A stretch of DNA of 64,000 nucleotides, from the NCBI RefSeq assembly GCF_003990445.1, contig NZ_REEZ01000003.1:218625-282624 (forward strand), in the 5' to 3' direction. This stretch comes from Pararhodobacter zhoushanensis. Lineage in GTDB: Bacteria; Pseudomonadota; Alphaproteobacteria; Rhodobacterales; Rhodobacteraceae. The notes under the pieces were generated by a model that had not been told where the DNA came from, did not search any database, and was given only the letters and a program-made list of their open reading frames with translations. The translations under genes were made by a program, and so were the position numbers. Positions 1 through 64,000 of the stretch are shown piece by piece (position 1 is the stretch's first letter; every line of letters begins with the position of its first letter).

Positions 1-479
1 ATCTGCGTCTCGAACCCGTAGTTGTCATAGATCTGGCGGATGTCCGCGATCAGGTCCATGCCGTCAAAGTTGATGTCGTCCAGACGGCCGATGAAGGGCG
101 AGATGAACGTGGCACCGGCTTTGGCGGCAAGCAGGGCCTGATTGGCGCTGAAGCACAGGGTGACGTTGACCATGTGGCCTTCGCCGGTCAGCACTTTGCA
201 GGCCTTCAGGCCGTCCCAGGTCAGCGGCAGCTTGATGGTGATGTTCGGCGCGATCTCGGCCAGGCGTTTGCCTTCGGCGATCATCGCGCTGGATTCCAGC
301 GCCACGACTTCGGCGGAAACCGGGCCGTCAACGATCGAGCAGATCTCTTTGGTGACGTCGATGATGTCACGGCCCGATTTCAGGATGATCGAGGGATTCG
401 TGGTGACGCCATCGACCATGCCGAGGTCATTCAGCTCACGGATGGCCGCTACATCGGCGGTATCGACAAAGAATTTCAT
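1..479 (-). CDS. fsa: Small transaldolase / fructose-6-phosphate aldolase family protein (partial, 3' end off window)
   Basis: Class I aldolase of the small transaldolase (TalC/FSA) family, which moves or cleaves dihydroxyacetone units of sugar phosphates by a Schiff-base mechanism in the cytoplasm. The first 159 residues are present. The family is usually about 215-220 aa, so roughly the last quarter lies beyond the left edge. Visible family signatures are the start [13 protein letters not shown], the VTTNPSII segment near residues 24-31, the IKLPLTWDG segment whose lysine is the expected Schiff-base residue, and [11 protein letters not shown] further on. It starts at the ATG at 477-479 and is divergent from priA across about 100 bp. 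Transaldolase and FSA activities cannot be told apart from this fragment. Confidence 0.85.
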
Positions 480-576
480 CGCGCTCTATTTCCTCTGAAA
501 GAAGGGGGGCGGTTGCGGAAGAGGTTCGGGGGCGTCATATCCTATCGCACCCCCGCCTGAAAGGTCTTTTGCCCCC

Positions 577-2772
577 GTGCAAGCGTCCCCGGTTTCCACT
601 TTTGCCCCCGGCGAGCCGCTCGCCGTGCTGACCACGCAGCCGCTGGACCGGCTGCTGGATTACCGCGCGCCCGAGGGTGGCGCGGTGATCGGCGATTTTG
701 TCGAGGTGCCTTTGGGGCCGCGCAAAGTGCTGGGTTGCGTGTGGGGGCCGTCGGAAAGCGGGCTGCCGCTGGAGAAGCTGCGGGCGGTGATCCGGGTGCT
801 GGATGTGCCGCCGATGCGCGACGAGCTGCACAGTTTCCTGATGCGCGCCGCGGAATACACGCTGACCCCGCTCAGCCTGATGCTGTTTCTGGCGACGCGT
901 GCGCCGGGGCTCAGTTCCGGCCCGGCGATGATCCGGGTGTTCCGGCTGGGCGATGCCGAGCCCGTGCGCATGACCGACGCGCGCCGCCGGGTGCTTGATG
1001 TGTTCGACAGCTATGGCGGCTCGGCGCTGACCATCGGCGAGATTACGCGCGCGGCGGGGGTGACCAGTTCCGTGGTGAACACGATGGCCGCGCAGGGCGC
1101 GCTGATCGAAGGCGAAGCGCCCAAGGATCAGCCCTATCCACGGCTGGACCCTGAGCTTGCGGGCAAGCCGTTGTCCGAGGATCAGCAGGCGGCAGTGGAC
1201 GCGCTGGCGGCGGGGGGCGACGGGTTCGGCGTGACGCTGCTCAAGGGCGTGACCGGCTCGGGCAAGACCGAGGTGTATCTGGAGGCCGTTGCGAATTGCC
1301 TGCGGCAGGGGCGGCAGGCCTTGGTACTGCTGCCTGAGATTGGCCTGACCGAGGGGTTCCTGGAACGGGTCGAGGCGCGGTTTGGCGTGCGGCCGGGCGA
1401 GTGGCACTCGGGCGTGACGATGACCGAGCGACGGCGGCTGTGGCGCATGGCCGGAGAGGGGCGGGTGTCGATGGTGGTCGGCGCGCGCTCGGCGCTGTTC
1501 CTGCCGTACCGCGATCTGGGCCTGATCGTGGTCGATGAGGAACACGATACGTCCTACAAGCAGGACGACGGCGTGATGTACAACGCCCGCGACATGGCCG
1601 TGCTGCGCGCCTCGCTGGCCTCGGCGCAGGTGGTGCTGGCCTCGGCCACGCCGTCGCTGGAAAGCTGGGCCAATGCCGAGGCGGGCAAGTACAAGCGCGT
1701 CGATCTGCACGCGCGCTTCGGCGTGGCCGAGCTGCCGAAGATGCGCGCGCTCGACCTGCGCGGGCAGAAACTGCCGCATGGGCGCTGGATCGCACCGGCG
1801 CTGAAAGACGCGGTGGACGCGCGGCTGGCGGCGGGCGAGCAGTCGCTGTTGTTCCTGAACCGGCGCGGCTATGCACCGGTGACGACGTGCCGCGCCTGCG
1901 GGCATCAGATCGCCTGTGAAAATTGCGACTCGCGCATGGTCGAGCACCGGTTCCTCAACCGGCTGATGTGCCATCAATGCGGTGCGACCGCGCCCGTGCC
2001 GACCGCTTGCCCTGAGTGCAAGACCGAAGGCTCCATGCATCCGATCGGGCCGGGGGTTGAGCGGCTGGATGAGGAAACCCGCAGCCTGTGGCCCGATGCG
2101 CGGGTGGCGGTGCTGTCGTCGGACCTGTTCGGCTCGGCCCGTGCGCTGAAGGAACAGATTGCGGCGATTGCGGCGGGGGCGGCGGATATCGTCATCGGCA
2201 CGCAGCTGGTGGCCAAGGGGCACAACTTTCCGCTGCTGACGCTGGTGGGGGTGATCGACGCCGATCTGGGCCTGCACGGCGGCGATCTGCGCGCGGCCGA
2301 GCGCACGTTCCAGCTGATCCGGCAGGTGGCCGGACGGGCGGGGCGGCATGACAAGCCGGGGTTGGCGCTGTTGCAGACGCACCAACCGGACCATCCGGTC
2401 ATTCAGGCGATCCTGTCGGGCGATGACGAAGGCTTCTGGCAGGCCGAAGCGAACGAGCGGAAGGCGCTGGCCATGCCGCCCTATGGGCGGCTGGCGGGGA
2501 TCATTCTGTCCTCGACCTCGCTGGAGCATGCGTTCGAGATGGGCAACCTGCTCGCCCGGAACCCCGAGGCGCTGCACAAGATCGGCGCGCAGGTTTACGG
2601 CCCTGCGCCCGCGCCGATTGCGCGGGTGCGGGGGCGTCACCGGGTGAGGTTGTTGGTCAAGGCGGCCAAGGGTGCGCCGTTGCAGCAGGCGATCCGGGCG
2701 TGGCTGGCCCCGCTCAAGCTGCCGGGAGATACCCGGCTGGCGGTGGATATTGATCCGCAAAGCTTCTGGTGA
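577..2772 (+). CDS. priA: Primosomal protein N' (PriA), replication-restart helicase
   Basis: 3'-to-5' superfamily 2 DNA helicase that reloads the replisome at stalled forks. The protein is 731 aa, normal for PriA. An N-terminal DNA-binding region (about residues 10-110) is followed by a Walker A motif GVTGSGKTEVYL near residue 224 and a Walker B/DEEH box VVDEEHDTSYK near residue 318. A cysteine-rich zinc region with repeated CxxC pairs spans about residues 437-485, and helicase motifs such as GTQLVAKGHNFP come after it. No ATG is available, so translation appears to start at GTG 577; an AAGG sequence lies rather far upstream, so the start is less certain than the gene. It appears to be a single-gene unit. 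Confidence 0.96.
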   Translation: MQASPVSTFAPGEPLAVLTTQPLDRLLDYRAPEGGAVIGDFVEVPLGPRKVLGCVWGPSESGLPLEKLRAVIRVLDVPPMRDELHSFLMRAAEYTLTPLSLMLFLATRAPGLSSGPAMIRVFRLGDAEPVRMTDARRRVLDVFDSYGGSALTIGEITRAAGVTSSVVNTMAAQGALIEGEAPKDQPYPRLDPELAGKPLSEDQQAAVDALAAGGDGFGVTLLKGVTGSGKTEVYLEAVANCLRQGRQALVLLPEIGLTEGFLERVEARFGVRPGEWHSGVTMTERRRLWRMAGEGRVSMVVGARSALFLPYRDLGLIVVDEEHDTSYKQDDGVMYNARDMAVLRASLASAQVVLASATPSLESWANAEAGKYKRVDLHARFGVAELPKMRALDLRGQKLPHGRWIAPALKDAVDARLAAGEQSLLFLNRRGYAPVTTCRACGHQIACENCDSRMVEHRFLNRLMCHQCGATAPVPTACPECKTEGSMHPIGPGVERLDEETRSLWPDARVAVLSSDLFGSARALKEQIAAIAAGAADIVIGTQLVAKGHNFPLLTLVGVIDADLGLHGGDLRAAERTFQLIRQVAGRAGRHDKPGLALLQTHQPDHPVIQAILSGDDEGFWQAEANERKALAMPPYGRLAGIILSSTSLEHAFEMGNLLARNPEALHKIGAQVYGPAPAPIARVRGRHRVRLLVKAAKGAPLQQAIRAWLAPLKLPGDTRLAVDIDPQSFW

Positions 2773-2820
2773 TCGCGCCGATGCGGCTTATCTAAGCGTA
2801 AAGCACAAGGAGCGCCGCGC

Positions 2821-3414
2821 ATGTGGGAAAACCGCTATTCCAAGACCACCGATTATCTGTTCGGCACCGCCCCGGCGCTGTTTCTGACCGAGAACCCATG
2901 GCTGACTGATGGGGTGGAAACCGCGCTGAGCGTGGCGGATGGCGAAGGGCGCAATTCGGTGCAGCTGGCGCGCGCCGGGGTGCAGGTCACGGCGTTCGAT
3001 CTGTCGCCGACGGCGGTAGGCCGGGCCAAGGCACTGGCGGCAAAGGCTGGTGTGGCGCTCGATACGCGCGAAAGCGACTGGCAGGGCTGGGACTGGGACC
3101 GGCAGTTCGATCTGGTGGTAGGGATCTTCATCCAGTTCATGCCGCCCGCCGAGCGCCCCGCGCAATTCGCCAGTATCGCGCGGGCGGTGAAGCCCGGCGG
3201 GCGTGTCGCGCTGCATGGCTACACGCCCGAACAGGTGGCATTGGGCACCGGCGGGCCGTCAGACACCGCGCAGATGTGGACGCCCGAGATGCTGGTCGCG
3301 GCCTTCCCCGGCTGGCGCATCGAGCGCCTCGCCGCCTATGAACGCGACGTGCAGGAAGGGCGCGGTCACAGCGGGCGTTCTGCGCTCATCGACTTCGTGG
3401 CACGCCGCCCCTGA
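2821..3414 (+). CDS. Class I SAM-dependent methyltransferase (TehB-like)
   Basis: Cytoplasmic small-molecule methyltransferase of 197 aa. The Rossmann glycine motif is modified to VADGEGRNSVQLA near residue 38, followed by VTAFDLSPTAVGRAKALA, the acidic end of strand 2 that binds the SAM ribose. The later motifs DLVVGIFIQFMPP and VKPGGRVALHGYTP fit the TehB / tellurite-resistance-like branch. The start is supported by AAGGAG eight bases upstream. The substrate cannot be deduced. It follows priA in the same direction by 48 bp and ends facing the thioesterase gene. Confidence 0.85.
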   Translation: MWENRYSKTTDYLFGTAPALFLTENPWLTDGVETALSVADGEGRNSVQLARAGVQVTAFDLSPTAVGRAKALAAKAGVALDTRESDWQGWDWDRQFDLVVGIFIQFMPPAERPAQFASIARAVKPGGRVALHGYTPEQVALGTGGPSDTAQMWTPEMLVAAFPGWRIERLAAYERDVQEGRGHSGRSALIDFVARRP

Positions 3415-3416
3415 TC

Positions 3417-3440
3417 CTCACCTTGTTCTAAATACTCACC
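3417..3440 (-). repeat. TATTT-tail intergenic element, copy A (tail only)
   Basis: On the minus strand this short gap between converging genes reads GAGTATTTAGAACAAGGTGA. It matches the tails at about 17672, 42319, 58833, 60521 and 63974. No strong GC stem-loop accompanies this copy. It lies just past the stop codons of both flanking genes. Confidence 0.5.
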
Positions 3441-3474
3441 TTTTTTGGGCGACGGCGGCAAGAAGCCCCCCGGC

Positions 3475-3960
3475 TTACCCGCGCAGGATGATGCAGGTGG
3501 TCGAGCCGGTGGCGTAAAGCTTGCCATCCTCGACACCGATGATCGTGCCCTCAGCCACCGCGGTCGAGCGTCCGGCGTGCTGGACCCGCACCCGGCATTC
3601 GACCAGCACGCCGGGTTTCAGGGCACGGGTCAGGTTTACCTTGTATTCCAGCGTCGTATAGCCCGCGCCCGCCTCCAGCGTGGTGGCGACCGAACAGCCC
3701 AGCGCGCTGTCCAGCACGGTGCCATACCAGCCGCCATGAACGCCGCCCATCGGGTTGAGATGCTTGAATTCGGCGCTGCCACGAAAGGCCGCTTCGCCGA
3801 ATTTCATCTCATACATGCGGAAATTCATCACCTCGGCAATCGGCGCACCGGCGATGCGGCCCTCGACGATGGCCTGCATATACTCAAGCCCGGTCATCTT
3901 GGCGACAACGTCGCGGATGGGCAGGTCGGCGGGGCTTCTGGCGGGGTATTGCTCGGCCAT
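3475..3960 (-). CDS. PaaI-family (hotdog-fold) thioesterase
   Basis: 161-aa hotdog-fold acyl-CoA thioesterase of the PaaI / YiiD type. The segment FKHLNPMGGVHGGWYGTVLDSALGCS (about residues 83-108) holds the G-G-V-H-G-G turn and the D on the long helix that form the active site in this family. The C-terminal strand residues ARVQHAGRSTAVAEG-like also fit. The start ATG is preceded by GGGAGG six bases upstream. The acyl substrate is unknown. It is transcribed alone on the minus strand. Confidence 0.85.
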   Translation of the reverse strand: MAEQYPARSPADLPIRDVVAKMTGLEYMQAIVEGRIAGAPIAEVMNFRMYEMKFGEAAFRGSAEFKHLNPMGGVHGGWYGTVLDSALGCSVATTLEAGAGYTTLEYKVNLTRALKPGVLVECRVRVQHAGRSTAVAEGTIIGVEDGKLYATGSTTCIILRG

Positions 3961-4046
3961 GACGGGCCTCCCTTCTGGCTGTGGGGGAAGCTAGGCAAGC
4001 GGGCGGCGTCGGGCCAGCCCTGACGGGGCGGCCCGACGCAACGTCA

Positions 4047-4406
4047 TCACTGGCCGTGGCGGGCGAGCCAGTCGCGCATGAAGGCGATCTCGGTTTCCTG
4101 CGCGGCGATCACGCCCTCGGCCAGTGCGCGGATTTCAGGGTCTTGCCCGTATTCCAGCACAACGCGCGCCATATCGACCGCGCCCTGATGGTGCGGGATC
4201 ATGCCCCGGACGAAATCGACATCGGCGTCGCCGGTCATCTCGGCCCCCATTTCGGCATGCATGCGGGCATTGATCTCGGCATAGGCGGTGGCCGCCGGGG
4301 TGTCGGCCATCGGCATTGCATGGCTCTGATGCCCGGCCATTTGCGCGGCGGCGGGCAGGGTCAGAATGATCAGCGGCAGGGCAAGGAGAAGACGTGAGGG
4401 GCGCAT
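4047..4406 (-). CDS. DUF305 family secreted protein
   Basis: 119-aa protein with a clear Sec signal peptide (residues 1-21, ending PAAAQ) and one DUF305 domain. The diagnostic [12 protein letters not shown] motif sits near residues 69-80, and MHAEM and [12 protein letters not shown] flank it. DUF305 proteins are ferritin-like helical proteins, often linked to periplasmic metal (copper) handling through their His/Met residues. The mature N terminus here is itself His/Met-rich. The function in this organism is inferred only. GGAG lies six bases before the ATG. Confidence 0.85.
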
Positions 4407-4492
4407 GGGGAGCTCCGGGTGTATGTGCCCGAAACCTTGGCGGGATTCCCCTCACTGGAAGGCAAATGACGGTCGTGTGATCGGGCGTGTGA

Positions 4493-5596
4493 TCAGCCGC
4501 GCGCGTTGGCCAGCGCCAGCGGCAGGGCGGCGGCAAAGGCGTCGAGCTGGGCGTCCGGCCCGGCGCTGACGCGGATGCAGCGGTCATGCGGCGCAACGAA
4601 AGGCATGCGGATGAACACGCCGCGTTTCACCACCCCGGCCAGCACCTTGCGGGCGAAATCGCCGTCCTTGCCGCAGTCGATCGTGACGAAATTCGTGGCC
4701 GACGGCAGGGCGCGCAGCCCGTTCTCGGCCGCGATGGTGTTGAGGCGGGCGTGGGCGCGGGTGACTTTGGCGACGGTCTCGGCCAGATAGGCATCGTCCT
4801 GCAGCGCGGCCAGCGCGCCAATCTGCGCGGCGCGGTTCATGCCGAAATGGTTGCGCACCTTGTCAAACGCTGCGATCAGCCCCGGCGCGCCGATGGCATA
4901 GGCGACGCGGGCGCCGGCCATGCCGTAGCCCTTCGAGAAGGTGCGGAAGCGGATGACGCGGGGGTCGTCGGGGTCGATCACCGGGGCCGTCCCGGCGGGG
5001 GCGAATTCGATATAGGCTTCGTCCAGCGCCAGCAGGGTGCCGTCCGGCACCTGCGCGACCATGGTTTCGATCACCTCGGCGCTGTGCCAGCTGCCCATCG
5101 GGTTGTCAGGATTGGCGAGGTAGATCAGCTTGGCGTGCACGTCGCGGGCGCGGTGGATCAGCGCGCTGGGGTCTTCGTGGTCGCCGAGGTACGGCACCTT
5201 GTGGAGCACGCCGCCGAAGCCTGCGATGTGGTAGTTGAAGGTGGGATAGGCCCCGTCCGAGGTGACAACGGGATCGCCCTGTTCGATCAGTAGGCGGGCG
5301 AGGTAGCCGAGCAAGCCGTCGATGCCCTCACCGACGATGACATGCGCCGGTGTGACGCCCATCTTCGCCGCAATCGCCTGTTTCAGATCGAAATTCTCGG
5401 GATCGCCATACATCCACTGGTCGGCCGAGGCCGCCGACATCGCGGCAATCGCGCGGGGCGAGGGGCCAAAGCCGTTCTCATTGGCCCCCAGCCGCGCGTC
5501 AAACACCGCGCCACGGGCACGTTCGTTGGTTTCCGGGCCGACGAAGGGCACGGTGGCAGGCAGGCTATCGACCAGCCGTGTATAGCGCGGGCTCAT
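4493..5596 (-). CDS. HisC-like PLP-dependent class I/II aminotransferase
   Basis: 367-aa fold-type I aminotransferase resembling histidinol-phosphate aminotransferase. Visible features are LGANENGFGPSP near residue 37, the pyridine-ring aspartate in LLALDEAYIEF, and the PLP lysine in RTFSKGYGMAGAR near residue 220. The C-terminal arginine lies in RCIRVSAG. Its ATG overlaps the stop codon of the upstream molybdenum hydroxylase gene as ATGA, so the two are translationally coupled. There is no other histidine gene nearby, so a role in histidine synthesis is not supported by context. It may transaminate a different amino acid. Confidence 0.85.
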   Translation of the reverse strand: MSPRYTRLVDSLPATVPFVGPETNERARGAVFDARLGANENGFGPSPRAIAAMSAASADQWMYGDPENFDLKQAIAAKMGVTPAHVIVGEGIDGLLGYLARLLIEQGDPVVTSDGAYPTFNYHIAGFGGVLHKVPYLGDHEDPSALIHRARDVHAKLIYLANPDNPMGSWHSAEVIETMVAQVPDGTLLALDEAYIEFAPAGTAPVIDPDDPRVIRFRTFSKGYGMAGARVAYAIGAPGLIAAFDKVRNHFGMNRAAQIGALAALQDDAYLAETVAKVTRAHARLNTIAAENGLRALPSATNFVTIDCGKDGDFARKVLAGVVKRGVFIRMPFVAPHDRCIRVSAGPDAQLDAFAAALPLALANARG

Positions 5597-7887
5597 TCAG
5601 CGGCGACTTTCCGGGCGTCTTGCAGCCAGCCCCAGATGCGTTGCGGGGTCATCGGCATGTCAACATGGTGAACGCCCTGATCCCAGAGCGCGTCGAGCGT
5701 GGCATTGCTGACCGCAGAAAGCGCGGCAACGGTGCCCGCCTCGCCGCAGCCTTTCATGCCGATCGGGTTGTTTTTCGACGGCGTCGGTTCGCTGTAAAAG
5801 CGGATCGCCGGGAAATCGGTGGCGCGGGGCATGGCGTAGTCCATGAAGCTGCCGGTCAGCAACTGACCGTCCTCATCAAACTGCGTGTCTTCGACAATCG
5901 CTTGACCAAAGCCCTGCGCGATGCCGCCGTGGACCTGACCTTCGGCCAGTTGCGGGTGCATCAGGGTACCAAGGTCATCGACGGCCAGATAGCGATCCAT
6001 GACCAGCGCGCCGGTTTCGGGGTCGATCTCGACCTCGCAGATATGCGCGCCGTTGGGGAACGAGCGGCCTTCCAGCTTGGTGCGCTTTTCGTGCTTGAGC
6101 AGGTCTTTGCGGCCCTTGGCGCGGGCCAGATCGGCGGCTTCCAGCAGCGTCAGGCGCTGGTTCGAGCCGGGGGCCGAGAAGATGCCGTCATCAAAGGTGA
6201 AAGGCGTCGCTTCGATCTCTTCCTCAAGGAAGGTCGAGAAAGCGGCGACCATCGCCTCGGCGGTGCCATGCGTCGCGACGGACTGCACGGTGACCGAGCG
6301 CGAGCCGCCGGTGCCGCCGCCGCGCGCGATGCGGTCGCTGTCGCCTTGGACCACGTCGATCAGATCGAAGGGCAGACCGGTGAGGTCGGACAGGTACTGC
6401 GCATAGACGGTCTCATGGCCCTGACCGTTTGACTGGGTGCCGACGTAGAGGTTCACGCGGCCCTCGTCGGTGAATTCGACGGTCGCGCCTTCGGTGTCGT
6501 CGCCCAGAATGGATTCGATGTAATAGCTCAGCCCCATGCCGCGCAGCAGGCCTTTGGCCTCGCTGGCCTTGCGGCGGGCAGGGAAGCCTGCGACATCGCC
6601 CAACTCATGCGCGCGGTTCAGCACGCGGGCAAAGTCGCCGACGTCATAGGTGACCTCGGACGGGGTGGTGTAGGGGAAGTTGTCCGGCGCGATGAAGTTG
6701 CGCGCGCGCAGCTCGAAGGGCGAGACGCCCAGTTCGCGCGCGGCGTTGTCCATGGCGCGTTCCAGCAGCGTGATCGCCTCAGGGCGTCCGGCACCGCGAT
6801 AGGCATCGACGGGGGTGGTGTGGGTGTAGATGCCCTGCACGTCGAGCGTGGCGCAGGGGATGTCATAGACGCCGGTGAGCACCTTGGAGAACAGCTCGGA
6901 CTGGATGTTCTGGCCGAACATCGAGTTATAGGCCCCCAGGTTCGAGCGGGTGGTGACGCGGTAGGCGAGGATCTTGTTGGTGTCATCGAACGCCAGCTCG
7001 GCCACGCTTTCCAGATCGCGCGCGCCGTTGTCCGACAGCATCGCTTCGGCCCGGTCAGAAACCCACGCAATCGGGCGACCCAGCACCCGCGCGGCCTGCG
7101 CCAGCGCGAATTGTTCGGGGTAGAGCATGGTTTTCATGCCAAAGCCGCCGCCAACATCGGGCGTGGTGACTTGCACGTTTTCAGCGTCCAGGCCCAGCAC
7201 GCGGGCCAGTTCGCGCTTGTGGGTCCACACGCCCTGACCGTTGAAGGCGAAGTGCAGCCGTTCGCCGTCCCAGTCGGCCAGCGCGGCGCGGGGTTCCATG
7301 CTGACCACGGCAACGCGGTTCTGGCGCACGGACAGCGTGGTGACGCGCGCAGCTTTGGCGAAGGCGGCGGTGACGGCGTCGGTGTCGCCCAGATGCCAGT
7401 CGACGGGCAGGTTGTCGGCCACCTCGTCATGCACCAGCGGTCCGCCGGTGTGCAGGGCCAGATGGGCGGGTTTCTCGTCGTAGTCGAGCTCGATCACTTC
7501 AGCGGCGTCGAGGCCTTGCTCGCGCGTTTCGGCGATGATGATCGCGACCGGTTCGCCCATATGGCGCATCACGCCGTCGGCCAGAATGGGACGGTAGGTA
7601 ACCGCGCCCTTGAGGCCGCGCCGATCGGTCGAGACGGCGGCCCACAGGCCCTCGGTCACGCCGGCGGACTTGAGGTCTTCAACGGTGAGGATGGCCTGAA
7701 CGCCCGGCATCTCGGCGGCGTCGCTGGTGTCGATCTTGCGGATCACCCCGTGCGCGACGGGAGAGCGCAGGAAGACCGCTTGCAGCAGGCCCTCAGGATG
7801 CAGGTCGGCCATGTATTGACCGGTCCCGGTCAGAAACCGCAGATCTTCGCGACGCTTGACGCCTTGAGATTGTCCGAATGCCCGCAT
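5593..7887 (-). CDS. CoxL-like molybdopterin-binding subunit of the xanthine dehydrogenase family (orphan)
   Basis: 764-aa large subunit of a molybdenum hydroxylase. It has the N-terminal a/b-hammerhead domain (about residues 15-130), VGGGFGMK near 241-248, and AYRGAGRPEA near 361-370. The AYRGAGR loop marks form II (CoxL-like) enzymes rather than true CO dehydrogenase, which has a cysteine-containing AYxCSFR loop. GCGEAGTV near 712 holds the catalytic glutamate. The medium FAD subunit and the small 2Fe-2S subunit that normally complete the enzyme are not adjacent. The downstream neighbour is a coupled HisC-like aminotransferase. GGGGAG lies before the ATG. The substrate is unknown. Confidence 0.9.
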   Translation of the reverse strand: MRAFGQSQGVKRREDLRFLTGTGQYMADLHPEGLLQAVFLRSPVAHGVIRKIDTSDAAEMPGVQAILTVEDLKSAGVTEGLWAAVSTDRRGLKGAVTYRPILADGVMRHMGEPVAIIIAETREQGLDAAEVIELDYDEKPAHLALHTGGPLVHDEVADNLPVDWHLGDTDAVTAAFAKAARVTTLSVRQNRVAVVSMEPRAALADWDGERLHFAFNGQGVWTHKRELARVLGLDAENVQVTTPDVGGGFGMKTMLYPEQFALAQAARVLGRPIAWVSDRAEAMLSDNGARDLESVAELAFDDTNKILAYRVTTRSNLGAYNSMFGQNIQSELFSKVLTGVYDIPCATLDVQGIYTHTTPVDAYRGAGRPEAITLLERAMDNAARELGVSPFELRARNFIAPDNFPYTTPSEVTYDVGDFARVLNRAHELGDVAGFPARRKASEAKGLLRGMGLSYYIESILGDDTEGATVEFTDEGRVNLYVGTQSNGQGHETVYAQYLSDLTGLPFDLIDVVQGDSDRIARGGGTGGSRSVTVQSVATHGTAEAMVAAFSTFLEEEIEATPFTFDDGIFSAPGSNQRLTLLEAADLARAKGRKDLLKHEKRTKLEGRSFPNGAHICEVEIDPETGALVMDRYLAVDDLGTLMHPQLAEGQVHGGIAQGFGQAIVEDTQFDEDGQLLTGSFMDYAMPRATDFPAIRFYSEPTPSKNNPIGMKGCGEAGTVAALSAVSNATLDALWDQGVHHVDMPMTPQRIWGWLQDARKVAAE

Positions 7888-7952
7888 GGTGCTCCCCTGT
7901 CTGCTCGCGGCGCGAGGATAACCCCCAGCGCCGCGAGGACAAGGGCCGATGA

Positions 7953-9113
7953 TCAGACGGAGAGGTCCATCACCATGTGAACCGCCAGCGCACCAAAGCC
8001 GTTGAAGCGGGTGTTGGTGGCGACGGAATAGGCACCCATGCCCTGAACCAGCAGGTAATCGCCCTCTTCGATGTCCGAGGGCAGCGGGGTTTCGCCCGGT
8101 AGGCGGTCAACCGAATCGCAGGTCGGGCCAAAGACGGTGCGGCGGCGGGTGTCACCCTCGCGCTGCACGCCCTCAGGCGACCAGGCGGTGATGCGGTCCA
8201 TTGCGCCCATCAGCGGCAGTTCCGAGAAGGCCCCGTAAACGCCATCGTTCAGGAAGACGTGGTTGTCGTCGCGCAGGCCCTTGATGCGGGTGGCCAGCGC
8301 CATCGAATCGGCGACCAGCGCGCGACCGGGTTCGCAGATCAGGGCAGGGGCGTCTTCGCCAAAGGCTTCTTCGGTCACGCGACCGATCAGGTGGAAGATC
8401 GCGTCGAGCGAGGGGACAATCGCCTGCACGCGGTGCGACGGGAAACCGCCGCCGACGTTCAGGCGGTGGATGCGTACGCCAGCGGCGTCGCTGATGCGCT
8501 TGGCAGCGCGGATATAGGCGTCCCATGCCTGCGGATCGACGCATTGCGTGCCGGGGTGAAAGGTCAGCGACGGCGTGTAGCCTGCCGCAGCGACGCGGGT
8601 GAGGATCTCGGTCGCCAGTTCCTCGGTCGCGCCGAATTTCGCGCCGAAGTCATAGGCAGCACCGGCGACCGGCAGCTTGTAGCGGGCGGTGATTTCGACA
8701 CGCTCGCCGTTCTCGCGGTGGGTGGGAACCAGCGCGAACAGCTTGTCCAGTTCGCTGAGCGAATCGACCGAGTAGCTGGCCACATCGCGGCCAACGGCAA
8801 AGACGATCTCATGCTTGGCACGAACCGGGTTGTTGTAATGCAACGCCGCGTCGGGGACGAGGCGGCGGATCATGGCGATTTCCTCGGGCGAGGCGACGTC
8901 GAAACCCGACACACCGGCGGCCGCGAGGTTGTCCACGACAGCCTCATCGGGGTTGGATTTGACGGCATAGGTCACCAGACCCGGAAACCCGTCGAGGAAA
9001 CGCTGCGCCTGCGTCTGCAGGGCGGCCGGCGACAGGAACATCACCGGGTCGTTCGGGTTCACCGACCGGAGATATTCGACCGGATCGGACCAGATGCTTT
9101 CGGAAAAACCCAT
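7953..9113 (-). CDS. Type III (alanine racemase-fold) PLP-dependent decarboxylase, ornithine/lysine type
   Basis: 386-aa fold-type III decarboxylase, probably ornithine or lysine/ornithine decarboxylase making putrescine or cadaverine. The PLP lysine is in TYAVKSNPDEA at about residue 52. The glycine-rich GGGFP loop that holds the phosphate is near 227, EPGRALVADS near 265, and the catalytic cysteine GPTCDSVDRL near 332. I chose ATG 9113 because GAAAGG lies seven bases upstream; in-frame ATG 9140 and a longer frame to 9203 have weaker signals. It is divergent from an Lrp/AsnC regulator, the likely controller. Confidence 0.88.
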   Translation of the reverse strand: MGFSESIWSDPVEYLRSVNPNDPVMFLSPAALQTQAQRFLDGFPGLVTYAVKSNPDEAVVDNLAAAGVSGFDVASPEEIAMIRRLVPDAALHYNNPVRAKHEIVFAVGRDVASYSVDSLSELDKLFALVPTHRENGERVEITARYKLPVAGAAYDFGAKFGATEELATEILTRVAAAGYTPSLTFHPGTQCVDPQAWDAYIRAAKRISDAAGVRIHRLNVGGGFPSHRVQAIVPSLDAIFHLIGRVTEEAFGEDAPALICEPGRALVADSMALATRIKGLRDDNHVFLNDGVYGAFSELPLMGAMDRITAWSPEGVQREGDTRRRTVFGPTCDSVDRLPGETPLPSDIEEGDYLLVQGMGAYSVATNTRFNGFGALAVHMVMDLSV

Positions 9114-9273
9114 GGCGTAACCTTTCGCCTCGCTGTTCATCGTGTCCGGACCACCTCCGGCACTATAGGACAGGATGGCGCAAATAGGATGAAAACCCAC
9201 CAATCAAAAGAATTGAATCGCTGCGTGGGGTCGTTAATATGACGAAATTTTCGGCAGAATGACGGGTGGTGCC
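9114..9273. promoter_or_regulatory. Divergent control region between decarboxylase and Lrp/AsnC gene
   Basis: This 160-bp gap is clearly richer in A+T than its surroundings and separates two divergent genes. Near 9203-9218 it holds an imperfect dyad, TCAA-N5-TTGA inside ATCAAAAGAATTGAAT. A degenerate A/T dyad of this kind is what an Lrp-type autoregulator would bind, but assigning it here is inference. No convincing -35/-10 pair was identified. Confidence 0.4.
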
Positions 9274-9705
9274 ATGGATGACCTCGACCGGGCGCTGATC
9301 GCTCTTTTGACCGCTGACGCGCGTCAGCCTCTGGCGACGCTGGCGCGCAAGCTGAAGGTGGCGCGCACCACAGTGCAGTCGCGGCTTGAACGGCTGGAGG
9401 CGACGGGCGCAATTGTCGGATACACACTGAAATTGGGCCAAAGTGCCGAGCGGCCACGCATCCGGGCGTCGATTCTGGTGTCGATCGAGCCGCGCAATCA
9501 GGCGTCGATTCTGACCCGGCTGCGCTCGATCCCCGAGGTCGAGCGCGCTTTCACCACCTCGGGCCGATTCGACCTGTTGTTGCAGGTCGCGGCGGCCACG
9601 ACCGAGCAGCTTGATTCGGTGCTGGACGGGATCGGGGCCTTGCCGGGGGTGCGCTCGTCCGAAAGCCTGATCCATCTGACGACACGGATCGACCGGATCG
9701 CCTGA
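9274..9705 (+). CDS. Lrp/AsnC family transcriptional regulator
   Basis: 143-aa feast/famine regulator. The N-terminal helix-turn-helix spans about residues 1-55 (MDDLDRALIALLTADARQP, then LARKLKVARTTVQSRLERLE). The C-terminal RAM ligand-binding domain contains GRFDLLLQVAA and ends in the family's HLTTRIDRI strand. ATG 9274 fits the usual family start and has GGGTGG just upstream; ATG 9259, five codons earlier, is possible. It is divergent from the amino-acid decarboxylase, so an amino-acid effector is a reasonable inference. It ends 2 bp before the convergent DUF3592-like gene. Confidence 0.9.
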   Translation: MDDLDRALIALLTADARQPLATLARKLKVARTTVQSRLERLEATGAIVGYTLKLGQSAERPRIRASILVSIEPRNQASILTRLRSIPEVERAFTTSGRFDLLLQVAAATTEQLDSVLDGIGALPGVRSSESLIHLTTRIDRIA

Positions 9706-9707
9706 CC

Positions 9708-10574
9708 TCACGTGGGGTAGTCGCCGCTCCAGAAGCCGCGCCGGGTGATCGGGTCGATATAGACACGGATGCTGGCGCCGGGTTTGGGGAGTTTGCCTTG
9801 GTTGGGGCGCGTCTCGCCGCTGTGGCCTTGCTTGGTTGTCCAGAGCATCTGGTGGTGGCGGCTGTTGCCGGTGGCGGTGTGGCCCGTCACCTTGGCCGAC
9901 AGCCGCACGCCGCGCCGGGCGGCGCGGTTCATTGCCATGATGTCATCGGCGGCTTTGGGCGCGGTCCAGGCGGTGAGGCCGAGAAGGCCGAGGATCATCC
10001 AGCCCAGCAGCGGGCCATCACCGCGTTGCAGGGCCAAGGTCAGCAACAGGGCGAAAAGCGCGAAGGCCCCGGTGAGCCAGGCGAAGGGGTTTTCGACAAG
10101 GCGGCTCCACGGAATTTGCGGGGCGTCAGGGTGGTGGGGCAGGTCGGCGGCGAGCAGATCGCCGGGCAGATCGCCCTCCCACCACGCTTTGCCGGTCCTG
10201 GGATCAGCGAGCAGGGTGATGCGATGCCCGGCCGGGGGCCGCCAGTCATCAGGCTGGCGGCGCAAGCTGTGGCCTTGGGTGTCGGTGGTGTCGGTCCAGG
10301 TGAGGCGGGGGCCGGGGGCATCGGTGACCGTGGCGGTTCTGGTCTGGCCGCTGGTCAGCGCGCGGGCCATCGACGGCGCGTGACGCAGCCGCCAGAGGGC
10401 GAGGGCGGTTGCGAGGGCCAGCAGCCATGGGGCGAGCGTGACGCCGGGGCCGCCGTTGATCGGGATGGGCGGCGTCCGGGCCAAGGCAAGCGCAAGCACG
10501 GCCAGCGCAACCGGCTGGCCAAGGGGCGTGCGGGCGGCAAGGCGCAGGAGCGGGCTCAGTACTCGCCCTCCCAC
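9708..10574 (-). CDS. DUF3592-like membrane protein with duplicated beta module
   Basis: 288-aa protein with a hydrophobic N-terminal hairpin (about residues 18-65) and a second pair of membrane segments (about 168-210). Each is followed by a soluble b-rich module ending in a similar phrase: LLADPRTGKAWWEGDLPG mid-protein and VYIDPITRRGFWSGDYP at the C terminus. The upstream gene product ends with the same phrase, so this looks like a tandem duplication within and between genes. The reading frame opens at GTG 10574, overlapping the upstream gene by 19 bp; the exact start is uncertain because GGGAGGG lies just inside it. The function is unknown. Confidence 0.7.
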   Translation of the reverse strand: MGGRVLSPLLRLAARTPLGQPVALAVLALALARTPPIPINGGPGVTLAPWLLALATALALWRLRHAPSMARALTSGQTRTATVTDAPGPRLTWTDTTDTQGHSLRRQPDDWRPPAGHRITLLADPRTGKAWWEGDLPGDLLAADLPHHPDAPQIPWSRLVENPFAWLTGAFALFALLLTLALQRGDGPLLGWMILGLLGLTAWTAPKAADDIMAMNRAARRGVRLSAKVTGHTATGNSRHHQMLWTTKQGHSGETRPNQGKLPKPGASIRVYIDPITRRGFWSGDYPT

Positions 10575-11254
10575 CAGCCGCGTCCGTTGCGCGGGTCGAT
10601 GTAGACGGGGATTTCATCGCCGAGAGCGGGCAGGCGTGTGAGGTGCTGGGCCATGGATCTGCCGCTGAGATCGCCAGCCTGCCAATGGACGAAATAGTAT
10701 TTCGAGCGTTTCTTGCCATTGCGCACCAGCTCGGTGACCCGCGCCATGCGGCGCTCGCCAAACCGCGCGGCGCGGCGTTGTGAGCGTAGGGAGCCCGCCA
10801 GCACCCAGGCAAAAACCGCCGATACGGTGGCCGAAACCGCCCCGACACCCGCGATCAGCTGGCTGTGCCAACGGGTGTCGCCTTGCCCGAACTCGCTCAC
10901 TGTCGGGTCCGAGGCCGAGTAACGCAGCGACATCGCTGCGCCGATCCGCGCACGGTCGTAGGTGCTGTGCGACACCGAATGGCGCGCGGTTCGGGTCTGG
11001 TTCTGCCCATCGCTGAACCGCACGGTAAGGTAATAGCTGTGCGTCGTCGCGCCGGTGTTGCGGCGGTGGGTGGTGATGTCGCGGTCGACGATCACCCCGC
11101 GCGCATCGACGCCGTCGCGCGCCAGCAGGGCCGCATCGCGTATCTGGAACACGGCAAACGGCACCATGATCGCTGCGAGCAGCAGGAACATCAGCACAAA
11201 GCCAAAGCTCGCCCGGCTGGTCCAGGCGCGCCAAGTCAGGGACGGTGGGGGCAT
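10556..11254 (-). CDS. DUF3592 domain membrane protein
   Basis: 232-aa protein with two transmembrane segments (about residues 14-36 and 134-152). Between them is a DUF3592-type extracytoplasmic module with YYLTVRFSDGQNQTRTARHSVS, and a second module ends in VYIDPRNGRGWWEGEY. I chose ATG 11254 because GGAG lies seven bases upstream; the frame stays open to a TTG at 11326. DUF3592 has no settled function. Together with the overlapping downstream paralogue it forms a two-gene unit. Confidence 0.75.
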   Translation of the reverse strand: MPPPSLTWRAWTSRASFGFVLMFLLLAAIMVPFAVFQIRDAALLARDGVDARGVIVDRDITTHRRNTGATTHSYYLTVRFSDGQNQTRTARHSVSHSTYDRARIGAAMSLRYSASDPTVSEFGQGDTRWHSQLIAGVGAVSATVSAVFAWVLAGSLRSQRRAARFGERRMARVTELVRNGKKRSKYYFVHWQAGDLSGRSMAQHLTRLPALGDEIPVYIDPRNGRGWWEGEY

Positions 11255-11338
11255 TGGCGGCTCCGATGCGGCGCGGGCGGAACTGGCCCGTGCCATAGGG
11301 TCGGCCCAGATGCCGATTCGGTTCAATCCCGCGCCCGG

Positions 11339-11719
11339 CTATTGCGACGCGATCCACCACGTCGCGCCAGACGGATCGCGCACGCCGCCGCGCAGATCGT
11401 CGCCTTCCGATCGTCGCTGGGGTTGCTGCACGACCGTGGCGCCGGCGGCAACGGCGCGGGCGAAGACGGCGGCGGCGTTGGCGACATAGAGGTGCAGATG
11501 GGGGGACGACCCCTGCACGTCGGTTGCGCCGCCGCCGATCATCACCACGCTGTCGTCAACCTTGACCTCGGCATGCATCAGCGAACCGTCGTCGCGGTCA
11601 AAGCGGCGCAAGAGCTTGCCGTCAAAGGCGGTTTCAATAAAGGCGATCAGGGCCTCGGCGTCAGAGGCGATCAGGTAGGGGCTCAGGGAGGGATAGGACG
11701 TCGGTTTCCATGGTTCCAT
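11339..11719 (-). CDS. VOC (glyoxalase/bleomycin-resistance) superfamily protein, PhnB-like
   Basis: 126-aa single-chain protein with two b-a-b-b-b units typical of vicinal-oxygen-chelate proteins. It has SLSPYLIASDAEALIAFIETAFDGK at the N terminus, HAEVKVDDSVVMIGGG mid-protein, and the closing RDPSGATWWIAS strand. Candidate metal ligands are H49 and the C-terminal region, but a full H/E triad is not obvious. AAGGAA lies eight bases before the ATG. The substrate is unknown. It stands alone on the minus strand. Confidence 0.8.
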   Translation of the reverse strand: MEPWKPTSYPSLSPYLIASDAEALIAFIETAFDGKLLRRFDRDDGSLMHAEVKVDDSVVMIGGGATDVQGSSPHLHLYVANAAAVFARAVAAGATVVQQPQRRSEGDDLRGGVRDPSGATWWIASQ

Positions 11720-11849
11720 CGGCCAATTCCTTAACGCAAAGTCACACAGGTGACGATTCCCGCAACCGGGACCGGGTCAGTTTCTCGCAGACCACGCCCT
11801 TTGGCAAAGGCGATTTCGGCGCGGCAGGGTGACTGCCGCGCCGGATCGC

Positions 11850-13040
11850 TCAGGCGCTGGCCAGTGCGGCGGCGGCGGCGTCCAGCGCGCCGGGGCCATG
11901 GGGGATGCCCAGAACCTTCATGCCGGTGTCGATCACCGCAAGCGCGCCCAGCGTCATGTGGGCGTTGACGTGGCCCATATGGGCGATGCGGAAGAAGGCA
12001 TCCGCCCCCGGCTCGCCCGGTTCGGTCATGCCAAGGCCGATGCCCAGCGTCACGCCGGCCTCGAATTCGGTCCAGCGGCGCAGGCGGGTGCCGTCATCAC
12101 CTGAGAGCCGCGCCGCCGTGACCGAATGGCCCCGGTGCGCAGGGTCGGCGATGTTGAGGCGGAAGGCACCCTCGGTGCCCCACGCCCCGGCGGCGGCCCA
12201 GACGGCGGAGGCCAGCGCGGTGTGGCGCGCCCAGACGTTCTCGATGCCTTCCTCGTGCAGCATGGTCAGCGCTTCGCGCAGGCCAAGCAGATGGTGGGTC
12301 GGGGCGGTGCCGTACCAGTTTTCATAAAAGAACTGCGCGTCGTTGCGCGGCGTCCAGTCCCAGTAAGGCGAGCGCAAGTCCGAGGATTTGCACGCGGCCT
12401 TGACCTTGTCCGAGAAGAACACGAAGCCCAGACCCGGCGGGGTCATCAGGCCCTTCTGGCTGGCCGCGATCATCACGTCGACGCCCCAGTCATCCATCTC
12501 GAACCGGTCGCAGGCGAGGCTGGCAATGCAATCGACCATTAGCAGGCCGGGGTGGCCCAGATCGTCCATCAGCTTGCGCACCATGGCCACGTCGTTGCGC
12601 ACCGAGGTGGCGGTGTCCATGTGGGTGACCATCACGGCGCGGGCGTTGGGGTTGGCGCGCAGGGCGGTCTCGGCGCGCTCGGGGTCGATGGGGGCGGCCT
12701 TGCCGAAATCGGTGACGGCGGTTTTCACGCCCAGCTGGCGGGCATTCTCGGCCCAGCCGTGGCCGAAGCGGCCAGTGGCCAGCACGATGGCGGTATCGCC
12801 CCGGCTGAAAGTATTGGCGTTGGCGGCTTCCCAGGTGGCATGCCCGTTGCCGATATAGATGGCGAGGTTCTGGCGTGTGCGGGCGACAGCCTTGAGATCA
12901 TCGCGCAACCCGCCGACCATCTCGGTCAGCTCGCCCTCGTAGATGTTGGGGGCTGCTTTGTGCATGGCGTTGAGGACGCGGTCAGGCATGACCGAAGGGC
13001 CGGGAATGGCCAGATATTGACGGCCATTGGCGAGAGACAT
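11850..13040 (-). CDS. Class V aminotransferase (serine-glyoxylate / alanine-glyoxylate type)
   Basis: 396-aa fold-type I PLP enzyme. The N terminus YLAIPGPSVMPDRVLNAM is characteristic of the alanine/serine-glyoxylate aminotransferase group. The PLP-binding aspartate lies in LMVDCIASLA and the Schiff-base lysine in AASQKGLMTPPGLGFV near residue 197. ATG 13040 is preceded by AGGAGC at good spacing; the frame extends to 13091 without a better site. It is probably cytoplasmic and may serve glyoxylate or photorespiration-like serine metabolism, but the substrates are inferred from the family. It is divergent from ygfZ across a 160-bp gap. Confidence 0.85.
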   Translation of the reverse strand: MSLANGRQYLAIPGPSVMPDRVLNAMHKAAPNIYEGELTEMVGGLRDDLKAVARTRQNLAIYIGNGHATWEAANANTFSRGDTAIVLATGRFGHGWAENARQLGVKTAVTDFGKAAPIDPERAETALRANPNARAVMVTHMDTATSVRNDVAMVRKLMDDLGHPGLLMVDCIASLACDRFEMDDWGVDVMIAASQKGLMTPPGLGFVFFSDKVKAACKSSDLRSPYWDWTPRNDAQFFYENWYGTAPTHHLLGLREALTMLHEEGIENVWARHTALASAVWAAAGAWGTEGAFRLNIADPAHRGHSVTAARLSGDDGTRLRRWTEFEAGVTLGIGLGMTEPGEPGADAFFRIAHMGHVNAHMTLGALAVIDTGMKVLGIPHGPGALDAAAAALASA

Positions 13041-13200
13041 GGGGCGGCTCCTGAACATGTGCACTAAGGTGGCGGATCCTAGGTGCGGCATCGGGAAGCG
13101 TCAATGTGACCTGATGCGATCCGCGCGCAATACAGCGTTGCGTCAAGGGGTGTGCAAGGGCTGGGGCGGGGCCTATATCTTTGCGGCCAAGGAGACTGAC

Positions 13201-14001
13201 ATGCCCGAAATGACACCTGTTCTGAACCCCGAGAACCGCTGCGCCCCCGTTGAGGGCCGTGCCATGCTGCGTGTGACGGGAGAGGACCGGGTGAAGTATC
13301 TGCAAGGGCTGGTCACGCAGGATATGGGCCGGGTGGTGCGCGATGGCATCGGTTACGGCGCGCTGCTGACGCCGCAAGGCAAGCTGATCGCCGATTTTCT
13401 GCTGGTTGCGCAACCCGACGCGGTGCTGATCGACGTGGCCGAGGATCTGGCCGACGATCTGGCGCGGCGGCTGACGATGTTCAAGCTGCGCTCGAAGGTG
13501 GTGGTTGACCGGGTCGAGATGCCGGTGACGCGGGGCATCGGTCCGGCGCCTGAGGGCGCGCTGGCTGATCCGCGCGACGCGGCGCTGGGCTGGCGGCTCT
13601 ATGGGCAGGCGCTGACGCAGGGTGAGGCGGTTGATTGGGACGCGCGGCGCATTGCGGCGCTGGTGCCCGAGACGGGGGCCGAGTTGGTGCCCGGCGACAG
13701 TTTCATTCTGGAGCTGGGGTTCGAGCGCCTGAACGGCGTCGATTTCCGCAAGGGCTGCTACGTAGGGCAGGAGGTCACGGCGCGGATGCACCACAAGACC
13801 ACGCTGCGCCGGGGGTTGGTGTCGGTGCAGGTCGCGGGCGCGGTGCCGGTGGGAACGCCGGTTTTGATGGAAGACGGGCGCGAGGCCGGCGTGCTCTACA
13901 CGCAAGCGGGCGGGCAGGGGCTGGCCTTGGTGCGGATGGACCGGATCGACGGGCCGCTGACCGCCGATGGCGTCGAGGTCAGCGTGGGAGGCGAGGCTTA
14001 A
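13201..14001 (+). CDS. ygfZ: YgfZ/GcvT-like folate-binding protein (Fe-S cluster assembly factor)
   Basis: 266-aa GcvT-fold protein of the COG0354 group, which needs tetrahydrofolate to maintain certain Fe-S enzymes. The hallmark KGCYVGQEVTAR motif with its conserved cysteine lies near residues 184-195. The N-terminal GEDRVKYLQGLVTQD and the LTPQGKLIADFLL segment are also typical. ATG 13201 has AAGGAG seven bases upstream; the frame is open to 13027 but that part lacks family similarity. Its stop interlocks with that of the convergent Mth938-like gene. Confidence 0.9.
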   Translation: MPEMTPVLNPENRCAPVEGRAMLRVTGEDRVKYLQGLVTQDMGRVVRDGIGYGALLTPQGKLIADFLLVAQPDAVLIDVAEDLADDLARRLTMFKLRSKVVVDRVEMPVTRGIGPAPEGALADPRDAALGWRLYGQALTQGEAVDWDARRIAALVPETGAELVPGDSFILELGFERLNGVDFRKGCYVGQEVTARMHHKTTLRRGLVSVQVAGAVPVGTPVLMEDGREAGVLYTQAGGQGLALVRMDRIDGPLTADGVEVSVGGEA

Positions 14002-14007
14002 GCCTCG
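13992..14007. repeat. 16-bp perfect palindrome at interlocked convergent stop codons
   Basis: CGAGGCTTAAGCCTCG is its own reverse complement. Its centre TTAA supplies the TAA stops of both converging genes (13999-14001 on plus, 13998-14000 on minus). Both proteins therefore end in Glu-Ala. Confidence 0.8.
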
Positions 14008-14366
14008 GCCTCGCCCACGGGCAAAAGGGCGATGGCGACGCGCCGGCCCTCGGACAGCAGGACATTATAGGTGCGGCAGGCGGCGGGCGAGGACATGACC
14101 TCGACCCCCAGACCGGCGGCTTCGAGCGTTTGGCGCAGGTCGGCCGGGATGTGGCCGATGTCACGCCCGGTGCCGATGAACAGCACATCGACCTGATCGG
14201 CCAGCGGCAGCAAGGCGTCTATGTCGTCAAAGCCGCCCCATGTCACCACCTGTCCCGGTACAAACAGCACCGGGGCAGGGTGGACAACGCCGCCCAGCCG
14301 GAAAAAGCCAGGGCCATACCCCTCGATGGGTTGGGCGGCGCCAAAGTCGATCTCGGTCAGTTTCAT
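13998..14366 (-). CDS. Mth938-like domain protein (DUF498 / NDUFAF3-related)
   Basis: 122-aa compact a/b protein of the Mth938/Xcc1710 family, whose eukaryotic relative NDUFAF3 is a respiratory complex I assembly factor. The segments IEGYGPGFFRLGG, DVLFIGTGRDIGHIP and GLGVEVMSSPAACRTYNVLLSEGR are typical. The ATG overlaps the secF stop by four bases, so it is the last gene of the yajC-secD-secF unit. A role linked to membrane protein assembly is an inference from that position. Confidence 0.85.
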   Translation of the reverse strand: MKLTEIDFGAAQPIEGYGPGFFRLGGVVHPAPVLFVPGQVVTWGGFDDIDALLPLADQVDVLFIGTGRDIGHIPADLRQTLEAAGLGVEVMSSPAACRTYNVLLSEGRRVAIALLPVGEAEA

Positions 14367-15337
14367 TTCGCGTCCGAGGTGGTGAACTGCGTCCCAGCCT
14401 TGTCGCCACCTTTGTCCCAATCGCGCTTGACGCCAAGGTACTTGACGATGACGGCGGCGACATAGACCGAGGACCACGTCCCCACGAACACGCCCCAGAT
14501 CATCGCGAAGACAAAGCCACGGATCACATCGCCGCCCAGCACGAACAGGGCGATCAGCGCGATCAGGGTGGTGAACGAGGTCATCAAGGTTCGCGTCAGG
14601 GTCTCGTTCAGCGACAGGTTCATCACGTCGAGAATGCTGCGCTTTTTGAACTTGATGAAGTTTTCGCGCATGCGGTCGAACACCACCACGGTGTCGTTGA
14701 GCGAATAGCCGACGATGGTCAGCAATGCTGCGATGATCGCCAGATCAAAGCGCAGTTGCAGCACGACGAAGACGCCTATGGTCAGCGTGATGTCATGCAC
14801 CAGTGCTGCCACGGCCCCCAGCGCGAACTGCCATTCGAAACGCAGCCAGATGTAGACCAGCACAGCCCCCAGTGCCGCAGCGACGGCGAGGATCGCCTCT
14901 TGCACCAGCTCGCCCGAAACCTTGGGGCCGACCGATTCCACCGAGGTGAAATGCAGCGTCGAATCGTAGGTTTGCAGCGAGGTTTCGACCTGGTTGAGCA
15001 CCTCGGGCGTCACGGATTCGGTGTCACCCTGCGCCTGAATGCGGATCATCGCGACGTTCCGCTCTGGCCCGTAGGTGGGGTCAAAGACCTGCGTGATGGC
15101 GATGTCGCCCAGACCCATCGGGGCCAGCGACTCGCGGTAAGCGCCGATATCGACGGGCTGCGTCCCCTCGGTACGGATCGAGGTGCCGCCGCGGAAGTCG
15201 ATGCCGAAGTTCAGCCCGACCGCGAAGAACACCGCGATCGAGGCTGCCATGAGCAGCACCGACAGGCCGAAGGTGTAACGCCACGGCCCCATGAAGTTGA
15301 TGTTGGTATCGTCAGGAACGATTTTCAGCCGGAACAT
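14363..15337 (-). CDS. secF: Protein translocase subunit SecF
   Basis: 324-aa RND-type inner-membrane protein that, with SecD and YajC, uses the proton gradient to pull secreted proteins through SecYEG. An N-terminal membrane helix is followed by the conserved GIDFRGGTSIRTEG near residue 48. A short periplasmic domain and five C-terminal membrane helices follow, with DTVVVFDRMRENFIKFK and SLNETLTRTLMTSFTT in the cytoplasmic loops. AAGGAT lies before the ATG. It sits 10 bp after secD and overlaps the downstream Mth938-like gene. Confidence 0.96.
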   Translation of the reverse strand: MFRLKIVPDDTNINFMGPWRYTFGLSVLLMAASIAVFFAVGLNFGIDFRGGTSIRTEGTQPVDIGAYRESLAPMGLGDIAITQVFDPTYGPERNVAMIRIQAQGDTESVTPEVLNQVETSLQTYDSTLHFTSVESVGPKVSGELVQEAILAVAAALGAVLVYIWLRFEWQFALGAVAALVHDITLTIGVFVVLQLRFDLAIIAALLTIVGYSLNDTVVVFDRMRENFIKFKKRSILDVMNLSLNETLTRTLMTSFTTLIALIALFVLGGDVIRGFVFAMIWGVFVGTWSSVYVAAVIVKYLGVKRDWDKGGDKAGTQFTTSDAK

Positions 15338-15347
15338 GGGTCGATCC

Positions 15348-17012
15348 TTACAGGGACATCGTCTTGGGACGGCGACGCTCGAACCACCAGATGATGATCA
15401 GGCGCGTCACAAAGATCGCCGAGAAGACCGAGGTGATGATCCCCAGTCCCAGGGTGATGGCGAAGCCGCGGACCGGGCCGGAGCCCAGTGCAAAGAGGAT
15501 CGCGGCGGTGATGAAGGTGGTGATGTTGGCGTCGAGAATGGCCGACATCGCCTTTTCATAGCCCAGCTCGATGGCCCGTGCCGGGCCACGCGCCGTGCGC
15601 AACTCCTCGCGGATACGTTCGAAGATGAGCACGTTGGCGTCGACGGCCATACCGATCGTCAGCACGATCCCGGCGATGCCCGGCAGCGTGAGCGTGCCGC
15701 CGATCAGCGAGAGAACCGCGAACACCATCATGATGTTGAACACCAACGCGACATTGGCGATCCAGCCGAACAGGCCATAGCTGAGGCCCATGTAGAGCAG
15801 CACCGCGACCATGGCGACGATGGCGGCGGTCTTGCCGGCGTCGACGCTGTCCTGACCCAGTTCGGGCCCGATGGTGCGTTCTTCAAGGAAAGTCATTTCG
15901 GCGGGCAGGGCACCGGCGCGCAGCAGGACCGATAGATTGGTGCTTTCCTCGACGGTGAAGCGCCCGGTGATGATGCCCGAGCCGCCGGAGATATGCGACT
16001 GGATGACCGGGGCCGAGATGACCTCGTTATCCAGCACAATCGCGAAGGGGCTGCCGATGTTTTCCGCGGTATAGAGCCCGAAGGCCCGTGCGCCCGCCGG
16101 GTTGAAGCGGAAGCTGACGGCGGGACGGCCGTTCTGGTCGAAGGTCGGCTGCGCGTCGGTCAGCTGCTCGCCGTTGACGACGGGGGTTTGTTCCAGAATG
16201 TAGTAGACGCCTTGCTGGTCCATCGACGGGTAGATCACCTGCCGTGGACCGGGGGCTTCGTTCGCGTTCGAGGTGGTGCGCACGACCGGGTGGAACGTCA
16301 GGCGTGCCGTGGTGCCGATCAGCGACTTGAGTTCGTCTGCCGAGCCGATGCCGGGCACCTGAATCAGGATACGGTCGGTGCCCTGACGCAGGATCGTCGG
16401 CTCGCGGGTGCCGACTTCATCGACGCGGCGGCGGATGATTTCCAGCGACTGGCGCATGGTGCGGTCATCGGTGGCCAGACGCTCGGCCTCGGACAGGGTG
16501 ACGACGATCTCGTTGCCATCGAGGTGGATATCGAGATCCTGCTGACCGATGCCGGTCAGCGTCTGCATGGGCTGCGACAGCGTGCGCACGGTTTCGAGCG
16601 CTTGCGGCAGGGCATCGGTATTGCCGATGGCGATGCGCAGGACGCCGGGATCGTCCGAGGGCATGCGGCGGACACCGCCGACGGTGGAACGCTCGGCGCG
16701 CAGGAGGTCGCGGACCTCGGGCCAGAGGGCGTCGATGCGGTCGGCGTAGACGTCCGAGACCTGCACTTCGGCCAGCAGATGCGCGCCGCCGCGCAGATCG
16801 AGCCCGAGGTTGACCAGATCAGAGGGCAGCCAGTCGGGCCAAAGCGCGCGTTCGGCTTCCAGCTCGGGGGTCGAGGTGCCAGCCTCGATCGTCGCGACGG
16901 CATCATTATGGCGCTCGACCTGATCGTAGAACAGGTTGGGCGCAGCGAAGACGGCAGCGCCCAGACAGATCAGAATGATCAGCGCGCGCTTCCAAAGGGA
17001 GACTTGCAGCAT
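15348..17012 (-). CDS. secD: Protein translocase subunit SecD
   Basis: 554-aa partner of SecF. It has an N-terminal membrane helix (residues 9-27), the periplasmic D1 motif LGLDLRGGAHLL near residue 69, a long periplasmic region, and five C-terminal membrane helices. These hold GQDSVDAGKTAAI, DANVLIFERIREELR and the RGFAITLGLGI segment. The length is normal for alphaproteobacterial SecD. It is transcribed after yajC with a 106-bp gap and before secF. Confidence 0.96.
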   Translation of the reverse strand: MLQVSLWKRALIILICLGAAVFAAPNLFYDQVERHNDAVATIEAGTSTPELEAERALWPDWLPSDLVNLGLDLRGGAHLLAEVQVSDVYADRIDALWPEVRDLLRAERSTVGGVRRMPSDDPGVLRIAIGNTDALPQALETVRTLSQPMQTLTGIGQQDLDIHLDGNEIVVTLSEAERLATDDRTMRQSLEIIRRRVDEVGTREPTILRQGTDRILIQVPGIGSADELKSLIGTTARLTFHPVVRTTSNANEAPGPRQVIYPSMDQQGVYYILEQTPVVNGEQLTDAQPTFDQNGRPAVSFRFNPAGARAFGLYTAENIGSPFAIVLDNEVISAPVIQSHISGGSGIITGRFTVEESTNLSVLLRAGALPAEMTFLEERTIGPELGQDSVDAGKTAAIVAMVAVLLYMGLSYGLFGWIANVALVFNIMMVFAVLSLIGGTLTLPGIAGIVLTIGMAVDANVLIFERIREELRTARGPARAIELGYEKAMSAILDANITTFITAAILFALGSGPVRGFAITLGLGIITSVFSAIFVTRLIIIWWFERRRPKTMSL

Positions 17013-17118
17013 GGTGAGGCCTTGCGATGGAGCCGGGCAACGGGGGCCGGGAAGGGCGCTGTGAGCGCCCGGTCAGGGCCGCGGCACGAGCTGTGCGCCG
17101 CGACCGCAGAAGGCGATA

Positions 17119-17448
17119 TCAGCTGGCTGCCGGTTCGCTCTTGGACATCACGGTGGTGATGGTCGAGCGCACGACGCGGACTTTCACGCCTTCGGCGATC
17201 TCGACCTCGACTTCACCGTCTTCCTTGACCTTGGCAACCTTGCCGATCAGGCCACCTGCCGTGATCACCTGATCGCCACGGCGCAGGGCATCGACCATCG
17301 CGCGATGCTCTTTGACTTTCTTTTGCTGCGGGCGGATCAGCAGGAACCACATGATCCCGAAAATCAGGACGAAGGGGACGAGTGACGAAATCAGGCTACC
17401 GGCACCGGCAGCGCCGGCGGTCTGGGCAAAGGCAGGGGTGATGAACAT
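17119..17448 (-). CDS. yajC: Preprotein translocase subunit YajC
   Basis: 109-aa single-span membrane protein accessory to SecDF. The hydrophobic helix SLVPFVLIFGIMWFLLI (residues 24-40) is followed by RPQQKKVKEHRAMVDAL and then GDQVITAGGLIGKVAKV, all classical YajC features. GGAG lies before the ATG. It is first in the yajC-secD-secF-Mth938-like operon. Confidence 0.95.
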   Translation of the reverse strand: MFITPAFAQTAGAAGAGSLISSLVPFVLIFGIMWFLLIRPQQKKVKEHRAMVDALRRGDQVITAGGLIGKVAKVKEDGEVEVEIAEGVKVRVVRSTITTVMSKSEPAAS

Positions 17449-17592
17449 GGGGCTCCTCGGGTCATCATCGGGCCGGGGATAGCCCCCGACGTCAGGTCGC
17501 GCGCACCCTATATGGGGGCTTTGGTGAGTTCAAGCGAGAGGGGTGAGGCGAAAAAGCGCGATGACAGGCGCGTGTTTGCCGGTAAGGGGGGG

Positions 17593-17692
17593 GCGGCGGG
17601 CGGCCCCCATCGAGGGGGCCGCCCGCCGCTCGGGGGCGCTGCCCCCGCCGGGCCGTGCCGGCCCGCCCCCGGGATATTTGGGGACAGATGAT
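17593..17692 (+). repeat. Stem-loop + TATTT-tail intergenic element, copy B
   Basis: A perfect 16-bp GC stem (17593-17608 with 17614-17629, loop ATCGA) is followed by a 6-bp stem with a GCT loop (17632-17646) and further GC dyads. The tail GGATATTTGGGGACAGATGA ends near 17692. It occupies most of the 249-bp gap between the yajC promoter side and the flotillin 3' end. See copies at 42247, 58741, 60521 and 63927. Confidence 0.7.
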
Positions 17693-17697
17693 GGGGG

Positions 17698-19239
17698 CTA
17701 GTCGTCGCGGCGGCGCTTTCGGTCGATGTCGCCGTGACGGATGTCGTCGGTGAGGCGGTCGAGGACGCGGTGCAGGTTGGGGGCGCTGACGGCCTGATCG
17801 AGCACGCCTTCGAGGGCTTGCAGGATCGCGCCGCGCGACCCCTCGACCGTGCCCACCTGATGGATGTTGATTTCCTTGATCTTTTCGACCGGCTTCATCA
17901 TCTCGCCCAGTGTTTTGGGCAGGGCTTCGAGCCGGGCGAGTTCGACAGCATGGGCGAGGCTGGCGTCCGAGCGGGTGTTTTCGGCGGCGATGCGGGCGGT
18001 GAGGGCTTCGGCCTCGGCGTGTCGTCGGGCGAGTGAGGCTTGCGCGTCGAGCTTGGCGGTTTCGAGCGTGTCGGCAGCGACCGCGCGGGCCGAGGCCGAG
18101 GCGATTTCCGCCCGGCGCGCGCTGGCTGCGGCGTCGGCTTCGGCGGCGATGACGCCGAGGTCGCGGCGGCGCTCGGCTTCAGCCCCGGCGCGGGCGGTTT
18201 CGATGGATTCGTGGGCACGCACAGCCTCGGCGCGGGCCAGATCGGCGTCGGCCTGCGCGCGGCTTTCCTCCTGACTCTTGGCGAGCACCTGCACGGCGCG
18301 GTCCTGTTCGGCGATTTCCAGTGCGCGGGCGCGCAGGATTTCAGCCTCGCGGATCGCCTGTTCGCGGGCGATGTCGGCGGTCTGGATCTGCTGTTCCATC
18401 TGGATGCGCGACTGGGCGGCAGAGCGTTCGGCCTCGGCCTTGGCGCGGGCGACTTCGGCCAGTTGGGTCGCCATCAGGGCTTCGATCTGCTGGGCCTGCG
18501 AGATTTCGGCGCGGCGTTCCTCGAGGTCGATCTCCATCTTGCGGCGGGAGGCTTCCATCGCGGCGCGGCGGACCGAGACGGCGGTGTCGCCCTCGATCTC
18601 GGCGCGCTCTTTCTTCGATTGCGCGACAACCTCGGCCAGTTTGCGCAGGCCGACGGCGTTGAAGGCGTTGTTTTCATCCAGTGCTGCGACCGGGGTCTGG
18701 TCGAGCGCGGTGAGTGACACGGAGTCGAGTTGCAGCCCGTAGCGGGTGATCGGTTCGGCCAGCGCGTTGCGCACGGCGGCGACGAATTCGGCGCGGCCTT
18801 CGTGCAGCTCGTCCATCGTGTGGCGGGCGGCGACGGCGCGCAGGGCGTCGACGAACATGCCCTCGATCAGCGCGTGCAGCTCATCGGGTTGAAAGCTGCG
18901 CCGGCCCAGCGTCTGGGCGGCGCGGGCGATGGAGGCTTCATCGGGCGGGACCGAGAGGTAGAATTCCGCGCCGACATCGACGCGCATCCGGTCGCGGGTG
19001 ATCAGCGACTGGTCGGCGCGGCGGTCCAGATGCAGGCGCAGGGTCTGCATGTTGACGCGCGCGACCTCGTGGAACCAGGGTAGCGCCAGCATCCCGCCGT
19101 CGATCACGATCTTGCGCCCGCCGATGCCAGTGCGCACGAGGCTGATCGCGTTGGTGCCCCGCTGGTAGAACGCGGCAGCCAGCGCGATGAGGGCGGCCAG
19201 CACGATGATCAGGGCGATGATCCAGAAGATGGTGCTCAT
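17698..19239 (-). CDS. Flotillin-like SPFH domain membrane protein
   Basis: 513-aa protein. It has an N-terminal membrane helix (residues 2-24, all hydrophobic), an SPFH/band-7 domain (about 28-200, with GRKIVIDGGMLALPWFHEV and an RDRMRVDVGAEFYLSV strand), and a very long Ala/Glu/Arg-rich coiled coil (about 215-440). The conserved flotillin C-terminal region has KTLGEMMKPVEKIKEINIHQV. Such proteins form oligomeric scaffolds in ordered membrane domains. ATG 19239 has AAGGAA at good spacing. It follows the SDR gene by 22 bp and is the last gene of the long minus-strand transporter operon. No NfeD partner is adjacent. Confidence 0.88.
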   Translation of the reverse strand: MSTIFWIIALIIVLAALIALAAAFYQRGTNAISLVRTGIGGRKIVIDGGMLALPWFHEVARVNMQTLRLHLDRRADQSLITRDRMRVDVGAEFYLSVPPDEASIARAAQTLGRRSFQPDELHALIEGMFVDALRAVAARHTMDELHEGRAEFVAAVRNALAEPITRYGLQLDSVSLTALDQTPVAALDENNAFNAVGLRKLAEVVAQSKKERAEIEGDTAVSVRRAAMEASRRKMEIDLEERRAEISQAQQIEALMATQLAEVARAKAEAERSAAQSRIQMEQQIQTADIAREQAIREAEILRARALEIAEQDRAVQVLAKSQEESRAQADADLARAEAVRAHESIETARAGAEAERRRDLGVIAAEADAAASARRAEIASASARAVAADTLETAKLDAQASLARRHAEAEALTARIAAENTRSDASLAHAVELARLEALPKTLGEMMKPVEKIKEINIHQVGTVEGSRGAILQALEGVLDQAVSAPNLHRVLDRLTDDIRHGDIDRKRRRDD

Positions 19240-19261
19240 CTGATGTTCCTTTCCGGGGGGC

Positions 19262-20023
19262 TTACAGCCCTTCGAGACGCGTTTGTATCTGGGCAGAGAA
19301 CCCGGCATCGGCGGCGATGGTGGCGCCTGTCAGGCCCGCCGAGAGGCCGGACAGCAAGAAGACGGCGGCCTGTGCCGCGAGGGCGGGGCCTTGGGCGGCG
19401 TCGAGGCCGCTGGCGACGCTGATCGCGGGCGGCAGGTGGCCGTCGGGGCTGGCGGGGGTCAGGGCGTTGACGCGGAGGCCGGGCCAGCTGTGGCAATGGG
19501 TGAGGGTCCAGGCGAGCATCGCCCAGCCGATCAGGCGGGGGGTGTCAATGGCTTCGGCCTGCAGCGCCCAGCGGGAGGCGAAATCGTCGGCCTCGCCGGG
19601 ACGCAGAGCGGCGGCGGCGCGGATCAGGTCGAGCGCGCGCGGCCAGTCGGCGTGGCGGGGGGCGGCGCGGGTGAGGAGGCTCGCGCCGGGGGCGAGGGTG
19701 GGGGCGAGGGCCTCGGCGAGGCGTTTGGGAGCGGCGAGGGCCTGGGCTAGCTGGGTAGCCGGGTCGGCGTCGGGGATGGCGGGGAAGAGGGCGAGGCCGT
19801 CGAGTCCCTTTGGCAGGGTCTGCGCGACGGCGTCCATCGCGGCGGGGTCGCTGAGGTCGGTGCGGTAGAGGGCGTCAATGTGGTCAAAGCGGGCGTCGCT
19901 GTCGATGCCCAAGACCTCGGCCCCCGCGGCCTGCGCTGCCTTGGCCACGGCGCGGCCAAGGCCATGGCCCGAGCCGAGCACGGCAATGCGGCGGTTGAGC
20001 AGGAGGCGGGGCAGATCGGGCAT
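19262..20023 (-). CDS. Short-chain dehydrogenase-like protein with degraded catalytic motifs
   Basis: 253-aa Rossmann-fold protein of SDR length. The dinucleotide site is altered to AVLGSGHGLGRAVAKAA near residue 14 (the family has TGxxxGxG), and the acidic residue after strand 2 remains in GIDSDA. The usual YxxxK catalytic pair is not seen; the region holds ASRWALQAEAID instead. The C terminus keeps the SDR-like pattern LSGLSAGLTGATIAADAG. It may be an inactive or regulatory SDR. Its ATG shares one base with the aldehyde dehydrogenase stop, so the two are coupled. Confidence 0.7.
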   Translation of the reverse strand: MPDLPRLLLNRRIAVLGSGHGLGRAVAKAAQAAGAEVLGIDSDARFDHIDALYRTDLSDPAAMDAVAQTLPKGLDGLALFPAIPDADPATQLAQALAAPKRLAEALAPTLAPGASLLTRAAPRHADWPRALDLIRAAAALRPGEADDFASRWALQAEAIDTPRLIGWAMLAWTLTHCHSWPGLRVNALTPASPDGHLPPAISVASGLDAAQGPALAAQAAVFLLSGLSAGLTGATIAADAGFSAQIQTRLEGL

Positions 20024-21495
20024 CAGAAGACCGGCGGGTAGGGGCGGCCGCCACGATCCAGCGTGATCCAGCGGGTTTCGGTGAAGGTCTCGATCGACCA
20101 GCGCCCACCGTGACGGCCAAGGCCCGAGGCTTTGGAGCCGCCGAAGGGGACGTGCGGTTCGTCATTCACCGAGGTACAGTTGATGTGGCACATGCCGGTT
20201 TCCAACCGCTTGGTCATGGCCAGCGCGCGGGCTTCGTCGCGGCTGAAGATGCCCGCCGAGAGGCCGTATTCGGTGTCGTTGTTGAGCGCGATGGCCTCGT
20301 CATCGGTGCGAAAGGGGATGACCGGGACAACGGGGCCGAAGGTCTCGTCGCGGTAGATCAGCATGTCGGGGGTGACGCCGGTCAGCAGCGTCGGCTGGAC
20401 AAAGCGCCCGGTGATCTTGCCGCCGGTGACGACTTTCGCGCCCTTGGCGATGGCGTCATCAAGCTGGGCTTTGACGCGGGCGACCTGGCGGTCGTTGATC
20501 AAGGGGCCGATGACGTTAGCAGGGTCGGCGCTGTCGCCGACTTTCAGTTTTGCAGCCCGTTCGGCGAATTTGGGCAGGAATTCAGCGTATACCTTTTCAT
20601 GCACCAGCACTTTTTCAACACTCATGCAGATCTGGCCCTGATGCATGAAGCTGCCGAAATTGGCGGCCTGGGCGGCGCGGTCCAGATCGGCATCGTCGAG
20701 TATGATCAGGCTGTCCTTGCCGCCCAACTCAACGCAGGCCTTTTTCAGATGCGCGCCCGCCTTGGCGGCGATGGCGCGGCCGACGGGGGTGGAGCCGGTG
20801 AAGGAGATGCCTTTGACATAGGGGTGCTCGATCAGCTCATCGCCCATCGCGGCGACGCCTTCGCGCGCGCAGGTGACGACGTTGAAGACACCGGGGGGGA
20901 CGCGGGCCTCTTCCATAATCTCGGCAAAGTAGAGGCCACCGATCCAGGGCGTGTCCTCGGACGGTTTGAGCACGATGGTGTTGCCAGCGGCCAGCGCGAA
21001 GGCGAAGCCGCGCGCGGTCAGGACGCCGGGGAAATTCCACGGGCTGATCACCGAAATGACGCCCATCGGGTAGCGCACGCCGGTTGAGACCTTGCCGTAT
21101 TCGGACGGCAGCACCTCACCGAGCGGCTGGTAGCAGATGGCGGCGGCGGAGCGGAAGACTTCGGTGACGTAATGCGCCTCGAACGCGCCCTTGCCGTACC
21201 AGCCGCCGCCCTCGGCCTGCGCGCAGGCGATGAAGTCGGGCGCGCGGCGTTCCCAGATGTCGCTGATGCGGTTGAGCAGATGCGCGCGCTCGGTGAATTT
21301 CATCTCGGCCCAGGCCGGAAAGGCGGCGTGGGCGGCCTCGATGGCGGCGCGGGCATCGCTGCGCGTGCCGTCCGGGGCTTCGGCGAACAGCGCGCCGGTC
21401 GAGGGGTTGATGTCGGCGAAGTTGCGGGCAGTGCGGACCCATTGGCCGTTGATGTACTGGCCTCGGATCGTTTTGGCGGCGGGGGCGTCGAGCAT
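20023..21495 (-). CDS. NAD(P)-dependent aldehyde dehydrogenase family protein
   Basis: 490-aa ALDH resembling the vanillin / benzaldehyde dehydrogenase subgroup. The cofactor segment ISPWNFPG is near residue 150 and FTGSTPVGRAIAAKAG near 228. The general-base glutamate is in CVELGGKDSLI near 253, and the catalytic cysteine in HQGQICMSVEKV near 287. It oxidises an aldehyde to the acid. It starts 1 bp after livF ends and runs into the SDR gene. That placement suggests the imported compound, or a product of it, is an aldehyde or alcohol; this is inference from operon structure. Confidence 0.9.
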   Translation of the reverse strand: MLDAPAAKTIRGQYINGQWVRTARNFADINPSTGALFAEAPDGTRSDARAAIEAAHAAFPAWAEMKFTERAHLLNRISDIWERRAPDFIACAQAEGGGWYGKGAFEAHYVTEVFRSAAAICYQPLGEVLPSEYGKVSTGVRYPMGVISVISPWNFPGVLTARGFAFALAAGNTIVLKPSEDTPWIGGLYFAEIMEEARVPPGVFNVVTCAREGVAAMGDELIEHPYVKGISFTGSTPVGRAIAAKAGAHLKKACVELGGKDSLIILDDADLDRAAQAANFGSFMHQGQICMSVEKVLVHEKVYAEFLPKFAERAAKLKVGDSADPANVIGPLINDRQVARVKAQLDDAIAKGAKVVTGGKITGRFVQPTLLTGVTPDMLIYRDETFGPVVPVIPFRTDDEAIALNNDTEYGLSAGIFSRDEARALAMTKRLETGMCHINCTSVNDEPHVPFGGSKASGLGRHGGRWSIETFTETRWITLDRGGRPYPPVF

Positions 21496-21496
21496 G

Positions 21497-22639
21497 TCAG
21501 ACCTCGGTCTTGTCGAACTGCGATGTGCCGGGGCGGCGGCGGTAGATGTCGACGCGGCCTCCCGGGATCGGGGTGGGGGCGCCGGTGGTGGGGCGTTGTT
21601 TTATGGGTGCGGCGGCGGTGGGCGCGTTGGTGCGGGCTTGCGGGCGCAGGGGCGGCAGCGAGGAGGGGCGCGGTTGGCGGGCGGCGCTCTCGATGGCCGA
21701 AAGGGTTTGGTGCAAATGGTCGGGGCGCGGGGCGCTGGCCGTGTAGGCGGGGGTGAGCGTGCTGGGCGGGCGCACGGCTTTTTGCGCGGCGCTGGCGACG
21801 AGGGCGTCGATGTCGAGGCCCGCGATCTGTGATGAGGGGACGGTGGCTGTCGGCCTTGCACGCGGGGTTGGGGTGACGGGCGCGGGTTGCGGGGCTGGGG
21901 TCGGCTTGGCCGGGCCGGTGGCGTGACTGGCGGCACCGCCGAGATAGGCGGCTTGGACGGCGGGGTCGTGCAGCAGGACCGAGGCTTTATCCTCGCGCAG
22001 GATGCGGCCGTTTTCGAGCAGGTAGCCCCGGTCGGCGATGGCAAGGCTGAGCTTGGCGTTTTGCTCGACCAGAAGGATGCCGAGACCGGCAGCGCGCACG
22101 GCCTTGAGGTTCTGGAAGAGTTCTTTGGCGAGCAGGGGCGACAGGCCGAGGCTGGGTTCGTCCAGCATCAGGATTTCCGGGTTGGACATCATCGCGCGAC
22201 CGATGGCGACCATCTGCTGCTCACCGCCCGACATGGTGCGCACGGTCTGTCCGGCGCGGTCGGTCAGCTTGGGGAACAGGCGGATGAGGCGCTCGAAATT
22301 GGCGTCGGCCTCTTCGCGGGCGCGCTGCGGGTTCGCGCCCAGCAGCAGGTTCTCGCGCACGGTGAGGTCGCCGAAGATCCCGCGCCCCTCAGGGACCAGC
22401 GCGATGCCGCGTTCGACAACCTTGTGGGCGGGAAGGCCGAGCACGGGGTCGGACCCCATGGTGACACTGCCGGTCGTCTGCCCTTCGCAGATCCCGGCGA
22501 TGGCTTTGAGCAGGGTGGACTTGCCCGCCCCGTTGGCGCCCAGAATGACGACGATCTCACCCTTTTTCACGCTGAGCGCGGTGTCGGTGAGGGCGGTGTG
22601 TTTGCCGTAGCGGACGGATAGGCCAGCGATTTCAAGCAT
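21497..22639 (-). CDS. livF: HAAT-family ABC transporter ATP-binding protein (LivF-like) with long Pro/Ala tail
   Basis: 380-aa ATPase. The first ~235 residues are a normal LivF domain: Walker A GANGAGKST near 36, signature MSGGEQQMVAIGRA near 135, Walker B ILMLDEPSLGLSP, and the H-loop in LLVEQNAKL. Residues ~236-380 form a Pro/Ala/Thr-rich, probably disordered extension not usual in LivF. It ends with a basic GGRVDIYRRRPGT patch. Translation probably starts at ATG 22639, overlapping livG by 8 bp; an ATG two codons earlier exists. It powers uptake with LivG. Confidence 0.9.
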   Translation of the reverse strand: MLEIAGLSVRYGKHTALTDTALSVKKGEIVVILGANGAGKSTLLKAIAGICEGQTTGSVTMGSDPVLGLPAHKVVERGIALVPEGRGIFGDLTVRENLLLGANPQRAREEADANFERLIRLFPKLTDRAGQTVRTMSGGEQQMVAIGRAMMSNPEILMLDEPSLGLSPLLAKELFQNLKAVRAAGLGILLVEQNAKLSLAIADRGYLLENGRILREDKASVLLHDPAVQAAYLGGAASHATGPAKPTPAPQPAPVTPTPRARPTATVPSSQIAGLDIDALVASAAQKAVRPPSTLTPAYTASAPRPDHLHQTLSAIESAARQPRPSSLPPLRPQARTNAPTAAAPIKQRPTTGAPTPIPGGRVDIYRRRPGTSQFDKTEV

Positions 22640-23363
22640 CGTCATCCCCCAGATAGGCGCGGATCACTTCGCGGTCAGAGAGAACCTCGGCGGGTGTGCC
22701 CTCGGCGATCTTGGTGCCCGAAGACATGACCACGCAGCGGTCACACAGGCTGCGGATGGCGTCCATGACATGTTCGACAAGGATGATCGTGCGGCCCTCG
22801 TCGCGCAAGGATTTGATCAGGTCGATGCCGGTGGACAGCTCGGTCGGGTTGAGACCGGCGAGCCATTCGTCGAGCAGCAGCACCTCGGGCTCTCCGGCCA
22901 GCGCGCGGGCGAGTTCGACGCGCTTGGTGTCGATATAGGTGAGGGCCGAGACGGGCAGGCCCGCGACCTGCCCCAGACCGAGGCGGTCGAGCAGGGTGTG
23001 GGCGAAACGCTCGGCCTCGGGCCCCCAGCGGCGGCGATGGCCGAAGGCGGCACCGGCAAGGACGTTTTGCGTGACGGTGAGTTCGGGCAGCAGGCGGACC
23101 AGCTGGAAGGTGCGCCCGACCCCAAGGCGCGCGACCTTGTGGGCGGGCTGCCCGGCCAGCTCGCGACCGTTCAGCTGGATCGACCCGGCGCTGGGCACGA
23201 AACTGCCCGAGATCATGTTGATCATCGTCGATTTGCCCGAGCCGTTGGGGCCGATGATGCCCATCACCTGATGCTCGGTCACGTCAAAGCTGACACCGTT
23301 CACGGCGACCAGACCGCCGAAACGCTTGGTCACGTCGCGGGCTTGCAGGATGATTTTGCTCAT
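22632..23363 (-). CDS. livG: HAAT-family ABC transporter ATP-binding protein (LivG-like), variant signature
   Basis: 243-aa ATPase starting at MSKIILQARDV. Walker A is GPNGSGKSTMINMISG near residue 37. The C-terminal LivG-type segments GLNPTEL and ILVEHVMDAIRSLCDR are present. The usual LSGGQ-like signature is replaced by LTYIDTKRVELARAL, and the Walker B that normally reads LLDEP reads LLLDEWLAGLNP. The catalytic glutamate is retained but the following proline is lost. Its start overlaps livM by 4 bp. Confidence 0.9.
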   Translation of the reverse strand: MSKIILQARDVTKRFGGLVAVNGVSFDVTEHQVMGIIGPNGSGKSTMINMISGSFVPSAGSIQLNGRELAGQPAHKVARLGVGRTFQLVRLLPELTVTQNVLAGAAFGHRRRWGPEAERFAHTLLDRLGLGQVAGLPVSALTYIDTKRVELARALAGEPEVLLLDEWLAGLNPTELSTGIDLIKSLRDEGRTIILVEHVMDAIRSLCDRCVVMSSGTKIAEGTPAEVLSDREVIRAYLGDDDA

Positions 23364-24283
23364 TGGTTGCCCCCGTAGCGGCGGCGCAGGCGGTCCCAGA
23401 GGCCGACGAAACCGCCGGGCAGGACGTAGACGATCAGCAGGAAGGCGAGGCCAAGGAGGAGCAGGGTCTGGTTGGGGGCTTGGCGGGTGATCGCTTCCCA
23501 CAGTAGGGTGAAGGGGATCACCCCGGCGATGGGGCCCCAAAGGCGGCCGGTGCCACCAAGCAGCGCCATGATGACGACCTGGAACGACAGCAGCGGCGCG
23601 AAAGCGGTCGAGGGTTCGATGTAGATATAGCGCGGGGCGAGGATGGCGCCGGTGGCGGCAGCGGCGGCTCCGGGCACCATGAAGAGCAGCACTTTGGCCA
23701 GCGCGGTGTCGATGCCGGAATGCTTGGCGACGGTTTCGTCATTGCCGATGATGCGCAGGGCAAAGCCCAGTTTCGAGCGCCCGATCAGCCAGCCCGCAAG
23801 GAAGACGAGGGAGGCAAGGGCGATGAGCATCCAGTAGATTTCACGCTCGGTCAGCGAGGTCAGGACATACATCCCCCGGTGGCCGGTCTGGTTTTGTACC
23901 CAGGTGACGACCTGCCGGACCATCTCGGCCAGACCGAGGGTGAAGATGACGAAATAGACGCCCGACAGGCGCAGGGTGACCATGCCGACCAGTGCGGCCA
24001 ACACCGCGCCGAGGGCGGCGGCGATGACGGGGAGGGTCCAGAACGGCAGGTCCTGAAACCCAAGGCCGGTGACGAAGGTGCCGACGCCGAAGAAGGCGGC
24101 GGTGGCGAGCGAGATGTAATGCGTGGGGCCGGAGAACAGCGCCCAGGAGGTCGAGAGCACGGCATACATGGCGATGGTGGTGCCCATGGTCAGCCAATAG
24201 GGCGAGCCGTAGACGGGCAGCAGGCAGCAGAGGCCGATCAGCAGGGCCGAGACGATCAGGTTGCGGATCTCGCGGGTGCTCAT
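23360..24283 (-). CDS. livM: HAAT-family ABC transporter permease (LivM-like)
   Basis: 307-aa inner-membrane permease with about ten hydrophobic segments. The conserved LivM loop LRIIGNDETVAKHSGID lies near residues 174-190, before LAKVLLFMVPGAAAAATGA. GGTGRLWGPIAG, typical of the family's C-terminal half, follows. It pairs with LivH to form the channel. Four-base overlaps with both the upstream livH and the downstream livG indicate one transcript. Confidence 0.92.
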   Translation of the reverse strand: MSTREIRNLIVSALLIGLCCLLPVYGSPYWLTMGTTIAMYAVLSTSWALFSGPTHYISLATAAFFGVGTFVTGLGFQDLPFWTLPVIAAALGAVLAALVGMVTLRLSGVYFVIFTLGLAEMVRQVVTWVQNQTGHRGMYVLTSLTEREIYWMLIALASLVFLAGWLIGRSKLGFALRIIGNDETVAKHSGIDTALAKVLLFMVPGAAAAATGAILAPRYIYIEPSTAFAPLLSFQVVIMALLGGTGRLWGPIAGVIPFTLLWEAITRQAPNQTLLLLGLAFLLIVYVLPGGFVGLWDRLRRRYGGNQ

Positions 24284-25146
24284 GTCGGTTTCTTTCCGAA
24301 CAGACCCTGCGGGCGGAACAGCAGCACGGCTAGGAAGAGGAAATAGGCGGCGGCGAGGGTGAGGCCGGGGTCGATCAGCCGGGCGACGGCGGTTTCGGCA
24401 ATGCCGAGAATTAGCGCGGCAATGATGGTGCCACGGATGTCACCAACGCCGCCCATAATGACGATGATCAGGGCTTTCATGGTGAAGAGCACGCCGACCG
24501 ACGCATCGAGGGTGAAGAACATTGAAATTAGCGAGCCTCCGGTCGCAGTGATCGCACCGCCCAGTGCGAAGGCGAGGGCCGAGGTGGCCTTGACGTCGAT
24601 GCCGACCAGCCGGGCCGAGCGCGGGTTAACGGCGACGGCGCGCATCCTGAGCCCGGCACGGGAATAGGTGAGCCAGAGCCAGAGCGCAGCGGCGATCACG
24701 GTGGCGATCAGGAAGGCGACGATGCGGTTCTGCGCGTAGGACGAGCCGAACATCTCGAACGGCTGGGCAAGGAAGGCATAGTTGAAATACCCGCCGCCAA
24801 AAACCCAGGTCATCACGCCGACAAAGGCAAAGGACATGCCGAAGGTCGCAAGAATGCTGTCGGTTTCCAGCTGGCCCCGGTTTTTGGCGCGGGTGACCAG
24901 CGGTTGCAGCATGACGCGGTAGAGCACCCAGTTCACGGCGAAGGCCAGGGGTGCCACGACGATCAGCGCGGCGATGGGGTTCACCTGACCGGCGGTGTAG
25001 ACCCAGAAGGCAGCGAAGCCTCCGGCGACCAGCATCTCGCCATTGGCGAGGTTCATGATGCGCGCCACGCCGTATTGCAGGTTCAGCCCCATGGCGATGA
25101 GCGCATAGGTGCCGCCCAGCAAAAGGCCGGTGATCAGGATGAACAT
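24280..25146 (-). CDS. livH: HAAT-family ABC transporter permease (LivH-like)
   Basis: 288-aa inner-membrane permease. The start LITGLLLGGTYALIAMGLNLQYGV is the hallmark LivH N terminus, followed by RIMNLANGEMLVAGGFAAF. The cytoplasmic loop MRAVAVNPRSARLVGIDV and the GGVGDIRGTIIAALILGI segment also fit. Eight or nine hydrophobic segments are visible. It is second in the operon, 63 bp after the binding-protein gene, and overlaps livM by 4 bp. Confidence 0.92.
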   Translation of the reverse strand: MFILITGLLLGGTYALIAMGLNLQYGVARIMNLANGEMLVAGGFAAFWVYTAGQVNPIAALIVVAPLAFAVNWVLYRVMLQPLVTRAKNRGQLETDSILATFGMSFAFVGVMTWVFGGGYFNYAFLAQPFEMFGSSYAQNRIVAFLIATVIAAALWLWLTYSRAGLRMRAVAVNPRSARLVGIDVKATSALAFALGGAITATGGSLISMFFTLDASVGVLFTMKALIIVIMGGVGDIRGTIIAALILGIAETAVARLIDPGLTLAAAYFLFLAVLLFRPQGLFGKKPT

Positions 25147-25209
25147 CAGGGTACGTCCGCCGTCTGGAAAATGGGGCGGCGGCGCAAGGGATGCGCCGCC
25201 GCGGTTGGG

Positions 25210-26418
25210 TTATTCCCAGCCGTCGAAGACTTGAACCGGCACAGCACCCTCGCGGCCACGCGCCGCGACGCCGCGGAACACGCCGTCTTGCCATTGGCCG
25301 ACGGTCCAGTAGGCCTCGTTATCGTTGTTCTCGTTGAACGATACCGGACCGAGGACGGTCTCATAGGAATGCGAGCGGTCCTGCAGGTAGGTGAGGACTG
25401 CGGCGCGGTCAGGGGCGCCGACAGCCTCGATCGCCTGACCAAGGATTTCCAGCGTGGCGTAGGTGGCGGCAGAGGCCCAGAAGTCCGGTCCCTGACCGTT
25501 CAGCTCGGTGTGGGCCGTGGCGAAAGCCTGAAACGCGGGATCATCGGCATTGACGCCCCCCATGCCCAGGACGCCTTCGGCGGCAGCGCCGAAGCGGGCT
25601 TCATAGGCCGGGAAAGCGGTGGCGACGGCGGTGAAGAACACGTGCGGGGCGAAGTTCTGCACGATGGCCTGATCGGTCAGCGCGAAGGTGTCGCCGGGAT
25701 AGGACCACGCGATGAACGCGTCAGGGTTCGAGGCTTTGGCACCGTCGATCACCGGGGCCAGATCCTGCGTGCCCAGCGGGTACGAGGATTCGTAGACGAT
25801 CTCGAACCCGTTGGATTCCAGCACGCTGCGCGAGATGCCGGCCATTTCGATGCCGAAAGCATCGGCGACGTTGACCAGCGCCACGCGGTTGCCGATCTCG
25901 CCGCGCTCACGCAGGTCAACGAGCACATGGGCGGTGTCTTCGGCCATGACCGAAGTGCGGCCGAGCACGAAGAACATGTTGGGGAATTGCTGGGCCAGTT
26001 CCGGCTGTTGGTCGGTCACGGCGGTGCCGGTGATCATCGGATAACCGAGCTGGGCAAAGACAGGCGCTGCGGCAAGGTTCATGCCGGTGGAATAGGGCGC
26101 GACCATGAAGTCGACCTGATCCTGCGTGGCAAGGCGCTGGGCGGCCATGATCGCCTGTTGCGGGTTGGTCTGGTCGTCATATTCGATCAGCTCGATGGTC
26201 GCCGGGCCATCGGCCAGCTGCAACCCTCCGCGCGCGTTGACTTCGCTCACCCACAGGCGAACGGCCGGCCAGTGCGTCACGGTTGCGCCCCCGGCGAGCG
26301 GGCCGGTCATGGGGGCAGCGGCCCCCAGACGGATCAACGATTGCGCCGAGGCGCTTGACAGCGTGGCAACCGCCAGCGCGGCCACGGCAGCCGTGGTCAT
26401 CAGAGTTCTGCGAAACAT
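25210..26418 (-). CDS. Periplasmic substrate-binding protein of the HAAT (LivJ/K-like) transporter
   Basis: 402-aa secreted binding protein. A Sec signal peptide (residues 1-25, ending SSASA) precedes a type I periplasmic-binding fold with LIRLGAAAPMTGPLAGG at the start. DDQTNPQQAIMAAQRLATQDQVDFMVAPYSTG and DGAKASNPDAFIAWSYPGD follow; both stretches are typical of amide, urea or aromatic binders as well as branched-chain amino acids. It heads the operon that continues to the flotillin gene. The ligand is unknown; the downstream aldehyde dehydrogenase argues against simple leucine uptake. Confidence 0.9.
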   Translation of the reverse strand: MFRRTLMTTAAVAALAVATLSSASAQSLIRLGAAAPMTGPLAGGATVTHWPAVRLWVSEVNARGGLQLADGPATIELIEYDDQTNPQQAIMAAQRLATQDQVDFMVAPYSTGMNLAAAPVFAQLGYPMITGTAVTDQQPELAQQFPNMFFVLGRTSVMAEDTAHVLVDLRERGEIGNRVALVNVADAFGIEMAGISRSVLESNGFEIVYESSYPLGTQDLAPVIDGAKASNPDAFIAWSYPGDTFALTDQAIVQNFAPHVFFTAVATAFPAYEARFGAAAEGVLGMGGVNADDPAFQAFATAHTELNGQGPDFWASAATYATLEILGQAIEAVGAPDRAAVLTYLQDRSHSYETVLGPVSFNENNDNEAYWTVGQWQDGVFRGVAARGREGAVPVQVFDGWE

Positions 26419-26586
26419 GGAATCTCCCCCTATCGTTTGAGGCGGCTGGGCCGCCCGGTTTTAGCGCGCGATAGCGAGAGAGCCGTGATCGCCGGGCTTT
26501 GGGCCATCCCCTCCTCAGGACAACGACCAGAGCCTTGCGATCCCTCTCGACAGCGACGCGTGGCGGACGCTCCCGTCATCCGCTCG

Positions 26587-26594
26587 TGTATACA
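26587..26594. promoter_or_regulatory. TGTATACA palindrome (candidate operator 1)
   Basis: Eight-base perfect palindrome about 170 bp upstream of the binding-protein gene. The same core recurs at 26791. TGTATACA-type cores are common in GntR/FCD regulator sites. No regulator gene is adjacent, so the assignment is speculative. Confidence 0.35.
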
Positions 26595-26788
26595 GAATGC
26601 ACCCTTCAAACGGCATTTCAACCCCTTTTTGCGAAAGTTTTCGCTGGGTTAGCGGGTCGGTATGCAGTGAGCGCAAGGGTTTGGAATGCGGGCTGCTTGC
26701 CTCGCATTTGCAGAAAAATGCTCTGCTGCGGGTGCATATTTGTGAGAAATCAAGCGTGTCGATTATGCTGCGCTGCGCGAATCCGGGG

Positions 26789-26800
26789 AATGTATACATT
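26789..26800. promoter_or_regulatory. AATGTATACATT palindrome (candidate operator 2)
   Basis: Twelve-base perfect palindrome with the same TGTATACA core as 26587, 164 bp upstream of the GTA portal start. The two sites are about 204 bp apart, which could allow looping between dimers. The regulator is unknown. Confidence 0.4.
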
Positions 26801-26848
26801 GTTTGGGGCTTGGCGCTTGCAAAACGCATGGCGGAGCGGGTGTTGCAT

Positions 26849-26866
26849 GTTCGGCGGGCACCGAAC
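26849..26866. promoter_or_regulatory. GTTCGG-N6-CCGAAC dyad upstream of the GTA
   Basis: Perfect 6-bp inverted repeat with a 6-bp spacer, ending 97 bp before the portal start codon. It is in a suitable place for a GTA transcription activator or repressor. It does not match the GTTCN7GTTC direct repeat of alphaproteobacterial LexA. Confidence 0.4.
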
Positions 26867-26963
26867 GCAGGCTCTGCGCTTCTTCAAGAAATAGGGTCGA
26901 TAACCCCTCACCAAGCCGAGGCACCGGGCCGTTTCCGGGGCAGCGTGACAGGGAGGCAGGTGC

Positions 26964-28160
26964 ATGTTCGATCTTTTTCGCAAGCCGTCGGGAGCACCCG
27001 AGGCCAAGGCCTCGGCCGTTGGCCCGCTGACGGCTGGGGGTGTGGGCCGCATGGCGGCGATGCAGGGAACGACCCAGCCGCGCTGGACCGCCCGCGATAC
27101 GGTGTCGCTGACCCGTGCCGGGTTTCAGGGCAACCCGGTGGGGTTTCGCGTGGTGCGGCTGATCTCGGAAGCGGCGGCGGCGCTGCCGCTGGTTTTGCAA
27201 GATTGCGAGCGCCGCTACGAGCAGCACCCGCTGTTGGCGCTGCTGCGCCGTCCGAACCCGGCGCAGGGGCGGGCCGAGTTCCTTGAGGCGATCTATGCGC
27301 AGTTGCTGTTGTCGGGCAACGCCTATGTGGAGGCGGTGGCCGCAGCGGAGGGGGGCGTGCCGGGTGAGCTGCATGTGCTGCGCTCGGACCGGATGAGCGT
27401 GGTGCCGGGCGCGGACGGCTGGCCGGCGGCGTATGACTACGCAGTGAGCGGGCGCAAACACCGTTTCCACATGGGAGAGGGCGCGGCACCGATCTGTCAT
27501 GTGCGGGCCTATCATCCGTTGGACGATCACTATGGGTTGTCGCCCATTGAGGCCGCAGCTTCGGCGCTGGATGTCCATAACAGCGCAAGCCGCTGGTCCA
27601 AGGCGCTTTTGGACAATGCCGCGAGGCCCTCGGGGGCGATCATCTTCAAGGGCGACGATGGCGTGGGCACGATGTCGAACGAGCAGTTCGAACGGTTGCA
27701 GAGCGAGATGGAGACCCACCATCAGGGTGCGCGCAACGCCGGGCGGCCGATGCTGCTGGAGGGCGGGCTGGACTGGAAACCGATGGGCTTCAGCCCCTCG
27801 GACATGGAATTTCACAAGACCAAGGAAGCCGCCGCACGCGAGATCGCCTTGGCGTTTGGTGTGCCGCCCATGCTGCTGGGCATCCCCGGCGATGCGACCT
27901 ATGCCAATTACGCCGAGGCGAACCGGGCGTTCTTTCGCCTGACGGTGCTGCCGCTGGCGGGCAAGGTGGCCGAGTCGCTGTCGCATTGGCTGTCCGGTTT
28001 TGCCGGGGTCGATCTGGCGCTGAAACCCGATCTGGATCAGGTGCCCGCGCTGGCGGTCGAGCGGGATCAGCAATGGCAGCGGGTGCTGGGTGCAGGCTTT
28101 CTGAGCGATGCCGAAAAGCGCGCGATGCTGGGGCTGCCCCCTGTGGCTGACGGCGCATGA
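26964..28160 (+). CDS. orfg3: GTA portal protein (HK97 family), g3
   Basis: 398-aa portal protein forming the head vertex ring through which DNA passes. PRWTARDTVSLTRAGFQGNPVGFRVVRLISEAAA at the N terminus and DHYGLSPIEAAASALDVHN near residue 192 match HK97-type portals. So do the MLLEGGLDWKPMGFSPSDMEF and GVPPMLLGIPGDATYANYAEA stretches. GGGAGG lies seven bases before the ATG. It is the first gene of the cluster here, whereas g1 and g2 normally precede it. Its stop overlaps g3.5 by 4 bp. Confidence 0.94.
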   Translation: MFDLFRKPSGAPEAKASAVGPLTAGGVGRMAAMQGTTQPRWTARDTVSLTRAGFQGNPVGFRVVRLISEAAAALPLVLQDCERRYEQHPLLALLRRPNPAQGRAEFLEAIYAQLLLSGNAYVEAVAAAEGGVPGELHVLRSDRMSVVPGADGWPAAYDYAVSGRKHRFHMGEGAAPICHVRAYHPLDDHYGLSPIEAAASALDVHNSASRWSKALLDNAARPSGAIIFKGDDGVGTMSNEQFERLQSEMETHHQGARNAGRPMLLEGGLDWKPMGFSPSDMEFHKTKEAAAREIALAFGVPPMLLGIPGDATYANYAEANRAFFRLTVLPLAGKVAESLSHWLSGFAGVDLALKPDLDQVPALAVERDQQWQRVLGAGFLSDAEKRAMLGLPPVADGA

Positions 28161-28402
28161 ACGCGCAGCGCAAGGCAGTCGGTGGATCGCGGTTTCTGTA
28201 CGACAGTTTCGATCTGGCACAGGCGCGGATCGATGCGCAGGAGCGCGTCGAGGACGAGCGCCGCGCGGGGCTGGAGTACCGGCTGGGTCGCATCGAGGAC
28301 GAGCTGCTGCGGCTTGAGAAGCGGCTGTGGCTGGCGGTGTACGGCGTGGCCTCGGGCGTGTTGGTGCATGGCGCGGTGGCCTTTCTGGCAACGCAGATGT
28401 GA
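28157..28402 (+). CDS. orfg3.5: GTA head formation protein g3.5
   Basis: 81-aa protein with a charged helical N-terminal half (YDSFDLAQARIDAQERVEDE, then LGRIEDELLRLEKRLW). A C-terminal hydrophobic segment (residues 58-78, LWLAVYGVASGVLVHGAVAF region) follows. It corresponds in place, size and pattern to the small RcGTA gene between portal and protease (rcc01685 family). The ATGA overlap with g3 indicates coupling. The precise role is not settled. Confidence 0.85.
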   Translation: MNAQRKAVGGSRFLYDSFDLAQARIDAQERVEDERRAGLEYRLGRIEDELLRLEKRLWLAVYGVASGVLVHGAVAFLATQM

Positions 28403-28411
28403 GGAGGCAGG

Positions 28412-28948
28412 ATGCACGGTCTTGAGACGAAGTTTCATCAGCCGGGCGGCGCCGGGTTGGCGCTGACGGACGGGTCGGTGATTGCGGGCTATGCCTCGGT
28501 CTTTGGGGTGCGCGACCGGGGCGGTGATGTGGTCATGCCCGGTGCCTATGCCGCGTCGCTGGCGCGGATCAAGGCGGCCTCGGGCCGGGTGCGCATGCTG
28601 TGGCAGCACGATCAGGGCCAGCCGATTGGTGTCTGGGACGAGGTGGTCGAGGATGCGCACGGACTGCGCGTCAAGGGCCGCCTGCTGAACGAAGTCGAGA
28701 AGGGCCGCGAGGCGGCGGCGCTGATGGCGGCGGGGGCGGTTGATGGGCTGAGCATTGGCTACCGCACGATCCGGGCGGAAAAGCTGCCCGACGGTGGGCG
28801 CAAGTTGATCGAGCTGGAGCTGTGGGAAGTGTCGCTGGTGACCTTTCCGATGCTGCCCGACGCGCGGGTTTCGGCCAAGTCCGACGCCGGTTTTATGGGT
28901 GAGCTGGCGCGGGCGCTTGAGGCGGCGCGTGAGGCGCTCAGTCGCTGA
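28412..28948 (+). CDS. orfg4: GTA prohead protease (HK97 family), g4
   Basis: 178-aa serine protease that cleaves the capsid N-terminal arm during head maturation. The N-terminal GYASVFGVRDRGGDVVMPGAY is diagnostic. MLWQHDQGQPIGVWDE (near residue 66) carries the active-site histidine, and AVDGLSIGYRTI (near 112) the nucleophilic serine. WEVSLVTFPMLPDARV closes the domain. GGAGG precedes the ATG nine bases after g3.5. It is followed by a hairpin-bearing 105-bp gap before the capsid gene. Confidence 0.94.
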   Translation: MHGLETKFHQPGGAGLALTDGSVIAGYASVFGVRDRGGDVVMPGAYAASLARIKAASGRVRMLWQHDQGQPIGVWDEVVEDAHGLRVKGRLLNEVEKGREAAALMAAGAVDGLSIGYRTIRAEKLPDGGRKLIELELWEVSLVTFPMLPDARVSAKSDAGFMGELARALEAAREALSR

Positions 28949-29001
28949 GGCGTTTCCGATTTTAGGTGAGACACGTGCCCCCTTCGGGGAGCGCGGTGGG
29001 G

Positions 29002-29024
29002 GCGGGTTGCCCGAGGGAACCCGC
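29002..29024 (+). other. Hairpin between g4 and capsid gene
   Basis: GCGGGTT (29002-29008) pairs perfectly with AACCCGC (29018-29024), and an inner CCC/GGG pairing extends the stem. It sits in the 105-bp gap just ahead of the capsid ribosome-binding site (AAAGG at 29040). It could mark RNA processing or protect the capsid message 5' end. Confidence 0.5.
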
Positions 29025-29053
29025 GCAGTGGCAACCATGAAAGGATGGATGCG

Positions 29054-30265
29054 ATGAGCAGCGAGTTTCCCGGCCCTGTGAGCCAGGAGAAAAGCGCGAC
29101 GCGGCAGCCCATTGGCGAGGCGACGCAAGTGACGAAGGCGCTGGAGGGTTTCGTGACGGAAATCAAAACCTTCCGCGCTGATATGATGGGCACTCTGAAA
29201 GAACAGGACGAGCGACTGACCATGCTGGATCGTAAATTCACCACCAAAACCGCCCGCCCCGTGCTGGCACAGGCTGACGCGGGCGAAGGCCTGCACCTCA
29301 AGGCGTTCGACGCCTATCTGCGTCAGGGCGACGACGACGGCCTGCGCGGCCTTGTGCTTGAGGGCAAGGGGCTGAATACCGCCGTCAATTCGGAAGGCGG
29401 CTATCTGGTCGATCCGCAGACCTCGGACCGTATTCACGCGGTTCTCGATGCCTCGGCGTCGATCCGCGCGATTGCCAGCGTGGTGCAGGTCGAGGCGGGC
29501 TCGTTCGATGTGCTGGTCGATCACGGCGATGTCGGTTCGGGCTGGGAGACGGAATCGTCGTCGATCACCGAGACGGGCAGCGCGGCCATCGACCGCATCT
29601 CGATCAAGCTGCACGAACTGTCGGCGATGCCGAAGGCCTCGCAGCGGCTGCTGGAAGACAGCGCGTTTGACGTCGAGGGCTGGCTGGCCGAGCGCATCGC
29701 GATGAAATTCGCCCGCGCCGAAGCGGCGGCCTTCATCAGCGGCACCGGCACCGATCAGCCGCGCGGGTTCCTGGACCATGACATCGTGGCCAATGGCACC
29801 GAAGTCTGGGGCGAACTGGGCTATGTCGCCACCGGCGCTGCGGGCGATTTCGACGCCACCAACCCGGCGGATGCCATCGTCGATCTGGTCTATGCGCTGG
29901 AGGCGGGCTACCGCGCCAATGCGGCCTTCGTGATGAACTCGAAGACCGCCGGTGCCGTGCGCAAGATGAAGGACGCCGATGGCCGCTTCCTGTGGTCGGA
30001 CGGTCTGGCTGCCGGTGAGCCTGCGCGCCTGATGGGCTATCCGGTGCTGATCGCCGAGGACATGCCCGACATCGCCGCCAACGCCCATGCCGTCGCCTTT
30101 GGTGACTTCCGCGCGGGCTATACCGTGGCCGAACGCCCCGATCTGCGCGTGCTGCGCGATCCGTTCAGCGCCAAGCCGCATGTGCTGTTCTACGCGACCA
30201 AGCGCGTGGGCGGTGATGTGACCGATTTCAGCGCTATCAAACTGCTGAAATTCGCCGCGTCGTAA
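29054..30265 (+). CDS. orfg5: GTA major capsid protein (HK97 family), g5
   Basis: 403-aa capsid precursor. Residues 1-~95 form a helical delta domain, removed by the g4 protease in this family. The HK97 fold then begins near LNTAVNSEGGYLVDPQTSDRIH. DVGSGWETESSSITETGS, KLHELSAMPKASQRLLEDS and GTGTDQPRGFLDHDIVANGT are classical strands of the shell. Conserved C-terminal motifs include NAAFVMNSKTAGAVRKMKDADGRFLW and LLGYPV-like LMGYPVLIAEDMP. ATG 29054 has AAGGA eight bases upstream; ATG 29045 is the alternative. It is isolated by hairpin gaps on both sides. Confidence 0.94.
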   Translation: MSSEFPGPVSQEKSATRQPIGEATQVTKALEGFVTEIKTFRADMMGTLKEQDERLTMLDRKFTTKTARPVLAQADAGEGLHLKAFDAYLRQGDDDGLRGLVLEGKGLNTAVNSEGGYLVDPQTSDRIHAVLDASASIRAIASVVQVEAGSFDVLVDHGDVGSGWETESSSITETGSAAIDRISIKLHELSAMPKASQRLLEDSAFDVEGWLAERIAMKFARAEAAAFISGTGTDQPRGFLDHDIVANGTEVWGELGYVATGAAGDFDATNPADAIVDLVYALEAGYRANAAFVMNSKTAGAVRKMKDADGRFLWSDGLAAGEPARLMGYPVLIAEDMPDIAANAHAVAFGDFRAGYTVAERPDLRVLRDPFSAKPHVLFYATKRVGGDVTDFSAIKLLKFAAS

Positions 30266-30281
30266 GCGTGGAGTGAGATTG

Positions 30282-30393
30282 GGCCGGTCCCGTCGGGGCC
30301 GGTTCGATGGCGGCGCAGGCGCGCGCGGGAAGGTCCGGTTGGACCCATCGTCCCGCACCGTCCGGCTGCTCCCCTCCGTGCGAGCGGTGCGGG
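30282..30393 (+). other. Cluster of three hairpins after the capsid gene
   Basis: In the 175-bp gap between g5 and g6 three stems are visible. One is CCGGTCCC with GGGGCCGG (about 30284-30302, 3-nt loop, one G-U pair). The second is GGTCC-GGTT-GGACC (30332-30345). The third is CCCGCACCG (30352-30360) with CGGTGCGGG (30385-30393). None has a U-run, so a simple intrinsic terminator is unlikely. Partial attenuation or 3'-end stabilisation of capsid mRNA is plausible. Confidence 0.5.
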
Positions 30394-30440
30394 AGCGTGT
30401 CTGCGCCGGTCAGCGCGTTGAACGGGTCAAGGAGGCCAGC

Positions 30441-31028
30441 ATGGATCTGATCGAAACCAGCGTTGTGGACGACGGCGACCTGCCGGTCGCTGACTTTCGC
30501 GCGCATCTGCGGTTGGGCGCGGGCTTTGCTGACGAGGCGACAGGAGACCCGCTGCTGGTGCAATACCTGCGGGCAGCGATTGCGGCGGTTGAGGCGCGGA
30601 TCGGCAAGGCTCTGATGAGCCGCGATTTCCGGCTGATCCTGCCCTGTTGGCGCTGGGCGGATGCGCAGGCGCTGCCGGTGGCGCCGGTGACGGCGGTGGC
30701 AGCGGTGACGATGATTGGCGGCGACGGCGTGCCCGCGGTGGTCGATCCGGCGCGGTGGCGTCTGGTGGTGGACCGTCACCGCCCGCAGCTGCTGGCGACG
30801 GGTGCGGTGTTGCCGGGGGTGCCGACAAACGGCCGGGTCGAGGTCGACTTCACCGCCGGGTTCGGGGCGAGCTGGGACGCGGTGCCGGACGATCTGCAAC
30901 AGGCGGTGATGCTGCTGGCGGCGCAGTTTTATGAGGGGCGCACGGGGGGTGAACTGGGCTCGGGACCGGTGGCGGCTCTGGTGGCGCGCTGGATGCCCGT
31001 TCGGGTGACGGCAGGGGGGCATCGCTGA
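30441..31028 (+). CDS. orfg6: GTA head-tail connector protein, g6
   Basis: 195-aa protein of the phage gp6-like head-tail connector group, which adds the ring below the portal. The pattern VADFRAHLRLGAGFADEATGD, then LVQYLRAAIAAVEARIGKAL near residue 38, is the connector's helical signature. VEVDFTAGFGASWDAVPDDLQQAVMLLAAQFYEGRTG near 130-165 is the typical C-terminal helix pair. ATG 30441 follows AAGGAGG; the frame is open from 30273 but that part lacks similarity. It overlaps g7 by one base. Confidence 0.9.
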   Translation: MDLIETSVVDDGDLPVADFRAHLRLGAGFADEATGDPLLVQYLRAAIAAVEARIGKALMSRDFRLILPCWRWADAQALPVAPVTAVAAVTMIGGDGVPAVVDPARWRLVVDRHRPQLLATGAVLPGVPTNGRVEVDFTAGFGASWDAVPDDLQQAVMLLAAQFYEGRTGGELGSGPVAALVARWMPVRVTAGGHR

Positions 31029-31363
31029 TGGCTTATGCACTGACGCGCCCGATGGTGCTGGAGGAACCCGGCACAACGCCCGATGGCGCGGGCGGGTTCA
31101 CCACCAGCTGGACGGCGCTGGGCACGCTGTGGGCCGAGTTGCGCGCGGGGTCGGGGTCTGAGCGGCGCGGGCTGATCGCGCCCGAAGGGCGGATGCTGTA
31201 TCGCGTCTATCTGCGCGCCGCCCCTCAGGGCAGCCCGCAGCGCCCGCGACCGGATCAACGCCTGCGCGAAGGCGGGCGGATCTTCACCATTCTGGCGGTC
31301 AGCGAGGCCGATCCGAGCGGGGCCTATCTGGTGTGCCACGCGCGCGAGGAGGTTCCGGCATGA
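31028..31363 (+). CDS. orfg7: GTA head-tail adaptor, g7
   Basis: 111-aa b-rich protein of the phage head-tail adaptor (SPP1 gp16-like) family. It contains TPDGAGGFTTSWTALGTLWAELR and ends in a short strand pair, FTILAVSEADPSGAYLVCHARE. It probably forms the stopper or adaptor ring between connector and tail. Its start codon shares a base with the g6 stop and its stop overlaps the g8 start (ATGA). Confidence 0.88.
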   Translation: MAYALTRPMVLEEPGTTPDGAGGFTTSWTALGTLWAELRAGSGSERRGLIAPEGRMLYRVYLRAAPQGSPQRPRPDQRLREGGRIFTILAVSEADPSGAYLVCHAREEVPA

Positions 31364-31767
31364 GCTATCAGAACGCGGCGGCCGTACAGGTCGCGCTTTA
31401 TGACCTGCTGAGCGGCGATGCGACACTGGCGGGTCTGGTGCCTGGCGGCATCTTCGACGCGCCGCCCCCGGCCACCCCGCAGGGCACCTATGTGGTGCTG
31501 GGTGAAGAGGACGTCATCGACCGCTCGGACGTGAGTGGGCCGGGGGCCGAGCACCGGGTTCTGGTGCAGGTGGTCAGCGATGCGGCGGGGTTCTTGACCT
31601 CGAAGACGGCGGCGGCGCGGATCGGAGAGATCCTGCCGGGCAGCCAGCCGAGCCTGAGCAGCGGTCGGGTGGTCGCGATCTGGTTCCATCAGGCGCAGGC
31701 GCGCCGGGCCGAAGGGGCCGCGTTGCGGCGGATCGATCTGCGCTTTCGCGTGCGGGTCGAGGGTTAA
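31360..31767 (+). CDS. orfg8: GTA DUF3168 tail-completion protein, g8
   Basis: 135-aa DUF3168 protein, the family of phage tail terminators. The N-terminal helix QVALYDLLSGDATLAGLVPGGIFD and PQGTYVVLGEEDVIDRSDVSGPG are diagnostic, and HRVLVQVVSD and FRVRVEG strands follow. ATG 31360 overlaps the g7 stop; an in-frame ATG at 31333 lies inside g7. It caps the tail tube at the head side by analogy with relatives. Confidence 0.9.
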   Translation: MSYQNAAAVQVALYDLLSGDATLAGLVPGGIFDAPPPATPQGTYVVLGEEDVIDRSDVSGPGAEHRVLVQVVSDAAGFLTSKTAAARIGEILPGSQPSLSSGRVVAIWFHQAQARRAEGAALRRIDLRFRVRVEG

Positions 31768-31792
31768 GTTTCAGACATAAGGAGTGGCGGGC

Positions 31793-32290
31793 ATGGCTGT
31801 GCAAAGCGGCAAGGATCTGTTGATCAAACTGGACGTGACCGGGGCCGGTCAGTTCGAAACCATCGCGGGGCTGCGCGCCACGCGCATCAGCTTCAACGCC
31901 GAGACGGTCGATGTGACCAGTCTGGACAGCGAAGGCGGCTGGCGCGAGTTGCTGGCCGGTGCCGGGGTCAAGGCGGCGTCGATCTCGGGGTCGGGCGTGT
32001 TCCGGGATGAGGGCACGGATGAGCGGGCGCGGGCGGTGTTCTTCAACGGCGAGATCCCGGCGTTTCAGGTGGTGATCCCCGATTTCGGCACGGTCGAAGG
32101 GCCGTTCCAGATCACCAGTCTGGACTATGCGGGCAGCTACAACGGCGAGGCGACCTATGAGTTGTCGATGGCCTCGGCCGGCGCGCTGTCGTTCGTGTCG
32201 GCGACCGAACTGGCCTTGGCGCCCGAGGATTACGAGGGCGACGGCGGCGATCAGCCCGAGCCGGACGAAGGCAGCGGTGAGCCGGTCTGA
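31793..32290 (+). CDS. orfg9: GTA major tail tube protein, g9
   Basis: 165-aa tail protein. VQSGKDLLIKLDVTGAGQFETIAGLRATRISFNAE at the N terminus, VDVTSLDSEGGWRELL, and GSYNGEATYELSMASAGALSFV near the end are the standard features of the phage major tail protein family found in GTAs. The C-terminal ~20 residues are strongly acidic (EDYEGDGGDQPEPDEGSGEP). ATG 31793 follows AAGGAG at 8 bp; GTG 31784 is less likely. It overlaps g10 by one base. Confidence 0.92.
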   Translation: MAVQSGKDLLIKLDVTGAGQFETIAGLRATRISFNAETVDVTSLDSEGGWRELLAGAGVKAASISGSGVFRDEGTDERARAVFFNGEIPAFQVVIPDFGTVEGPFQITSLDYAGSYNGEATYELSMASAGALSFVSATELALAPEDYEGDGGDQPEPDEGSGEPV

Positions 32291-32613
32291 TGGCCAATCC
32301 GCTGGCGGGCGAGGTGGCGCTGGTTCTGGACGGTCAGCGCCACCGGTTGAAGCTGACGCTGGGCGCGCTGGTCGAACTCGAGCAGGCGCTGGGCGCGGAC
32401 AGTCTGGTGGCGCTGGTCGAACGCTTTGAAACGGGGCGATTTTCGGCGCGCGACGTTATGGCGCTGATCCTGGCCGGTTTGCATGGCGGCGGCACGCCGG
32501 TGGCGGCCTCGGTCCTGCTGAGCGCCGAGATCGAGGGTGGCCCGGTCGAGGCGTCGCGGGTCGCCGGGCAGCTTTTGGCACGCGCGTTCAGCGCGCCGGG
32601 GGCGGCGGGGTGA
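32290..32613 (+). CDS. orfg10: GTA tail assembly chaperone-like protein, g10
   Basis: 107-aa protein of the gene-transfer-agent family (Phage_TAC_11 type). LAGEVALVLDGQRHRLKLTLGALVELEQALGADSLVALVERFETG and the helix SARDVMALILAGLHGGG are characteristic. By position between tail tube and tape measure it is the first of two tail chaperones. It is coupled to both neighbours by overlaps of 1 and 4 bp. Confidence 0.9.
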   Translation: MANPLAGEVALVLDGQRHRLKLTLGALVELEQALGADSLVALVERFETGRFSARDVMALILAGLHGGGTPVAASVLLSAEIEGGPVEASRVAGQLLARAFSAPGAAG

Positions 32614-32951
32614 GTGCGCTGGACTGGCCGGGGCTGATGCGCGCCGGGATGCACGGGCTGGGGCTGCGTCCGATTGAGTTCTGGGCGCTGACCCCGGCGG
32701 AACTGATGATCATGCTGGGCCGCGACGAGGCTGCGGGCAGCGGGTTCACCCGCGCCCGGCTGGACGCGCTGCTGGCGCGCTACCCGGACGGTCCGGGGCA
32801 GGGAAAAGAGGCAGGACATGGCAACACTGGACGAGTTGAACGCGCAGCTGGCCGAGCTGGAAGCGCGGATGGGATCGACGGCGGATCTGGTGGGGTCGCT
32901 CGATTCGTCTCTGGCCGACATGGGCCGCTCTCTGGGCGACACCAGCCGTGA
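32610..32951 (+). CDS. GTA phage tail assembly chaperone g10.1, running on into g11
   Basis: Begins at GTG 32610, overlapping g10 by 4 bp. Residues 1-~65 (MSALDWPGLMRAGMHGLGL, RPIEFWALTPAELMIMLG, then ARLDALLARYPDG) match the short GTA chaperone (rcc01693-like), normally about 65-75 aa. No stop follows, and residues 70-113 are read out of frame from the tape-measure gene, giving a Gly/Arg-rich shadow sequence. Either the stop was lost by mutation, there is an indel near 32800, or a longer product or frameshift is real. A shift into the third frame would end at 32839. Confidence 0.7.
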   Translation: MSALDWPGLMRAGMHGLGLRPIEFWALTPAELMIMLGRDEAAGSGFTRARLDALLARYPDGPGQGKEAGHGNTGRVERAAGRAGSADGIDGGSGGVARFVSGRHGPLSGRHQP

Positions 32952-33471
32952 AATGGCGGGCCTGTCGCGCAGTCTGGGCACCGGGGTGCGCCGCGCTTTT
33001 GACGGGGTGATCTTTGACGGCATGCGTCTGTCGGATGCGATGCGCGGCTTGGGTCGGTCGATCAGCGATGCGCTCTATTCCGCCGCGATGCGCCCGGTGC
33101 AGGGCGCGCTGGGCGGGGCACTGTCGTCGGTGGTTGGCGGGCTGATGAACAGCGTGCTGCCCTTTGCCAATGGCGCGTCGTTCAGTCAGGGCCGGGTGAT
33201 GCCCTTCGCGCAGGGCGGCGTGGTGTCCTCGCCGGTGAGTTTCCCGATGCGCGGCGGCACCGGCCTGATGGGCGAGGCCGGACCCGAAGCGATCCTGCCG
33301 CTGGCGCGCGGCGCTGACGGGCGGCTGGGGGTGCGTGGGGCTGGTGGCGGGCGGGCAACCAGCGTGGTGATCAACGTCCACACGCCCGATGTCGCCGGGT
33401 TTCAGCGCAGCCAGAGCCAGATCGCCGCGCAGATGCAGCGCCTGCTGGCGCAAGGGCAAAGGAATTACTGA
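32818..33471 (+). CDS. orfg11: GTA tail tape measure protein, g11
   Basis: 217-aa tape measure, short as in RcGTA particles with their short tails. The N-terminal half is helical (TLDELNAQLAELEARMG, then SLDSSLADMGRSLGDTSREM). A middle segment SDAMRGLGRSISDALYSAAMRPVQGALGGALSS precedes the conserved GGVVSSPVSFPMRGGTGLMGEAGPEAILPLARG near 135-165. The final segment is RATSVVINVHTPDVAGFQRSQSQIAAQMQR. GAGG lies seven bases before ATG 32818, inside the 3' part of g10.1. Confidence 0.93.
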   Translation: MATLDELNAQLAELEARMGSTADLVGSLDSSLADMGRSLGDTSREMAGLSRSLGTGVRRAFDGVIFDGMRLSDAMRGLGRSISDALYSAAMRPVQGALGGALSSVVGGLMNSVLPFANGASFSQGRVMPFAQGGVVSSPVSFPMRGGTGLMGEAGPEAILPLARGADGRLGVRGAGGGRATSVVINVHTPDVAGFQRSQSQIAAQMQRLLAQGQRNY

Positions 33472-33473
33472 CC

Positions 33474-34106
33474 ATGGCATTTCACGATATCCGCTTTCCC
33501 GCCACGCTGAGCTTTGGCTCGCTGGGCGGGCCGGAGCGCCGGACCGAGATCGTCACGCTGGCGAACGGGTTCGAGGAACGAAACACCCCCTGGGCGCAGG
33601 CCCGGCGGCGCTATGACGCGGGGCTGGGGCTGCGTTCGCTCGACGATGTCGAACAACTGATCGCGTTTTTCGAGGCGCGTCAGGGCATGCTGCACGGGTT
33701 CCGCTGGAAAGACTGGGCGGATTTCAAGACCTGCCGCGCCTCGCAATCGGTGGGGCCGCTGGACCAGTCGCTGGGCTTTGGCGACGGGGTGACGACCGTG
33801 TTCCAGCTGTCGAAAACCTATCGCTCGGGCGAGTGGGCGTCAGCCCGTGTGATTGCCAAGCCGGTGGCCGGAACGGTGCGGGCGGCGATTGGCGGGACCG
33901 AAGTGGGTGAGGCGGTGGAGTGGTCGGTCGACACCTCCAGCGGCCAGATCACCTTCACCTCGCCGCCGGGTGTAGGGGCCGAGATCACCATCGGCTGCGA
34001 GTTCGACGTGCCGGTGCGGTTTGATACCGATCTGGTGCAGGTCTCGGTCGCCAGTTTCAAGGCGGGCGAGGTGCCCAAGGTGCCGGTGATCGAGGTGCGC
34101 CAATGA
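33474..34106 (+). CDS. orfg12: GTA distal tail protein DUF2460, g12
   Basis: 210-aa DUF2460 protein. IRFPATLSFGSLGGPERRTEIVTLANGFEERN at the N terminus, the LIAFFEARQGMLHGFRWKDWADFKT core and FGDGVTTVFQLSKTY are diagnostic. The C terminus has FDVPVRFDTDLVQVSV. In RcGTA this is a tail component near the baseplate hub. AAGGAA precedes the ATG. Its end overlaps g13 by 4 bp. Confidence 0.93.
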   Translation: MAFHDIRFPATLSFGSLGGPERRTEIVTLANGFEERNTPWAQARRRYDAGLGLRSLDDVEQLIAFFEARQGMLHGFRWKDWADFKTCRASQSVGPLDQSLGFGDGVTTVFQLSKTYRSGEWASARVIAKPVAGTVRAAIGGTEVGEAVEWSVDTSSGQITFTSPPGVGAEITIGCEFDVPVRFDTDLVQVSVASFKAGEVPKVPVIEVRQ

Positions 34107-34966
34107 GCGAGGTGATCACCACCCGCGCCCGCGCCTGGGCGCTGAGCCGCGCCGATGGCACGGTGCTGGGCTTTACCGACCATGACCGCGATCTGAGCTT
34201 TGACGGGATGGCGTTTCGGGCCGGGACCGGCATGACCGCCAGCGCCATCATGCAGGGCACCGGGCTGGCGGTGGACAACACCGAGGCCGCAGGCGCGCTG
34301 AGCGACGCGGCGCTGCGTGAGGATGACATCCTTGCCGGGCGCTATGACGGGGCCGAGCTGACCATCTGGGAGGTCGACTGGACTGACCCCACCTGGCGGC
34401 GTGTGCTGTTTCGCGGCGCGCTGGGCGAGATCACGCGGGCGGGCGGGGCGTTCAAGGCCGAGCTGCGCGGGCTGACCGAGCCGCTGTCGCAAAGCGGCGG
34501 GCGGGTGTTTGGGGCGCTGTGCCCGGCGGTGCTGGGCGATGCGGACTGTGGCTTCGATCTGGATCAGCCGGGGTTCGTGGCCGAGGTGGATCTGCTGGGC
34601 GTCGATGAGGGCGGCGCGGTGCTCGATCTGCCCGAGCTGCCCGACTACGCCGCCGACTGGTTCGTCGACGGGCAGGCGCGGTTCCTGACGGGCGCGGCCG
34701 CAGGCATGGCGGTGCCGGTGCGGCGCGAAGAGCGGGCCGGCACGCTGCGGCGGCTGCATCTGTGGTCGGTGCCGGGGTTTGCACCTGCGGCGGGCGACCG
34801 GGTGCGGGTTGAGGCGGGGTGCGACAAGCGATTCCAGACCTGCCGCTTCAAGTTCCTCAATACGCTGAATTTTCAGGGCTTCCCGCATGTACCCAGCGAC
34901 GACTGGCTGCAGGCCACGCCGCGCGCGGATGGCCCCAATACCGGCGGCAAGCGGCCCAATGGCTGA
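34103..34966 (+). CDS. orfg13: GTA hub protein DUF2163, g13
   Basis: 287-aa DUF2163 / phage BR0599-like protein. TTRARAWALSRADGTVLGFTDHDRDLSFDG at the N terminus and LSQSGGRVFGALCPAVLGDADCGFDL near residue 132 are typical, with conserved cysteines. GCDKRFQTCRFKFLNTLNFQGFPHVP near the C terminus carries further conserved cysteines; RcGTA hub proteins of this type can bind an Fe-S cluster, which these cysteines would allow. It overlaps g12 and g14. Confidence 0.92.
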   Translation: MSEVITTRARAWALSRADGTVLGFTDHDRDLSFDGMAFRAGTGMTASAIMQGTGLAVDNTEAAGALSDAALREDDILAGRYDGAELTIWEVDWTDPTWRRVLFRGALGEITRAGGAFKAELRGLTEPLSQSGGRVFGALCPAVLGDADCGFDLDQPGFVAEVDLLGVDEGGAVLDLPELPDYAADWFVDGQARFLTGAAAGMAVPVRREERAGTLRRLHLWSVPGFAPAAGDRVRVEAGCDKRFQTCRFKFLNTLNFQGFPHVPSDDWLQATPRADGPNTGGKRPNG

Positions 34967-35390
34967 CGCGCGGGGCTTGTTGGTGACTGAGGCGCGGCGC
35001 TGGATTGGCACGCCGTACTGCCATCAGGCCTCGACACTTGGCGCGGGCTGCGACTGTCTGGGTCTGGTGCGTGGCGTGTGGCGGGCGCGGCACGGGGCCG
35101 AACCTGTGGCGATCCCGCCCTACGGCCCGGACTGGTCGGAACCGGCGCGCGACGAGGCCCTGTGGCGCGCGTTGGCACACCACCTGCGCCCGGCGTCCGA
35201 GCCCTTGCAGCCGGGCGACGTGCTGCTGTTTCGCATGCGCGCGGCTTCTGTCGCCAAGCATCTGGGCATCCTGACGCAAGCCGGTGCACAGCCGCGCTTT
35301 GTCCACGCCTACAGCGGCCACGGGGTTGTCGAGAGCCCGCTGAGCCCCCCTTGGGCGCGCCGGATCGTGGCGCGCTTTGACATGACGTGA
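34959..35390 (+). CDS. orfg14: GTA NlpC/P60 peptidase, g14
   Basis: 143-aa cell-wall peptidase that helps the tail cross the recipient envelope. WIGTPYCHQAST precedes GAGCDCLGLVRG, where the nucleophilic cysteine of the xDCxGL motif is C33. The catalytic histidine is in SVAKHLGILT near residue 100, and FVHAYSGHGVVESPL follows. ATG 34959 overlaps g13 by 8 bp and matches family starts; the frame is open from 34887 without similarity. The product probably works with g15. Confidence 0.92.
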   Translation: MADARGLLVTEARRWIGTPYCHQASTLGAGCDCLGLVRGVWRARHGAEPVAIPPYGPDWSEPARDEALWRALAHHLRPASEPLQPGDVLLFRMRAASVAKHLGILTQAGAQPRFVHAYSGHGVVESPLSPPWARRIVARFDMT

Positions 35391-35409
35391 TCGAAAAGGA
35401 GCCATCGGT

Positions 35410-38400
35410 ATGGCGACTCTGCTTCTGTCTGCCGCCGGTGCGGCCATTGGTGCGAATTTTGGTGGTGCGGTGCTGGGCCTGTCGGGGCTGGTCATCGGGC
35501 GCGCGATTGGGGCGACTGTCGGGCGGCTGATCGACCAACGGTTGCTGGGGCTGGGCTCGGGCTCGGTCGAGACGGCGCGCATTCAGCGGCTGCACATTAC
35601 CGGCGCGGGTGAAGGCGTGCCGATCCCTCGTATCTGGGGGCGGATGCGCACGGCGGGGCATGTCATCTGGGCCTCGGATTTCAACGAAATCCCCGGCGGC
35701 TCGCGCCGCGCCAAGGGTGGGCTTGGGCCGAAGGTCACCGAGCAGTCGCGCTATGTGGTAAGCGTGGCGATTGCGCTCTGCGAGGGCGAGATCGGCGGCA
35801 TTGGCCGGATCTGGGCTTACGGCGACGAGATCGCGCGCAGCGACCTGAACCTGCGGGTTTACCCCGGCACGATGGACCAATCGCCCGATCCCAAAATCGA
35901 GGCGGTCGAGGGCGACGGCGCGGCACCAGCCTATCGCGGCACGGCCTATGTGGTGATCGAGGATCTGGATCTGGGGCCGTTTGGCAACCGGCTGCCGAAC
36001 CTCAGTTTCGAGGTGATCCGCGCCGCGCAGGCCGAGGGGGTCAGCACCTTGCAGGATGCGGTGCAGGGCGTGGCATGGTTGCCGGGAGCGGGCGAATATG
36101 CGCTGGCGACGGAGAAGGTGCTGCTGGCCTCGTCCGAGGCCGAGCTTTTCGCACCCGAGTTTTCGATTTCGGGTCAGGATACACAGGGTTACGCCAATGC
36201 GCATAGCCCCTCGGGTGCGGCGGATTTTCCGACCTCGCTGACGGCGTTGCAAACGGAGTTGCCGAAGGCGCAGTCGAGCCTGCTCATCGCCTCGTGGTTC
36301 GGGGATGATCTGCGCTGCAGTGAGTGTCTGATCAAACCCAAGATCGAGTTCGACAACCGGATAGGCAAGGACCATGCGTGGCAAGTGGCCGGGTTGGGCC
36401 GGGATGATGCCGAGCTGGTGCCGCAAGTCGCTGATAAGCCGGTCTATGGCGGCACGCCCTCGGATCGGTCGATCCTGCAGGCGATTGAAGCGTTGAACGA
36501 CGCGGGGCAGGCGGTGGTATTCTACCCCTTCCTGCTGATGGAGCAACTGACCGGGAACGGTTTGCCCGATCCGTGGTCCGAGGCCGAGGACCAGCCGGTC
36601 TTGCCGTGGCGCGGACGCATTACGCTGGACAAGGCACCGGGTCAGACCGGTTCAACCGATCGCTCGGCGGCGGCCGAAGCCGAGGTCGCCGCGTTCTTTG
36701 GCACCGCGCAGGCGTCGGATTTCACCGTGTCGCCGGGGTCGGTCAGCTATTCCGGCCCGGTCGAGTGGTCCTACCGCCGCTTCATCCTGCATTACGCGGC
36801 GCTCTGTGCGGCCTCGGATGGGGTCGAGGCGTTCTGCATCGGGTCGGAAATGCGGGCGCTGTTGCAGATCCGGGGTGCGGATGACAGCTTCCCCGCCGTG
36901 GTGCAGATGGTCGATCTGCTGCACGAGGTGCGCATGGTGCTGGGTGGGTCGGTCAAGCTGGTCTATGCCGCCGACTGGTCGGAATATTTCGGCTATGACG
37001 CAGGCGAGGGGAACCGCTACTTCCACCTCGATGCGCTCTGGGCCGATGATGATCTCGACGTGATCGGCATCGACAACTACATGCCGCTCGCTGACTGGCG
37101 CGAGGGTGAGGGGCATGCCGATTGGCAGGCGGGCTGGCGCGACTTCTATAATCTCGACTATCTTCAGGCCAATATATCGGGTGGGGAGGGGTACGACTGG
37201 TACTATTCCGACAATCCCCAGCGTGACGCGCAAGAGCGCACGCCGATCACCGATGGCGAAGCCGAGCCTTGGATCTGGCGCTACAAGGATCTGCGCGCGT
37301 GGTGGGAGAACCCGCACACCGAGCGGATCGGCGGCGTTCGGGCCGCAGAGTCGACCGACTGGCAGCCGCGCTCGAAACCCGTCTGGTTCACCGAATACGG
37401 CTGCGCGGCAATCGACAAAGGGGCCAACCAGCCCAACAAATTCATCGACCCGAAATCCTCGGAATCGCAGGCACCGTATTATTCTACCGGCGTGCGCGAT
37501 GACCTGATGCAGATGCAATATCTGCGCGCAATGCATGGCTATTGGACCGATCCGGCCAATAACCCGGTTTCGGATGTCTATGCTGGGCGGATGCTCGACT
37601 GGTCACGCAGCCACGCCTGGGCCTGGGACGCGCGGCCCTGGCCACAGTTCCCGGCAGCGACAGATACATGGGCGGATGGCGACAACTGGCTGCGCGGGCA
37701 CTGGCTGACCGGGCGCGCAGCGTCGCAGCCGCTGGACGCGTTGGTGGCCGAGATTTGCCAGCGCGCCGGGATTGCTGCCTTTGACGTCAGCCGGCTTTAT
37801 GGCGTGGTGCGCGGCTATGCCGTGCCCTCGACCGCGACAGGCCGCGCGGCGTTGCAGCCGCTGATGCTGGCGCACGGGTTCGAAGCGGTCGAGCGCGACG
37901 GCGTGCTGGTGTTCCGCATGCGGACCGGGCGCGCGCCGGTGGCGCTGGACGCGGGCGATCTGGTGGCGCGGGAGGGCGGTGATCTGGAGCTGTCGCGCGC
38001 CTCGGCTCCCGACACGGCCGGGCGCTTGCGGCTTACGTATATCGAGGCCGAGGGCGGCTTCGAGACGCGCGCCGCCGAGGCTGTTCACCCCGACGATCCG
38101 GCCGGCAGCGTGGCCGACAGTGAATTGCCGCTGACGTTGACGCGCGGCGAAGCCCGCACGGCGGTCAAGCGCTGGCTGACAGAATCACGCATCGCGCGGG
38201 ACGTGGCGAAATTCGGCCTGCCGATGTCGTCGTCACTCGCCGTTGGCGACGTCGTGGCACTGGGGCAGGGTGAGAGCACGCGGCACTACCGGATCGACCG
38301 GATGGAGCTGACCGGCGAGCGCGCGCTTGAGGCGGTGCGCATCGAGCCGGGCCTTTACCGCCACCGCGATGCCAGCGACGACCTGCCGGTCGCGGGGGCG

Positions 38401-39348
38401 TATCTGCCCCCGGTCCCGGTCTTGCCGATCTTCCTGGACCTGCCGCTGATGCGCGGCGACGAGGTCGAGCACGCGCCGCATCTGGCCGTCACGGGCACGC
38501 CGTGGCCGGGCGTCGTCGCTGCATATGACGCGCCTGTGGCAGGCAGTTTTTCGCTGAACACACTGGTGGGGCTGCGCGCGACGGTCGGGCAGACACGCAC
38601 GCCTTTGCACCGCGCGGCACCAATGGTCGAGCAGCGTGGTCACGGGGTCGACGTCACGTTTGCCCAAGGGGCGGTGCTGGCCTCGGTCAGCGAGGCGGAA
38701 CGGCTTGATGGTGCGAATATCGCGGCGATTGGCATCGGCGGAAACTGGGAGCTGTTCCAATTCGCGCAGGCCGCGTTGATCGAGCCGGGTGTGTGGCGGC
38801 TCACGGGGCTGTGGCGCGGTCAGTTCGGGACCGAGCGAGTGATGCCCGATACCTGGGCTCCGGGCGCTGTTGTAGTGTTGCTCGACGGTGCGCCACAACA
38901 GGTGGATCTGCCCTCCTCGGCACGCGGCGTGGCGCGGCGGTGGCGGGTGGGACCGGCGGCGCTGGCCTATGACGATCCGGTCTATGTCGAAAGCACGCAG
39001 GCCTTTGCGGGCAACGGGTTGCGGCCCTATGCGCCCGCTTTCCTGACGGCCGAGCGGCCCGCAGGCGGGGGCGCGCTGGCGATCCGCTGGACCCGGCGGA
39101 CCCGCAAGGGGGGCGATGGTTGGGACGCGCCCGAGGTACCGCTGAGCGAGGAAAGCGAGACCTATCAGCTGCGTATCCGGTCCGGTGGGGACGTGGTGCG
39201 CACGGTCACGCTGAGCGCGCCGTCTTACAGCTACACCCCTGCGCAGCAAGCAGCCGACGGGGTGAGCGGGGCGTTTGTGGTCGAGGTTGCGCAGGTCTCG
39301 GCCAGCTACGGACCGGGGCTTTACGCGACGGTCGATGTGGCGGGCTGA
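35410..39348 (+). CDS. orfg15: GTA baseplate megatron / host-specificity protein, g15
   Basis: 1312-aa tail-tip protein. A Gly/Ala-rich hydrophobic N terminus (residues 1-45, ATLLLSAAGAAIGANFGGA onward) precedes a tail-tip attachment domain with RIQRLHITGAGEGVPIPRIWGRMR. A TIM-barrel domain (about residues 430-760) follows, with GIDNYMPLADW near 553 and PVWFTEYGCAAIDKG near 657, like glycoside hydrolase active-site strands. The C-terminal part holds phage-tail type 3 and fibronectin-like b domains. The length matches RcGTA g15. AAGGAG lies before the ATG. It overlaps the small trailing gene by one base. Confidence 0.94.
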   Translation: MATLLLSAAGAAIGANFGGAVLGLSGLVIGRAIGATVGRLIDQRLLGLGSGSVETARIQRLHITGAGEGVPIPRIWGRMRTAGHVIWASDFNEIPGGSRRAKGGLGPKVTEQSRYVVSVAIALCEGEIGGIGRIWAYGDEIARSDLNLRVYPGTMDQSPDPKIEAVEGDGAAPAYRGTAYVVIEDLDLGPFGNRLPNLSFEVIRAAQAEGVSTLQDAVQGVAWLPGAGEYALATEKVLLASSEAELFAPEFSISGQDTQGYANAHSPSGAADFPTSLTALQTELPKAQSSLLIASWFGDDLRCSECLIKPKIEFDNRIGKDHAWQVAGLGRDDAELVPQVADKPVYGGTPSDRSILQAIEALNDAGQAVVFYPFLLMEQLTGNGLPDPWSEAEDQPVLPWRGRITLDKAPGQTGSTDRSAAAEAEVAAFFGTAQASDFTVSPGSVSYSGPVEWSYRRFILHYAALCAASDGVEAFCIGSEMRALLQIRGADDSFPAVVQMVDLLHEVRMVLGGSVKLVYAADWSEYFGYDAGEGNRYFHLDALWADDDLDVIGIDNYMPLADWREGEGHADWQAGWRDFYNLDYLQANISGGEGYDWYYSDNPQRDAQERTPITDGEAEPWIWRYKDLRAWWENPHTERIGGVRAAESTDWQPRSKPVWFTEYGCAAIDKGANQPNKFIDPKSSESQAPYYSTGVRDDLMQMQYLRAMHGYWTDPANNPVSDVYAGRMLDWSRSHAWAWDARPWPQFPAATDTWADGDNWLRGHWLTGRAASQPLDALVAEICQRAGIAAFDVSRLYGVVRGYAVPSTATGRAALQPLMLAHGFEAVERDGVLVFRMRTGRAPVALDAGDLVAREGGDLELSRASAPDTAGRLRLTYIEAEGGFETRAAEAVHPDDPAGSVADSELPLTLTRGEARTAVKRWLTESRIARDVAKFGLPMSSSLAVGDVVALGQGESTRHYRIDRMELTGERALEAVRIEPGLYRHRDASDDLPVAGAYLPPVPVLPIFLDLPLMRGDEVEHAPHLAVTGTPWPGVVAAYDAPVAGSFSLNTLVGLRATVGQTRTPLHRAAPMVEQRGHGVDVTFAQGAVLASVSEAERLDGANIAAIGIGGNWELFQFAQAALIEPGVWRLTGLWRGQFGTERVMPDTWAPGAVVVLLDGAPQQVDLPSSARGVARRWRVGPAALAYDDPVYVESTQAFAGNGLRPYAPAFLTAERPAGGGALAIRWTRRTRKGGDGWDAPEVPLSEESETYQLRIRSGGDVVRTVTLSAPSYSYTPAQQAADGVSGAFVVEVAQVSASYGPGLYATVDVAG

Positions 39349-39635
39349 TGCGGCCGGTCACGCTGACCGATCTTGCCGCCGCCGCGCGGGTGCTGCTGGC
39401 TTTGCCAGAGGCACAGCGCGCGGCGGGTTTGGCGGCGTTACTTGCGCGGGCTCAGACGGCGGAGCAGCATCGTCGTGACACAGGGCGCAACCATCCGGCT
39501 TATGGCAATGGCACGCTGCTGGCAGCGGCTCTGGCGCATCCGTTTGCCGAGCCGCAAAGCCCCGGCACGCAGGACTATCTGACCTGCCTCTCACTGGTGC
39601 TCGACGCCCTTGTGGCGCGCAACCGCACAAGCTGA
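39348..39635 (+). CDS. Small conserved GTA-trailing protein (DUF7742-like)
   Basis: 95-aa soluble, Ala/Leu-rich helical protein whose ATG shares a base with the g15 stop. The segments VTLTDLAAAARVLLALPEAQRAAGLAALLARA and GNGTLLAAALAHPFAEPQSPGTQDYLTCL are reminiscent of the small protein that regularly follows g15 in this order. The function is unknown. Its tight coupling suggests it is part of the GTA transcript. Confidence 0.75.
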   Translation: MRPVTLTDLAAAARVLLALPEAQRAAGLAALLARAQTAEQHRRDTGRNHPAYGNGTLLAAALAHPFAEPQSPGTQDYLTCLSLVLDALVARNRTS

Positions 39636-39703
39636 GTTCGGGCCACTGGAAAATCCGGTCCGATCGTTTATCTTTGTGGGCAGACAAGCTGCGGAGAAGC
39701 GCG

Positions 39704-40507
39704 ATGCCCGAAACCAAACCCAGACTGAGCCAGCTCGACCCCGTTTGGCAGCGCATCTGTGAAGAAGCCAATCAGGTTGTGCGCGACGAGCCGCTGCTGG
39801 GCGGCGTGATGCACAACAATCTGCTGCACCACGCGACGATGGAGCGGGCACTGGCGTTCCGTTTCGCGCTCAAGCTTTCCTCGGCCGAGATCAGCGAGCA
39901 GATCCTGCGCGAGATCGCCGAAGAGGCCTATGAAACCTCGCCCTGGCTGGGCGAAGCGGCGCGCGCTGACATCGTTGCGGTGCACGAGCGCGATCCGGCC
40001 TGCCACCGATTCCTGCAGCCCCTGATGTATTTCAAGGGCTATCAGGCAATTCAGGCCTACCGCGTTGGCCATTGGCTATGGACTACGGGTCGCGGCGACA
40101 TGGCGCTTTTCGTGCAAATGCGGATTTCCGAGATGTTCGGCGTGGATATCCATCCGGCGGCGCGAATCGGCAAGGGCATCATGATCGACCACGCGCATTC
40201 CATCGTCATCGGTGAGACGGCGGTGGTAGGCGATAACGTCTCGATGCTGCATTCGGTTACGCTGGGCGGGACGGGCAAGGTCGACGGTGATCGTCACCCC
40301 AAGATCGGCGACGGCGTGCTGATCGGTGCCGGGGCCAAGGTGTTGGGCAACATCCATATCGGGGCCAATACTCGCATCGCCGCGGGGTCGGTAGTGCTGA
40401 TCGACGTGCCCGCGTGCAAAACGGTGGCCGGGATACCGGCGAAAATCGTCGGGGAAGCGGGTTGCCCGCAGCCGGCGCTGTCGATGGATCATCGCTTCCG
40501 CGAGTGA
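39704..40507 (+). CDS. cysE: Serine O-acetyltransferase
   Basis: 267-aa enzyme making O-acetylserine for cysteine synthesis. An N-terminal helical SATase domain (PVWQRICEEANQVVRDEPLLGG onward) precedes a left-handed b-helix of hexapeptide repeats. The latter holds DIHPAARIGKGIMIDHAHSIVIGETAVVGDNV with the catalytic H in MLHSVTLGGTG and KIGDGVLIGAGAKVLGNI. ATG 39704 follows GGAG at 8 bp. It lies directly behind the GTA cluster, as in Rhodobacter capsulatus. Confidence 0.95.
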   Translation: MPETKPRLSQLDPVWQRICEEANQVVRDEPLLGGVMHNNLLHHATMERALAFRFALKLSSAEISEQILREIAEEAYETSPWLGEAARADIVAVHERDPACHRFLQPLMYFKGYQAIQAYRVGHWLWTTGRGDMALFVQMRISEMFGVDIHPAARIGKGIMIDHAHSIVIGETAVVGDNVSMLHSVTLGGTGKVDGDRHPKIGDGVLIGAGAKVLGNIHIGANTRIAAGSVVLIDVPACKTVAGIPAKIVGEAGCPQPALSMDHRFRE

Positions 40508-40662
40508 CGTCCTTGTTTCCCGGCGCGCCCGATCCGCACGGCTTCGCGCCGCGCGGCCAGGCGAGGCGCGTTTGAACCCGACGGTCGTGCCGGGCGACAC
40601 AGCTGCAACCACGGACGACAGTTCGTGCCTGCCGTAACCTCGTTCGCCCGGAGGCCTCCCTT

Positions 40663-41607
40663 TTGTCCCTGATCTCAATACCCGCGGGCCTGTTGTGGCT
40701 GCTGGGCGGCGTTGGCGCGTTCCTTGCGCTGGCGACGCTCATTGGCCAGATCCTCAAGCGCCGCCGCCCGCAAGGGCATGCGGTCATCGCCAATCTCAAC
40801 GCAAGGATCGCTGCGTGGTGGGTGATGGTGGCGCTGCTGGCGCTTGCCTTCCTTGCCGGGCGCGCGGGCGTCGTGCTGCTGTTCGCCGCCCTCGCCGCCC
40901 TTTCGTTGCGCGAATTCCTCAAGGTCACGGCCTGCGGACGCGCCGATGTCTGGGTGATCACCGGGGTCTATGCCATTGTACTGCCAGTACAATTCTGGGC
41001 GGTCTATATCGACTGGTACGGATTCTATACCGTTTTCATCCCGGTCTATGCCTTCTTGCTGATGCCCGCTGTTGCTGCCCTTGCGGGCGGAAGCAGCGGT
41101 TTCATGGCCCGCGCGGCCGAGACGCAATGGGGTCTCATGGTCTGCGTCTACGGCCTGAGCCATGTGCCCGCGATCCTGTCGCTGGCGATCCCCGGTGGCG
41201 AGGCGCAGCATATCCAGCTCATCGCGTGCCTGATCTTTACCGTGCAGCTGTCGGATGTGATGCAATACATCTGGGGCAAGCTGGCAGGGCGGTACAAGCT
41301 GGCCCCCGAACTGTCCCCGTCGAAAACCTGGGAAGGCATGATCGGCGGGGTGGCCAGCGCCGTCGCGGTGGCGACTGCGCTCTGGCCGCTCACGCCCTTC
41401 ACCCCCGCCGGGGCAGCGCTGATGGCGCTGGTGGTGACGTTGATGGGCACGCTGGGCGGGCTGGTGATGTCAGCCATCAAGCGCGACAAGGGGGTCAAGG
41501 ACTGGGGCGCGGTGATCGCCGGGCACGGCGGGTTCCTCGACCGGCTGGACAGCGTGATCTTTTCGGCACCGATCTTCTTTCACCTCACCCGCTATTACTG
41601 GACCTGA
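40663..41607 (+). CDS. CdsA-family phosphatidate cytidylyltransferase
   Basis: 314-aa inner-membrane enzyme forming a CDP-activated lipid from phosphatidate and CTP. About eight hydrophobic helices are visible. The family signature is split between LSPSKTWEGMIGG near residue 212 and IKRDKGVKDWG with GHGGFLDRLDSVIFSAP near 280-300. The start is TTG 40663, with GGAGG eight bases upstream and no competing ATG. It is followed 3 bp later by a CDP-alcohol phosphatidyltransferase, so product and consumer may be linked. It could be a second CdsA rather than the housekeeping one. Confidence 0.9.
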   Translation: MSLISIPAGLLWLLGGVGAFLALATLIGQILKRRRPQGHAVIANLNARIAAWWVMVALLALAFLAGRAGVVLLFAALAALSLREFLKVTACGRADVWVITGVYAIVLPVQFWAVYIDWYGFYTVFIPVYAFLLMPAVAALAGGSSGFMARAAETQWGLMVCVYGLSHVPAILSLAIPGGEAQHIQLIACLIFTVQLSDVMQYIWGKLAGRYKLAPELSPSKTWEGMIGGVASAVAVATALWPLTPFTPAGAALMALVVTLMGTLGGLVMSAIKRDKGVKDWGAVIAGHGGFLDRLDSVIFSAPIFFHLTRYYWT

Positions 41608-41610
41608 GCC

Positions 41611-42243
41611 ATGGATGATCCCAACCGCCGCCCGATTGCCGCCCGCCGGCTGGCACCGATGCAAGGTCTGGCCCGGCTGTTGACGGAATGGGGTGCCACG
41701 CCGAACGGGATTTCACAGGTCTCGATGGTCTTTGCGGCGCTCGGGTTTGGCACCTTCTGGGCCGCGCCGATGGCGGGGGTTTGGGGGCAGGGGGCGCTGC
41801 TGTTGCTGGCGGCGCTGATGATCCAGGGGCGGCTGGTGTGCAATCTGGTCGATGGGCTGGTTGCGGTCGAGGGCGGGCGCGCAACGCCGCAAGGTGCCTT
41901 CTGGAACGAGGCCCCTGACCGTGTTGCCGACACCCTGTTGCTGTGGGGCGCGGGGCTGGCCGCCGGGCATCCGGCGCTGGGGTTGGGCTGCGCGGTGCTG
42001 GCGGTCGCGACGGCGTATTTGCGCGAATTTGGCCGGGCTGAGGGGTTCGCGCCCGACTTCGGCGGCCCGATGGCCAAGCAGCACCGGATGGCAGCGCTGA
42101 CCCTTGGCGCGGTGGTCGCGGCCTTCTGGACGGCGCAGGCGGCGGTCGTGCTGACCGTCGCGCTGACGGTCATTGCGCTTGGCACGCTGGTGACGGCGGG
42201 TCTGCGGGCGCGGCGGGTGTTGGGGCACCTTGCGGGACGGTAG
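41611..42243 (+). CDS. CDP-alcohol phosphatidyltransferase family protein with Asn-substituted motif
   Basis: 210-aa membrane protein with about six hydrophobic segments. The CDP-OH-P motif is normally D-x2-D-G-x2-A-R-x8-G-x3-D-x3-D. Here it reads NLVDGLVAV (near residue 83), then G-AFW-N-EAP-D. The first and third aspartates are Asn and the Arg is Val, while D2 and D4 remain. Metal binding and substrate choice may therefore differ from standard PgsA/PssA/Pcs enzymes. It is coupled to the CdsA-like gene just upstream. The product lipid is unknown. Confidence 0.85.
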   Translation: MDDPNRRPIAARRLAPMQGLARLLTEWGATPNGISQVSMVFAALGFGTFWAAPMAGVWGQGALLLLAALMIQGRLVCNLVDGLVAVEGGRATPQGAFWNEAPDRVADTLLLWGAGLAAGHPALGLGCAVLAVATAYLREFGRAEGFAPDFGGPMAKQHRMAALTLGAVVAAFWTAQAAVVLTVALTVIALGTLVTAGLRARRVLGHLAGR

Positions 42244-42246
42244 GTG

Positions 42247-42340
42247 CCGGGGGGCTGCCGCCCCCCGGACCCCCTGCTTCAAGGGGAGCGCACGCGCCCC
42301 CCTTGAAAATCCCCCCGTGGATACTTTCAGACAGAAAATG
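42247..42340 (+). repeat. Stem-loop + TATTT-tail intergenic element, copy C
   Basis: Two perfect stems occur here. The first pairs CCGGGGGGC (42247-42255) with GCCCCCCGG (42260-42268). The second pairs TTCAAGGGG (42278-42286) with CCCCTTGAA (42299-42307). The tail GTGGATACTTTCAGACAGAA starts at 42317. The bases GGACCCCCTG after the first stem are shared with the copy at 58741. It lies at the 3' end of the phosphatidyltransferase gene. Confidence 0.65.
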
Positions 42341-42350
42341 CAACAGGCAG

Positions 42351-42388
42351 AAAAAAGCCCGGGCGGCGCGGGGCCGTCCGGGCTTTTC
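42351..42388 (-). terminator. Intrinsic terminator of the pdhABC operon
   Basis: Read on the minus strand, AGCCCGGACGGC pairs with GCCGCCCGGGCT around a CCCGC-like loop and is followed by TTTTTT. It begins 18 bp past the pdhC stop. The plus strand also ends in a short T-run (CTTTTC), so it may work in both directions. Confidence 0.85.
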
Positions 42389-42406
42389 GTGTGCAAGAAG
42401 AGGGCG

Positions 42407-43714
42407 TTACGCCAGCATGGCCATCGGGTTCTCGAGGTTCTCGATGATCGCGGTGAGGAACTCGGCCCCCAGCGCACCATCGATGACCCGGTGATCGACC
42501 GAGAGGGTCATCGACATCACCGTCGCGACACCGATCGTGCCATCCGCCTTGACCACCGGCTGTTTCAGCCCCGCGCCCACGGCCAGGATCGAGCCATGCG
42601 GCGGGTTGATCACGGCGTCGAAATTCTCGATGCCGAACATGCCAAGGTTGGAGATCGCGAAGCTGCCGCCGACGTATTCATGCGGCGCGAGCTTGCGGTT
42701 GCGGGCGCGGGTGGCGAGGTCTTTCATCTCGGCCGAGAGGGCCGACAGCGATTTGAGATGCGAGTCCTTGATCACCGGCGTGAACAGCCCGCCATCGACC
42801 GCCACCGCCACCGCCACATCCGACGGCTTGAGCCGCAGGATCCGGTCGCTGGCCCAGACCGCATTGGCATCGGGCACTTTTTGCAGCGCCATGGCACAGG
42901 CCTTGATGATGAAGTCGTTCACCGAAAGCTTGACGCCCCGGCTTTCCAACTGGCCGTTGAGCTGCGCGCGGAAGGCCATCAGCGCGTCCAGCTGCACCGA
43001 GCGGCGCAGGTAGAAATGCGGGATGGTCTGCTTGGCTTCGGTCAGGCGGGCGGCAACGGTCTTGCGCATGCCGTCGAGCTTGACCTCTTCATAGGCGCGG
43101 CCCTCGAACATCTTCATGACCGTTTCAGCCGAAGCGCCGGTGGCCATCGCGGCTTTGGCCGGGGCGGCGGCAGCAGCCGGGGCCGCCTCAGCGGCAGGCG
43201 CGGCTTTCGGGCTGGCCGTTGCGCCCTCGACATCCGCCTTGACGATGCGGCCATGCGGGCCGGAACCCGTCACGGCCGTCAGATCGAGGCCCTTGTCCTT
43301 GGCGATGCGCCGCGCCAGCGGCGTGGCAAAGACGCGTTTGCCGTCGGCCACGGGCGCTGCCGGGGCGGCGGTCACCGCTTCGGCCTTGGTCTCGACTTTG
43401 GCTTCTGGCTTGGCCTCAGACCTGGCCGGAGCCGCCTCGGCCTTGGGCGCGCTGATGTCCGAGGCGCTTTCGCCCTCTTCCAGCAGCACGGCGATCAGGC
43501 TGTTGACCTTCACGCCTTCGGTCCCTTCGGCGATGACGATCTTGCCGATCGTGCCTTCGTCAACGGCCTCGAACTCCATCGTCGCCTTGTCGGTCTCGAT
43601 TTCAGCGATGACCATGCCAGAGGTGACGGTGTCGCCCTCTTTGACCAGCCATTTCGCCAGCGTGCCCTCCTCCATGGTGGGCGACAGCGCGGGCATCAGA
43701 ATTTCCACGGGCAT
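42407..43714 (-). CDS. pdhC: Pyruvate dehydrogenase complex E2, dihydrolipoamide acetyltransferase
   Basis: 435-aa E2 core enzyme. One lipoyl domain occupies residues 1-80, with the lipoylated lysine at about 43 in [12 protein letters not shown]. An Ala/Pro/Glu-rich linker and a peripheral-subunit-binding domain (about 128-170, [17 protein letters not shown] and [13 protein letters not shown]) follow. After a second linker comes the catalytic domain, ending in [15 protein letters not shown] (catalytic His near 408). AAGGAGG precedes the ATG. It is last of pdhA-pdhB-pdhC; the E3 gene is not in the window. Confidence 0.95.
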
Positions 43715-43724
43715 GACGGCCTCC

Positions 43725-45095
43725 TTAGCGGTAGGTGACTTTGTGCACGGCTTCGACCACTTCGGCAGTGGTGATCAGCGCGAGCTTTTCAAGATTGGCG
43801 GCGTAGGGCATCGGCACATCCTTGCCGCACAGGTTGATCACCGGCGCGTCCAGATAGTCGAAGGCTTCCTGCATCACCACCGAGGTGATGAAGTTGCCGA
43901 CCGAGCTTTGCGGGAAACCCTCTTCCACGGTGACCAGACGGTTGGTCTTTTTCACCGAGTTCAGGATCGCCGCCGTGTCCATCGGGCGGATCGAGCGCAG
44001 GTCGATGACCTCGGCGTCGATACCGTCAGCGGCCAACTTTTCCGCCGCTTCCAGCGCGTAGGTCATGCCGATGCCGAAGCTGACGATGGTCACATCCTTG
44101 CCCTCGCGGGCGATGCGGGCCTTGCCGAGCGGGATGGTGAAATCATCCATATCCGGCACCTCGAAGGTGCGGCCATAGAGGATCTCGTTCTCAAGGAACA
44201 CCACCGGGTTGCCGTCGCGGATCGCCGACTTCAAGAGGCCCTTGGCGTCAGCGGCGGTGTAGGGCATCACCACTTTCAGGCCCGGAATGTGGCTGTACCA
44301 CGCCGCATAGCACTGGCTGTGCTGAGCACCCACGCGGGCCGCAGCGCCGTTGGGGCCGCGGAACACGATGGGGCAGGGCATCTGGCCGCCGGACATGTAG
44401 TTGGTCTTGGCGGCCGAGTTGATCAGGTGGTCGATGGCCTGCATGGCGAAGTTGAAGGTCATGAACTCGACAATCGGGTTCAGACCGCCCCAGGCCGCGC
44501 CGACGGCAAGGCCGGTGAACCCGGCTTCGGTGATCGGCGTGTCGACGACGCGCTTGGCACCGAATTCGTCCAGCAGACCCTGGCTGATCTTGTAAGCGCC
44601 CTGATACTCGCCGACTTCCTCGCCCATGAGAAACACGTTTTCATTGCCGCGCATCTCTTCGGCCATGGCCTCACGCAGGGCTTCGCGCACGGTCATCGAC
44701 TTCATCTTGGTGCCTTCTGGCCAGTCGGGCGTGACGGGCGCGGAAGGGGCAGCCGGGGCCGGAGCCTCGGCCGGTTTGGCGGTGGCGGGGGCAGCGGCGG
44801 GCGCGGCCTCGGCCTTGGGGGCAGCGGCCTCGACCCCTGCATCGGCACTGTCACCGTCTTCCAGCAGCACGGCGATCGGGTCGTTGACCTTCACGCCCTC
44901 GGTGCCTTCGGCAACCAGGAGCTTGCCCATCGTGCCTTCGTCGACGGCTTCGAATTCCATCGTCGCCTTGTCGGTCTCGATTTCAGCGATGATCATCCCC
45001 GAGGTGATGGTATCGCCTTCCTTTACCAGCCATTTGGCCAGCGTGCCCTCTTCCATCGTCGGCGAGAGGGCGGGCATCAAAATCTGAATGGCCAT
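43725..45095 (-). CDS. pdhB: Pyruvate dehydrogenase E1 beta subunit with N-terminal lipoyl domain
   Basis: 456-aa subunit. Residues 1-80 form a lipoyl domain nearly identical to that of PdhC, with Lys43 in [13 protein letters not shown] ~45-residue Ala/Pro linker comes next, then the transketolase-type E1b body ([22 protein letters not shown] near 133, then [14 protein letters not shown]). [20 protein letters not shown] and [13 protein letters not shown] follow. The fused lipoyl domain is a known trait of alphaproteobacterial PdhB. It binds the TPP-enzyme partner PdhA, just upstream. Confidence 0.95.
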
Positions 45096-45108
45096 TGAGT
45101 GTCCTCCC

Positions 45109-46098
45109 TCAGGCGTAGATGTCGGTCCAAAGCTCGGAAACGTCCGGCTCGGGGCTTTCTTTCGAGAATTCAGCGGCTTCGTTGACGATGGCCTTGATCT
45201 CTTTGTCGATGGCTTTCAGATCCTCGTCCGAGGCCAGACCGCCGGTCATCAGCATCTCGCGCACCCGCTCGATGGCGTCACGCTCGCTGCGCATTTTTTC
45301 GACTTCCTCGCGGGTCCGGTATTTGGCCGGGTCCGACATCGAGTGACCGCGGTAACGATAGGTCATCATTTCAAGGATATAGGGGCCATCGCCCGCACGG
45401 CAGGCCGCAACGGCTTTTTCAGCGGCGGCTTTGACCGCCAGCACGTCCATGCCGTCAACCGACTCGCCCTTGATGCCGTAGGCCGCGCCGCGTTCCCACA
45501 GGTTGGGGGATTTGGTCGAGCGCTTGTTCGAGGTGCCCATGGCGTATTGGTTGTTCTCGATCACATAGACGACCGGGAGGTTCCACAGCTCGGCCATGTT
45601 GTAGCTCTCATAGACCTGGCCCTGGTTCGCAGCGCCGTCGCCGAAATAGACGAAGGTGACGTTGTCATTGCCCTTGTACTTGTCGGCAAAGCCGAGGCCC
45701 GTGCCCAGCGGCACCTGCGCGCCGACGATGCCATGGCCGCCGTAGAAATGCTTCTCTTTCGAGAACATGTGCATCGAGCCGCCCTTGCCCTTGGAGTAGC
45801 CTCCAGACCGGCCGGTCAGCTCTGACATCACACCTTTGGGATCCATCCCCGCGACCAGCATGTGACCGTGGTCACGGTAGCTGGTGATGCGTTTGTCGCC
45901 CTCTTTCGCGGCAGCCTCAAGGCCGACGACGACGGCTTCCTGGCCGATATAGAGGTGGCAGAAACCGCCAATCAGACCCATGCCATAGAGCTGGCCGGCC
46001 TTTTCCTCGAATCGCCGGATCAGCAGCATTTCACGGTAATACTTAAGCAGTTCTTCCCCCGAGATGTTTGATTTCTCGGTCGTTTTTCTCGCAGCCAT
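45109..46098 (-). CDS. pdhA: Pyruvate dehydrogenase E1 alpha subunit
   Basis: 329-aa TPP-dependent subunit that decarboxylates pyruvate. The N terminus [39 protein letters not shown] is classical. The TPP/Mg motif begins [17 protein letters not shown] near residue 155 and ends at [10 protein letters not shown]. The phosphorylation-loop-like region [11 protein letters not shown] is present. GGGGAGG lies before the ATG. A GTTTA/TAAAC dyad sits about 30-43 bases upstream. It heads the pdhA-pdhB-pdhC operon. Confidence 0.96.
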
Positions 46099-46127
46099 CG
46101 GCGCCTCCCCTGGTCGCGTCGGGAATA

Positions 46128-46141
46128 GTTTAACACTAAAC
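46128..46141 (-). promoter_or_regulatory. GTTTA-N4-TAAAC dyad in the pdhA leader
   Basis: Perfect 5-bp inverted repeat (GTTTAACACTAAAC) in an A/T-rich patch 30-43 bp before the pdhA ATG, where a promoter or operator is expected. The regulator is unknown; no regulator gene is adjacent. Confidence 0.45.
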
Positions 46142-46235
46142 CATTTATTACACGAAACCCTCCAAAAAAGCGAGTGCGAATTCCCACCCGCTCGTGCAGG
46201 GCACGGCAGAGGGCCAGCCTAACATGAAAATCGGA

Positions 46236-46544
46236 TCAGCGAAGGACGATCTCGTCGCCACGCACATAGCCCAGCACATCGCGGGCTTGCTGGTCCAGCA
46301 GGTCGAGATCCAGATACTGGTCTGACAACCGGCGCGTGTTGTTTTCGAGAACCACCAGATCGGCGGCAAGCCGGTCCCGTTCATCGCGCAACTGTGCGGC
46401 ATCGGCGTCGATCTGGATGCGGCGGAACAACCCGTATTCCCCCTGCACGGCGGCAAAGGTCAGGTACACGCCGAAGGTTCCGGCGATGGCGTAGAAGATA
46501 ACCGGGGTAAACCGGGGGCGTTTGCGGTTCATACTGCTGCTCAT
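46236..46544 (-). CDS. FtsB/DivIC-type septum formation initiator protein
   Basis: 102-aa bitopic protein. A basic cytoplasmic tail (NRKRPRF) precedes one membrane helix (residues 14-33) and then a coiled coil (IQIDADAAQLRDERDRLAADLVVLENNTRRL). This matches FtsB-like divisome proteins, which bridge FtsL and FtsQ. Translation could begin at residue 5 (MNRKRP). It lies upstream of pdhA in the same direction, separated by 137 bp. Confidence 0.85.
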   Translation of the reverse strand: MSSSMNRKRPRFTPVIFYAIAGTFGVYLTFAAVQGEYGLFRRIQIDADAAQLRDERDRLAADLVVLENNTRRLSDQYLDLDLLDQQARDVLGYVRGDEIVLR

Positions 46545-46695
46545 GGCCTCTGAACGGGCCTTTCGCGCAGTGTGCCACAGCGCGGCGACAAAAGGAATCC
46601 CCCGTTCGCTCCGGCGGCACGCCGACGCCGACGCGGGGTTATGCTTGCCCGACTCAACCTGCCGGGGGCACCGTTCGGATCAAAGGGAGACAGCC

Positions 46696-48291
46696 ATGAC
46701 AGACGCCCCCGCCAGCGCCCCGCGCAGTGATCTGCGCACGCATGAGGTGTTCAACCAGCCGACGCCTGGTTTCCGTGACCCTTGGGCCGCCGACCGCAGC
46801 CTGCGCCGGATCGTGGGGGAGGATGCAGATCTGGCCGCGTTGGGCGCGGCCTTGGGTTCGCCCGAGATGCGCGAAGCGGCGCACGATGCCCAGACCCGGC
46901 TGCCCGAGTTTCGCCCCTTTGACCGCACTGGTCGTCGCATTGACGAGGTCCACTTCCATCCCGGCTATCACACGTTGATGACGCTGGGGCTTGAGGCCGG
47001 CTATGCGGCAACCGCCTGGGACGGGACGGGCAGCCACCTCAGGCATTCCGCGATCAACTACATGGTCAGTCAGATCGAACCGGGCGTCTGCTGCCCGATG
47101 ACCATGACCTACGCGGCCGTTCCCGCGCTCGCCGCTGACGCTGACCTCGCCGCCCTTTGGCAACCCCGGCTGACCGCGCGGGCCTATGACCCGGCGATGA
47201 TCTCGGTGGATCGCAAGGGCGCTGCGACGCTGGGCATGGCGATGACCGAAAAGCAGGGCGGCTCGGATGTGCGGGCCAATTCAACAAGGGCGGAACCTGA
47301 CGGCGAGGGCCATCGCCTTTTCGGTCACAAATGGTTCTGCTCGGCGCCGATGTGCGACGGCTTCCTGACACTGGCGCAACTGCCCGAGGGGCTGACGTGC
47401 TTCCTGGTCCCCCGCTGGCTGCCCGACGGCACGCGCAATCCGTTCACTATCCTGCGGCTGAAAGACAAGCTGGGGAACAAGGCCAACGCGTCCTCGGAAA
47501 TCGAATACGACGGCACCTATGCCCAGCGGCTGGGCGCGCCGGGCAGGGGGGTGCAGACGATCATCGAGATGGTGCATCACACCCGGCTCGATACCGCGAT
47601 GGCCCCCGCTGGCCTGATGCGCTCGGCCTTAGGCGAGGCGCTGCACTGGGCGCGCGGGCGGACGGTGTTTCAGAAACGGCTGGTCGATCAGCCGCTGATG
47701 CAGGCGGTGCTGGCCGATCTGGCGCTGGAGGCCGAAGGCGCGCTGCTGCTTGCGCTGGATGTGGCGCAGGCCTTCGATGATCCGGCGCGCCGGCCCTATG
47801 CGCGGCTGGCCGTGGCGCTGGCGAAATTTGCCTCAAACAAGGCCGCGCCGGGGATGATTTATGAATGTATGGAGTGCCTTGGCGGCATGGGCTACGTCGA
47901 GGACACGCCGCTGCCGATGCTCTACCGCGAGGCCCCGCTTAACTCGATCTGGGAAGGGTCGGGCAATGTGATCTGCCTCGACATCCTGCGCACTCTGGCG
48001 CGCGAACCCGACGCGGGCGCGCAGCTGAACGCGCGGCTGGACGCGGCGCGGGGGCTGGACGGGCGCTTTGACGCGGCTTTGAGCGCGCACCGCGACCGCT
48101 GGCCCGGTCTGCCGCCCGAGGCACAGGCGCGCTGGTTCGCCGAGTCGCTGGCGGCGCTGTTGACCGGCGCGGTGATGCTGGCCGACAGCCCGCTGGCGGG
48201 CGAATGGCTGGCGGTACGGATGGATGCGCGGGGCCGGGTGGCGGGGGCAGTGGGACCGCTGGATACCGAGGCGATCCTCGACGCGGTGTGA
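46696..48291 (+). CDS. AidB-like acyl-CoA dehydrogenase family protein
   Basis: 531-aa flavoprotein close in length and architecture to E. coli AidB (about 541 aa). The N terminus THEVFNQPTPGFRDPWAADRSLR is typical, then MAMTEKQGGSDVRANSTRA (FAD-binding strand) near 178. EYDGTYAQRLGAPGRGVQTI and YECMECLGGMGYVEDTPLPMLYREAPLNSIWEGSGNV near 395-430 follow. AidB binds DNA and limits alkylation damage; whether this one does, or acts as an acyl-CoA dehydrogenase, cannot be decided. AGGGAGA precedes ATG 46696. It is divergent from the ftsB-like gene. Confidence 0.88.
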   Translation: MTDAPASAPRSDLRTHEVFNQPTPGFRDPWAADRSLRRIVGEDADLAALGAALGSPEMREAAHDAQTRLPEFRPFDRTGRRIDEVHFHPGYHTLMTLGLEAGYAATAWDGTGSHLRHSAINYMVSQIEPGVCCPMTMTYAAVPALAADADLAALWQPRLTARAYDPAMISVDRKGAATLGMAMTEKQGGSDVRANSTRAEPDGEGHRLFGHKWFCSAPMCDGFLTLAQLPEGLTCFLVPRWLPDGTRNPFTILRLKDKLGNKANASSEIEYDGTYAQRLGAPGRGVQTIIEMVHHTRLDTAMAPAGLMRSALGEALHWARGRTVFQKRLVDQPLMQAVLADLALEAEGALLLALDVAQAFDDPARRPYARLAVALAKFASNKAAPGMIYECMECLGGMGYVEDTPLPMLYREAPLNSIWEGSGNVICLDILRTLAREPDAGAQLNARLDAARGLDGRFDAALSAHRDRWPGLPPEAQARWFAESLAALLTGAVMLADSPLAGEWLAVRMDARGRVAGAVGPLDTEAILDAV

Positions 48292-48311
48292 GGATGGCTG
48301 TCCCCGGTTCC

Positions 48312-48370
48312 GGTGGGGTGGAACCCCACCCTACGGTGCGCCGGGGCGTAGGGTGGGGTTTCACCCCACC
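48312..48370. repeat. REP/BIME-like paired palindrome 1
   Basis: Two 24-bp arms (48312-48335 and 48347-48370) are inverted copies of each other, matching at 23 of 24 positions. Each arm is itself a hairpin (GGTGGGG / CCCCACC). Each has a GTAG tetranucleotide at its inner base, the hallmark of REP sequences recognised by RAYT transposases. It lies between the convergent AidB-like gene and a small membrane protein gene. Confidence 0.7.
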
Positions 48371-48379
48371 GCCTATCCT

Positions 48380-48748
48380 TCAGAAATGCGCCTTGGGTTC
48401 GTCGGGCTTACCCGCCGCCAGGGCGAACAGCCCACCCACCAGACAGAACCCGATCGGGAACATGGTGAACACGCCGAACCCGAAGGCCACATAAAAAAGC
48501 CCCGCCGCGACCAGCATCAGCACGCCGCCCCAAAGTGCCCGCACCCGCGCCATCGCCCCGCCCGCTATCGCCAGAAGGGGGCCAAGGAAACTGGCCAGCC
48601 GGATCATCTGCACATCGTGAACCTGGCCGAAGAACTGGCTCACTTCCTGATGGGTCTCGGTCAGCACCGTGTAGCCATAGCTGAAGAAGCCGACGATCAT
48701 CGCCAGAAGGCCGCCGATGATGCCCAGAATCAGGGCTGCGTTGCGCAT
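48380..48748 (-). CDS. Small membrane protein of unknown function
   Basis: 122-aa protein with four hydrophobic segments (about residues 5-27, 48-66, 70-90 and 94-113) and a short polar C terminus KPDEPKAHF. The first loop, TETHQEVSQFFGQVHDVQMIR, is the only polar region of any size. I do not recognise the family. It is transcribed alone on the minus strand, 91 bp from the YafY-type regulator gene in the same direction. Confidence 0.7.
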   Translation of the reverse strand: MRNAALILGIIGGLLAMIVGFFSYGYTVLTETHQEVSQFFGQVHDVQMIRLASFLGPLLAIAGGAMARVRALWGGVLMLVAAGLFYVAFGFGVFTMFPIGFCLVGGLFALAAGKPDEPKAHF

Positions 48749-48839
48749 GTCTCAGACCTCAAAACTGCCGCGCCGCTCACCGTGCCGCACGGGATCGCAG
48801 ATAGGGGCTGCACGGCCCCCGGTTCAAGAGCAAGCGACA

Positions 48840-49193
48840 TCACGGTTCCCCCAGCCCGGCCTGCGGCAACAGCGTGGCGATCTTGTAGAGCAGCGTTTTC
48901 GCTGCCCGCGCGCGCGGATGCGTCGGGTCATCGGCAATGGCGCGCAGCGCCTCGCCCAGCACCCCGGCCTCGTCCTGCGTCAGCGCGGTCGGCGGCAGTA
49001 CCAGCGGCGTGCGCAGGATATAGCCCAGACCCCGCTCACCCTCGACCGGGATACCTGTGGCCGCCATCATCGCCATGTCGCGCCAGATCGTGCGGGTCGA
49101 GACCCCCATGGTCCGACCCAGCTCATCCGCCGTATGCAGCTTGCCGTCGCGCAGGATCTGCACCAGGTCGTAAAGTCGCTGATCGCGGTTCAT
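48840..49193 (-). CDS. YafY-type HTH transcriptional regulator without WYL domain
   Basis: 117-aa protein. The winged helix-turn-helix (residues 3-60) reads RLYDLVQILRDGKLHTADELGRTMGVSTRTIWRDMAMMAATGIPVEGERGLGYIL, as in YafY/DeoR-like proteins. The C-terminal WYL ligand domain of full-length members (about 230+ aa) is absent; a short helical tail ends the protein. An 18-bp dyad just upstream of the start is a likely autoregulatory site. It is divergent from tatA. Confidence 0.85.
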   Translation of the reverse strand: MNRDQRLYDLVQILRDGKLHTADELGRTMGVSTRTIWRDMAMMAATGIPVEGERGLGYILRTPLVLPPTALTQDEAGVLGEALRAIADDPTHPRARAAKTLLYKIATLLPQAGLGEP

Positions 49194-49206
49194 CGCGCAC
49201 CCCCAA

Positions 49207-49224
49207 CTGACAAAATACTGTCAG
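49207..49224. promoter_or_regulatory. CTGACA-N6-TGTCAG operator candidate
   Basis: Perfect 6-bp inverted repeat lying 14-31 bp upstream of the regulator's ATG, in the tatA-divergent gap. The position and symmetry suit autoregulation by the YafY-type HTH protein. Control of tatABC is possible but less likely, as the site is about 100 bp from the tatA start. Confidence 0.55.
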
Positions 49225-49321
49225 CAGAGCCGCAGCGCCACCCCATTCGACCCTTTGATCGGCCCCCAATGCGCAATAAACCTGCCTCATCGAATTGCTA
49301 TCAACCCAAGGAGAGTGACGC

Positions 49322-49552
49322 ATGGGTCTGACCAATATCGGCCTTCCCGGCCTGCTTCTCATCGCTGTCGTGGTTCTGGTCATGTTCGGGCGCGGCAAAG
49401 TCGCTGGCCTGATGGGCGAAGTCGGCAAGGGCATCACTGCCTTCAAGCGCGGCATCAAGGACGGCAGCGAAGAGCTGGAAAACCAGCGCGACGCTGATGC
49501 GAGCGCTGATACTGCCCGCGACGTGACCCCCACCAACCGCGACAACGCCTGA
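49322..49552 (+). CDS. tatA: Sec-independent protein translocase subunit TatA
   Basis: 76-aa protein forming the Tat pore. A short N-terminal membrane helix (GLPGLLLIAVVVLVMF) is followed by the conserved FGRGKVAGLMGEVGKGITAFKRG hinge and amphipathic helix, then a polar tail. AAGGAGAG precedes the ATG. It is first of the tatA-tatB-tatC unit, which exports folded cofactor-containing proteins. Confidence 0.95.
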   Translation: MGLTNIGLPGLLLIAVVVLVMFGRGKVAGLMGEVGKGITAFKRGIKDGSEELENQRDADASADTARDVTPTNRDNA

Positions 49553-49583
49553 CCCTTCACGGTCGGCAACAAGGAGCGGGTCT

Positions 49584-50195
49584 ATGTTGGACATCGGCTG
49601 GTCTGAAATGCTGGTGGTTGGCGTTGTGGCGCTGATCGTGGTGGGTCCGAAAGACCTGCCAAAGATGTTCCACACGCTGGGCGAAATCACCGGCAAGGCC
49701 AAAGGCATGGCGCGCGAGTTTCAGCGCGCGATGGACGTTGCGGCCAAGGAGACGGGCGTTAACGATCTGGTCAAGGACTTCAAGCGCACGACCTCAGGGG
49801 CGAGCATCAAGGAAGCCGCCGGGTTCGATGACATCGAAAAAGAGTTCCGTGACATTGGCCGCACGGGCAAACCCGCCGCGCAGACCAAGGCCAACGCCAA
49901 GCCGGGCATGACGCCGATCGAGGTGGCACCCGTCGCCAAGCCCGTCGATGTCGAGCCTGACGAAGCGTCGGCTGACGAGGTCGAGGCGCAGTCTCATGAT
50001 GCCGATCTGGCCGCCCGCAACGCAGCCGCCTCGGCCACCGAGGCCGAACGCATCAAGCGCGCCAAAAAGGCCGAGGCCGCGCGTCTGAAAGCCGCCGAAC
50101 TGCGCGCGCAGCGTGACGCCGAAGCCGCTGCCGCTGCGCCGGCGCGCCCTGAACCTTCGAGCGAGCCTGAACCCTCGAGCAAGACCGAGTCCTGA
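49584..50195 (+). CDS. tatB: Sec-independent protein translocase subunit TatB
   Basis: 203-aa membrane protein. [26 protein letters not shown] at the N terminus, with the E-to-G-P-K hinge, is classical TatB. The amphipathic helix [25 protein letters not shown] and a long Ala/Glu/Lys-rich cytoplasmic tail follow, ending in the repeated [10 protein letters not shown] pattern. It forms the substrate receptor with TatC. AAGGAG lies before the ATG, 31 bp after tatA. Confidence 0.95.
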
Positions 50196-50197
50196 GC

Positions 50198-51085
50198 ATG
50201 GCCAAGTCAACCACACCTGACGATATCGACGACAGCTCGGCCCCGCTGATCGAGCATCTGGCCGAGCTGCGCAACCGGATCATCAAGTCGCTGGTCGCTT
50301 TCGTGATCGCGATGTTGCTGTGCTTCATGGTCTGGAACCCGATCTTCAACTTCCTGACCCAGCCGCTCTGTGACGCGCTGGAATCGCAAGGGCAAGCCTG
50401 TAACCTCGTGCTGATCCAGCTGCAGGAAGGTTTCTTTGTCGCCGTCAACATCGCCATGCTGGGCGGCTTCGTGCTGGCCTTCCCGGTGATCGCGTTCCAG
50501 CTGTGGCGCTTTGTGGCGCCGGGCCTCTACAAGACGGAAAAGAATGCGTTCTTGCCGTTTCTTGTCGCCTCGCCGCTGATGTTCTTTCTGGGCGCCGCCT
50601 TCGCTTATTACGTGATCATGCCGATGGGCTACACGTTCTTTCTGGGCTTCCAGCAATTCGGTATGGACGGGGCAGGGCCGGTAACGACCGCCCCTGACGC
50701 CATCGCCGATCCGCAAGGCGCGATTGAATCGCTCCAGCGTGCGGGCATCGCGTTTCAGGGCTCGGTCAATGAATACCTGTCGCTGACCACCAAATTCATC
50801 ATCGCCTTTGGCCTGTGCTTCCAGCTTCCGGTCCTGCTGACGTTGATGGGCAAAGCCGGGCTGATCTCGGCTGACGCCCTGCGGCGCGGGCGCAAATGGG
50901 CGGTCGTCGGCATCCTGACGCTGGCCGCCGTGGCCACGCCGCCGGATGTGATTTCGCAGATCGTGCTGTTTTGCGTGGTCTACATGCTCTACGAGATTTC
51001 GGTGATCCTGGTCACCCGCGTCGAGAAGAAGCGCAACGCTGACCTGATGGCCGAAGGCCTCCTGGACCCCGAAGATCTGGAATGA
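50198..51085 (+). CDS. tatC: Sec-independent protein translocase subunit TatC
   Basis: 295-aa six-helix membrane receptor for twin-arginine signal peptides. The N terminus [19 protein letters not shown] carries the conserved EHLxELRxR signal-binding motif. [20 protein letters not shown] and the [19 protein letters not shown] helix follow. The segment [25 protein letters not shown] near residues 165-190 is an enlarged periplasmic loop. It starts 2 bp after tatB and its stop overlaps the DUF815 gene. Confidence 0.95.
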
Positions 51086-51924
51086 CCGACCTGCTGTTGA
51101 CCCGTATCGCCGAGGCGCTCGAGCGTCTCAGCCCCGCACCTGCGCCCGCCCCGGATTTTTCCGGGGCCGACGCCTTTGTGTGGCACACTGCGCCTGACCG
51201 GCTGGAACCCGTCGCCCGCGTGAACCGCGTGCCGCTGGCGCTGCTCAAGGGGATCGGCCGGGTCCGCGACATCCTGCTGGAGAACACCCTGCAGTTCGCG
51301 CGCGGTTATGGGGCCAACAATGCGCTGCTCTGGGGCTCGCGCGGGATGGGGAAATCGTCGCTGGTCAAGGCGATCCATGCCGAGGTGCTGGCGCAGGGCC
51401 TGCCCTGCACGCTGGTCGAGATCCAGCGCGAGGATCTGCCCTCGGTCGGACGCCTGCTGAACCATCTGCGCGGCGCGCCCGAGCGGCGGTTCGTGCTGTT
51501 TTGCGATGACCTCAGCTTCAGCCACGACGACACGCATTACAAATCGCTCAAAGCCGTGCTGGATGGCGGGCTTGAGGGACGGCCGGATAACGTGCTGCTC
51601 TACGCGACGTCCAACCGCCGCCACCTGATGCCGCGCGACATGATCGAGAACGAGCGCTCGACGGCGATTTCGCCTGCGGAAGCGGTCGAGGAGAAGGTCT
51701 CGCTTTCGGACCGGTTCGGGCTGTGGCTGGGCTTTCATCCCTGCACGCAGGACGATTATCTGGCGATGATCGACGGCTATGTCGGCGAGTATGGCCTGAC
51801 CGTGGACCCCGAGGTGCTGCGCGCCGAGGCGATCGAATGGCAAGCCACGCGCGGGGGGCGCTCGGGCCGCGTCGCCTGGCAGTTCTTCTGCGATCTGGCC
51901 GGGCGGATGGGCAAGGCGATCTGA
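51082..51924 (+). CDS. DUF815 AAA-type ATP-binding protein
   Basis: 280-aa predicted ATPase of the DUF815 (COG2607) family. The P-loop is [20 protein letters not shown] near residue 76. [30 protein letters not shown] near 137-166 gives a Walker B-like acidic pair, and [17 protein letters not shown] carries the sensor-like Asn/Arg. The substrate is unknown. The ATGA overlap with tatC shows translational coupling, suggesting, without proof, a link to protein export or maturation. Confidence 0.88.
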
Positions 51925-51928
51925 CGCA

Positions 51929-52003
51929 CGGTGCGCTGAAGCGCACCCTACACCGGTCGGAACCGCCGTCGCTTGTCGGGGTAGGGTGCGCTTCAGCGCA
52001 CCG
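51929..52003. repeat. REP/BIME-like paired palindrome 2
   Basis: Two perfect 23-bp inverted arms (51929-51951 and 51981-52003) are separated by 29 bp. Each arm is a hairpin (GGTGCGC / GCGCACC, TTCA-type loop) with GTAG at its inner base. The design is the same as at 48312 but with a different stem sequence. It abuts the DUF1499 stop codon between two convergent genes. Confidence 0.75.
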
Positions 52004-52441
52004 TCATGGTTCAGCTTGCGGCAACCAGCGCCCGAGACGTGCCGCGTTGACACCCCGATCCGAATAGCCAAACCGCGCGCGCGACAGGGCGACGATGCGC
52101 GTCCCCTCTCCCTCAGCCGTCAGGCGGATCGACACGTAATCGGGGTAGCGCATCAAAGCCGTGCGCGCGATCCAGGTGCCGAACAGGACGTCCCCGGCCA
52201 AAAGCGTCGCGCCTTCAGTACGGGCGCGCGTCTCGATATAGGTGGCGACCTGATCCACCGGCATCGCGACAAGCCGCTCGACCCGCGCGGCATTGGGCGA
52301 AGAGGGCATCGGCGCAGTGACGGGATCAACGTGCCAGACCGCCGGATCAGACGGCGCAAAGCGGACCCAGGCGGCAAAGCCGATGAAGGCGAGCGCCACG
52401 ATCAGCACCAGATAGAGAAACCAAGTCGCCATACGAACCAT
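52004..52441 (-). CDS. DUF1499 family membrane-anchored protein
   Basis: 145-aa protein. An N-terminal membrane helix (residues 5-26, TWFLYLVLIVALAFIGFAAW) is followed by a DUF1499 domain: VWHVDPVTAPMPSSPN, VATYIETRARTEG and YPDYVSIRLTAEGEGTRIVALSRARFGYSDRGVN. The last stretch is the most conserved part of the family. GAGG lies six bases before ATG 52441. The function is unknown. It ends immediately beside the paired palindrome. Confidence 0.85.
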   Translation of the reverse strand: MVRMATWFLYLVLIVALAFIGFAAWVRFAPSDPAVWHVDPVTAPMPSSPNAARVERLVAMPVDQVATYIETRARTEGATLLAGDVLFGTWIARTALMRYPDYVSIRLTAEGEGTRIVALSRARFGYSDRGVNAARLGRWLPQAEP

Positions 52442-52575
52442 ACCATCCTCGCCCGGGAACCAGTGTTTCGACAGTGTCGTGCGAGAGCCATGTGTCAACA
52501 GATCTGCGGCTCTCAAAGGTCAGAAAAGCGCCGCGCGTCGGATTTCCGGCGCGTAGGCGCCCCGTTTGCCGCCCA

Positions 52576-53538
52576 TCACGTCCGCCGGGTCCAGGCCCAC
52601 AGGCACAGGATTTCCATCGCCACATGCGCCCCGGCCACTGCCGTGGCACCGGTGGTGTCATAGGGCGGCGAGACCTCGACCACGTCGCCGCCGGTCAGCT
52701 TGATCCCGGCCAACCCGCGCAGGATCGCCGCCGCCTGCCAGCTGGCCAGCCCACCCCAGACCGGCGTGCCCGTGCCCGGCGCAAAGGCTGGGTCCAGCGC
52801 GTCGATGTCGAAGGTCAGGTAGCACGGTGCGTCGCCGACGATCTCCTTGACCCGTGCTGCCACGGCTGCCGGACCCATCTGGTGCACTGCCGGTGCGTCG
52901 ATGACGTTGAAACCGTGGTAATCCTCGCATTCCGTGCGGATGCCGATCTGCACGGAATTCTTCGCATCCACCAGCCCGGTCTTGACCGCCTTGTACATGA
53001 ACGTCCCGTGGTCGATCCGATCCATGTCGTCATCGACCCACAGGTCGGAATGCGCGTCGAACTGGATCACCCGCAGCGGCCCGAACCGCTCGGCATGGGC
53101 TTGCAGGATCGGCAGCGTGATCGAATGATCCCCGCCCAGCACAAGCGAGCCTGCGCCCGCGTCGAGGATACCGCCAATATGGGCGCGCAGGGTGGCGGGG
53201 AAGTCCGCGGTCTTGGCGTAGTCGAACGCGAGATCGCCGTAGTCTACCACGCTGAACTCGCCCAGCGGGTCGAAACCCCAGCCATAGGGTGGGTCATAGG
53301 GTTGCAGGGTCGACGCCTCGCGGATCGCGCGCGGGCCAAAGCGGGTGCCCGTCCGGTGCGTCACCGCCTGATCAAAAGGCACGCCGGTCACAGCAAGGTC
53401 TACCCCGGTCAGATCCTTGGAATACCGCCGTCGTAGAAAGCTGGTGGCCCCGCCAAAGGCATTCTCGAAGGACAGTCCGCGCCGGTCTTGTCGGGTGAAA
53501 GCCCCGTCAACCTCGGTCTTTGCATCTTCGAGCGCCAT
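52576..53538 (-). CDS. speB: Agmatinase (ureohydrolase family)
   Basis: 320-aa binuclear-manganese ureohydrolase that converts agmatine to putrescine and urea. The metal motifs are LVLGGDHSITLP, IQFDAHSDLW and LTFDIDALDPAFAPGTGTP. RTGTRFGPRAIREAS, the early substrate-loop motif, is also present. Related guanidino-hydrolases (for example guanidinobutyrase) share these residues, so substrate specificity is inferred. With the decarboxylase at 8-9 kb it offers a second route to polyamines. Monocistronic on the minus strand. Confidence 0.9.
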   Translation of the reverse strand: MALEDAKTEVDGAFTRQDRRGLSFENAFGGATSFLRRRYSKDLTGVDLAVTGVPFDQAVTHRTGTRFGPRAIREASTLQPYDPPYGWGFDPLGEFSVVDYGDLAFDYAKTADFPATLRAHIGGILDAGAGSLVLGGDHSITLPILQAHAERFGPLRVIQFDAHSDLWVDDDMDRIDHGTFMYKAVKTGLVDAKNSVQIGIRTECEDYHGFNVIDAPAVHQMGPAAVAARVKEIVGDAPCYLTFDIDALDPAFAPGTGTPVWGGLASWQAAAILRGLAGIKLTGGDVVEVSPPYDTTGATAVAGAHVAMEILCLWAWTRRT

Positions 53539-53663
53539 GCCCTTTCCCCCTTCGCTTGTGTTTTCGCGACAGGACCAAACAAAGCCGACAAACGCAAGCG
53601 CGGTCTTTTGAGCACGGTTTTGCCTGTGTTTCAGCCTGTCACGTGGTGTGATCGGCCCGCTCC

Positions 53664-53691
53664 TTGCATTGACCCCGGGCTAGCGTAAAAC
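53664..53691 (+). promoter_or_regulatory. Candidate sigma-70-like promoter of glmU-glmS
   Basis: TTGCAT (53664-53669) and TAAAAC (53686-53691) are separated by 16 bp and lie 28 bp before the glmU ATG. The match to consensus is only moderate, so this is tentative. Confidence 0.3.
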
Positions 53692-53718
53692 GGGCCGAAA
53701 CCAGAGCAGGCGTCCCTT

Positions 53719-55068
53719 ATGTCCGTATCCCTCGTGATCCTCGCTGCCGGTCTTGGCAGCCGGATGAACTCTGAACGACCCAAGGTGCTGCACCCTCTTG
53801 GCGGAGCCCCGCTGTTGGCACATGCGATGCGCGCGGGTGCTGCATTGGGGCCTGAGCGTGTGGTGGTCGTTACAGGCCACGGTGCCGAGGCCGTGGCCAA
53901 GGCTGCGCGGGTTGAAGACCCCGATGTGCTGATCGCCCATCAGGTCGAGCAACGCGGGACAGCCCATGCCGTTGCGCAGGCGCGGCAGGGGCTGGACGGG
54001 TTCGAGGGTGATGCGGTCGTTCTCTATGGCGACACGCCGTTCGTGACCGGCGACACGCTGGAGCGGATGCGCGATGCTCGGAGCAAGCATGCTGTGGTCG
54101 TGCTGGGGTTCGAGGCTGCTGATCCCGGTCGCTATGGGCGACTGGTGATGCAGGGCGATCAGTTGGAACGGATCGTCGAATTCAAGGACGCGACCGAAGA
54201 CGAGCGGGCCATCCGCTTGTGCAACTCGGGCGTGGTCTGCGCGGACGCGATGACACTTTTCCAACTTATTGACGGGGTCGGCAACGAAAACGCCTCGGGC
54301 GAATACTACTTAACCGACATCGTGGCTATTGCCAGACAAAAGGGGCTCTCGGTCGGCGTGGTCCGCTGCGATGAGGCCGAGACGCTGGGCATCAACACCC
54401 GTGCCGAACTTGCCGCCGCCGAGACCGCCTTTCAGGCACGCAAACGGGCCGAGGCACTGGACGATGGCGTGACCCTGATCGCGCCCGAGACGATCTATTT
54501 CGCGCTGGACACGGTGATCGGTCGCGATGCGGTCGTCGGCCCCAATGTCGTCTTTGGCCCGGGCGTCACCATCGAAAGCGAAGCGACCATTCGCGCCTAC
54601 TGCCATCTTGAGGGCTGCCACGTCAGCCGCGGCGCCACCGTCGGGCCGTTCGCCCGCCTGCGCCCGGGGGCCGAACTGGCCGAGGATGTCCACATCGGCA
54701 ACTTCGTCGAGATCAAGAACGCGATTCTGGACGAGGGGGCGAAGGTCAATCACCTGTCCTATATCGGTGACGCCGACGTCGGCGAGAAGACCAATATCGG
54801 CGCGGGCACCATCACCTGCAACTATGACGGCGTGTTCAAGCACCGCACGACCATCGGCAAACGGGTCTTCATCGGCTCGGATACCATGCTGGTGGCACCG
54901 GTCACGCTGGGCGATGACGCGATGACCGGCTCGGGGTCGGTGATCACTGGTGATGTGCCGGCGGGTGCTCTGGCGCTGGGACGGGCCAAGCAAGAGAACA
55001 AGCCGGGGCTGGCCATTCGCCTGATGGAGCGTCTGCGGGCGCTGAAAGCAAAAAAGAAAGAGGGCTGA
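53719..55068 (+). CDS. glmU: Bifunctional UDP-N-acetylglucosamine pyrophosphorylase / glucosamine-1-phosphate N-acetyltransferase
   Basis: 449-aa cytoplasmic enzyme making UDP-GlcNAc for peptidoglycan and LPS. The N-terminal uridylyltransferase domain starts with ILAAGLGSRMNSERPKVLHP (residues 6-25) and contains QRGTAHAVAQA and VLYGDTPF. A left-handed b-helix acetyltransferase domain follows (about 250 on), with RLRPGAELAEDVHIGNFVEIKN and GAGTITCNYDGVFKHRT. The length is normal. glmS follows after 2 bp, giving a two-gene amino-sugar unit. Confidence 0.96.
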   Translation: MSVSLVILAAGLGSRMNSERPKVLHPLGGAPLLAHAMRAGAALGPERVVVVTGHGAEAVAKAARVEDPDVLIAHQVEQRGTAHAVAQARQGLDGFEGDAVVLYGDTPFVTGDTLERMRDARSKHAVVVLGFEAADPGRYGRLVMQGDQLERIVEFKDATEDERAIRLCNSGVVCADAMTLFQLIDGVGNENASGEYYLTDIVAIARQKGLSVGVVRCDEAETLGINTRAELAAAETAFQARKRAEALDDGVTLIAPETIYFALDTVIGRDAVVGPNVVFGPGVTIESEATIRAYCHLEGCHVSRGATVGPFARLRPGAELAEDVHIGNFVEIKNAILDEGAKVNHLSYIGDADVGEKTNIGAGTITCNYDGVFKHRTTIGKRVFIGSDTMLVAPVTLGDDAMTGSGSVITGDVPAGALALGRAKQENKPGLAIRLMERLRALKAKKKEG

Positions 55069-55070
55069 GC

Positions 55071-56888
55071 ATGTGCGGCATTGTCGGGGTACTGGGGTCG
55101 CATGAGGTGGCACCGCTGATCTTGGAGTCGCTCAAGCGGCTTGAATATCGCGGCTATGACAGTGCGGGCATCGCCACGGTGAACGCCGGTGTGCTGGACC
55201 GCCGCCGCGCGGTCGGCAAGCTGGTGAACCTGTCGGATCTGCTGGTGCATGACTCGCTGGCGGGCAAGGCCGGGATCGGCCACACCCGTTGGGCAACCCA
55301 CGGCGAGCCGAATGTCGGCAACGCCCACCCGCACCGCTCGGGCCCGGTTTCGGTCGTGCATAACGGCATCATCGAGAACTTCCGCGTCCTGCGTGAGGAA
55401 CTCGCCGCCGCCGGGCTGGCACATGAGACCGACACCGACACCGAGACCGTCGCGCTGCTGACCCGCCACCTGTTGGATCAGGGCATGACGCCGCAAGAGG
55501 CCGTTGGCGAGACGCTCAAGCGGCTGGAAGGGGCTTTTGCGCTGGCCTTCTTGTTTGAAGGCCACGACGATCTGATGATCGGTGCGCGCAAAGGCTCGCC
55601 GCTGGCCGTGGGGCATGGCACCGGCGAGATGTATCTGGGCTCGGACGCCATCGCGCTGGCACCGATGACGGATCTCGTGACCTATCTCGAAGAGGGTGAC
55701 TGGGTTGTCCTCACCCGCGCCGGAGCGACCTTCTACGACATGGCTGGCAACCGGGTGAACCGCTCGGTTACCCGTATCCAGCTGGAACAGACCCGCATCG
55801 ACAAGGCCGGGCACAAGCACTTCATGGCCAAGGAAATTGCCGAGCAACCGGCGGTTCTTGGCGCGGTGACGGCGTTCCATCTGACCCCCGACGGAACCGA
55901 TCTGGCCTTTCCGCCCGAGGTCGATTTCAGCAGCTGCGACCGGGTGACGATGGTCGCCTGCGGCACCGGGCATTATGCCACGCAGGTGGCGAAATACTGG
56001 TTCGAGCAGATCGCCGGGCTGCCCTGCGATATCGATATCGCCAGCGAATTCCGCTATCGCCAGCCGGTGCTCAGCGACAAGGGCATCGGGATTTTCGTCA
56101 GCCAGTCAGGCGAAACGGCCGACACGCTGGCGGCGTTGCGCCATGTCGAGGGCAAGCTGTCGCGCACGATTGGCGTGGTCAACGTCCCCACCTCGTCCAT
56201 CGCGCGCGAAACCGATGTGGCGCTGCCGATTCTGGCGGGCCCTGAGATTTCCGTTGCCTCGACCAAGGGCTTCACCGCGCAATTGCTGGTGCTGCTGCTG
56301 ATGGCACTGAAAGCGGCGCAGGATCGGGGTCGGCTGGATGCGGCCCAGTTGGCCGCAAAGCTGGCCGACATCAAGGTGCTGCCCGGCCTGCTGGCGCAGG
56401 CGCTGGACCGCGAGGATGACATCAAGACGCTGGCCGCCAAGATCGCCGAGTCGCAGCACGCGCTGTTTCTGGGCCGGGGCGTCATGTTCCCGCTGGCGCT
56501 GGAAGCGGCGCTCAAGCTCAAGGAACTCAGCTATATCCACGCCGAGGGTTATGCGTCGGGCGAGCTGAAGCATGGGCCGATCGCGCTGATCGACAAGACG
56601 ATGCCGGTAATCGTGCTGGCACCGCGCGATGCGCTTTATGACAAGACCGTCTCGAACATGCAGGAAGTCATGGCGCGGCAGGGTCTGGTCGTGCTGATCT
56701 CGGACCGCGCGGGTCTGGAAGAGGCCGGCAAGGTCTGGGCCCAGCTGGCGATGCCGACGGTGCCCGAACTCATCGCGCCCATCGTCTATGCGATCCCGGC
56801 ACAATTGCTGGCGTATCACACGGCGCTGGCACGCGGCACCGATGTGGACCAGCCGCGCAATCTGGCGAAATCGGTGACGGTGGAGTGA
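55071..56888 (+). CDS. glmS: Glutamine-fructose-6-phosphate aminotransferase (isomerizing)
   Basis: 605-aa enzyme forming glucosamine-6-phosphate from fructose-6-phosphate and glutamine. The N-terminal glutaminase domain begins MCGIVGVLGSHEV, so Cys2 becomes the nucleophile after Met removal; RLEYRGYDSAGIA and GHTRWATHGEPN follow. Two SIS sugar-isomerase domains hold ACGTGHYATQVAKYWFE, SQSGETADTLAAL and the C-terminal DQPRNLAKSVTVE. It is coupled to glmU. No glmS ribozyme was seen, as expected outside Firmicutes. Confidence 0.97.
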   Translation: MCGIVGVLGSHEVAPLILESLKRLEYRGYDSAGIATVNAGVLDRRRAVGKLVNLSDLLVHDSLAGKAGIGHTRWATHGEPNVGNAHPHRSGPVSVVHNGIIENFRVLREELAAAGLAHETDTDTETVALLTRHLLDQGMTPQEAVGETLKRLEGAFALAFLFEGHDDLMIGARKGSPLAVGHGTGEMYLGSDAIALAPMTDLVTYLEEGDWVVLTRAGATFYDMAGNRVNRSVTRIQLEQTRIDKAGHKHFMAKEIAEQPAVLGAVTAFHLTPDGTDLAFPPEVDFSSCDRVTMVACGTGHYATQVAKYWFEQIAGLPCDIDIASEFRYRQPVLSDKGIGIFVSQSGETADTLAALRHVEGKLSRTIGVVNVPTSSIARETDVALPILAGPEISVASTKGFTAQLLVLLLMALKAAQDRGRLDAAQLAAKLADIKVLPGLLAQALDREDDIKTLAAKIAESQHALFLGRGVMFPLALEAALKLKELSYIHAEGYASGELKHGPIALIDKTMPVIVLAPRDALYDKTVSNMQEVMARQGLVVLISDRAGLEEAGKVWAQLAMPTVPELIAPIVYAIPAQLLAYHTALARGTDVDQPRNLAKSVTVE

Positions 56889-56906
56889 CGGTGATGGTGG
56901 AGTAAC

Positions 56907-57449
56907 ATGGCCAAACAATTTCCCAGCTTCGCGGATGACCACCTGCGGCTGATCGCCGAGCAGCAGATGTTCTTCGTTGCCACCGCCGCGCCCACCGGAC
57001 GGGTGAACCTGTCGCCCAAGGGCATGGACAGCCTGCGCGTCACGGGGCCGAACCAGCTGATCTGGCTGAATGTGACCGGCTCGGGGAATGAGACTGACGG
57101 CCATCTGCGGCTTGACCCGCGCATGACGGTGATGTGGTGCAGCTTTACCAAACGCCCGGTGATCCTGCGTGCCTATGGTTCGGCGCGGGCGGTTTATGCC
57201 CGTGATGCCGAGTGGGACGCGCTCTATGCGCAGTTCATCCCGATCGCCGGCGCACGGCAAATCTATGTGCTGGAGGTCGATCTGGTGCAGACCTCATGCG
57301 GTTACGCCGTGCCTTTCTTCGACTTCGCCGGTGAGCGCGACACGCTGAAGACCTGGGCGGGCCAGCGGGACGACGAAGCGTTGAGCGCCTATTGGGAGCA
57401 AAAGAACCGCCAGACGATTGACGGGTTTCCGACCGGCCTTCTGGATTGA
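56907..57449 (+). CDS. Pyridoxamine 5'-phosphate oxidase-like FMN-binding protein
   Basis: 180-aa split-barrel flavin-binding protein. The N terminus LIAEQQMFFVATAAPTGRVNLSPKGMDSLRV and the WLNVTGSGNETDGHL loop fit the broad PNPOx-like group. True PdxH residues for pyridoxine phosphate are not evident, so the substrate is open. It follows glmS closely in the same direction (18 bp) but is not part of amino-sugar synthesis by family. Confidence 0.82.
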   Translation: MAKQFPSFADDHLRLIAEQQMFFVATAAPTGRVNLSPKGMDSLRVTGPNQLIWLNVTGSGNETDGHLRLDPRMTVMWCSFTKRPVILRAYGSARAVYARDAEWDALYAQFIPIAGARQIYVLEVDLVQTSCGYAVPFFDFAGERDTLKTWAGQRDDEALSAYWEQKNRQTIDGFPTGLLD

Positions 57450-57503
57450 TCCGGTCGGGGCAGGGGGTCGTATCACTTGGGAACCCTGATCAGGAGCCCC
57501 GCC

Positions 57504-58043
57504 ATGACCCTCACCCGCCGTTCTGTCATCCTTGGTGCCACCGCGTTCGGCACCGCGACCCTTGCAGGGTGCGCGCGCACCCCCGATGCCCCCGCGATGT
57601 CGGGCGGGCCGATCACCCTGACCGATGTGTTCGTCGGTGAAGTGCGTGGCCGCGGCGTGTTCCACGTTGACCTGACCGGCTCGGAGCGTCGTTTCAGCGC
57701 GCAACTACACGGACGGCTGGAGGGCGATCGCCTGACCGTTGCCGAGGATTTCACCTATGACGACGGGCAAACGGGGCGGCTGACCTGGGTGTTCGACCGC
57801 GCCGGGCCGGGCCGCTGGACCGGACGCCGTGACGATACCGTAGGGGTGGCCGAGGTGGTGGAAGAGGGCGATACCATCCGCCTGACCTACACGGCCGATT
57901 TCGAATCGCTTGAGGGCGTGACACGGCTGGCGTTTTCCGACGTGATCTATCGCGCGCCGGACGGGCGGGTTATCAATGAGGCGATCGTGCGCCGCTGGGG
58001 TCTTCCCGTCGGGCGTGTCCGCTTTGAAATGACCCGAGTATGA
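57504..58043 (+). CDS. DUF3833 family lipoprotein
   Basis: 179-aa exported lipoprotein. The signal peptide has two arginines (TLTRRSVILGATAFGTATLAGC) and ends in the lipobox LAGC, so lipid attachment is at about Cys23. A Tat-like RRS start is possible, and tatABC is present elsewhere in the window. The b-rich DUF3833 body includes VFVGEVRGRGVFHVDLTG, VAEDFTYDDGQTG and WTGRRDDTVGVAEV. The function is unknown. GGAG precedes the ATG, and its stop overlaps the downstream alkylation-repair gene by 4 bp. Confidence 0.85.
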   Translation: MTLTRRSVILGATAFGTATLAGCARTPDAPAMSGGPITLTDVFVGEVRGRGVFHVDLTGSERRFSAQLHGRLEGDRLTVAEDFTYDDGQTGRLTWVFDRAGPGRWTGRRDDTVGVAEVVEEGDTIRLTYTADFESLEGVTRLAFSDVIYRAPDGRVINEAIVRRWGLPVGRVRFEMTRV

Positions 58044-58738
58044 ATGAACAAGACGTATCACCCGACGCCGCCCTCGCCACGCTGAACGCCCTTGCCGATC
58101 CGGTCCGGGCCGAAGAAATGCGCGCCTATCACAAGATCGACCGGCCTTATCTGGGCCTGAGCAACCCGCAGATTGACGAGCTGGTCAAGGGCTGGCGCGT
58201 GGCGGCGACGCTGGACGAGCGCGTGGCGCTGGCGGCGGGGCTTTGGGACAGCGGTATCCACGAGGCGATGCTTGCGGCGGCCAAACTGCTGGCGCAGGCT
58301 CGCATCCGGCCCGATGACACCGCCGTCTGGGAACTGATTGCCAGCTGGGCCGAAGGGTTCGAGGGCTGGGCCGTGTCGGATTTCGCCAGCTCGGCAGGCG
58401 GTCGGCGGCTGGTGGTGGATCCGTCACGGCTGGACGGGGTCGAGGGCTGGACGGCCAGCCCCAACATGTGGACCCGCCGCGCCGCGCTGGTGATGACGCT
58501 GCCCTGGGCGCGGATGCCGAACCCGAAACCCGAAGATCTGGCGGTGCGCGAGCGCGTGTTGGGCTGGGCGGCGGGCTATGTCACCGACCGCGACTGGTTC
58601 ATCCAGAAAGCCGTCGGCTGGTGGCTGCGCGATCTGTCCAAGCACGATCCCGAGCGCACGCGCTCGTGGATGGCCGAGCACGGCGCGGGGCTGAAGTCCT
58701 TCGCACGCAAGGAAGCGTTGCGGCATCTGCCCGGGTAG
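58040..58738 (+). CDS. DNA alkylation repair protein (AlkD-like HEAT-repeat glycosylase)
   Basis: 232-aa all-helical protein of the AlkD/AlkC HEAT-like group, which removes bulky or cationic alkylated bases without base flipping. The N terminus ARAEEMRAYHKIDRPYLGLSNP-like region, LAAGLWDSGIHEAMLAAAKLLAQ and WVRRAAL-type helix MWTRRAALVMTL fit. AVGWWLRDLSKHDPERTRSWM carries conserved Trp/Arg/Asp residues. It overlaps the DUF3833 gene by 4 bp, so the two are coupled. Confidence 0.88.
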   Translation: MNEQDVSPDAALATLNALADPVRAEEMRAYHKIDRPYLGLSNPQIDELVKGWRVAATLDERVALAAGLWDSGIHEAMLAAAKLLAQARIRPDDTAVWELIASWAEGFEGWAVSDFASSAGGRRLVVDPSRLDGVEGWTASPNMWTRRAALVMTLPWARMPNPKPEDLAVRERVLGWAAGYVTDRDWFIQKAVGWWLRDLSKHDPERTRSWMAEHGAGLKSFARKEALRHLPG

Positions 58739-58740
58739 GG

Positions 58741-58852
58741 CGGGCGCTCGGGGGCATCGAGCCCCCTCGCGCCCGCGCGGGTTGCCACCCGCCCCCGCCC
58801 GGGGGACGCACGCGTCCCCCGGACCCCCTGGTGGATATTTAGGGCATAAAGT
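58741..58852 (+). repeat. Stem-loop + TATTT-tail intergenic element, copy D
   Basis: Nested GC stems are seen: CGGGCG...CGCCCG around GGGGGC-ATCGA-GCCCCC, then GGGGGACGC/GCGTCCCCC at 58801-58820. GGACCCCCTG and the tail GTGGATATTTAGGGCATAAA at 58831-58850 follow. It occupies the gap between the DNA repair gene and the convergent GMC gene. The inner ATCGA loop is shared with copies B and F. Confidence 0.65.
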
Positions 58853-58857
58853 TGGTG

Positions 58858-60459
58858 TCAGCCGTTGCGTATCATGTCGGCGGCGCGCTCGGCGATCATG
58901 ATGGTCGGGGCGTTTGTGTTGCCGCTGACCACGGTTGGCATCACACTGGCATCGACGACGCGCAGGCCCTTGATGCCGTGGACACATAGCTGTGGATCGG
59001 TCACGGCCAGCGGGTCGGTGCCCATGCGGCAGGTTCCGACGGGGTGGTAGATCGTATCGGCGCGGGAGCGGATGTCGGCTTCGAGTGCAGAGTCCGAATT
59101 GTCATGCGGGTAAAGCCTGCGCTTGCGCCACGGCGCGAGGGGTGGGGCTTGCAGGATCTGGTCCATAAGCCGCGCGCCCTGCATCAGGGCGGGCAGGTCG
59201 CGCGGGTCGGACAGGAACGCCGGGTCAATCCGCGGCGGCGCTGCCGGGTCGGGCGAGGTCAGGCCGACAGAGCCGCGCGCGTAGGGTCTGAGCAGGCAGA
59301 CATGGCACGAGAAGCCGTTCGCCAGATGCAGCTTGCGCAAGTGATCATCCACGATGCCGATGACGAAATGCAGTTGCAGGTCCGGGCGGTCGATATCGGG
59401 CGCCGAGCGCAGGAAGGCGCCGCCTTCGGCCATGGGCGAGGCAAACGCCCCGCTCCCGGTCTTGCGCCAGCGCCAGCCCTCGCGCGCCAGCCGCGCCAGA
59501 CCAGCGGGGTTCAGACCGATGACATCGCGGCGGGCCGAGGTGTAGCTGATCACATAGTCCAGATGGTCCTGCAGGTTCTGGCCAACGCCCGGCAGGGCGT
59601 GGTTTACCGTGATGCCCTGCGCGCGCAGCGCGTCCTCGGGGCCGACGCCTGACAGCATCAACAGGTGCGGCGAGCCGAAGGCACCTGCCGAGACGATCAC
59701 CTCGCGCCGGGCGGTCAGCCGTTCTAACCGTCGTCCCCGGCGCAGCTCAACGCCCGTCGCGCGCCCCTCCTCAATCACCACCCTTTGCACCAGACACCGG
59801 GTCAGCACGGTCAGGTTGGGCCGGGCCATCACCGGATGCAGGTACGCCGCCGCTGCCGAGCAGCGCTCGCCTTTGTGCGGCCCGTCATGGAATTGCGTGA
59901 CCTGATAATACCCGGCCCCTTCTTGCTGCGCGCCGTTGAAATCAGCCGTTTCGGGAATTTGCGACTCTCCACAGGCGTCCAGAAAGGCGCGGGTGATGGC
60001 GCGTGGCTCGGACTGGTCCGACACTTGCAACGGCCCGCCCGTTGCGTGGTGGTCCGACGCGCCGCGCTGGTTGTTTTCGGCGCGCAGGAAATACGGGCGG
60101 CACGCGGCCCAGTCCCAGCCCTCGGCCCCCAGATCCGCCCATCCGTCGTAGTCTTCGGGCTGACCGCGCGCATAGAGCATGGCGTTGATGGCCGATGAGC
60201 CGCCCAGTGCCTTGCCCCGTGGCTGATACCCGCGCCGCCCGTTCAGCGCGGGCTGCGGCACCGTCCGAAACGCCCAGTTGTTGATCTTGGGTCGACCCGA
60301 GACCATCGCTGCGACCAGCGCTGGGGCCCGGATGGCCAGATCTTTGCCCGCGCCGCCAGCTTCGACCAGACAGACCGACACGTTCGGGTCTTCGCTCAAC
60401 CGCGCCGCCAGAACGCACCCGGCCGATCCGCCACCGGCAATCACATAGTCGAACGCCAT
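58858..60459 (-). CDS. GMC family FAD-dependent oxidoreductase (choline dehydrogenase-like)
   Basis: 533-aa alcohol/choline dehydrogenase-type flavoenzyme. The FAD site DYVIAGGGSAGCVLAARLSE is at the N terminus. The GMC signature 1 region GRGYQPRGKALGGSSAINAM-like near residue 75 and signature 2 GAFGSPHLLMLSGVGP near 260 are seen. The C-terminal YHPVGTCRMGTDPLAV and VSGNTNAPTIMIAE hold the catalytic His and Asn. ATG 60459 follows GGGAGG at 8 bp. Its substrate is unknown. It lies between inverted copies of the repeat element. Confidence 0.9.
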   Translation of the reverse strand: MAFDYVIAGGGSAGCVLAARLSEDPNVSVCLVEAGGAGKDLAIRAPALVAAMVSGRPKINNWAFRTVPQPALNGRRGYQPRGKALGGSSAINAMLYARGQPEDYDGWADLGAEGWDWAACRPYFLRAENNQRGASDHHATGGPLQVSDQSEPRAITRAFLDACGESQIPETADFNGAQQEGAGYYQVTQFHDGPHKGERCSAAAAYLHPVMARPNLTVLTRCLVQRVVIEEGRATGVELRRGRRLERLTARREVIVSAGAFGSPHLLMLSGVGPEDALRAQGITVNHALPGVGQNLQDHLDYVISYTSARRDVIGLNPAGLARLAREGWRWRKTGSGAFASPMAEGGAFLRSAPDIDRPDLQLHFVIGIVDDHLRKLHLANGFSCHVCLLRPYARGSVGLTSPDPAAPPRIDPAFLSDPRDLPALMQGARLMDQILQAPPLAPWRKRRLYPHDNSDSALEADIRSRADTIYHPVGTCRMGTDPLAVTDPQLCVHGIKGLRVVDASVMPTVVSGNTNAPTIMIAERAADMIRNG

Positions 60460-60520
60460 GTACAGGCCCTCCCGCACATAATCCTGCGCCAAATTGCGTC
60501 AATCGTTCAAGTGTCCTGTG

Positions 60521-60636
60521 CTTCAGCTTGCTCCAAATACGCAAACCGGGACGCGTATCCGGGGCATGACGCCCGAAGGCTGGTGCGTGGGCGAAAGCCC
60601 ACCGGCGCGCGGGGGGCTCGATGCCCCCCGCGCGCC
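60521..60636 (-). repeat. Stem-loop + TATTT-tail intergenic element, copy F (inverted)
   Basis: On the minus strand a perfect 14-bp stem (60604-60617 with 60623-60636, loop ATCGA) is followed by a 6-bp stem with a GNRA-complement loop (60587-60602). The tail CGTATTTGGAGCAAGCTGAAG lies at 60521-60541. It follows the asparaginase stop and precedes the GMC start, in opposite orientation to copy D on the other side of the GMC gene. Confidence 0.65.
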
Positions 60637-60656
60637 GCACCGATAGCCCGGCAACC

Positions 60657-61649
60657 TCAGCAAAAGCCTTCGGCGTGGCGCAACTCGCCCCAGACCTTGC
60701 CGCGCCAGTTGGCCTGAGGCGCACCCAGCCGTTTCAGCGCCATCGGATGCGCCGGGTCCAGAACCCCCAACCGTGCCAGGATCGCCACGATGGCGGCCTC
60801 CGACGCCCGGGTGCCGCCGTCGATGATCTTGAGCGCAACACCCAGCCCTTTTGACGGAAGGATCGCCACAAATACCGCCTCGGCGCCGGTCTTGATCGCC
60901 ACGCCGTCCATGACCCGCATCAGTTCGGTACAGGCGCGGGTTTCGCCCGCGACCATTTCGGGATGGGCGGCCATGGCCTCGCGCAGTTTGACCATGGCGC
61001 GGCCCCGACCATCGGTCTCTTGCGCCGACGCAAACCGGGCCATCGCGCGGGCCAGTCCCGTGACCGAGGTCGCGAAATTCGGCGCTGAGCAGCCGTCGAT
61101 GCCGTAGCCGGGGCTGTCCTCGCCGGTGACCTCTTCGAAGGCGGTCTTGATCGCGCGCTGAACGGGGTGATCGACCTCGGTATATTCGGACCCGCCGCCA
61201 AGATGCTTGTTGAGCATGAGGAAGCCGGCGTGTTTGCCCGAGCAGTTGTTGTGCAGCTGGCAGAACGCATCGCCGGAACAGATCAGGCGATTGCGCTCGG
61301 GGATGTCGGTGGGTTCATGCGCGCCGCAGCGCAAATCCTGTTCGCTCAGCCCCATCTCACCCAGCCAGCTGTCGACAGCCTCGGTATGCAGTGCCGAGCC
61401 CTGATGCGAGGCACAGGCCAGCGCCAGTCGTCGACTGTCCAGCCCTTTGCCCGCCCCTGATTCGAGCAAGGGCAAGGCCTGGATCATCTTGCAGGACGAG
61501 CGCGGATAGATCACTGCCGCCGGATTCCCCCAGGATTCGATCACGCCCGACGCGTCGCAGATGACGGCATGACCAAGATGCTGGCTCTCCAGCATGCCCC
61601 CGCGCCACAGCTCCACCAGCGGTACTGCCCCTGTTCCCACGTCGCTCAT
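60657..61649 (-). CDS. Asparaginase II family protein
   Basis: 330-aa protein of the asparaginase_II family (Rhizobium etli AnsA-type, unrelated in fold to E. coli AnsA/B). PLVELWRGGMLESQHLGHAVI, YPRSSCKMIQALPLLESG, HNNCSGKHAGFLML and YGIDGCSAPNFA are diagnostic; the SSCK and NNCSGKH segments hold the conserved Ser/Cys/Lys. It hydrolyses asparagine to aspartate and ammonia by family. I chose ATG 61649 because AAGGAG is eight bases upstream; ATGs at 61655 and 61676 are alternatives. Confidence 0.88.
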   Translation of the reverse strand: MSDVGTGAVPLVELWRGGMLESQHLGHAVICDASGVIESWGNPAAVIYPRSSCKMIQALPLLESGAGKGLDSRRLALACASHQGSALHTEAVDSWLGEMGLSEQDLRCGAHEPTDIPERNRLICSGDAFCQLHNNCSGKHAGFLMLNKHLGGGSEYTEVDHPVQRAIKTAFEEVTGEDSPGYGIDGCSAPNFATSVTGLARAMARFASAQETDGRGRAMVKLREAMAAHPEMVAGETRACTELMRVMDGVAIKTGAEAVFVAILPSKGLGVALKIIDGGTRASEAAIVAILARLGVLDPAHPMALKRLGAPQANWRGKVWGELRHAEGFC

Positions 61650-61811
61650 GGCCATATCTCCTTCACAGTTGCGCAATTTTCCGCCAACGGGGGTTTCTAA
61701 CCCCCCTTAAAACGGGGTAATAGGCAAGCTACCGGGCAAACCCCCGTTGCGCCAGTTCAAAGCCTTGTGCAACAAGGCCGCTCGCGGGGTTGATGACACA
61801 GGCTGGAGGCG

Positions 61812-62351
61812 ATGAGGCAGATGGCAACAACGTTCAAATTCGGCGCGGCAGGTGCAGTGATGGCTTTGCTGGCCGCGCTCCCCGCTCAGGCGCAGGATTC
61901 GACCAACCGCGTCGCCGTGGAAACCGCGTGGAGCGTCTTTGTTGACGGCACCCCGCGCGAGTGTTGGGCGGTTTCTTCGCCCTCGGAAACCGTGAACACG
62001 CGCGACGGCCGTGCGGTTTCAGTGCGGCGTGGCGACATTCTGATGTTTGCGACCTACCGTCAGGGGCAGGGCGCAACGGGTGAGATTTCCTTTACCGGCG
62101 GCTATCCCTTCGCCGAAAACTCGACCGTGCAGGTCACCATCGGTGCGGATGTGTTCCAGCTGATCGTCGATGGCGAATGGGCCTGGGCCGCGTCGCCGGA
62201 AGAGGATGCGCGCATCCTCGCGTCGATGCGCCGGGGCCAAAGCGCTGTTCTGGTCGCGCGCTCGTCGCGCGGGACGCAGACGCAAGATACGTTCAACCTG
62301 TTCGGCATCACCGCCGCAACGGAAGAAGCCCAACGCCGCTGCGCCGAATAA
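61812..62351 (+). CDS. Invasion-associated locus B (IalB)-like secreted protein
   Basis: 179-aa exported protein with a signal peptide (residues 1-28, ending PAQAQD). The mature part [81 protein letters not shown] and the final RRC match the IalB family, including the two cysteines. In Bartonella IalB affects host-cell entry, but such genes are general in alphaproteobacteria and need not mean virulence. It is followed by a strong terminator. Confidence 0.8.
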
Positions 62352-62376
62352 GCGCCGCGCGTTTGACGATTTCAGG

Positions 62377-62407
62377 GCCGCCGGGCTGTTCTGCCCGGCG
62401 GCTTTTT
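62377..62407 (+). terminator. Intrinsic terminator after the IalB-like gene
   Basis: Perfect 10-bp GC stem (GCCGCCGGGC with GCCCGGCGGC, 6-nt loop) followed by TTTTT. It begins 25 bp past the stop codon and separates this gene from rlmN. Confidence 0.92.
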
Positions 62408-62451
62408 CCTATATGCTGCGCAGACCGCTGCGGTGCCAAACGGAGACGCGC

Positions 62452-63627
<1,176 letters not shown>

Positions 63628-63630
63628 CGC

Positions 63631-63867
63631 ATGGCCGCGGTCTTGCTGCTGGTCGTGATCGGCGCGGCAGCGGGCTTGCTGGCAACCCGTCTGATGGGGA
63701 TGGACGCCGATCTGCCCACGGCAATGCTTATTGGCATCGTCGGTGCTCTGGTCGGCGGCTTTGCGCTGCGCCTGATCGTGACTGTGGGTGGCTGGGCGAT
63801 CACTTTTGTCCTGGCCGTTCTGGGCGCGATGGTGCTGATCTGGCTCTGGCAGCAGGTCAAACGCTAG
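63631..63867 (+). CDS. Small membrane protein, GlsB/YeaQ/YmgE-like
   Basis: 78-aa protein that is almost entirely hydrophobic, with three predicted membrane segments (about residues 2-20, 29-49 and 52-73). GGFALRLIVTVGGW and LIGIVGALVGG give the Gly-rich helix pattern of the transglycosylase-associated (GlsB/YeaQ/YmgE) small membrane proteins. It starts 3 bp after rlmN, so probably shares its transcript. The assignment to the family is moderate. Confidence 0.7.
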   Translation: MAAVLLLVVIGAAAGLLATRLMGMDADLPTAMLIGIVGALVGGFALRLIVTVGGWAITFVLAVLGAMVLIWLWQQVKR

Positions 63868-63926
63868 GGCGCGTTTCGCCCTCGGCCCCTGTCGGCTGTC
63901 GCCGCCGCGACCTCGGGCGACCGGGC

Positions 63927-63992
63927 AGGGGGGCGTTGCCCCCCTCTTGGCCTGACGGCCAATTCACCCCCCAGGATATTTAAGGACAGATG
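63927..63992 (+). repeat. Stem-loop + TATTT-tail intergenic element, copy E
   Basis: Two perfect stems (AGGGGGGC/GCCCCCCT around GTT at 63927-63945; TTGGCC/GGCCAA around TGAC at 63947-63962) precede the tail. The tail AGGATATTTAAGGACAGATGA is at about 63973-63993. It is downstream of the small membrane protein gene, at the right edge of the window. Confidence 0.7.
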
Positions 63993-64000
63993 ATAAGGGT

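Follow-up and report, generated by a model that had tools for sequence, protein, structure and literature searches.

An RcGTA-type operon cut between terminase and portal genes in Pararhodobacter zhoushanensis, with both halves probably maintained

The window analysed here is a 64,000-nucleotide stretch of the Pararhodobacter zhoushanensis genome (C23:218625-282624; genome of 4.83 Mb in 56 contigs, 99.99% complete), which carries the shell and tail genes of an RcGTA-type element. The cluster begins at the portal gene g3 with no terminase genes upstream, as a first-pass annotation had reported and as Pfam and the gene calls in the window confirm, and its description of a divergent transporter operon followed by 545 non-coding bp before g3 was also borne out. 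The features of the window, together with the distant large terminase gene on the same contig, are as follows.

15348..17448, - strand: secD and yajC, the old left neighbours of fabF-mltG-g1-g2 (Pfam; order in G222 and seven other genus genomes)
17668..17691, + strand: dispersed intergenic repeat, a copy bordering the exchanged block on its left (exact match; shuffles predict none)
17698..26418, - strand: filler block with a flotillin-like gene, an aldehyde dehydrogenase, a branched-chain-type ABC transporter and its binding protein (Pfam)
25210-26418, - strand: divergent solute-binding protein gene (Peripla_BP_6), the nearest gene upstream of g3
26419..26963, no strand: non-coding gap before g3 (545 bp, GC 0.593), without the g1 promoter module
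26587-26594: second TGTATACA
26789..26800, no strand: palindrome AATGTATACATT, probable operator of the transporter operon
26898..26963, + strand: what is left of the former g2-g3 spacer (aligns at 72-75% with that spacer and the beginning of g3 in G258, G248 and G250)
26964-28160, + strand: g3, portal, first gene of the remaining shell/tail operon (Phage_portal, E 1.6e-93; 98% identical in G264; dN/dS 0.026)
28157..39348, + strand: g3.5 to g15, including head and tail completion, tail tube, chaperones, g12, g13 and g14 (Pfam for most genes)
28412-28948, + strand: protease gene (Pfam)
29045-30265, + strand: capsid gene (Pfam)
35410-39348, + strand: g15, GTA_TIM, end of the cluster (Pfam)
C23:370737-371357, same strand as g3: g2, large terminase, open frame, the sole Terminase_6N gene in the genome

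Beyond g3 the remainder of the shell/tail cluster is present, as first described, and Pfam recognises most of its genes: protease, capsid, head completion, tail completion gp17, tail tube, GTA-gp10, tail assembly chaperone, DUF2460, gp84-like, NlpC/P60 and the GTA_TIM gene g15, whilst g6 gave a weak match below the family cut-off and g3.5 and g11 had no Pfam family match. The element therefore has RcGTA-type head-tail homologues up to and including g15 (g3.5 and g11 excepted), and does not form one contiguous head-tail cluster starting with g1-g2, as g2 lies ~124 kb from g3. A serine acetyltransferase gene directly follows g15 (window 39674-40507); in R. capsulatus a cysE1 gene reportedly plays a role in GTA transfer (PMC9552610). 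No terminase remnant was seen when the gap was aligned to the loci compared, in agreement with the earlier reading. A second species with the same split (G264, below) matches the gap throughout, and the other loci align only from 26898 onwards and at the far end, which in the alignments is the start of the transporter gene. The open-reading frame at 26597-27286, which overlaps the gap, had no Pfam family match.

A search of the whole genome recovered the missing genes: g1 (small terminase) and g2 are intact, together and on the same contig ~124 kb downstream, outside the window, which is why they escaped the first-pass annotation. They follow fabF-mltG, their usual neighbours; g1 directly precedes g2, and before g1 lie a terminator-like hairpin and mltG (YceG family). 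A large-terminase gene next to its own g1, the observation named at first pass as decisive on this point, speaks against loss of packaging. That particles are made without DNA, packaging having been lost, is highly improbable: no terminase adjoins g3, but both motor genes are intact elsewhere, carry their promoter module and are under selection.

The cluster is homologous to the RcGTA cluster of R. capsulatus DSM 1710 (g1 38%, g2 69% and g3 72% identical), in which mltG and the same promoter module also precede g1. There, however, g1-g2-g3 are contiguous behind one promoter, whereas here g1-g2 keep the module and g3-g15 lie ~124 kb away without it. In multi-locus GTA genomes, as far as the accessible accounts describe them, the core forms one locus and the distant genes are accessory (spikes, fibres, lysis, regulator); in our genome the break falls within the core, between terminase and portal. 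No core GTA cluster divided at this point was reported in the accessible text of the open-access literature searched (PMC11150451, PMC6363796, PMC9638019, PMC9632790, PMC6854486, PMC6821227, PMC7947584, PMC11841831), most subscription papers being outside that scope.

Gene order upstream of g3 in relatives identifies the ancestral arrangement, in which the g1-g2 block adjoins g3. In G222 the order is C23 219-236 kb, then C23 360-372 kb, then C23 246-277 kb, and the 360-372 kb block also lies before g3 in G258, G249, G250, G256, G248, G257, G260 and G261; the 236-kb neighbour precedes that block in all of these eight except G261, whose contig begins inside the block. As the 246-277 kb stretch is only 9.4 kb from its old upstream neighbour, it was the fabF-mltG-g1-g2 block that left and the transport block that entered. 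The relocation proposed at first pass therefore stands, with its detail amended: the terminase block departed together with fabF-mltG, and the shell cluster stayed (at most 9.4 kb from its old upstream neighbours). By gene order, the comparison shows that a ~11.7-kb block with fabF-mltG-g1-g2 moved out and that a ~9-kb transport/dehydrogenase block fills its old place. A close orthologue of the filler's binding protein is found on other contigs or elsewhere in G258, G248, G249, G256 and G261. Related short repeats occur at two of the four junctions only: the copy at the left edge (17668-17691), and a related inverted repeat pair at the other edge, the landing site (C23:360052 and 360113). The dispersed repeat core GGATATTT has 15 core matches in 182 kb, mostly in a repeat-like context, with copies at window 17668-17691 and 63970-63993 and at C23:236296, 282598, 360052, 391439 and others; two of these sites are at moved-block junctions and one is at a scaffold gap.

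That scaffold gap is the one point in favour of reading the split as a scaffolding or assembly artefact, for it places 10 N on the contig between the two halves. It is the sole N run in C23:218625-400999 and lies directly after the window end, so an assembly gap at g3 is excluded, none of the four junctions falls at it, and another species (G264) has the same junctions without N; an artefact is thus practically negligible as an explanation. G264, a genome assembled in two contigs, has g2 and g3 123.9 kb apart, with g2 96% and g3 98% identical to those of our genome; the two genomes are colinear over a single block of 153 kb (93.9% identity), and the 180 kb of G264 examined contain no N.

Breaks at this joint are uncommon. 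Among 19 genomes of the genus, our own included, 13 have g2 adjoining g3, two have this split (our genome, G000, and G264), one has another split (G251) and three are undecidable (G254, G259, G263); this count was made by eye, accepted adjacency gaps up to ~1.05 kb and includes G255 via a partial g3. Family-wide, g2 and g3 are adjacent in 119 of 125 counted pairs (median gap 172 bp), counted from the best 148 of 217 and the best 147 of 194 matching genomes (248 in total), with 125 shared between the lists, weaker matches not counted and G233, which has two copies of each gene, left out. Of 140 named loci 80 were kept, 68 of these have more than 2.5 kb before g3, and g2 is there in 67, the exception being HLUCCA12 (G251). 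By these counts the g2-g3 joint has been broken on more than one occasion, though rarely. HLUCCA12 resembles our genome in having g2 and g3 on different long contigs (deep inside contigs of 408 and 167 kb) and the module at g1 and not at g3; it was, however, assembled from a metagenome and represents a species further removed (g2 73%, g3 78% identical), with other neighbours, and its split is probably an independent event. Elsewhere, 5.9 kb separate g2 and g3 in G031 and 2.5 kb in G163, and in G131 and G182 the two genes are on different contigs and the case is undecidable. In G242 the shell/tail operon is inverted, with g3 divergent from fabF-mltG-g1-g2 (G242:C18:100166-107295, L146), and a transposase match that is weak and below cut-off lies between the two. 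A GntR/FCD regulator gene sits within the 2.5 kb between g2 and g3 in G163 (G163:C10:260916-263398, L145). These two were the only matches among the open-reading frames chosen at the other breaks, which, in what may be wrong frames, were mostly without a family.

Both halves bear the marks of purifying selection. Nei-Gojobori dN/dS values (own script) for the split pair G000-G264 were 0.21 for g1, 0.065 for g2, 0.026 for g3 and 0.01-0.19 for the remaining shell/tail genes, apart from the open-reading frame called g10.1 (0.55), which partly overlaps g11 and was not used, as the value looks like frame or alignment trouble; the comparison genes fabF and secD gave 0.038 and 0.065. In the unsplit pair G258-G248 the shell/tail genes gave 0.03-0.39, g2 0.065 and g1 1.13 (112 codons, indels), the last of which makes the g1 estimate weak; a lipid A acyltransferase value for this pair (3.7, indels) was set aside as similar frame or alignment trouble. 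As the split is common to both species, the selection measured acted after it, and dS of the GTA genes between them is ~0.1-0.4. Low dN/dS in most genes of two split species indicates maintenance by selection with the host, and purifying selection this clear on most GTA genes speaks against decay and against DNA-free particles. All frames are open in G000. In G264, g2 and g15 have each lost one base and g6 has several small indels; as fabF and a helicase gene show similar one-base deletions, this points to sequencing errors, though it does not prove them.

These values bear directly on a further explanation, that the shell/tail half was silenced on losing the g1 promoter and is in early decay, its open frames reflecting a time lag. 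The lack of a g1-type module or a consensus promoter before g3 would fit silencing, as would the indels that interrupt the frames of g2, g15 and g6 in the G264 assembly. However, with dS already at ~0.1-0.4, dN/dS is still 0.01-0.21 for all but one open-reading frame and near that of the unsplit pair, fabF and secD, the frames of G000 are open, and the one-base deletions of G264 extend to fabF and the helicase gene, so that we consider silencing unlikely. Given the open frames and the low dN/dS of most GTA genes, neither early decay nor DNA-free particles, both raised at first pass, is supported. The remaining first-pass proposal, that the motor has moved elsewhere and that motor and capsid regulation are separated, gains support from the distant g1-g2, the same split in G264 and a module kept at g1 only.

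That module, a promoter, leader and terminator between mltG and g1 (L001 ~945-1060, C23:370176-370281, and relatives), has a fixed layout before g1 that a pattern found in 44 of 47 loci (L018 and L027 were missed, and L062 is too short); 39 of the 44 were aligned (alignment A1; L008, L025, L029, L048 and L060 left out). It runs from TTGAC through a spacer in which G..CG is invariant and a -10 region in which TA is invariant to a conserved CA.GCT.G.A.A block, which is followed by a hairpin rich in G+C and then a T-run. At five of seven consensus pairs, both partners differ in at least one sequence with pairing kept; for three of these five a single sequence shows this, and the covariation term is small. 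R. capsulatus DSM 1710 has the same layout between mltG and g1, and the module was found at E <= 1e-3 in 56 of the 68 named loci. Scanned with a covariance model, each of 10 genomes gave a single strong match, always at g1, and the runner-up had E 0.009; scoring covered the 150 best candidates of each genome. Rfam gave a single match on the g1 locus, far below gathering score and after g2, and no Rfam family covers the module.

The module sits in the region where GafA is reported to bind, which has been placed at the -10 and start site of the RcGTA promoter (PMC6363796) and at the -35/-10 region (PMC9638019). In Caulobacter crescentus, GTA control is described as involving GafY, IHF and GafZ antitermination (PMC11150451): a promoter precedes the first gene, GafZ helps polymerase pass a downstream terminator, and a putative loading site lies between -35 and -10. 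The terminator is placed after the first gene in Caulobacter, whereas in the aligned Rhodobacteraceae the hairpin and T-run lie in a short leader before g1. By this analogy, the leader terminator would be passed by a GafA-modified polymerase, and the g1 module may be a candidate antitermination site of RcGTA-type elements. Regulator and endolysin genes lie elsewhere in the genome. The DUF6456 family, which we take as the marker of GafA (a Caulobacter control for the assignment was positive), has one gene here (C1:820504-820896) and one in each of the 10 genus genomes searched; GH108 endolysin genes are likewise present in 10 of 10, here at C56:64504 and C8:53766. The second of these GH108 genes (G000:C8:53766-54020, L241) is found only in G000 among the ten.

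Before g3, by contrast with g1, profile and direct scans found no g1 module in G000, G264 or G251, and the covariance model no second copy. The best weight-matrix score in the gap was -15.9 vs. 28.9 at g1 (the matrix includes the g1 site of our genome), a consensus scan of the gap turned up nothing resembling a sigma-70 promoter and a single terminator-like site (- strand), in line with chance expectation, and there were no CtrA-type half-sites in the gap. With the g1 module absent, the shell/tail operon would have to use another promoter. GafA is reported to act on both gafA and the endolysin gene (PMC6363796). The g1 matrix, scanned on one strand over the 1500 bases before the family match, scored at best -0.5 upstream of these genes in 19 loci (9 of 10 gafA, 10 of 11 endolysin). 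Because these upstream regions lack a g1-type core though GafA acts on them, the missing core before g3 does not exclude GafA, and an accessory-type GafA promoter there is possible. The end of the gap away from g3 is part of the transporter operon: the palindrome TGTATACA, presumably a GntR-type operator, is also present upstream of the binding-protein orthologue in five relatives. In a 182-kb stretch it occurs twice, both times in the gap (~1.1 expected).

Taken together, we infer, with a probability of about 0.8, that an RcGTA-type operon was cut by a chromosome rearrangement, that its terminase block was relocated and both halves maintained, and that particles are most likely still made. 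As the sequence shows, the block of fabF, mltG, g1 and g2 (~11.7 kb) left the site before g3 for its present place ~124 kb downstream, in the same orientation, and the transport/dehydrogenase block occupies its old place. With both halves under selection since the split, particles are most likely still filled as well as made, their motor proteins presumably supplied from the distant locus. If R. capsulatus and Caulobacter are a guide, GafA would initiate transcription at the motor half and enable polymerase to read through the terminator, and the shell/tail half would be transcribed from some other promoter within the 545-bp gap, perhaps of the accessory GafA type and perhaps influenced by the neighbouring transporter operator. 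More tentatively, packing and shell building may be under separate switches, the motor under a GafA-type antitermination promoter and the shell/tail genes under another promoter beside a nutrient-transporter operator, in which case the cell could set the two apart and selection might have kept this arrangement in two species.

The system is a known one in a new arrangement, and nature thereby offers a test of whether motor and shell have to be controlled jointly. Should both halves be functional, it would follow that a domesticated phage can have its packaging motor and its shell on separate transcripts. The split also separates two questions, GafA control at the g1 promoter and what else drives the shell genes, and the g1 module gives GTA antitermination in Rhodobacteraceae a precisely located candidate site. 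Where a screen demands one contiguous head-tail cluster, elements of this kind may be scored as incomplete or decayed. The part that most deserves attention is a shell operon that has lost the shared promoter and is still under constraint.
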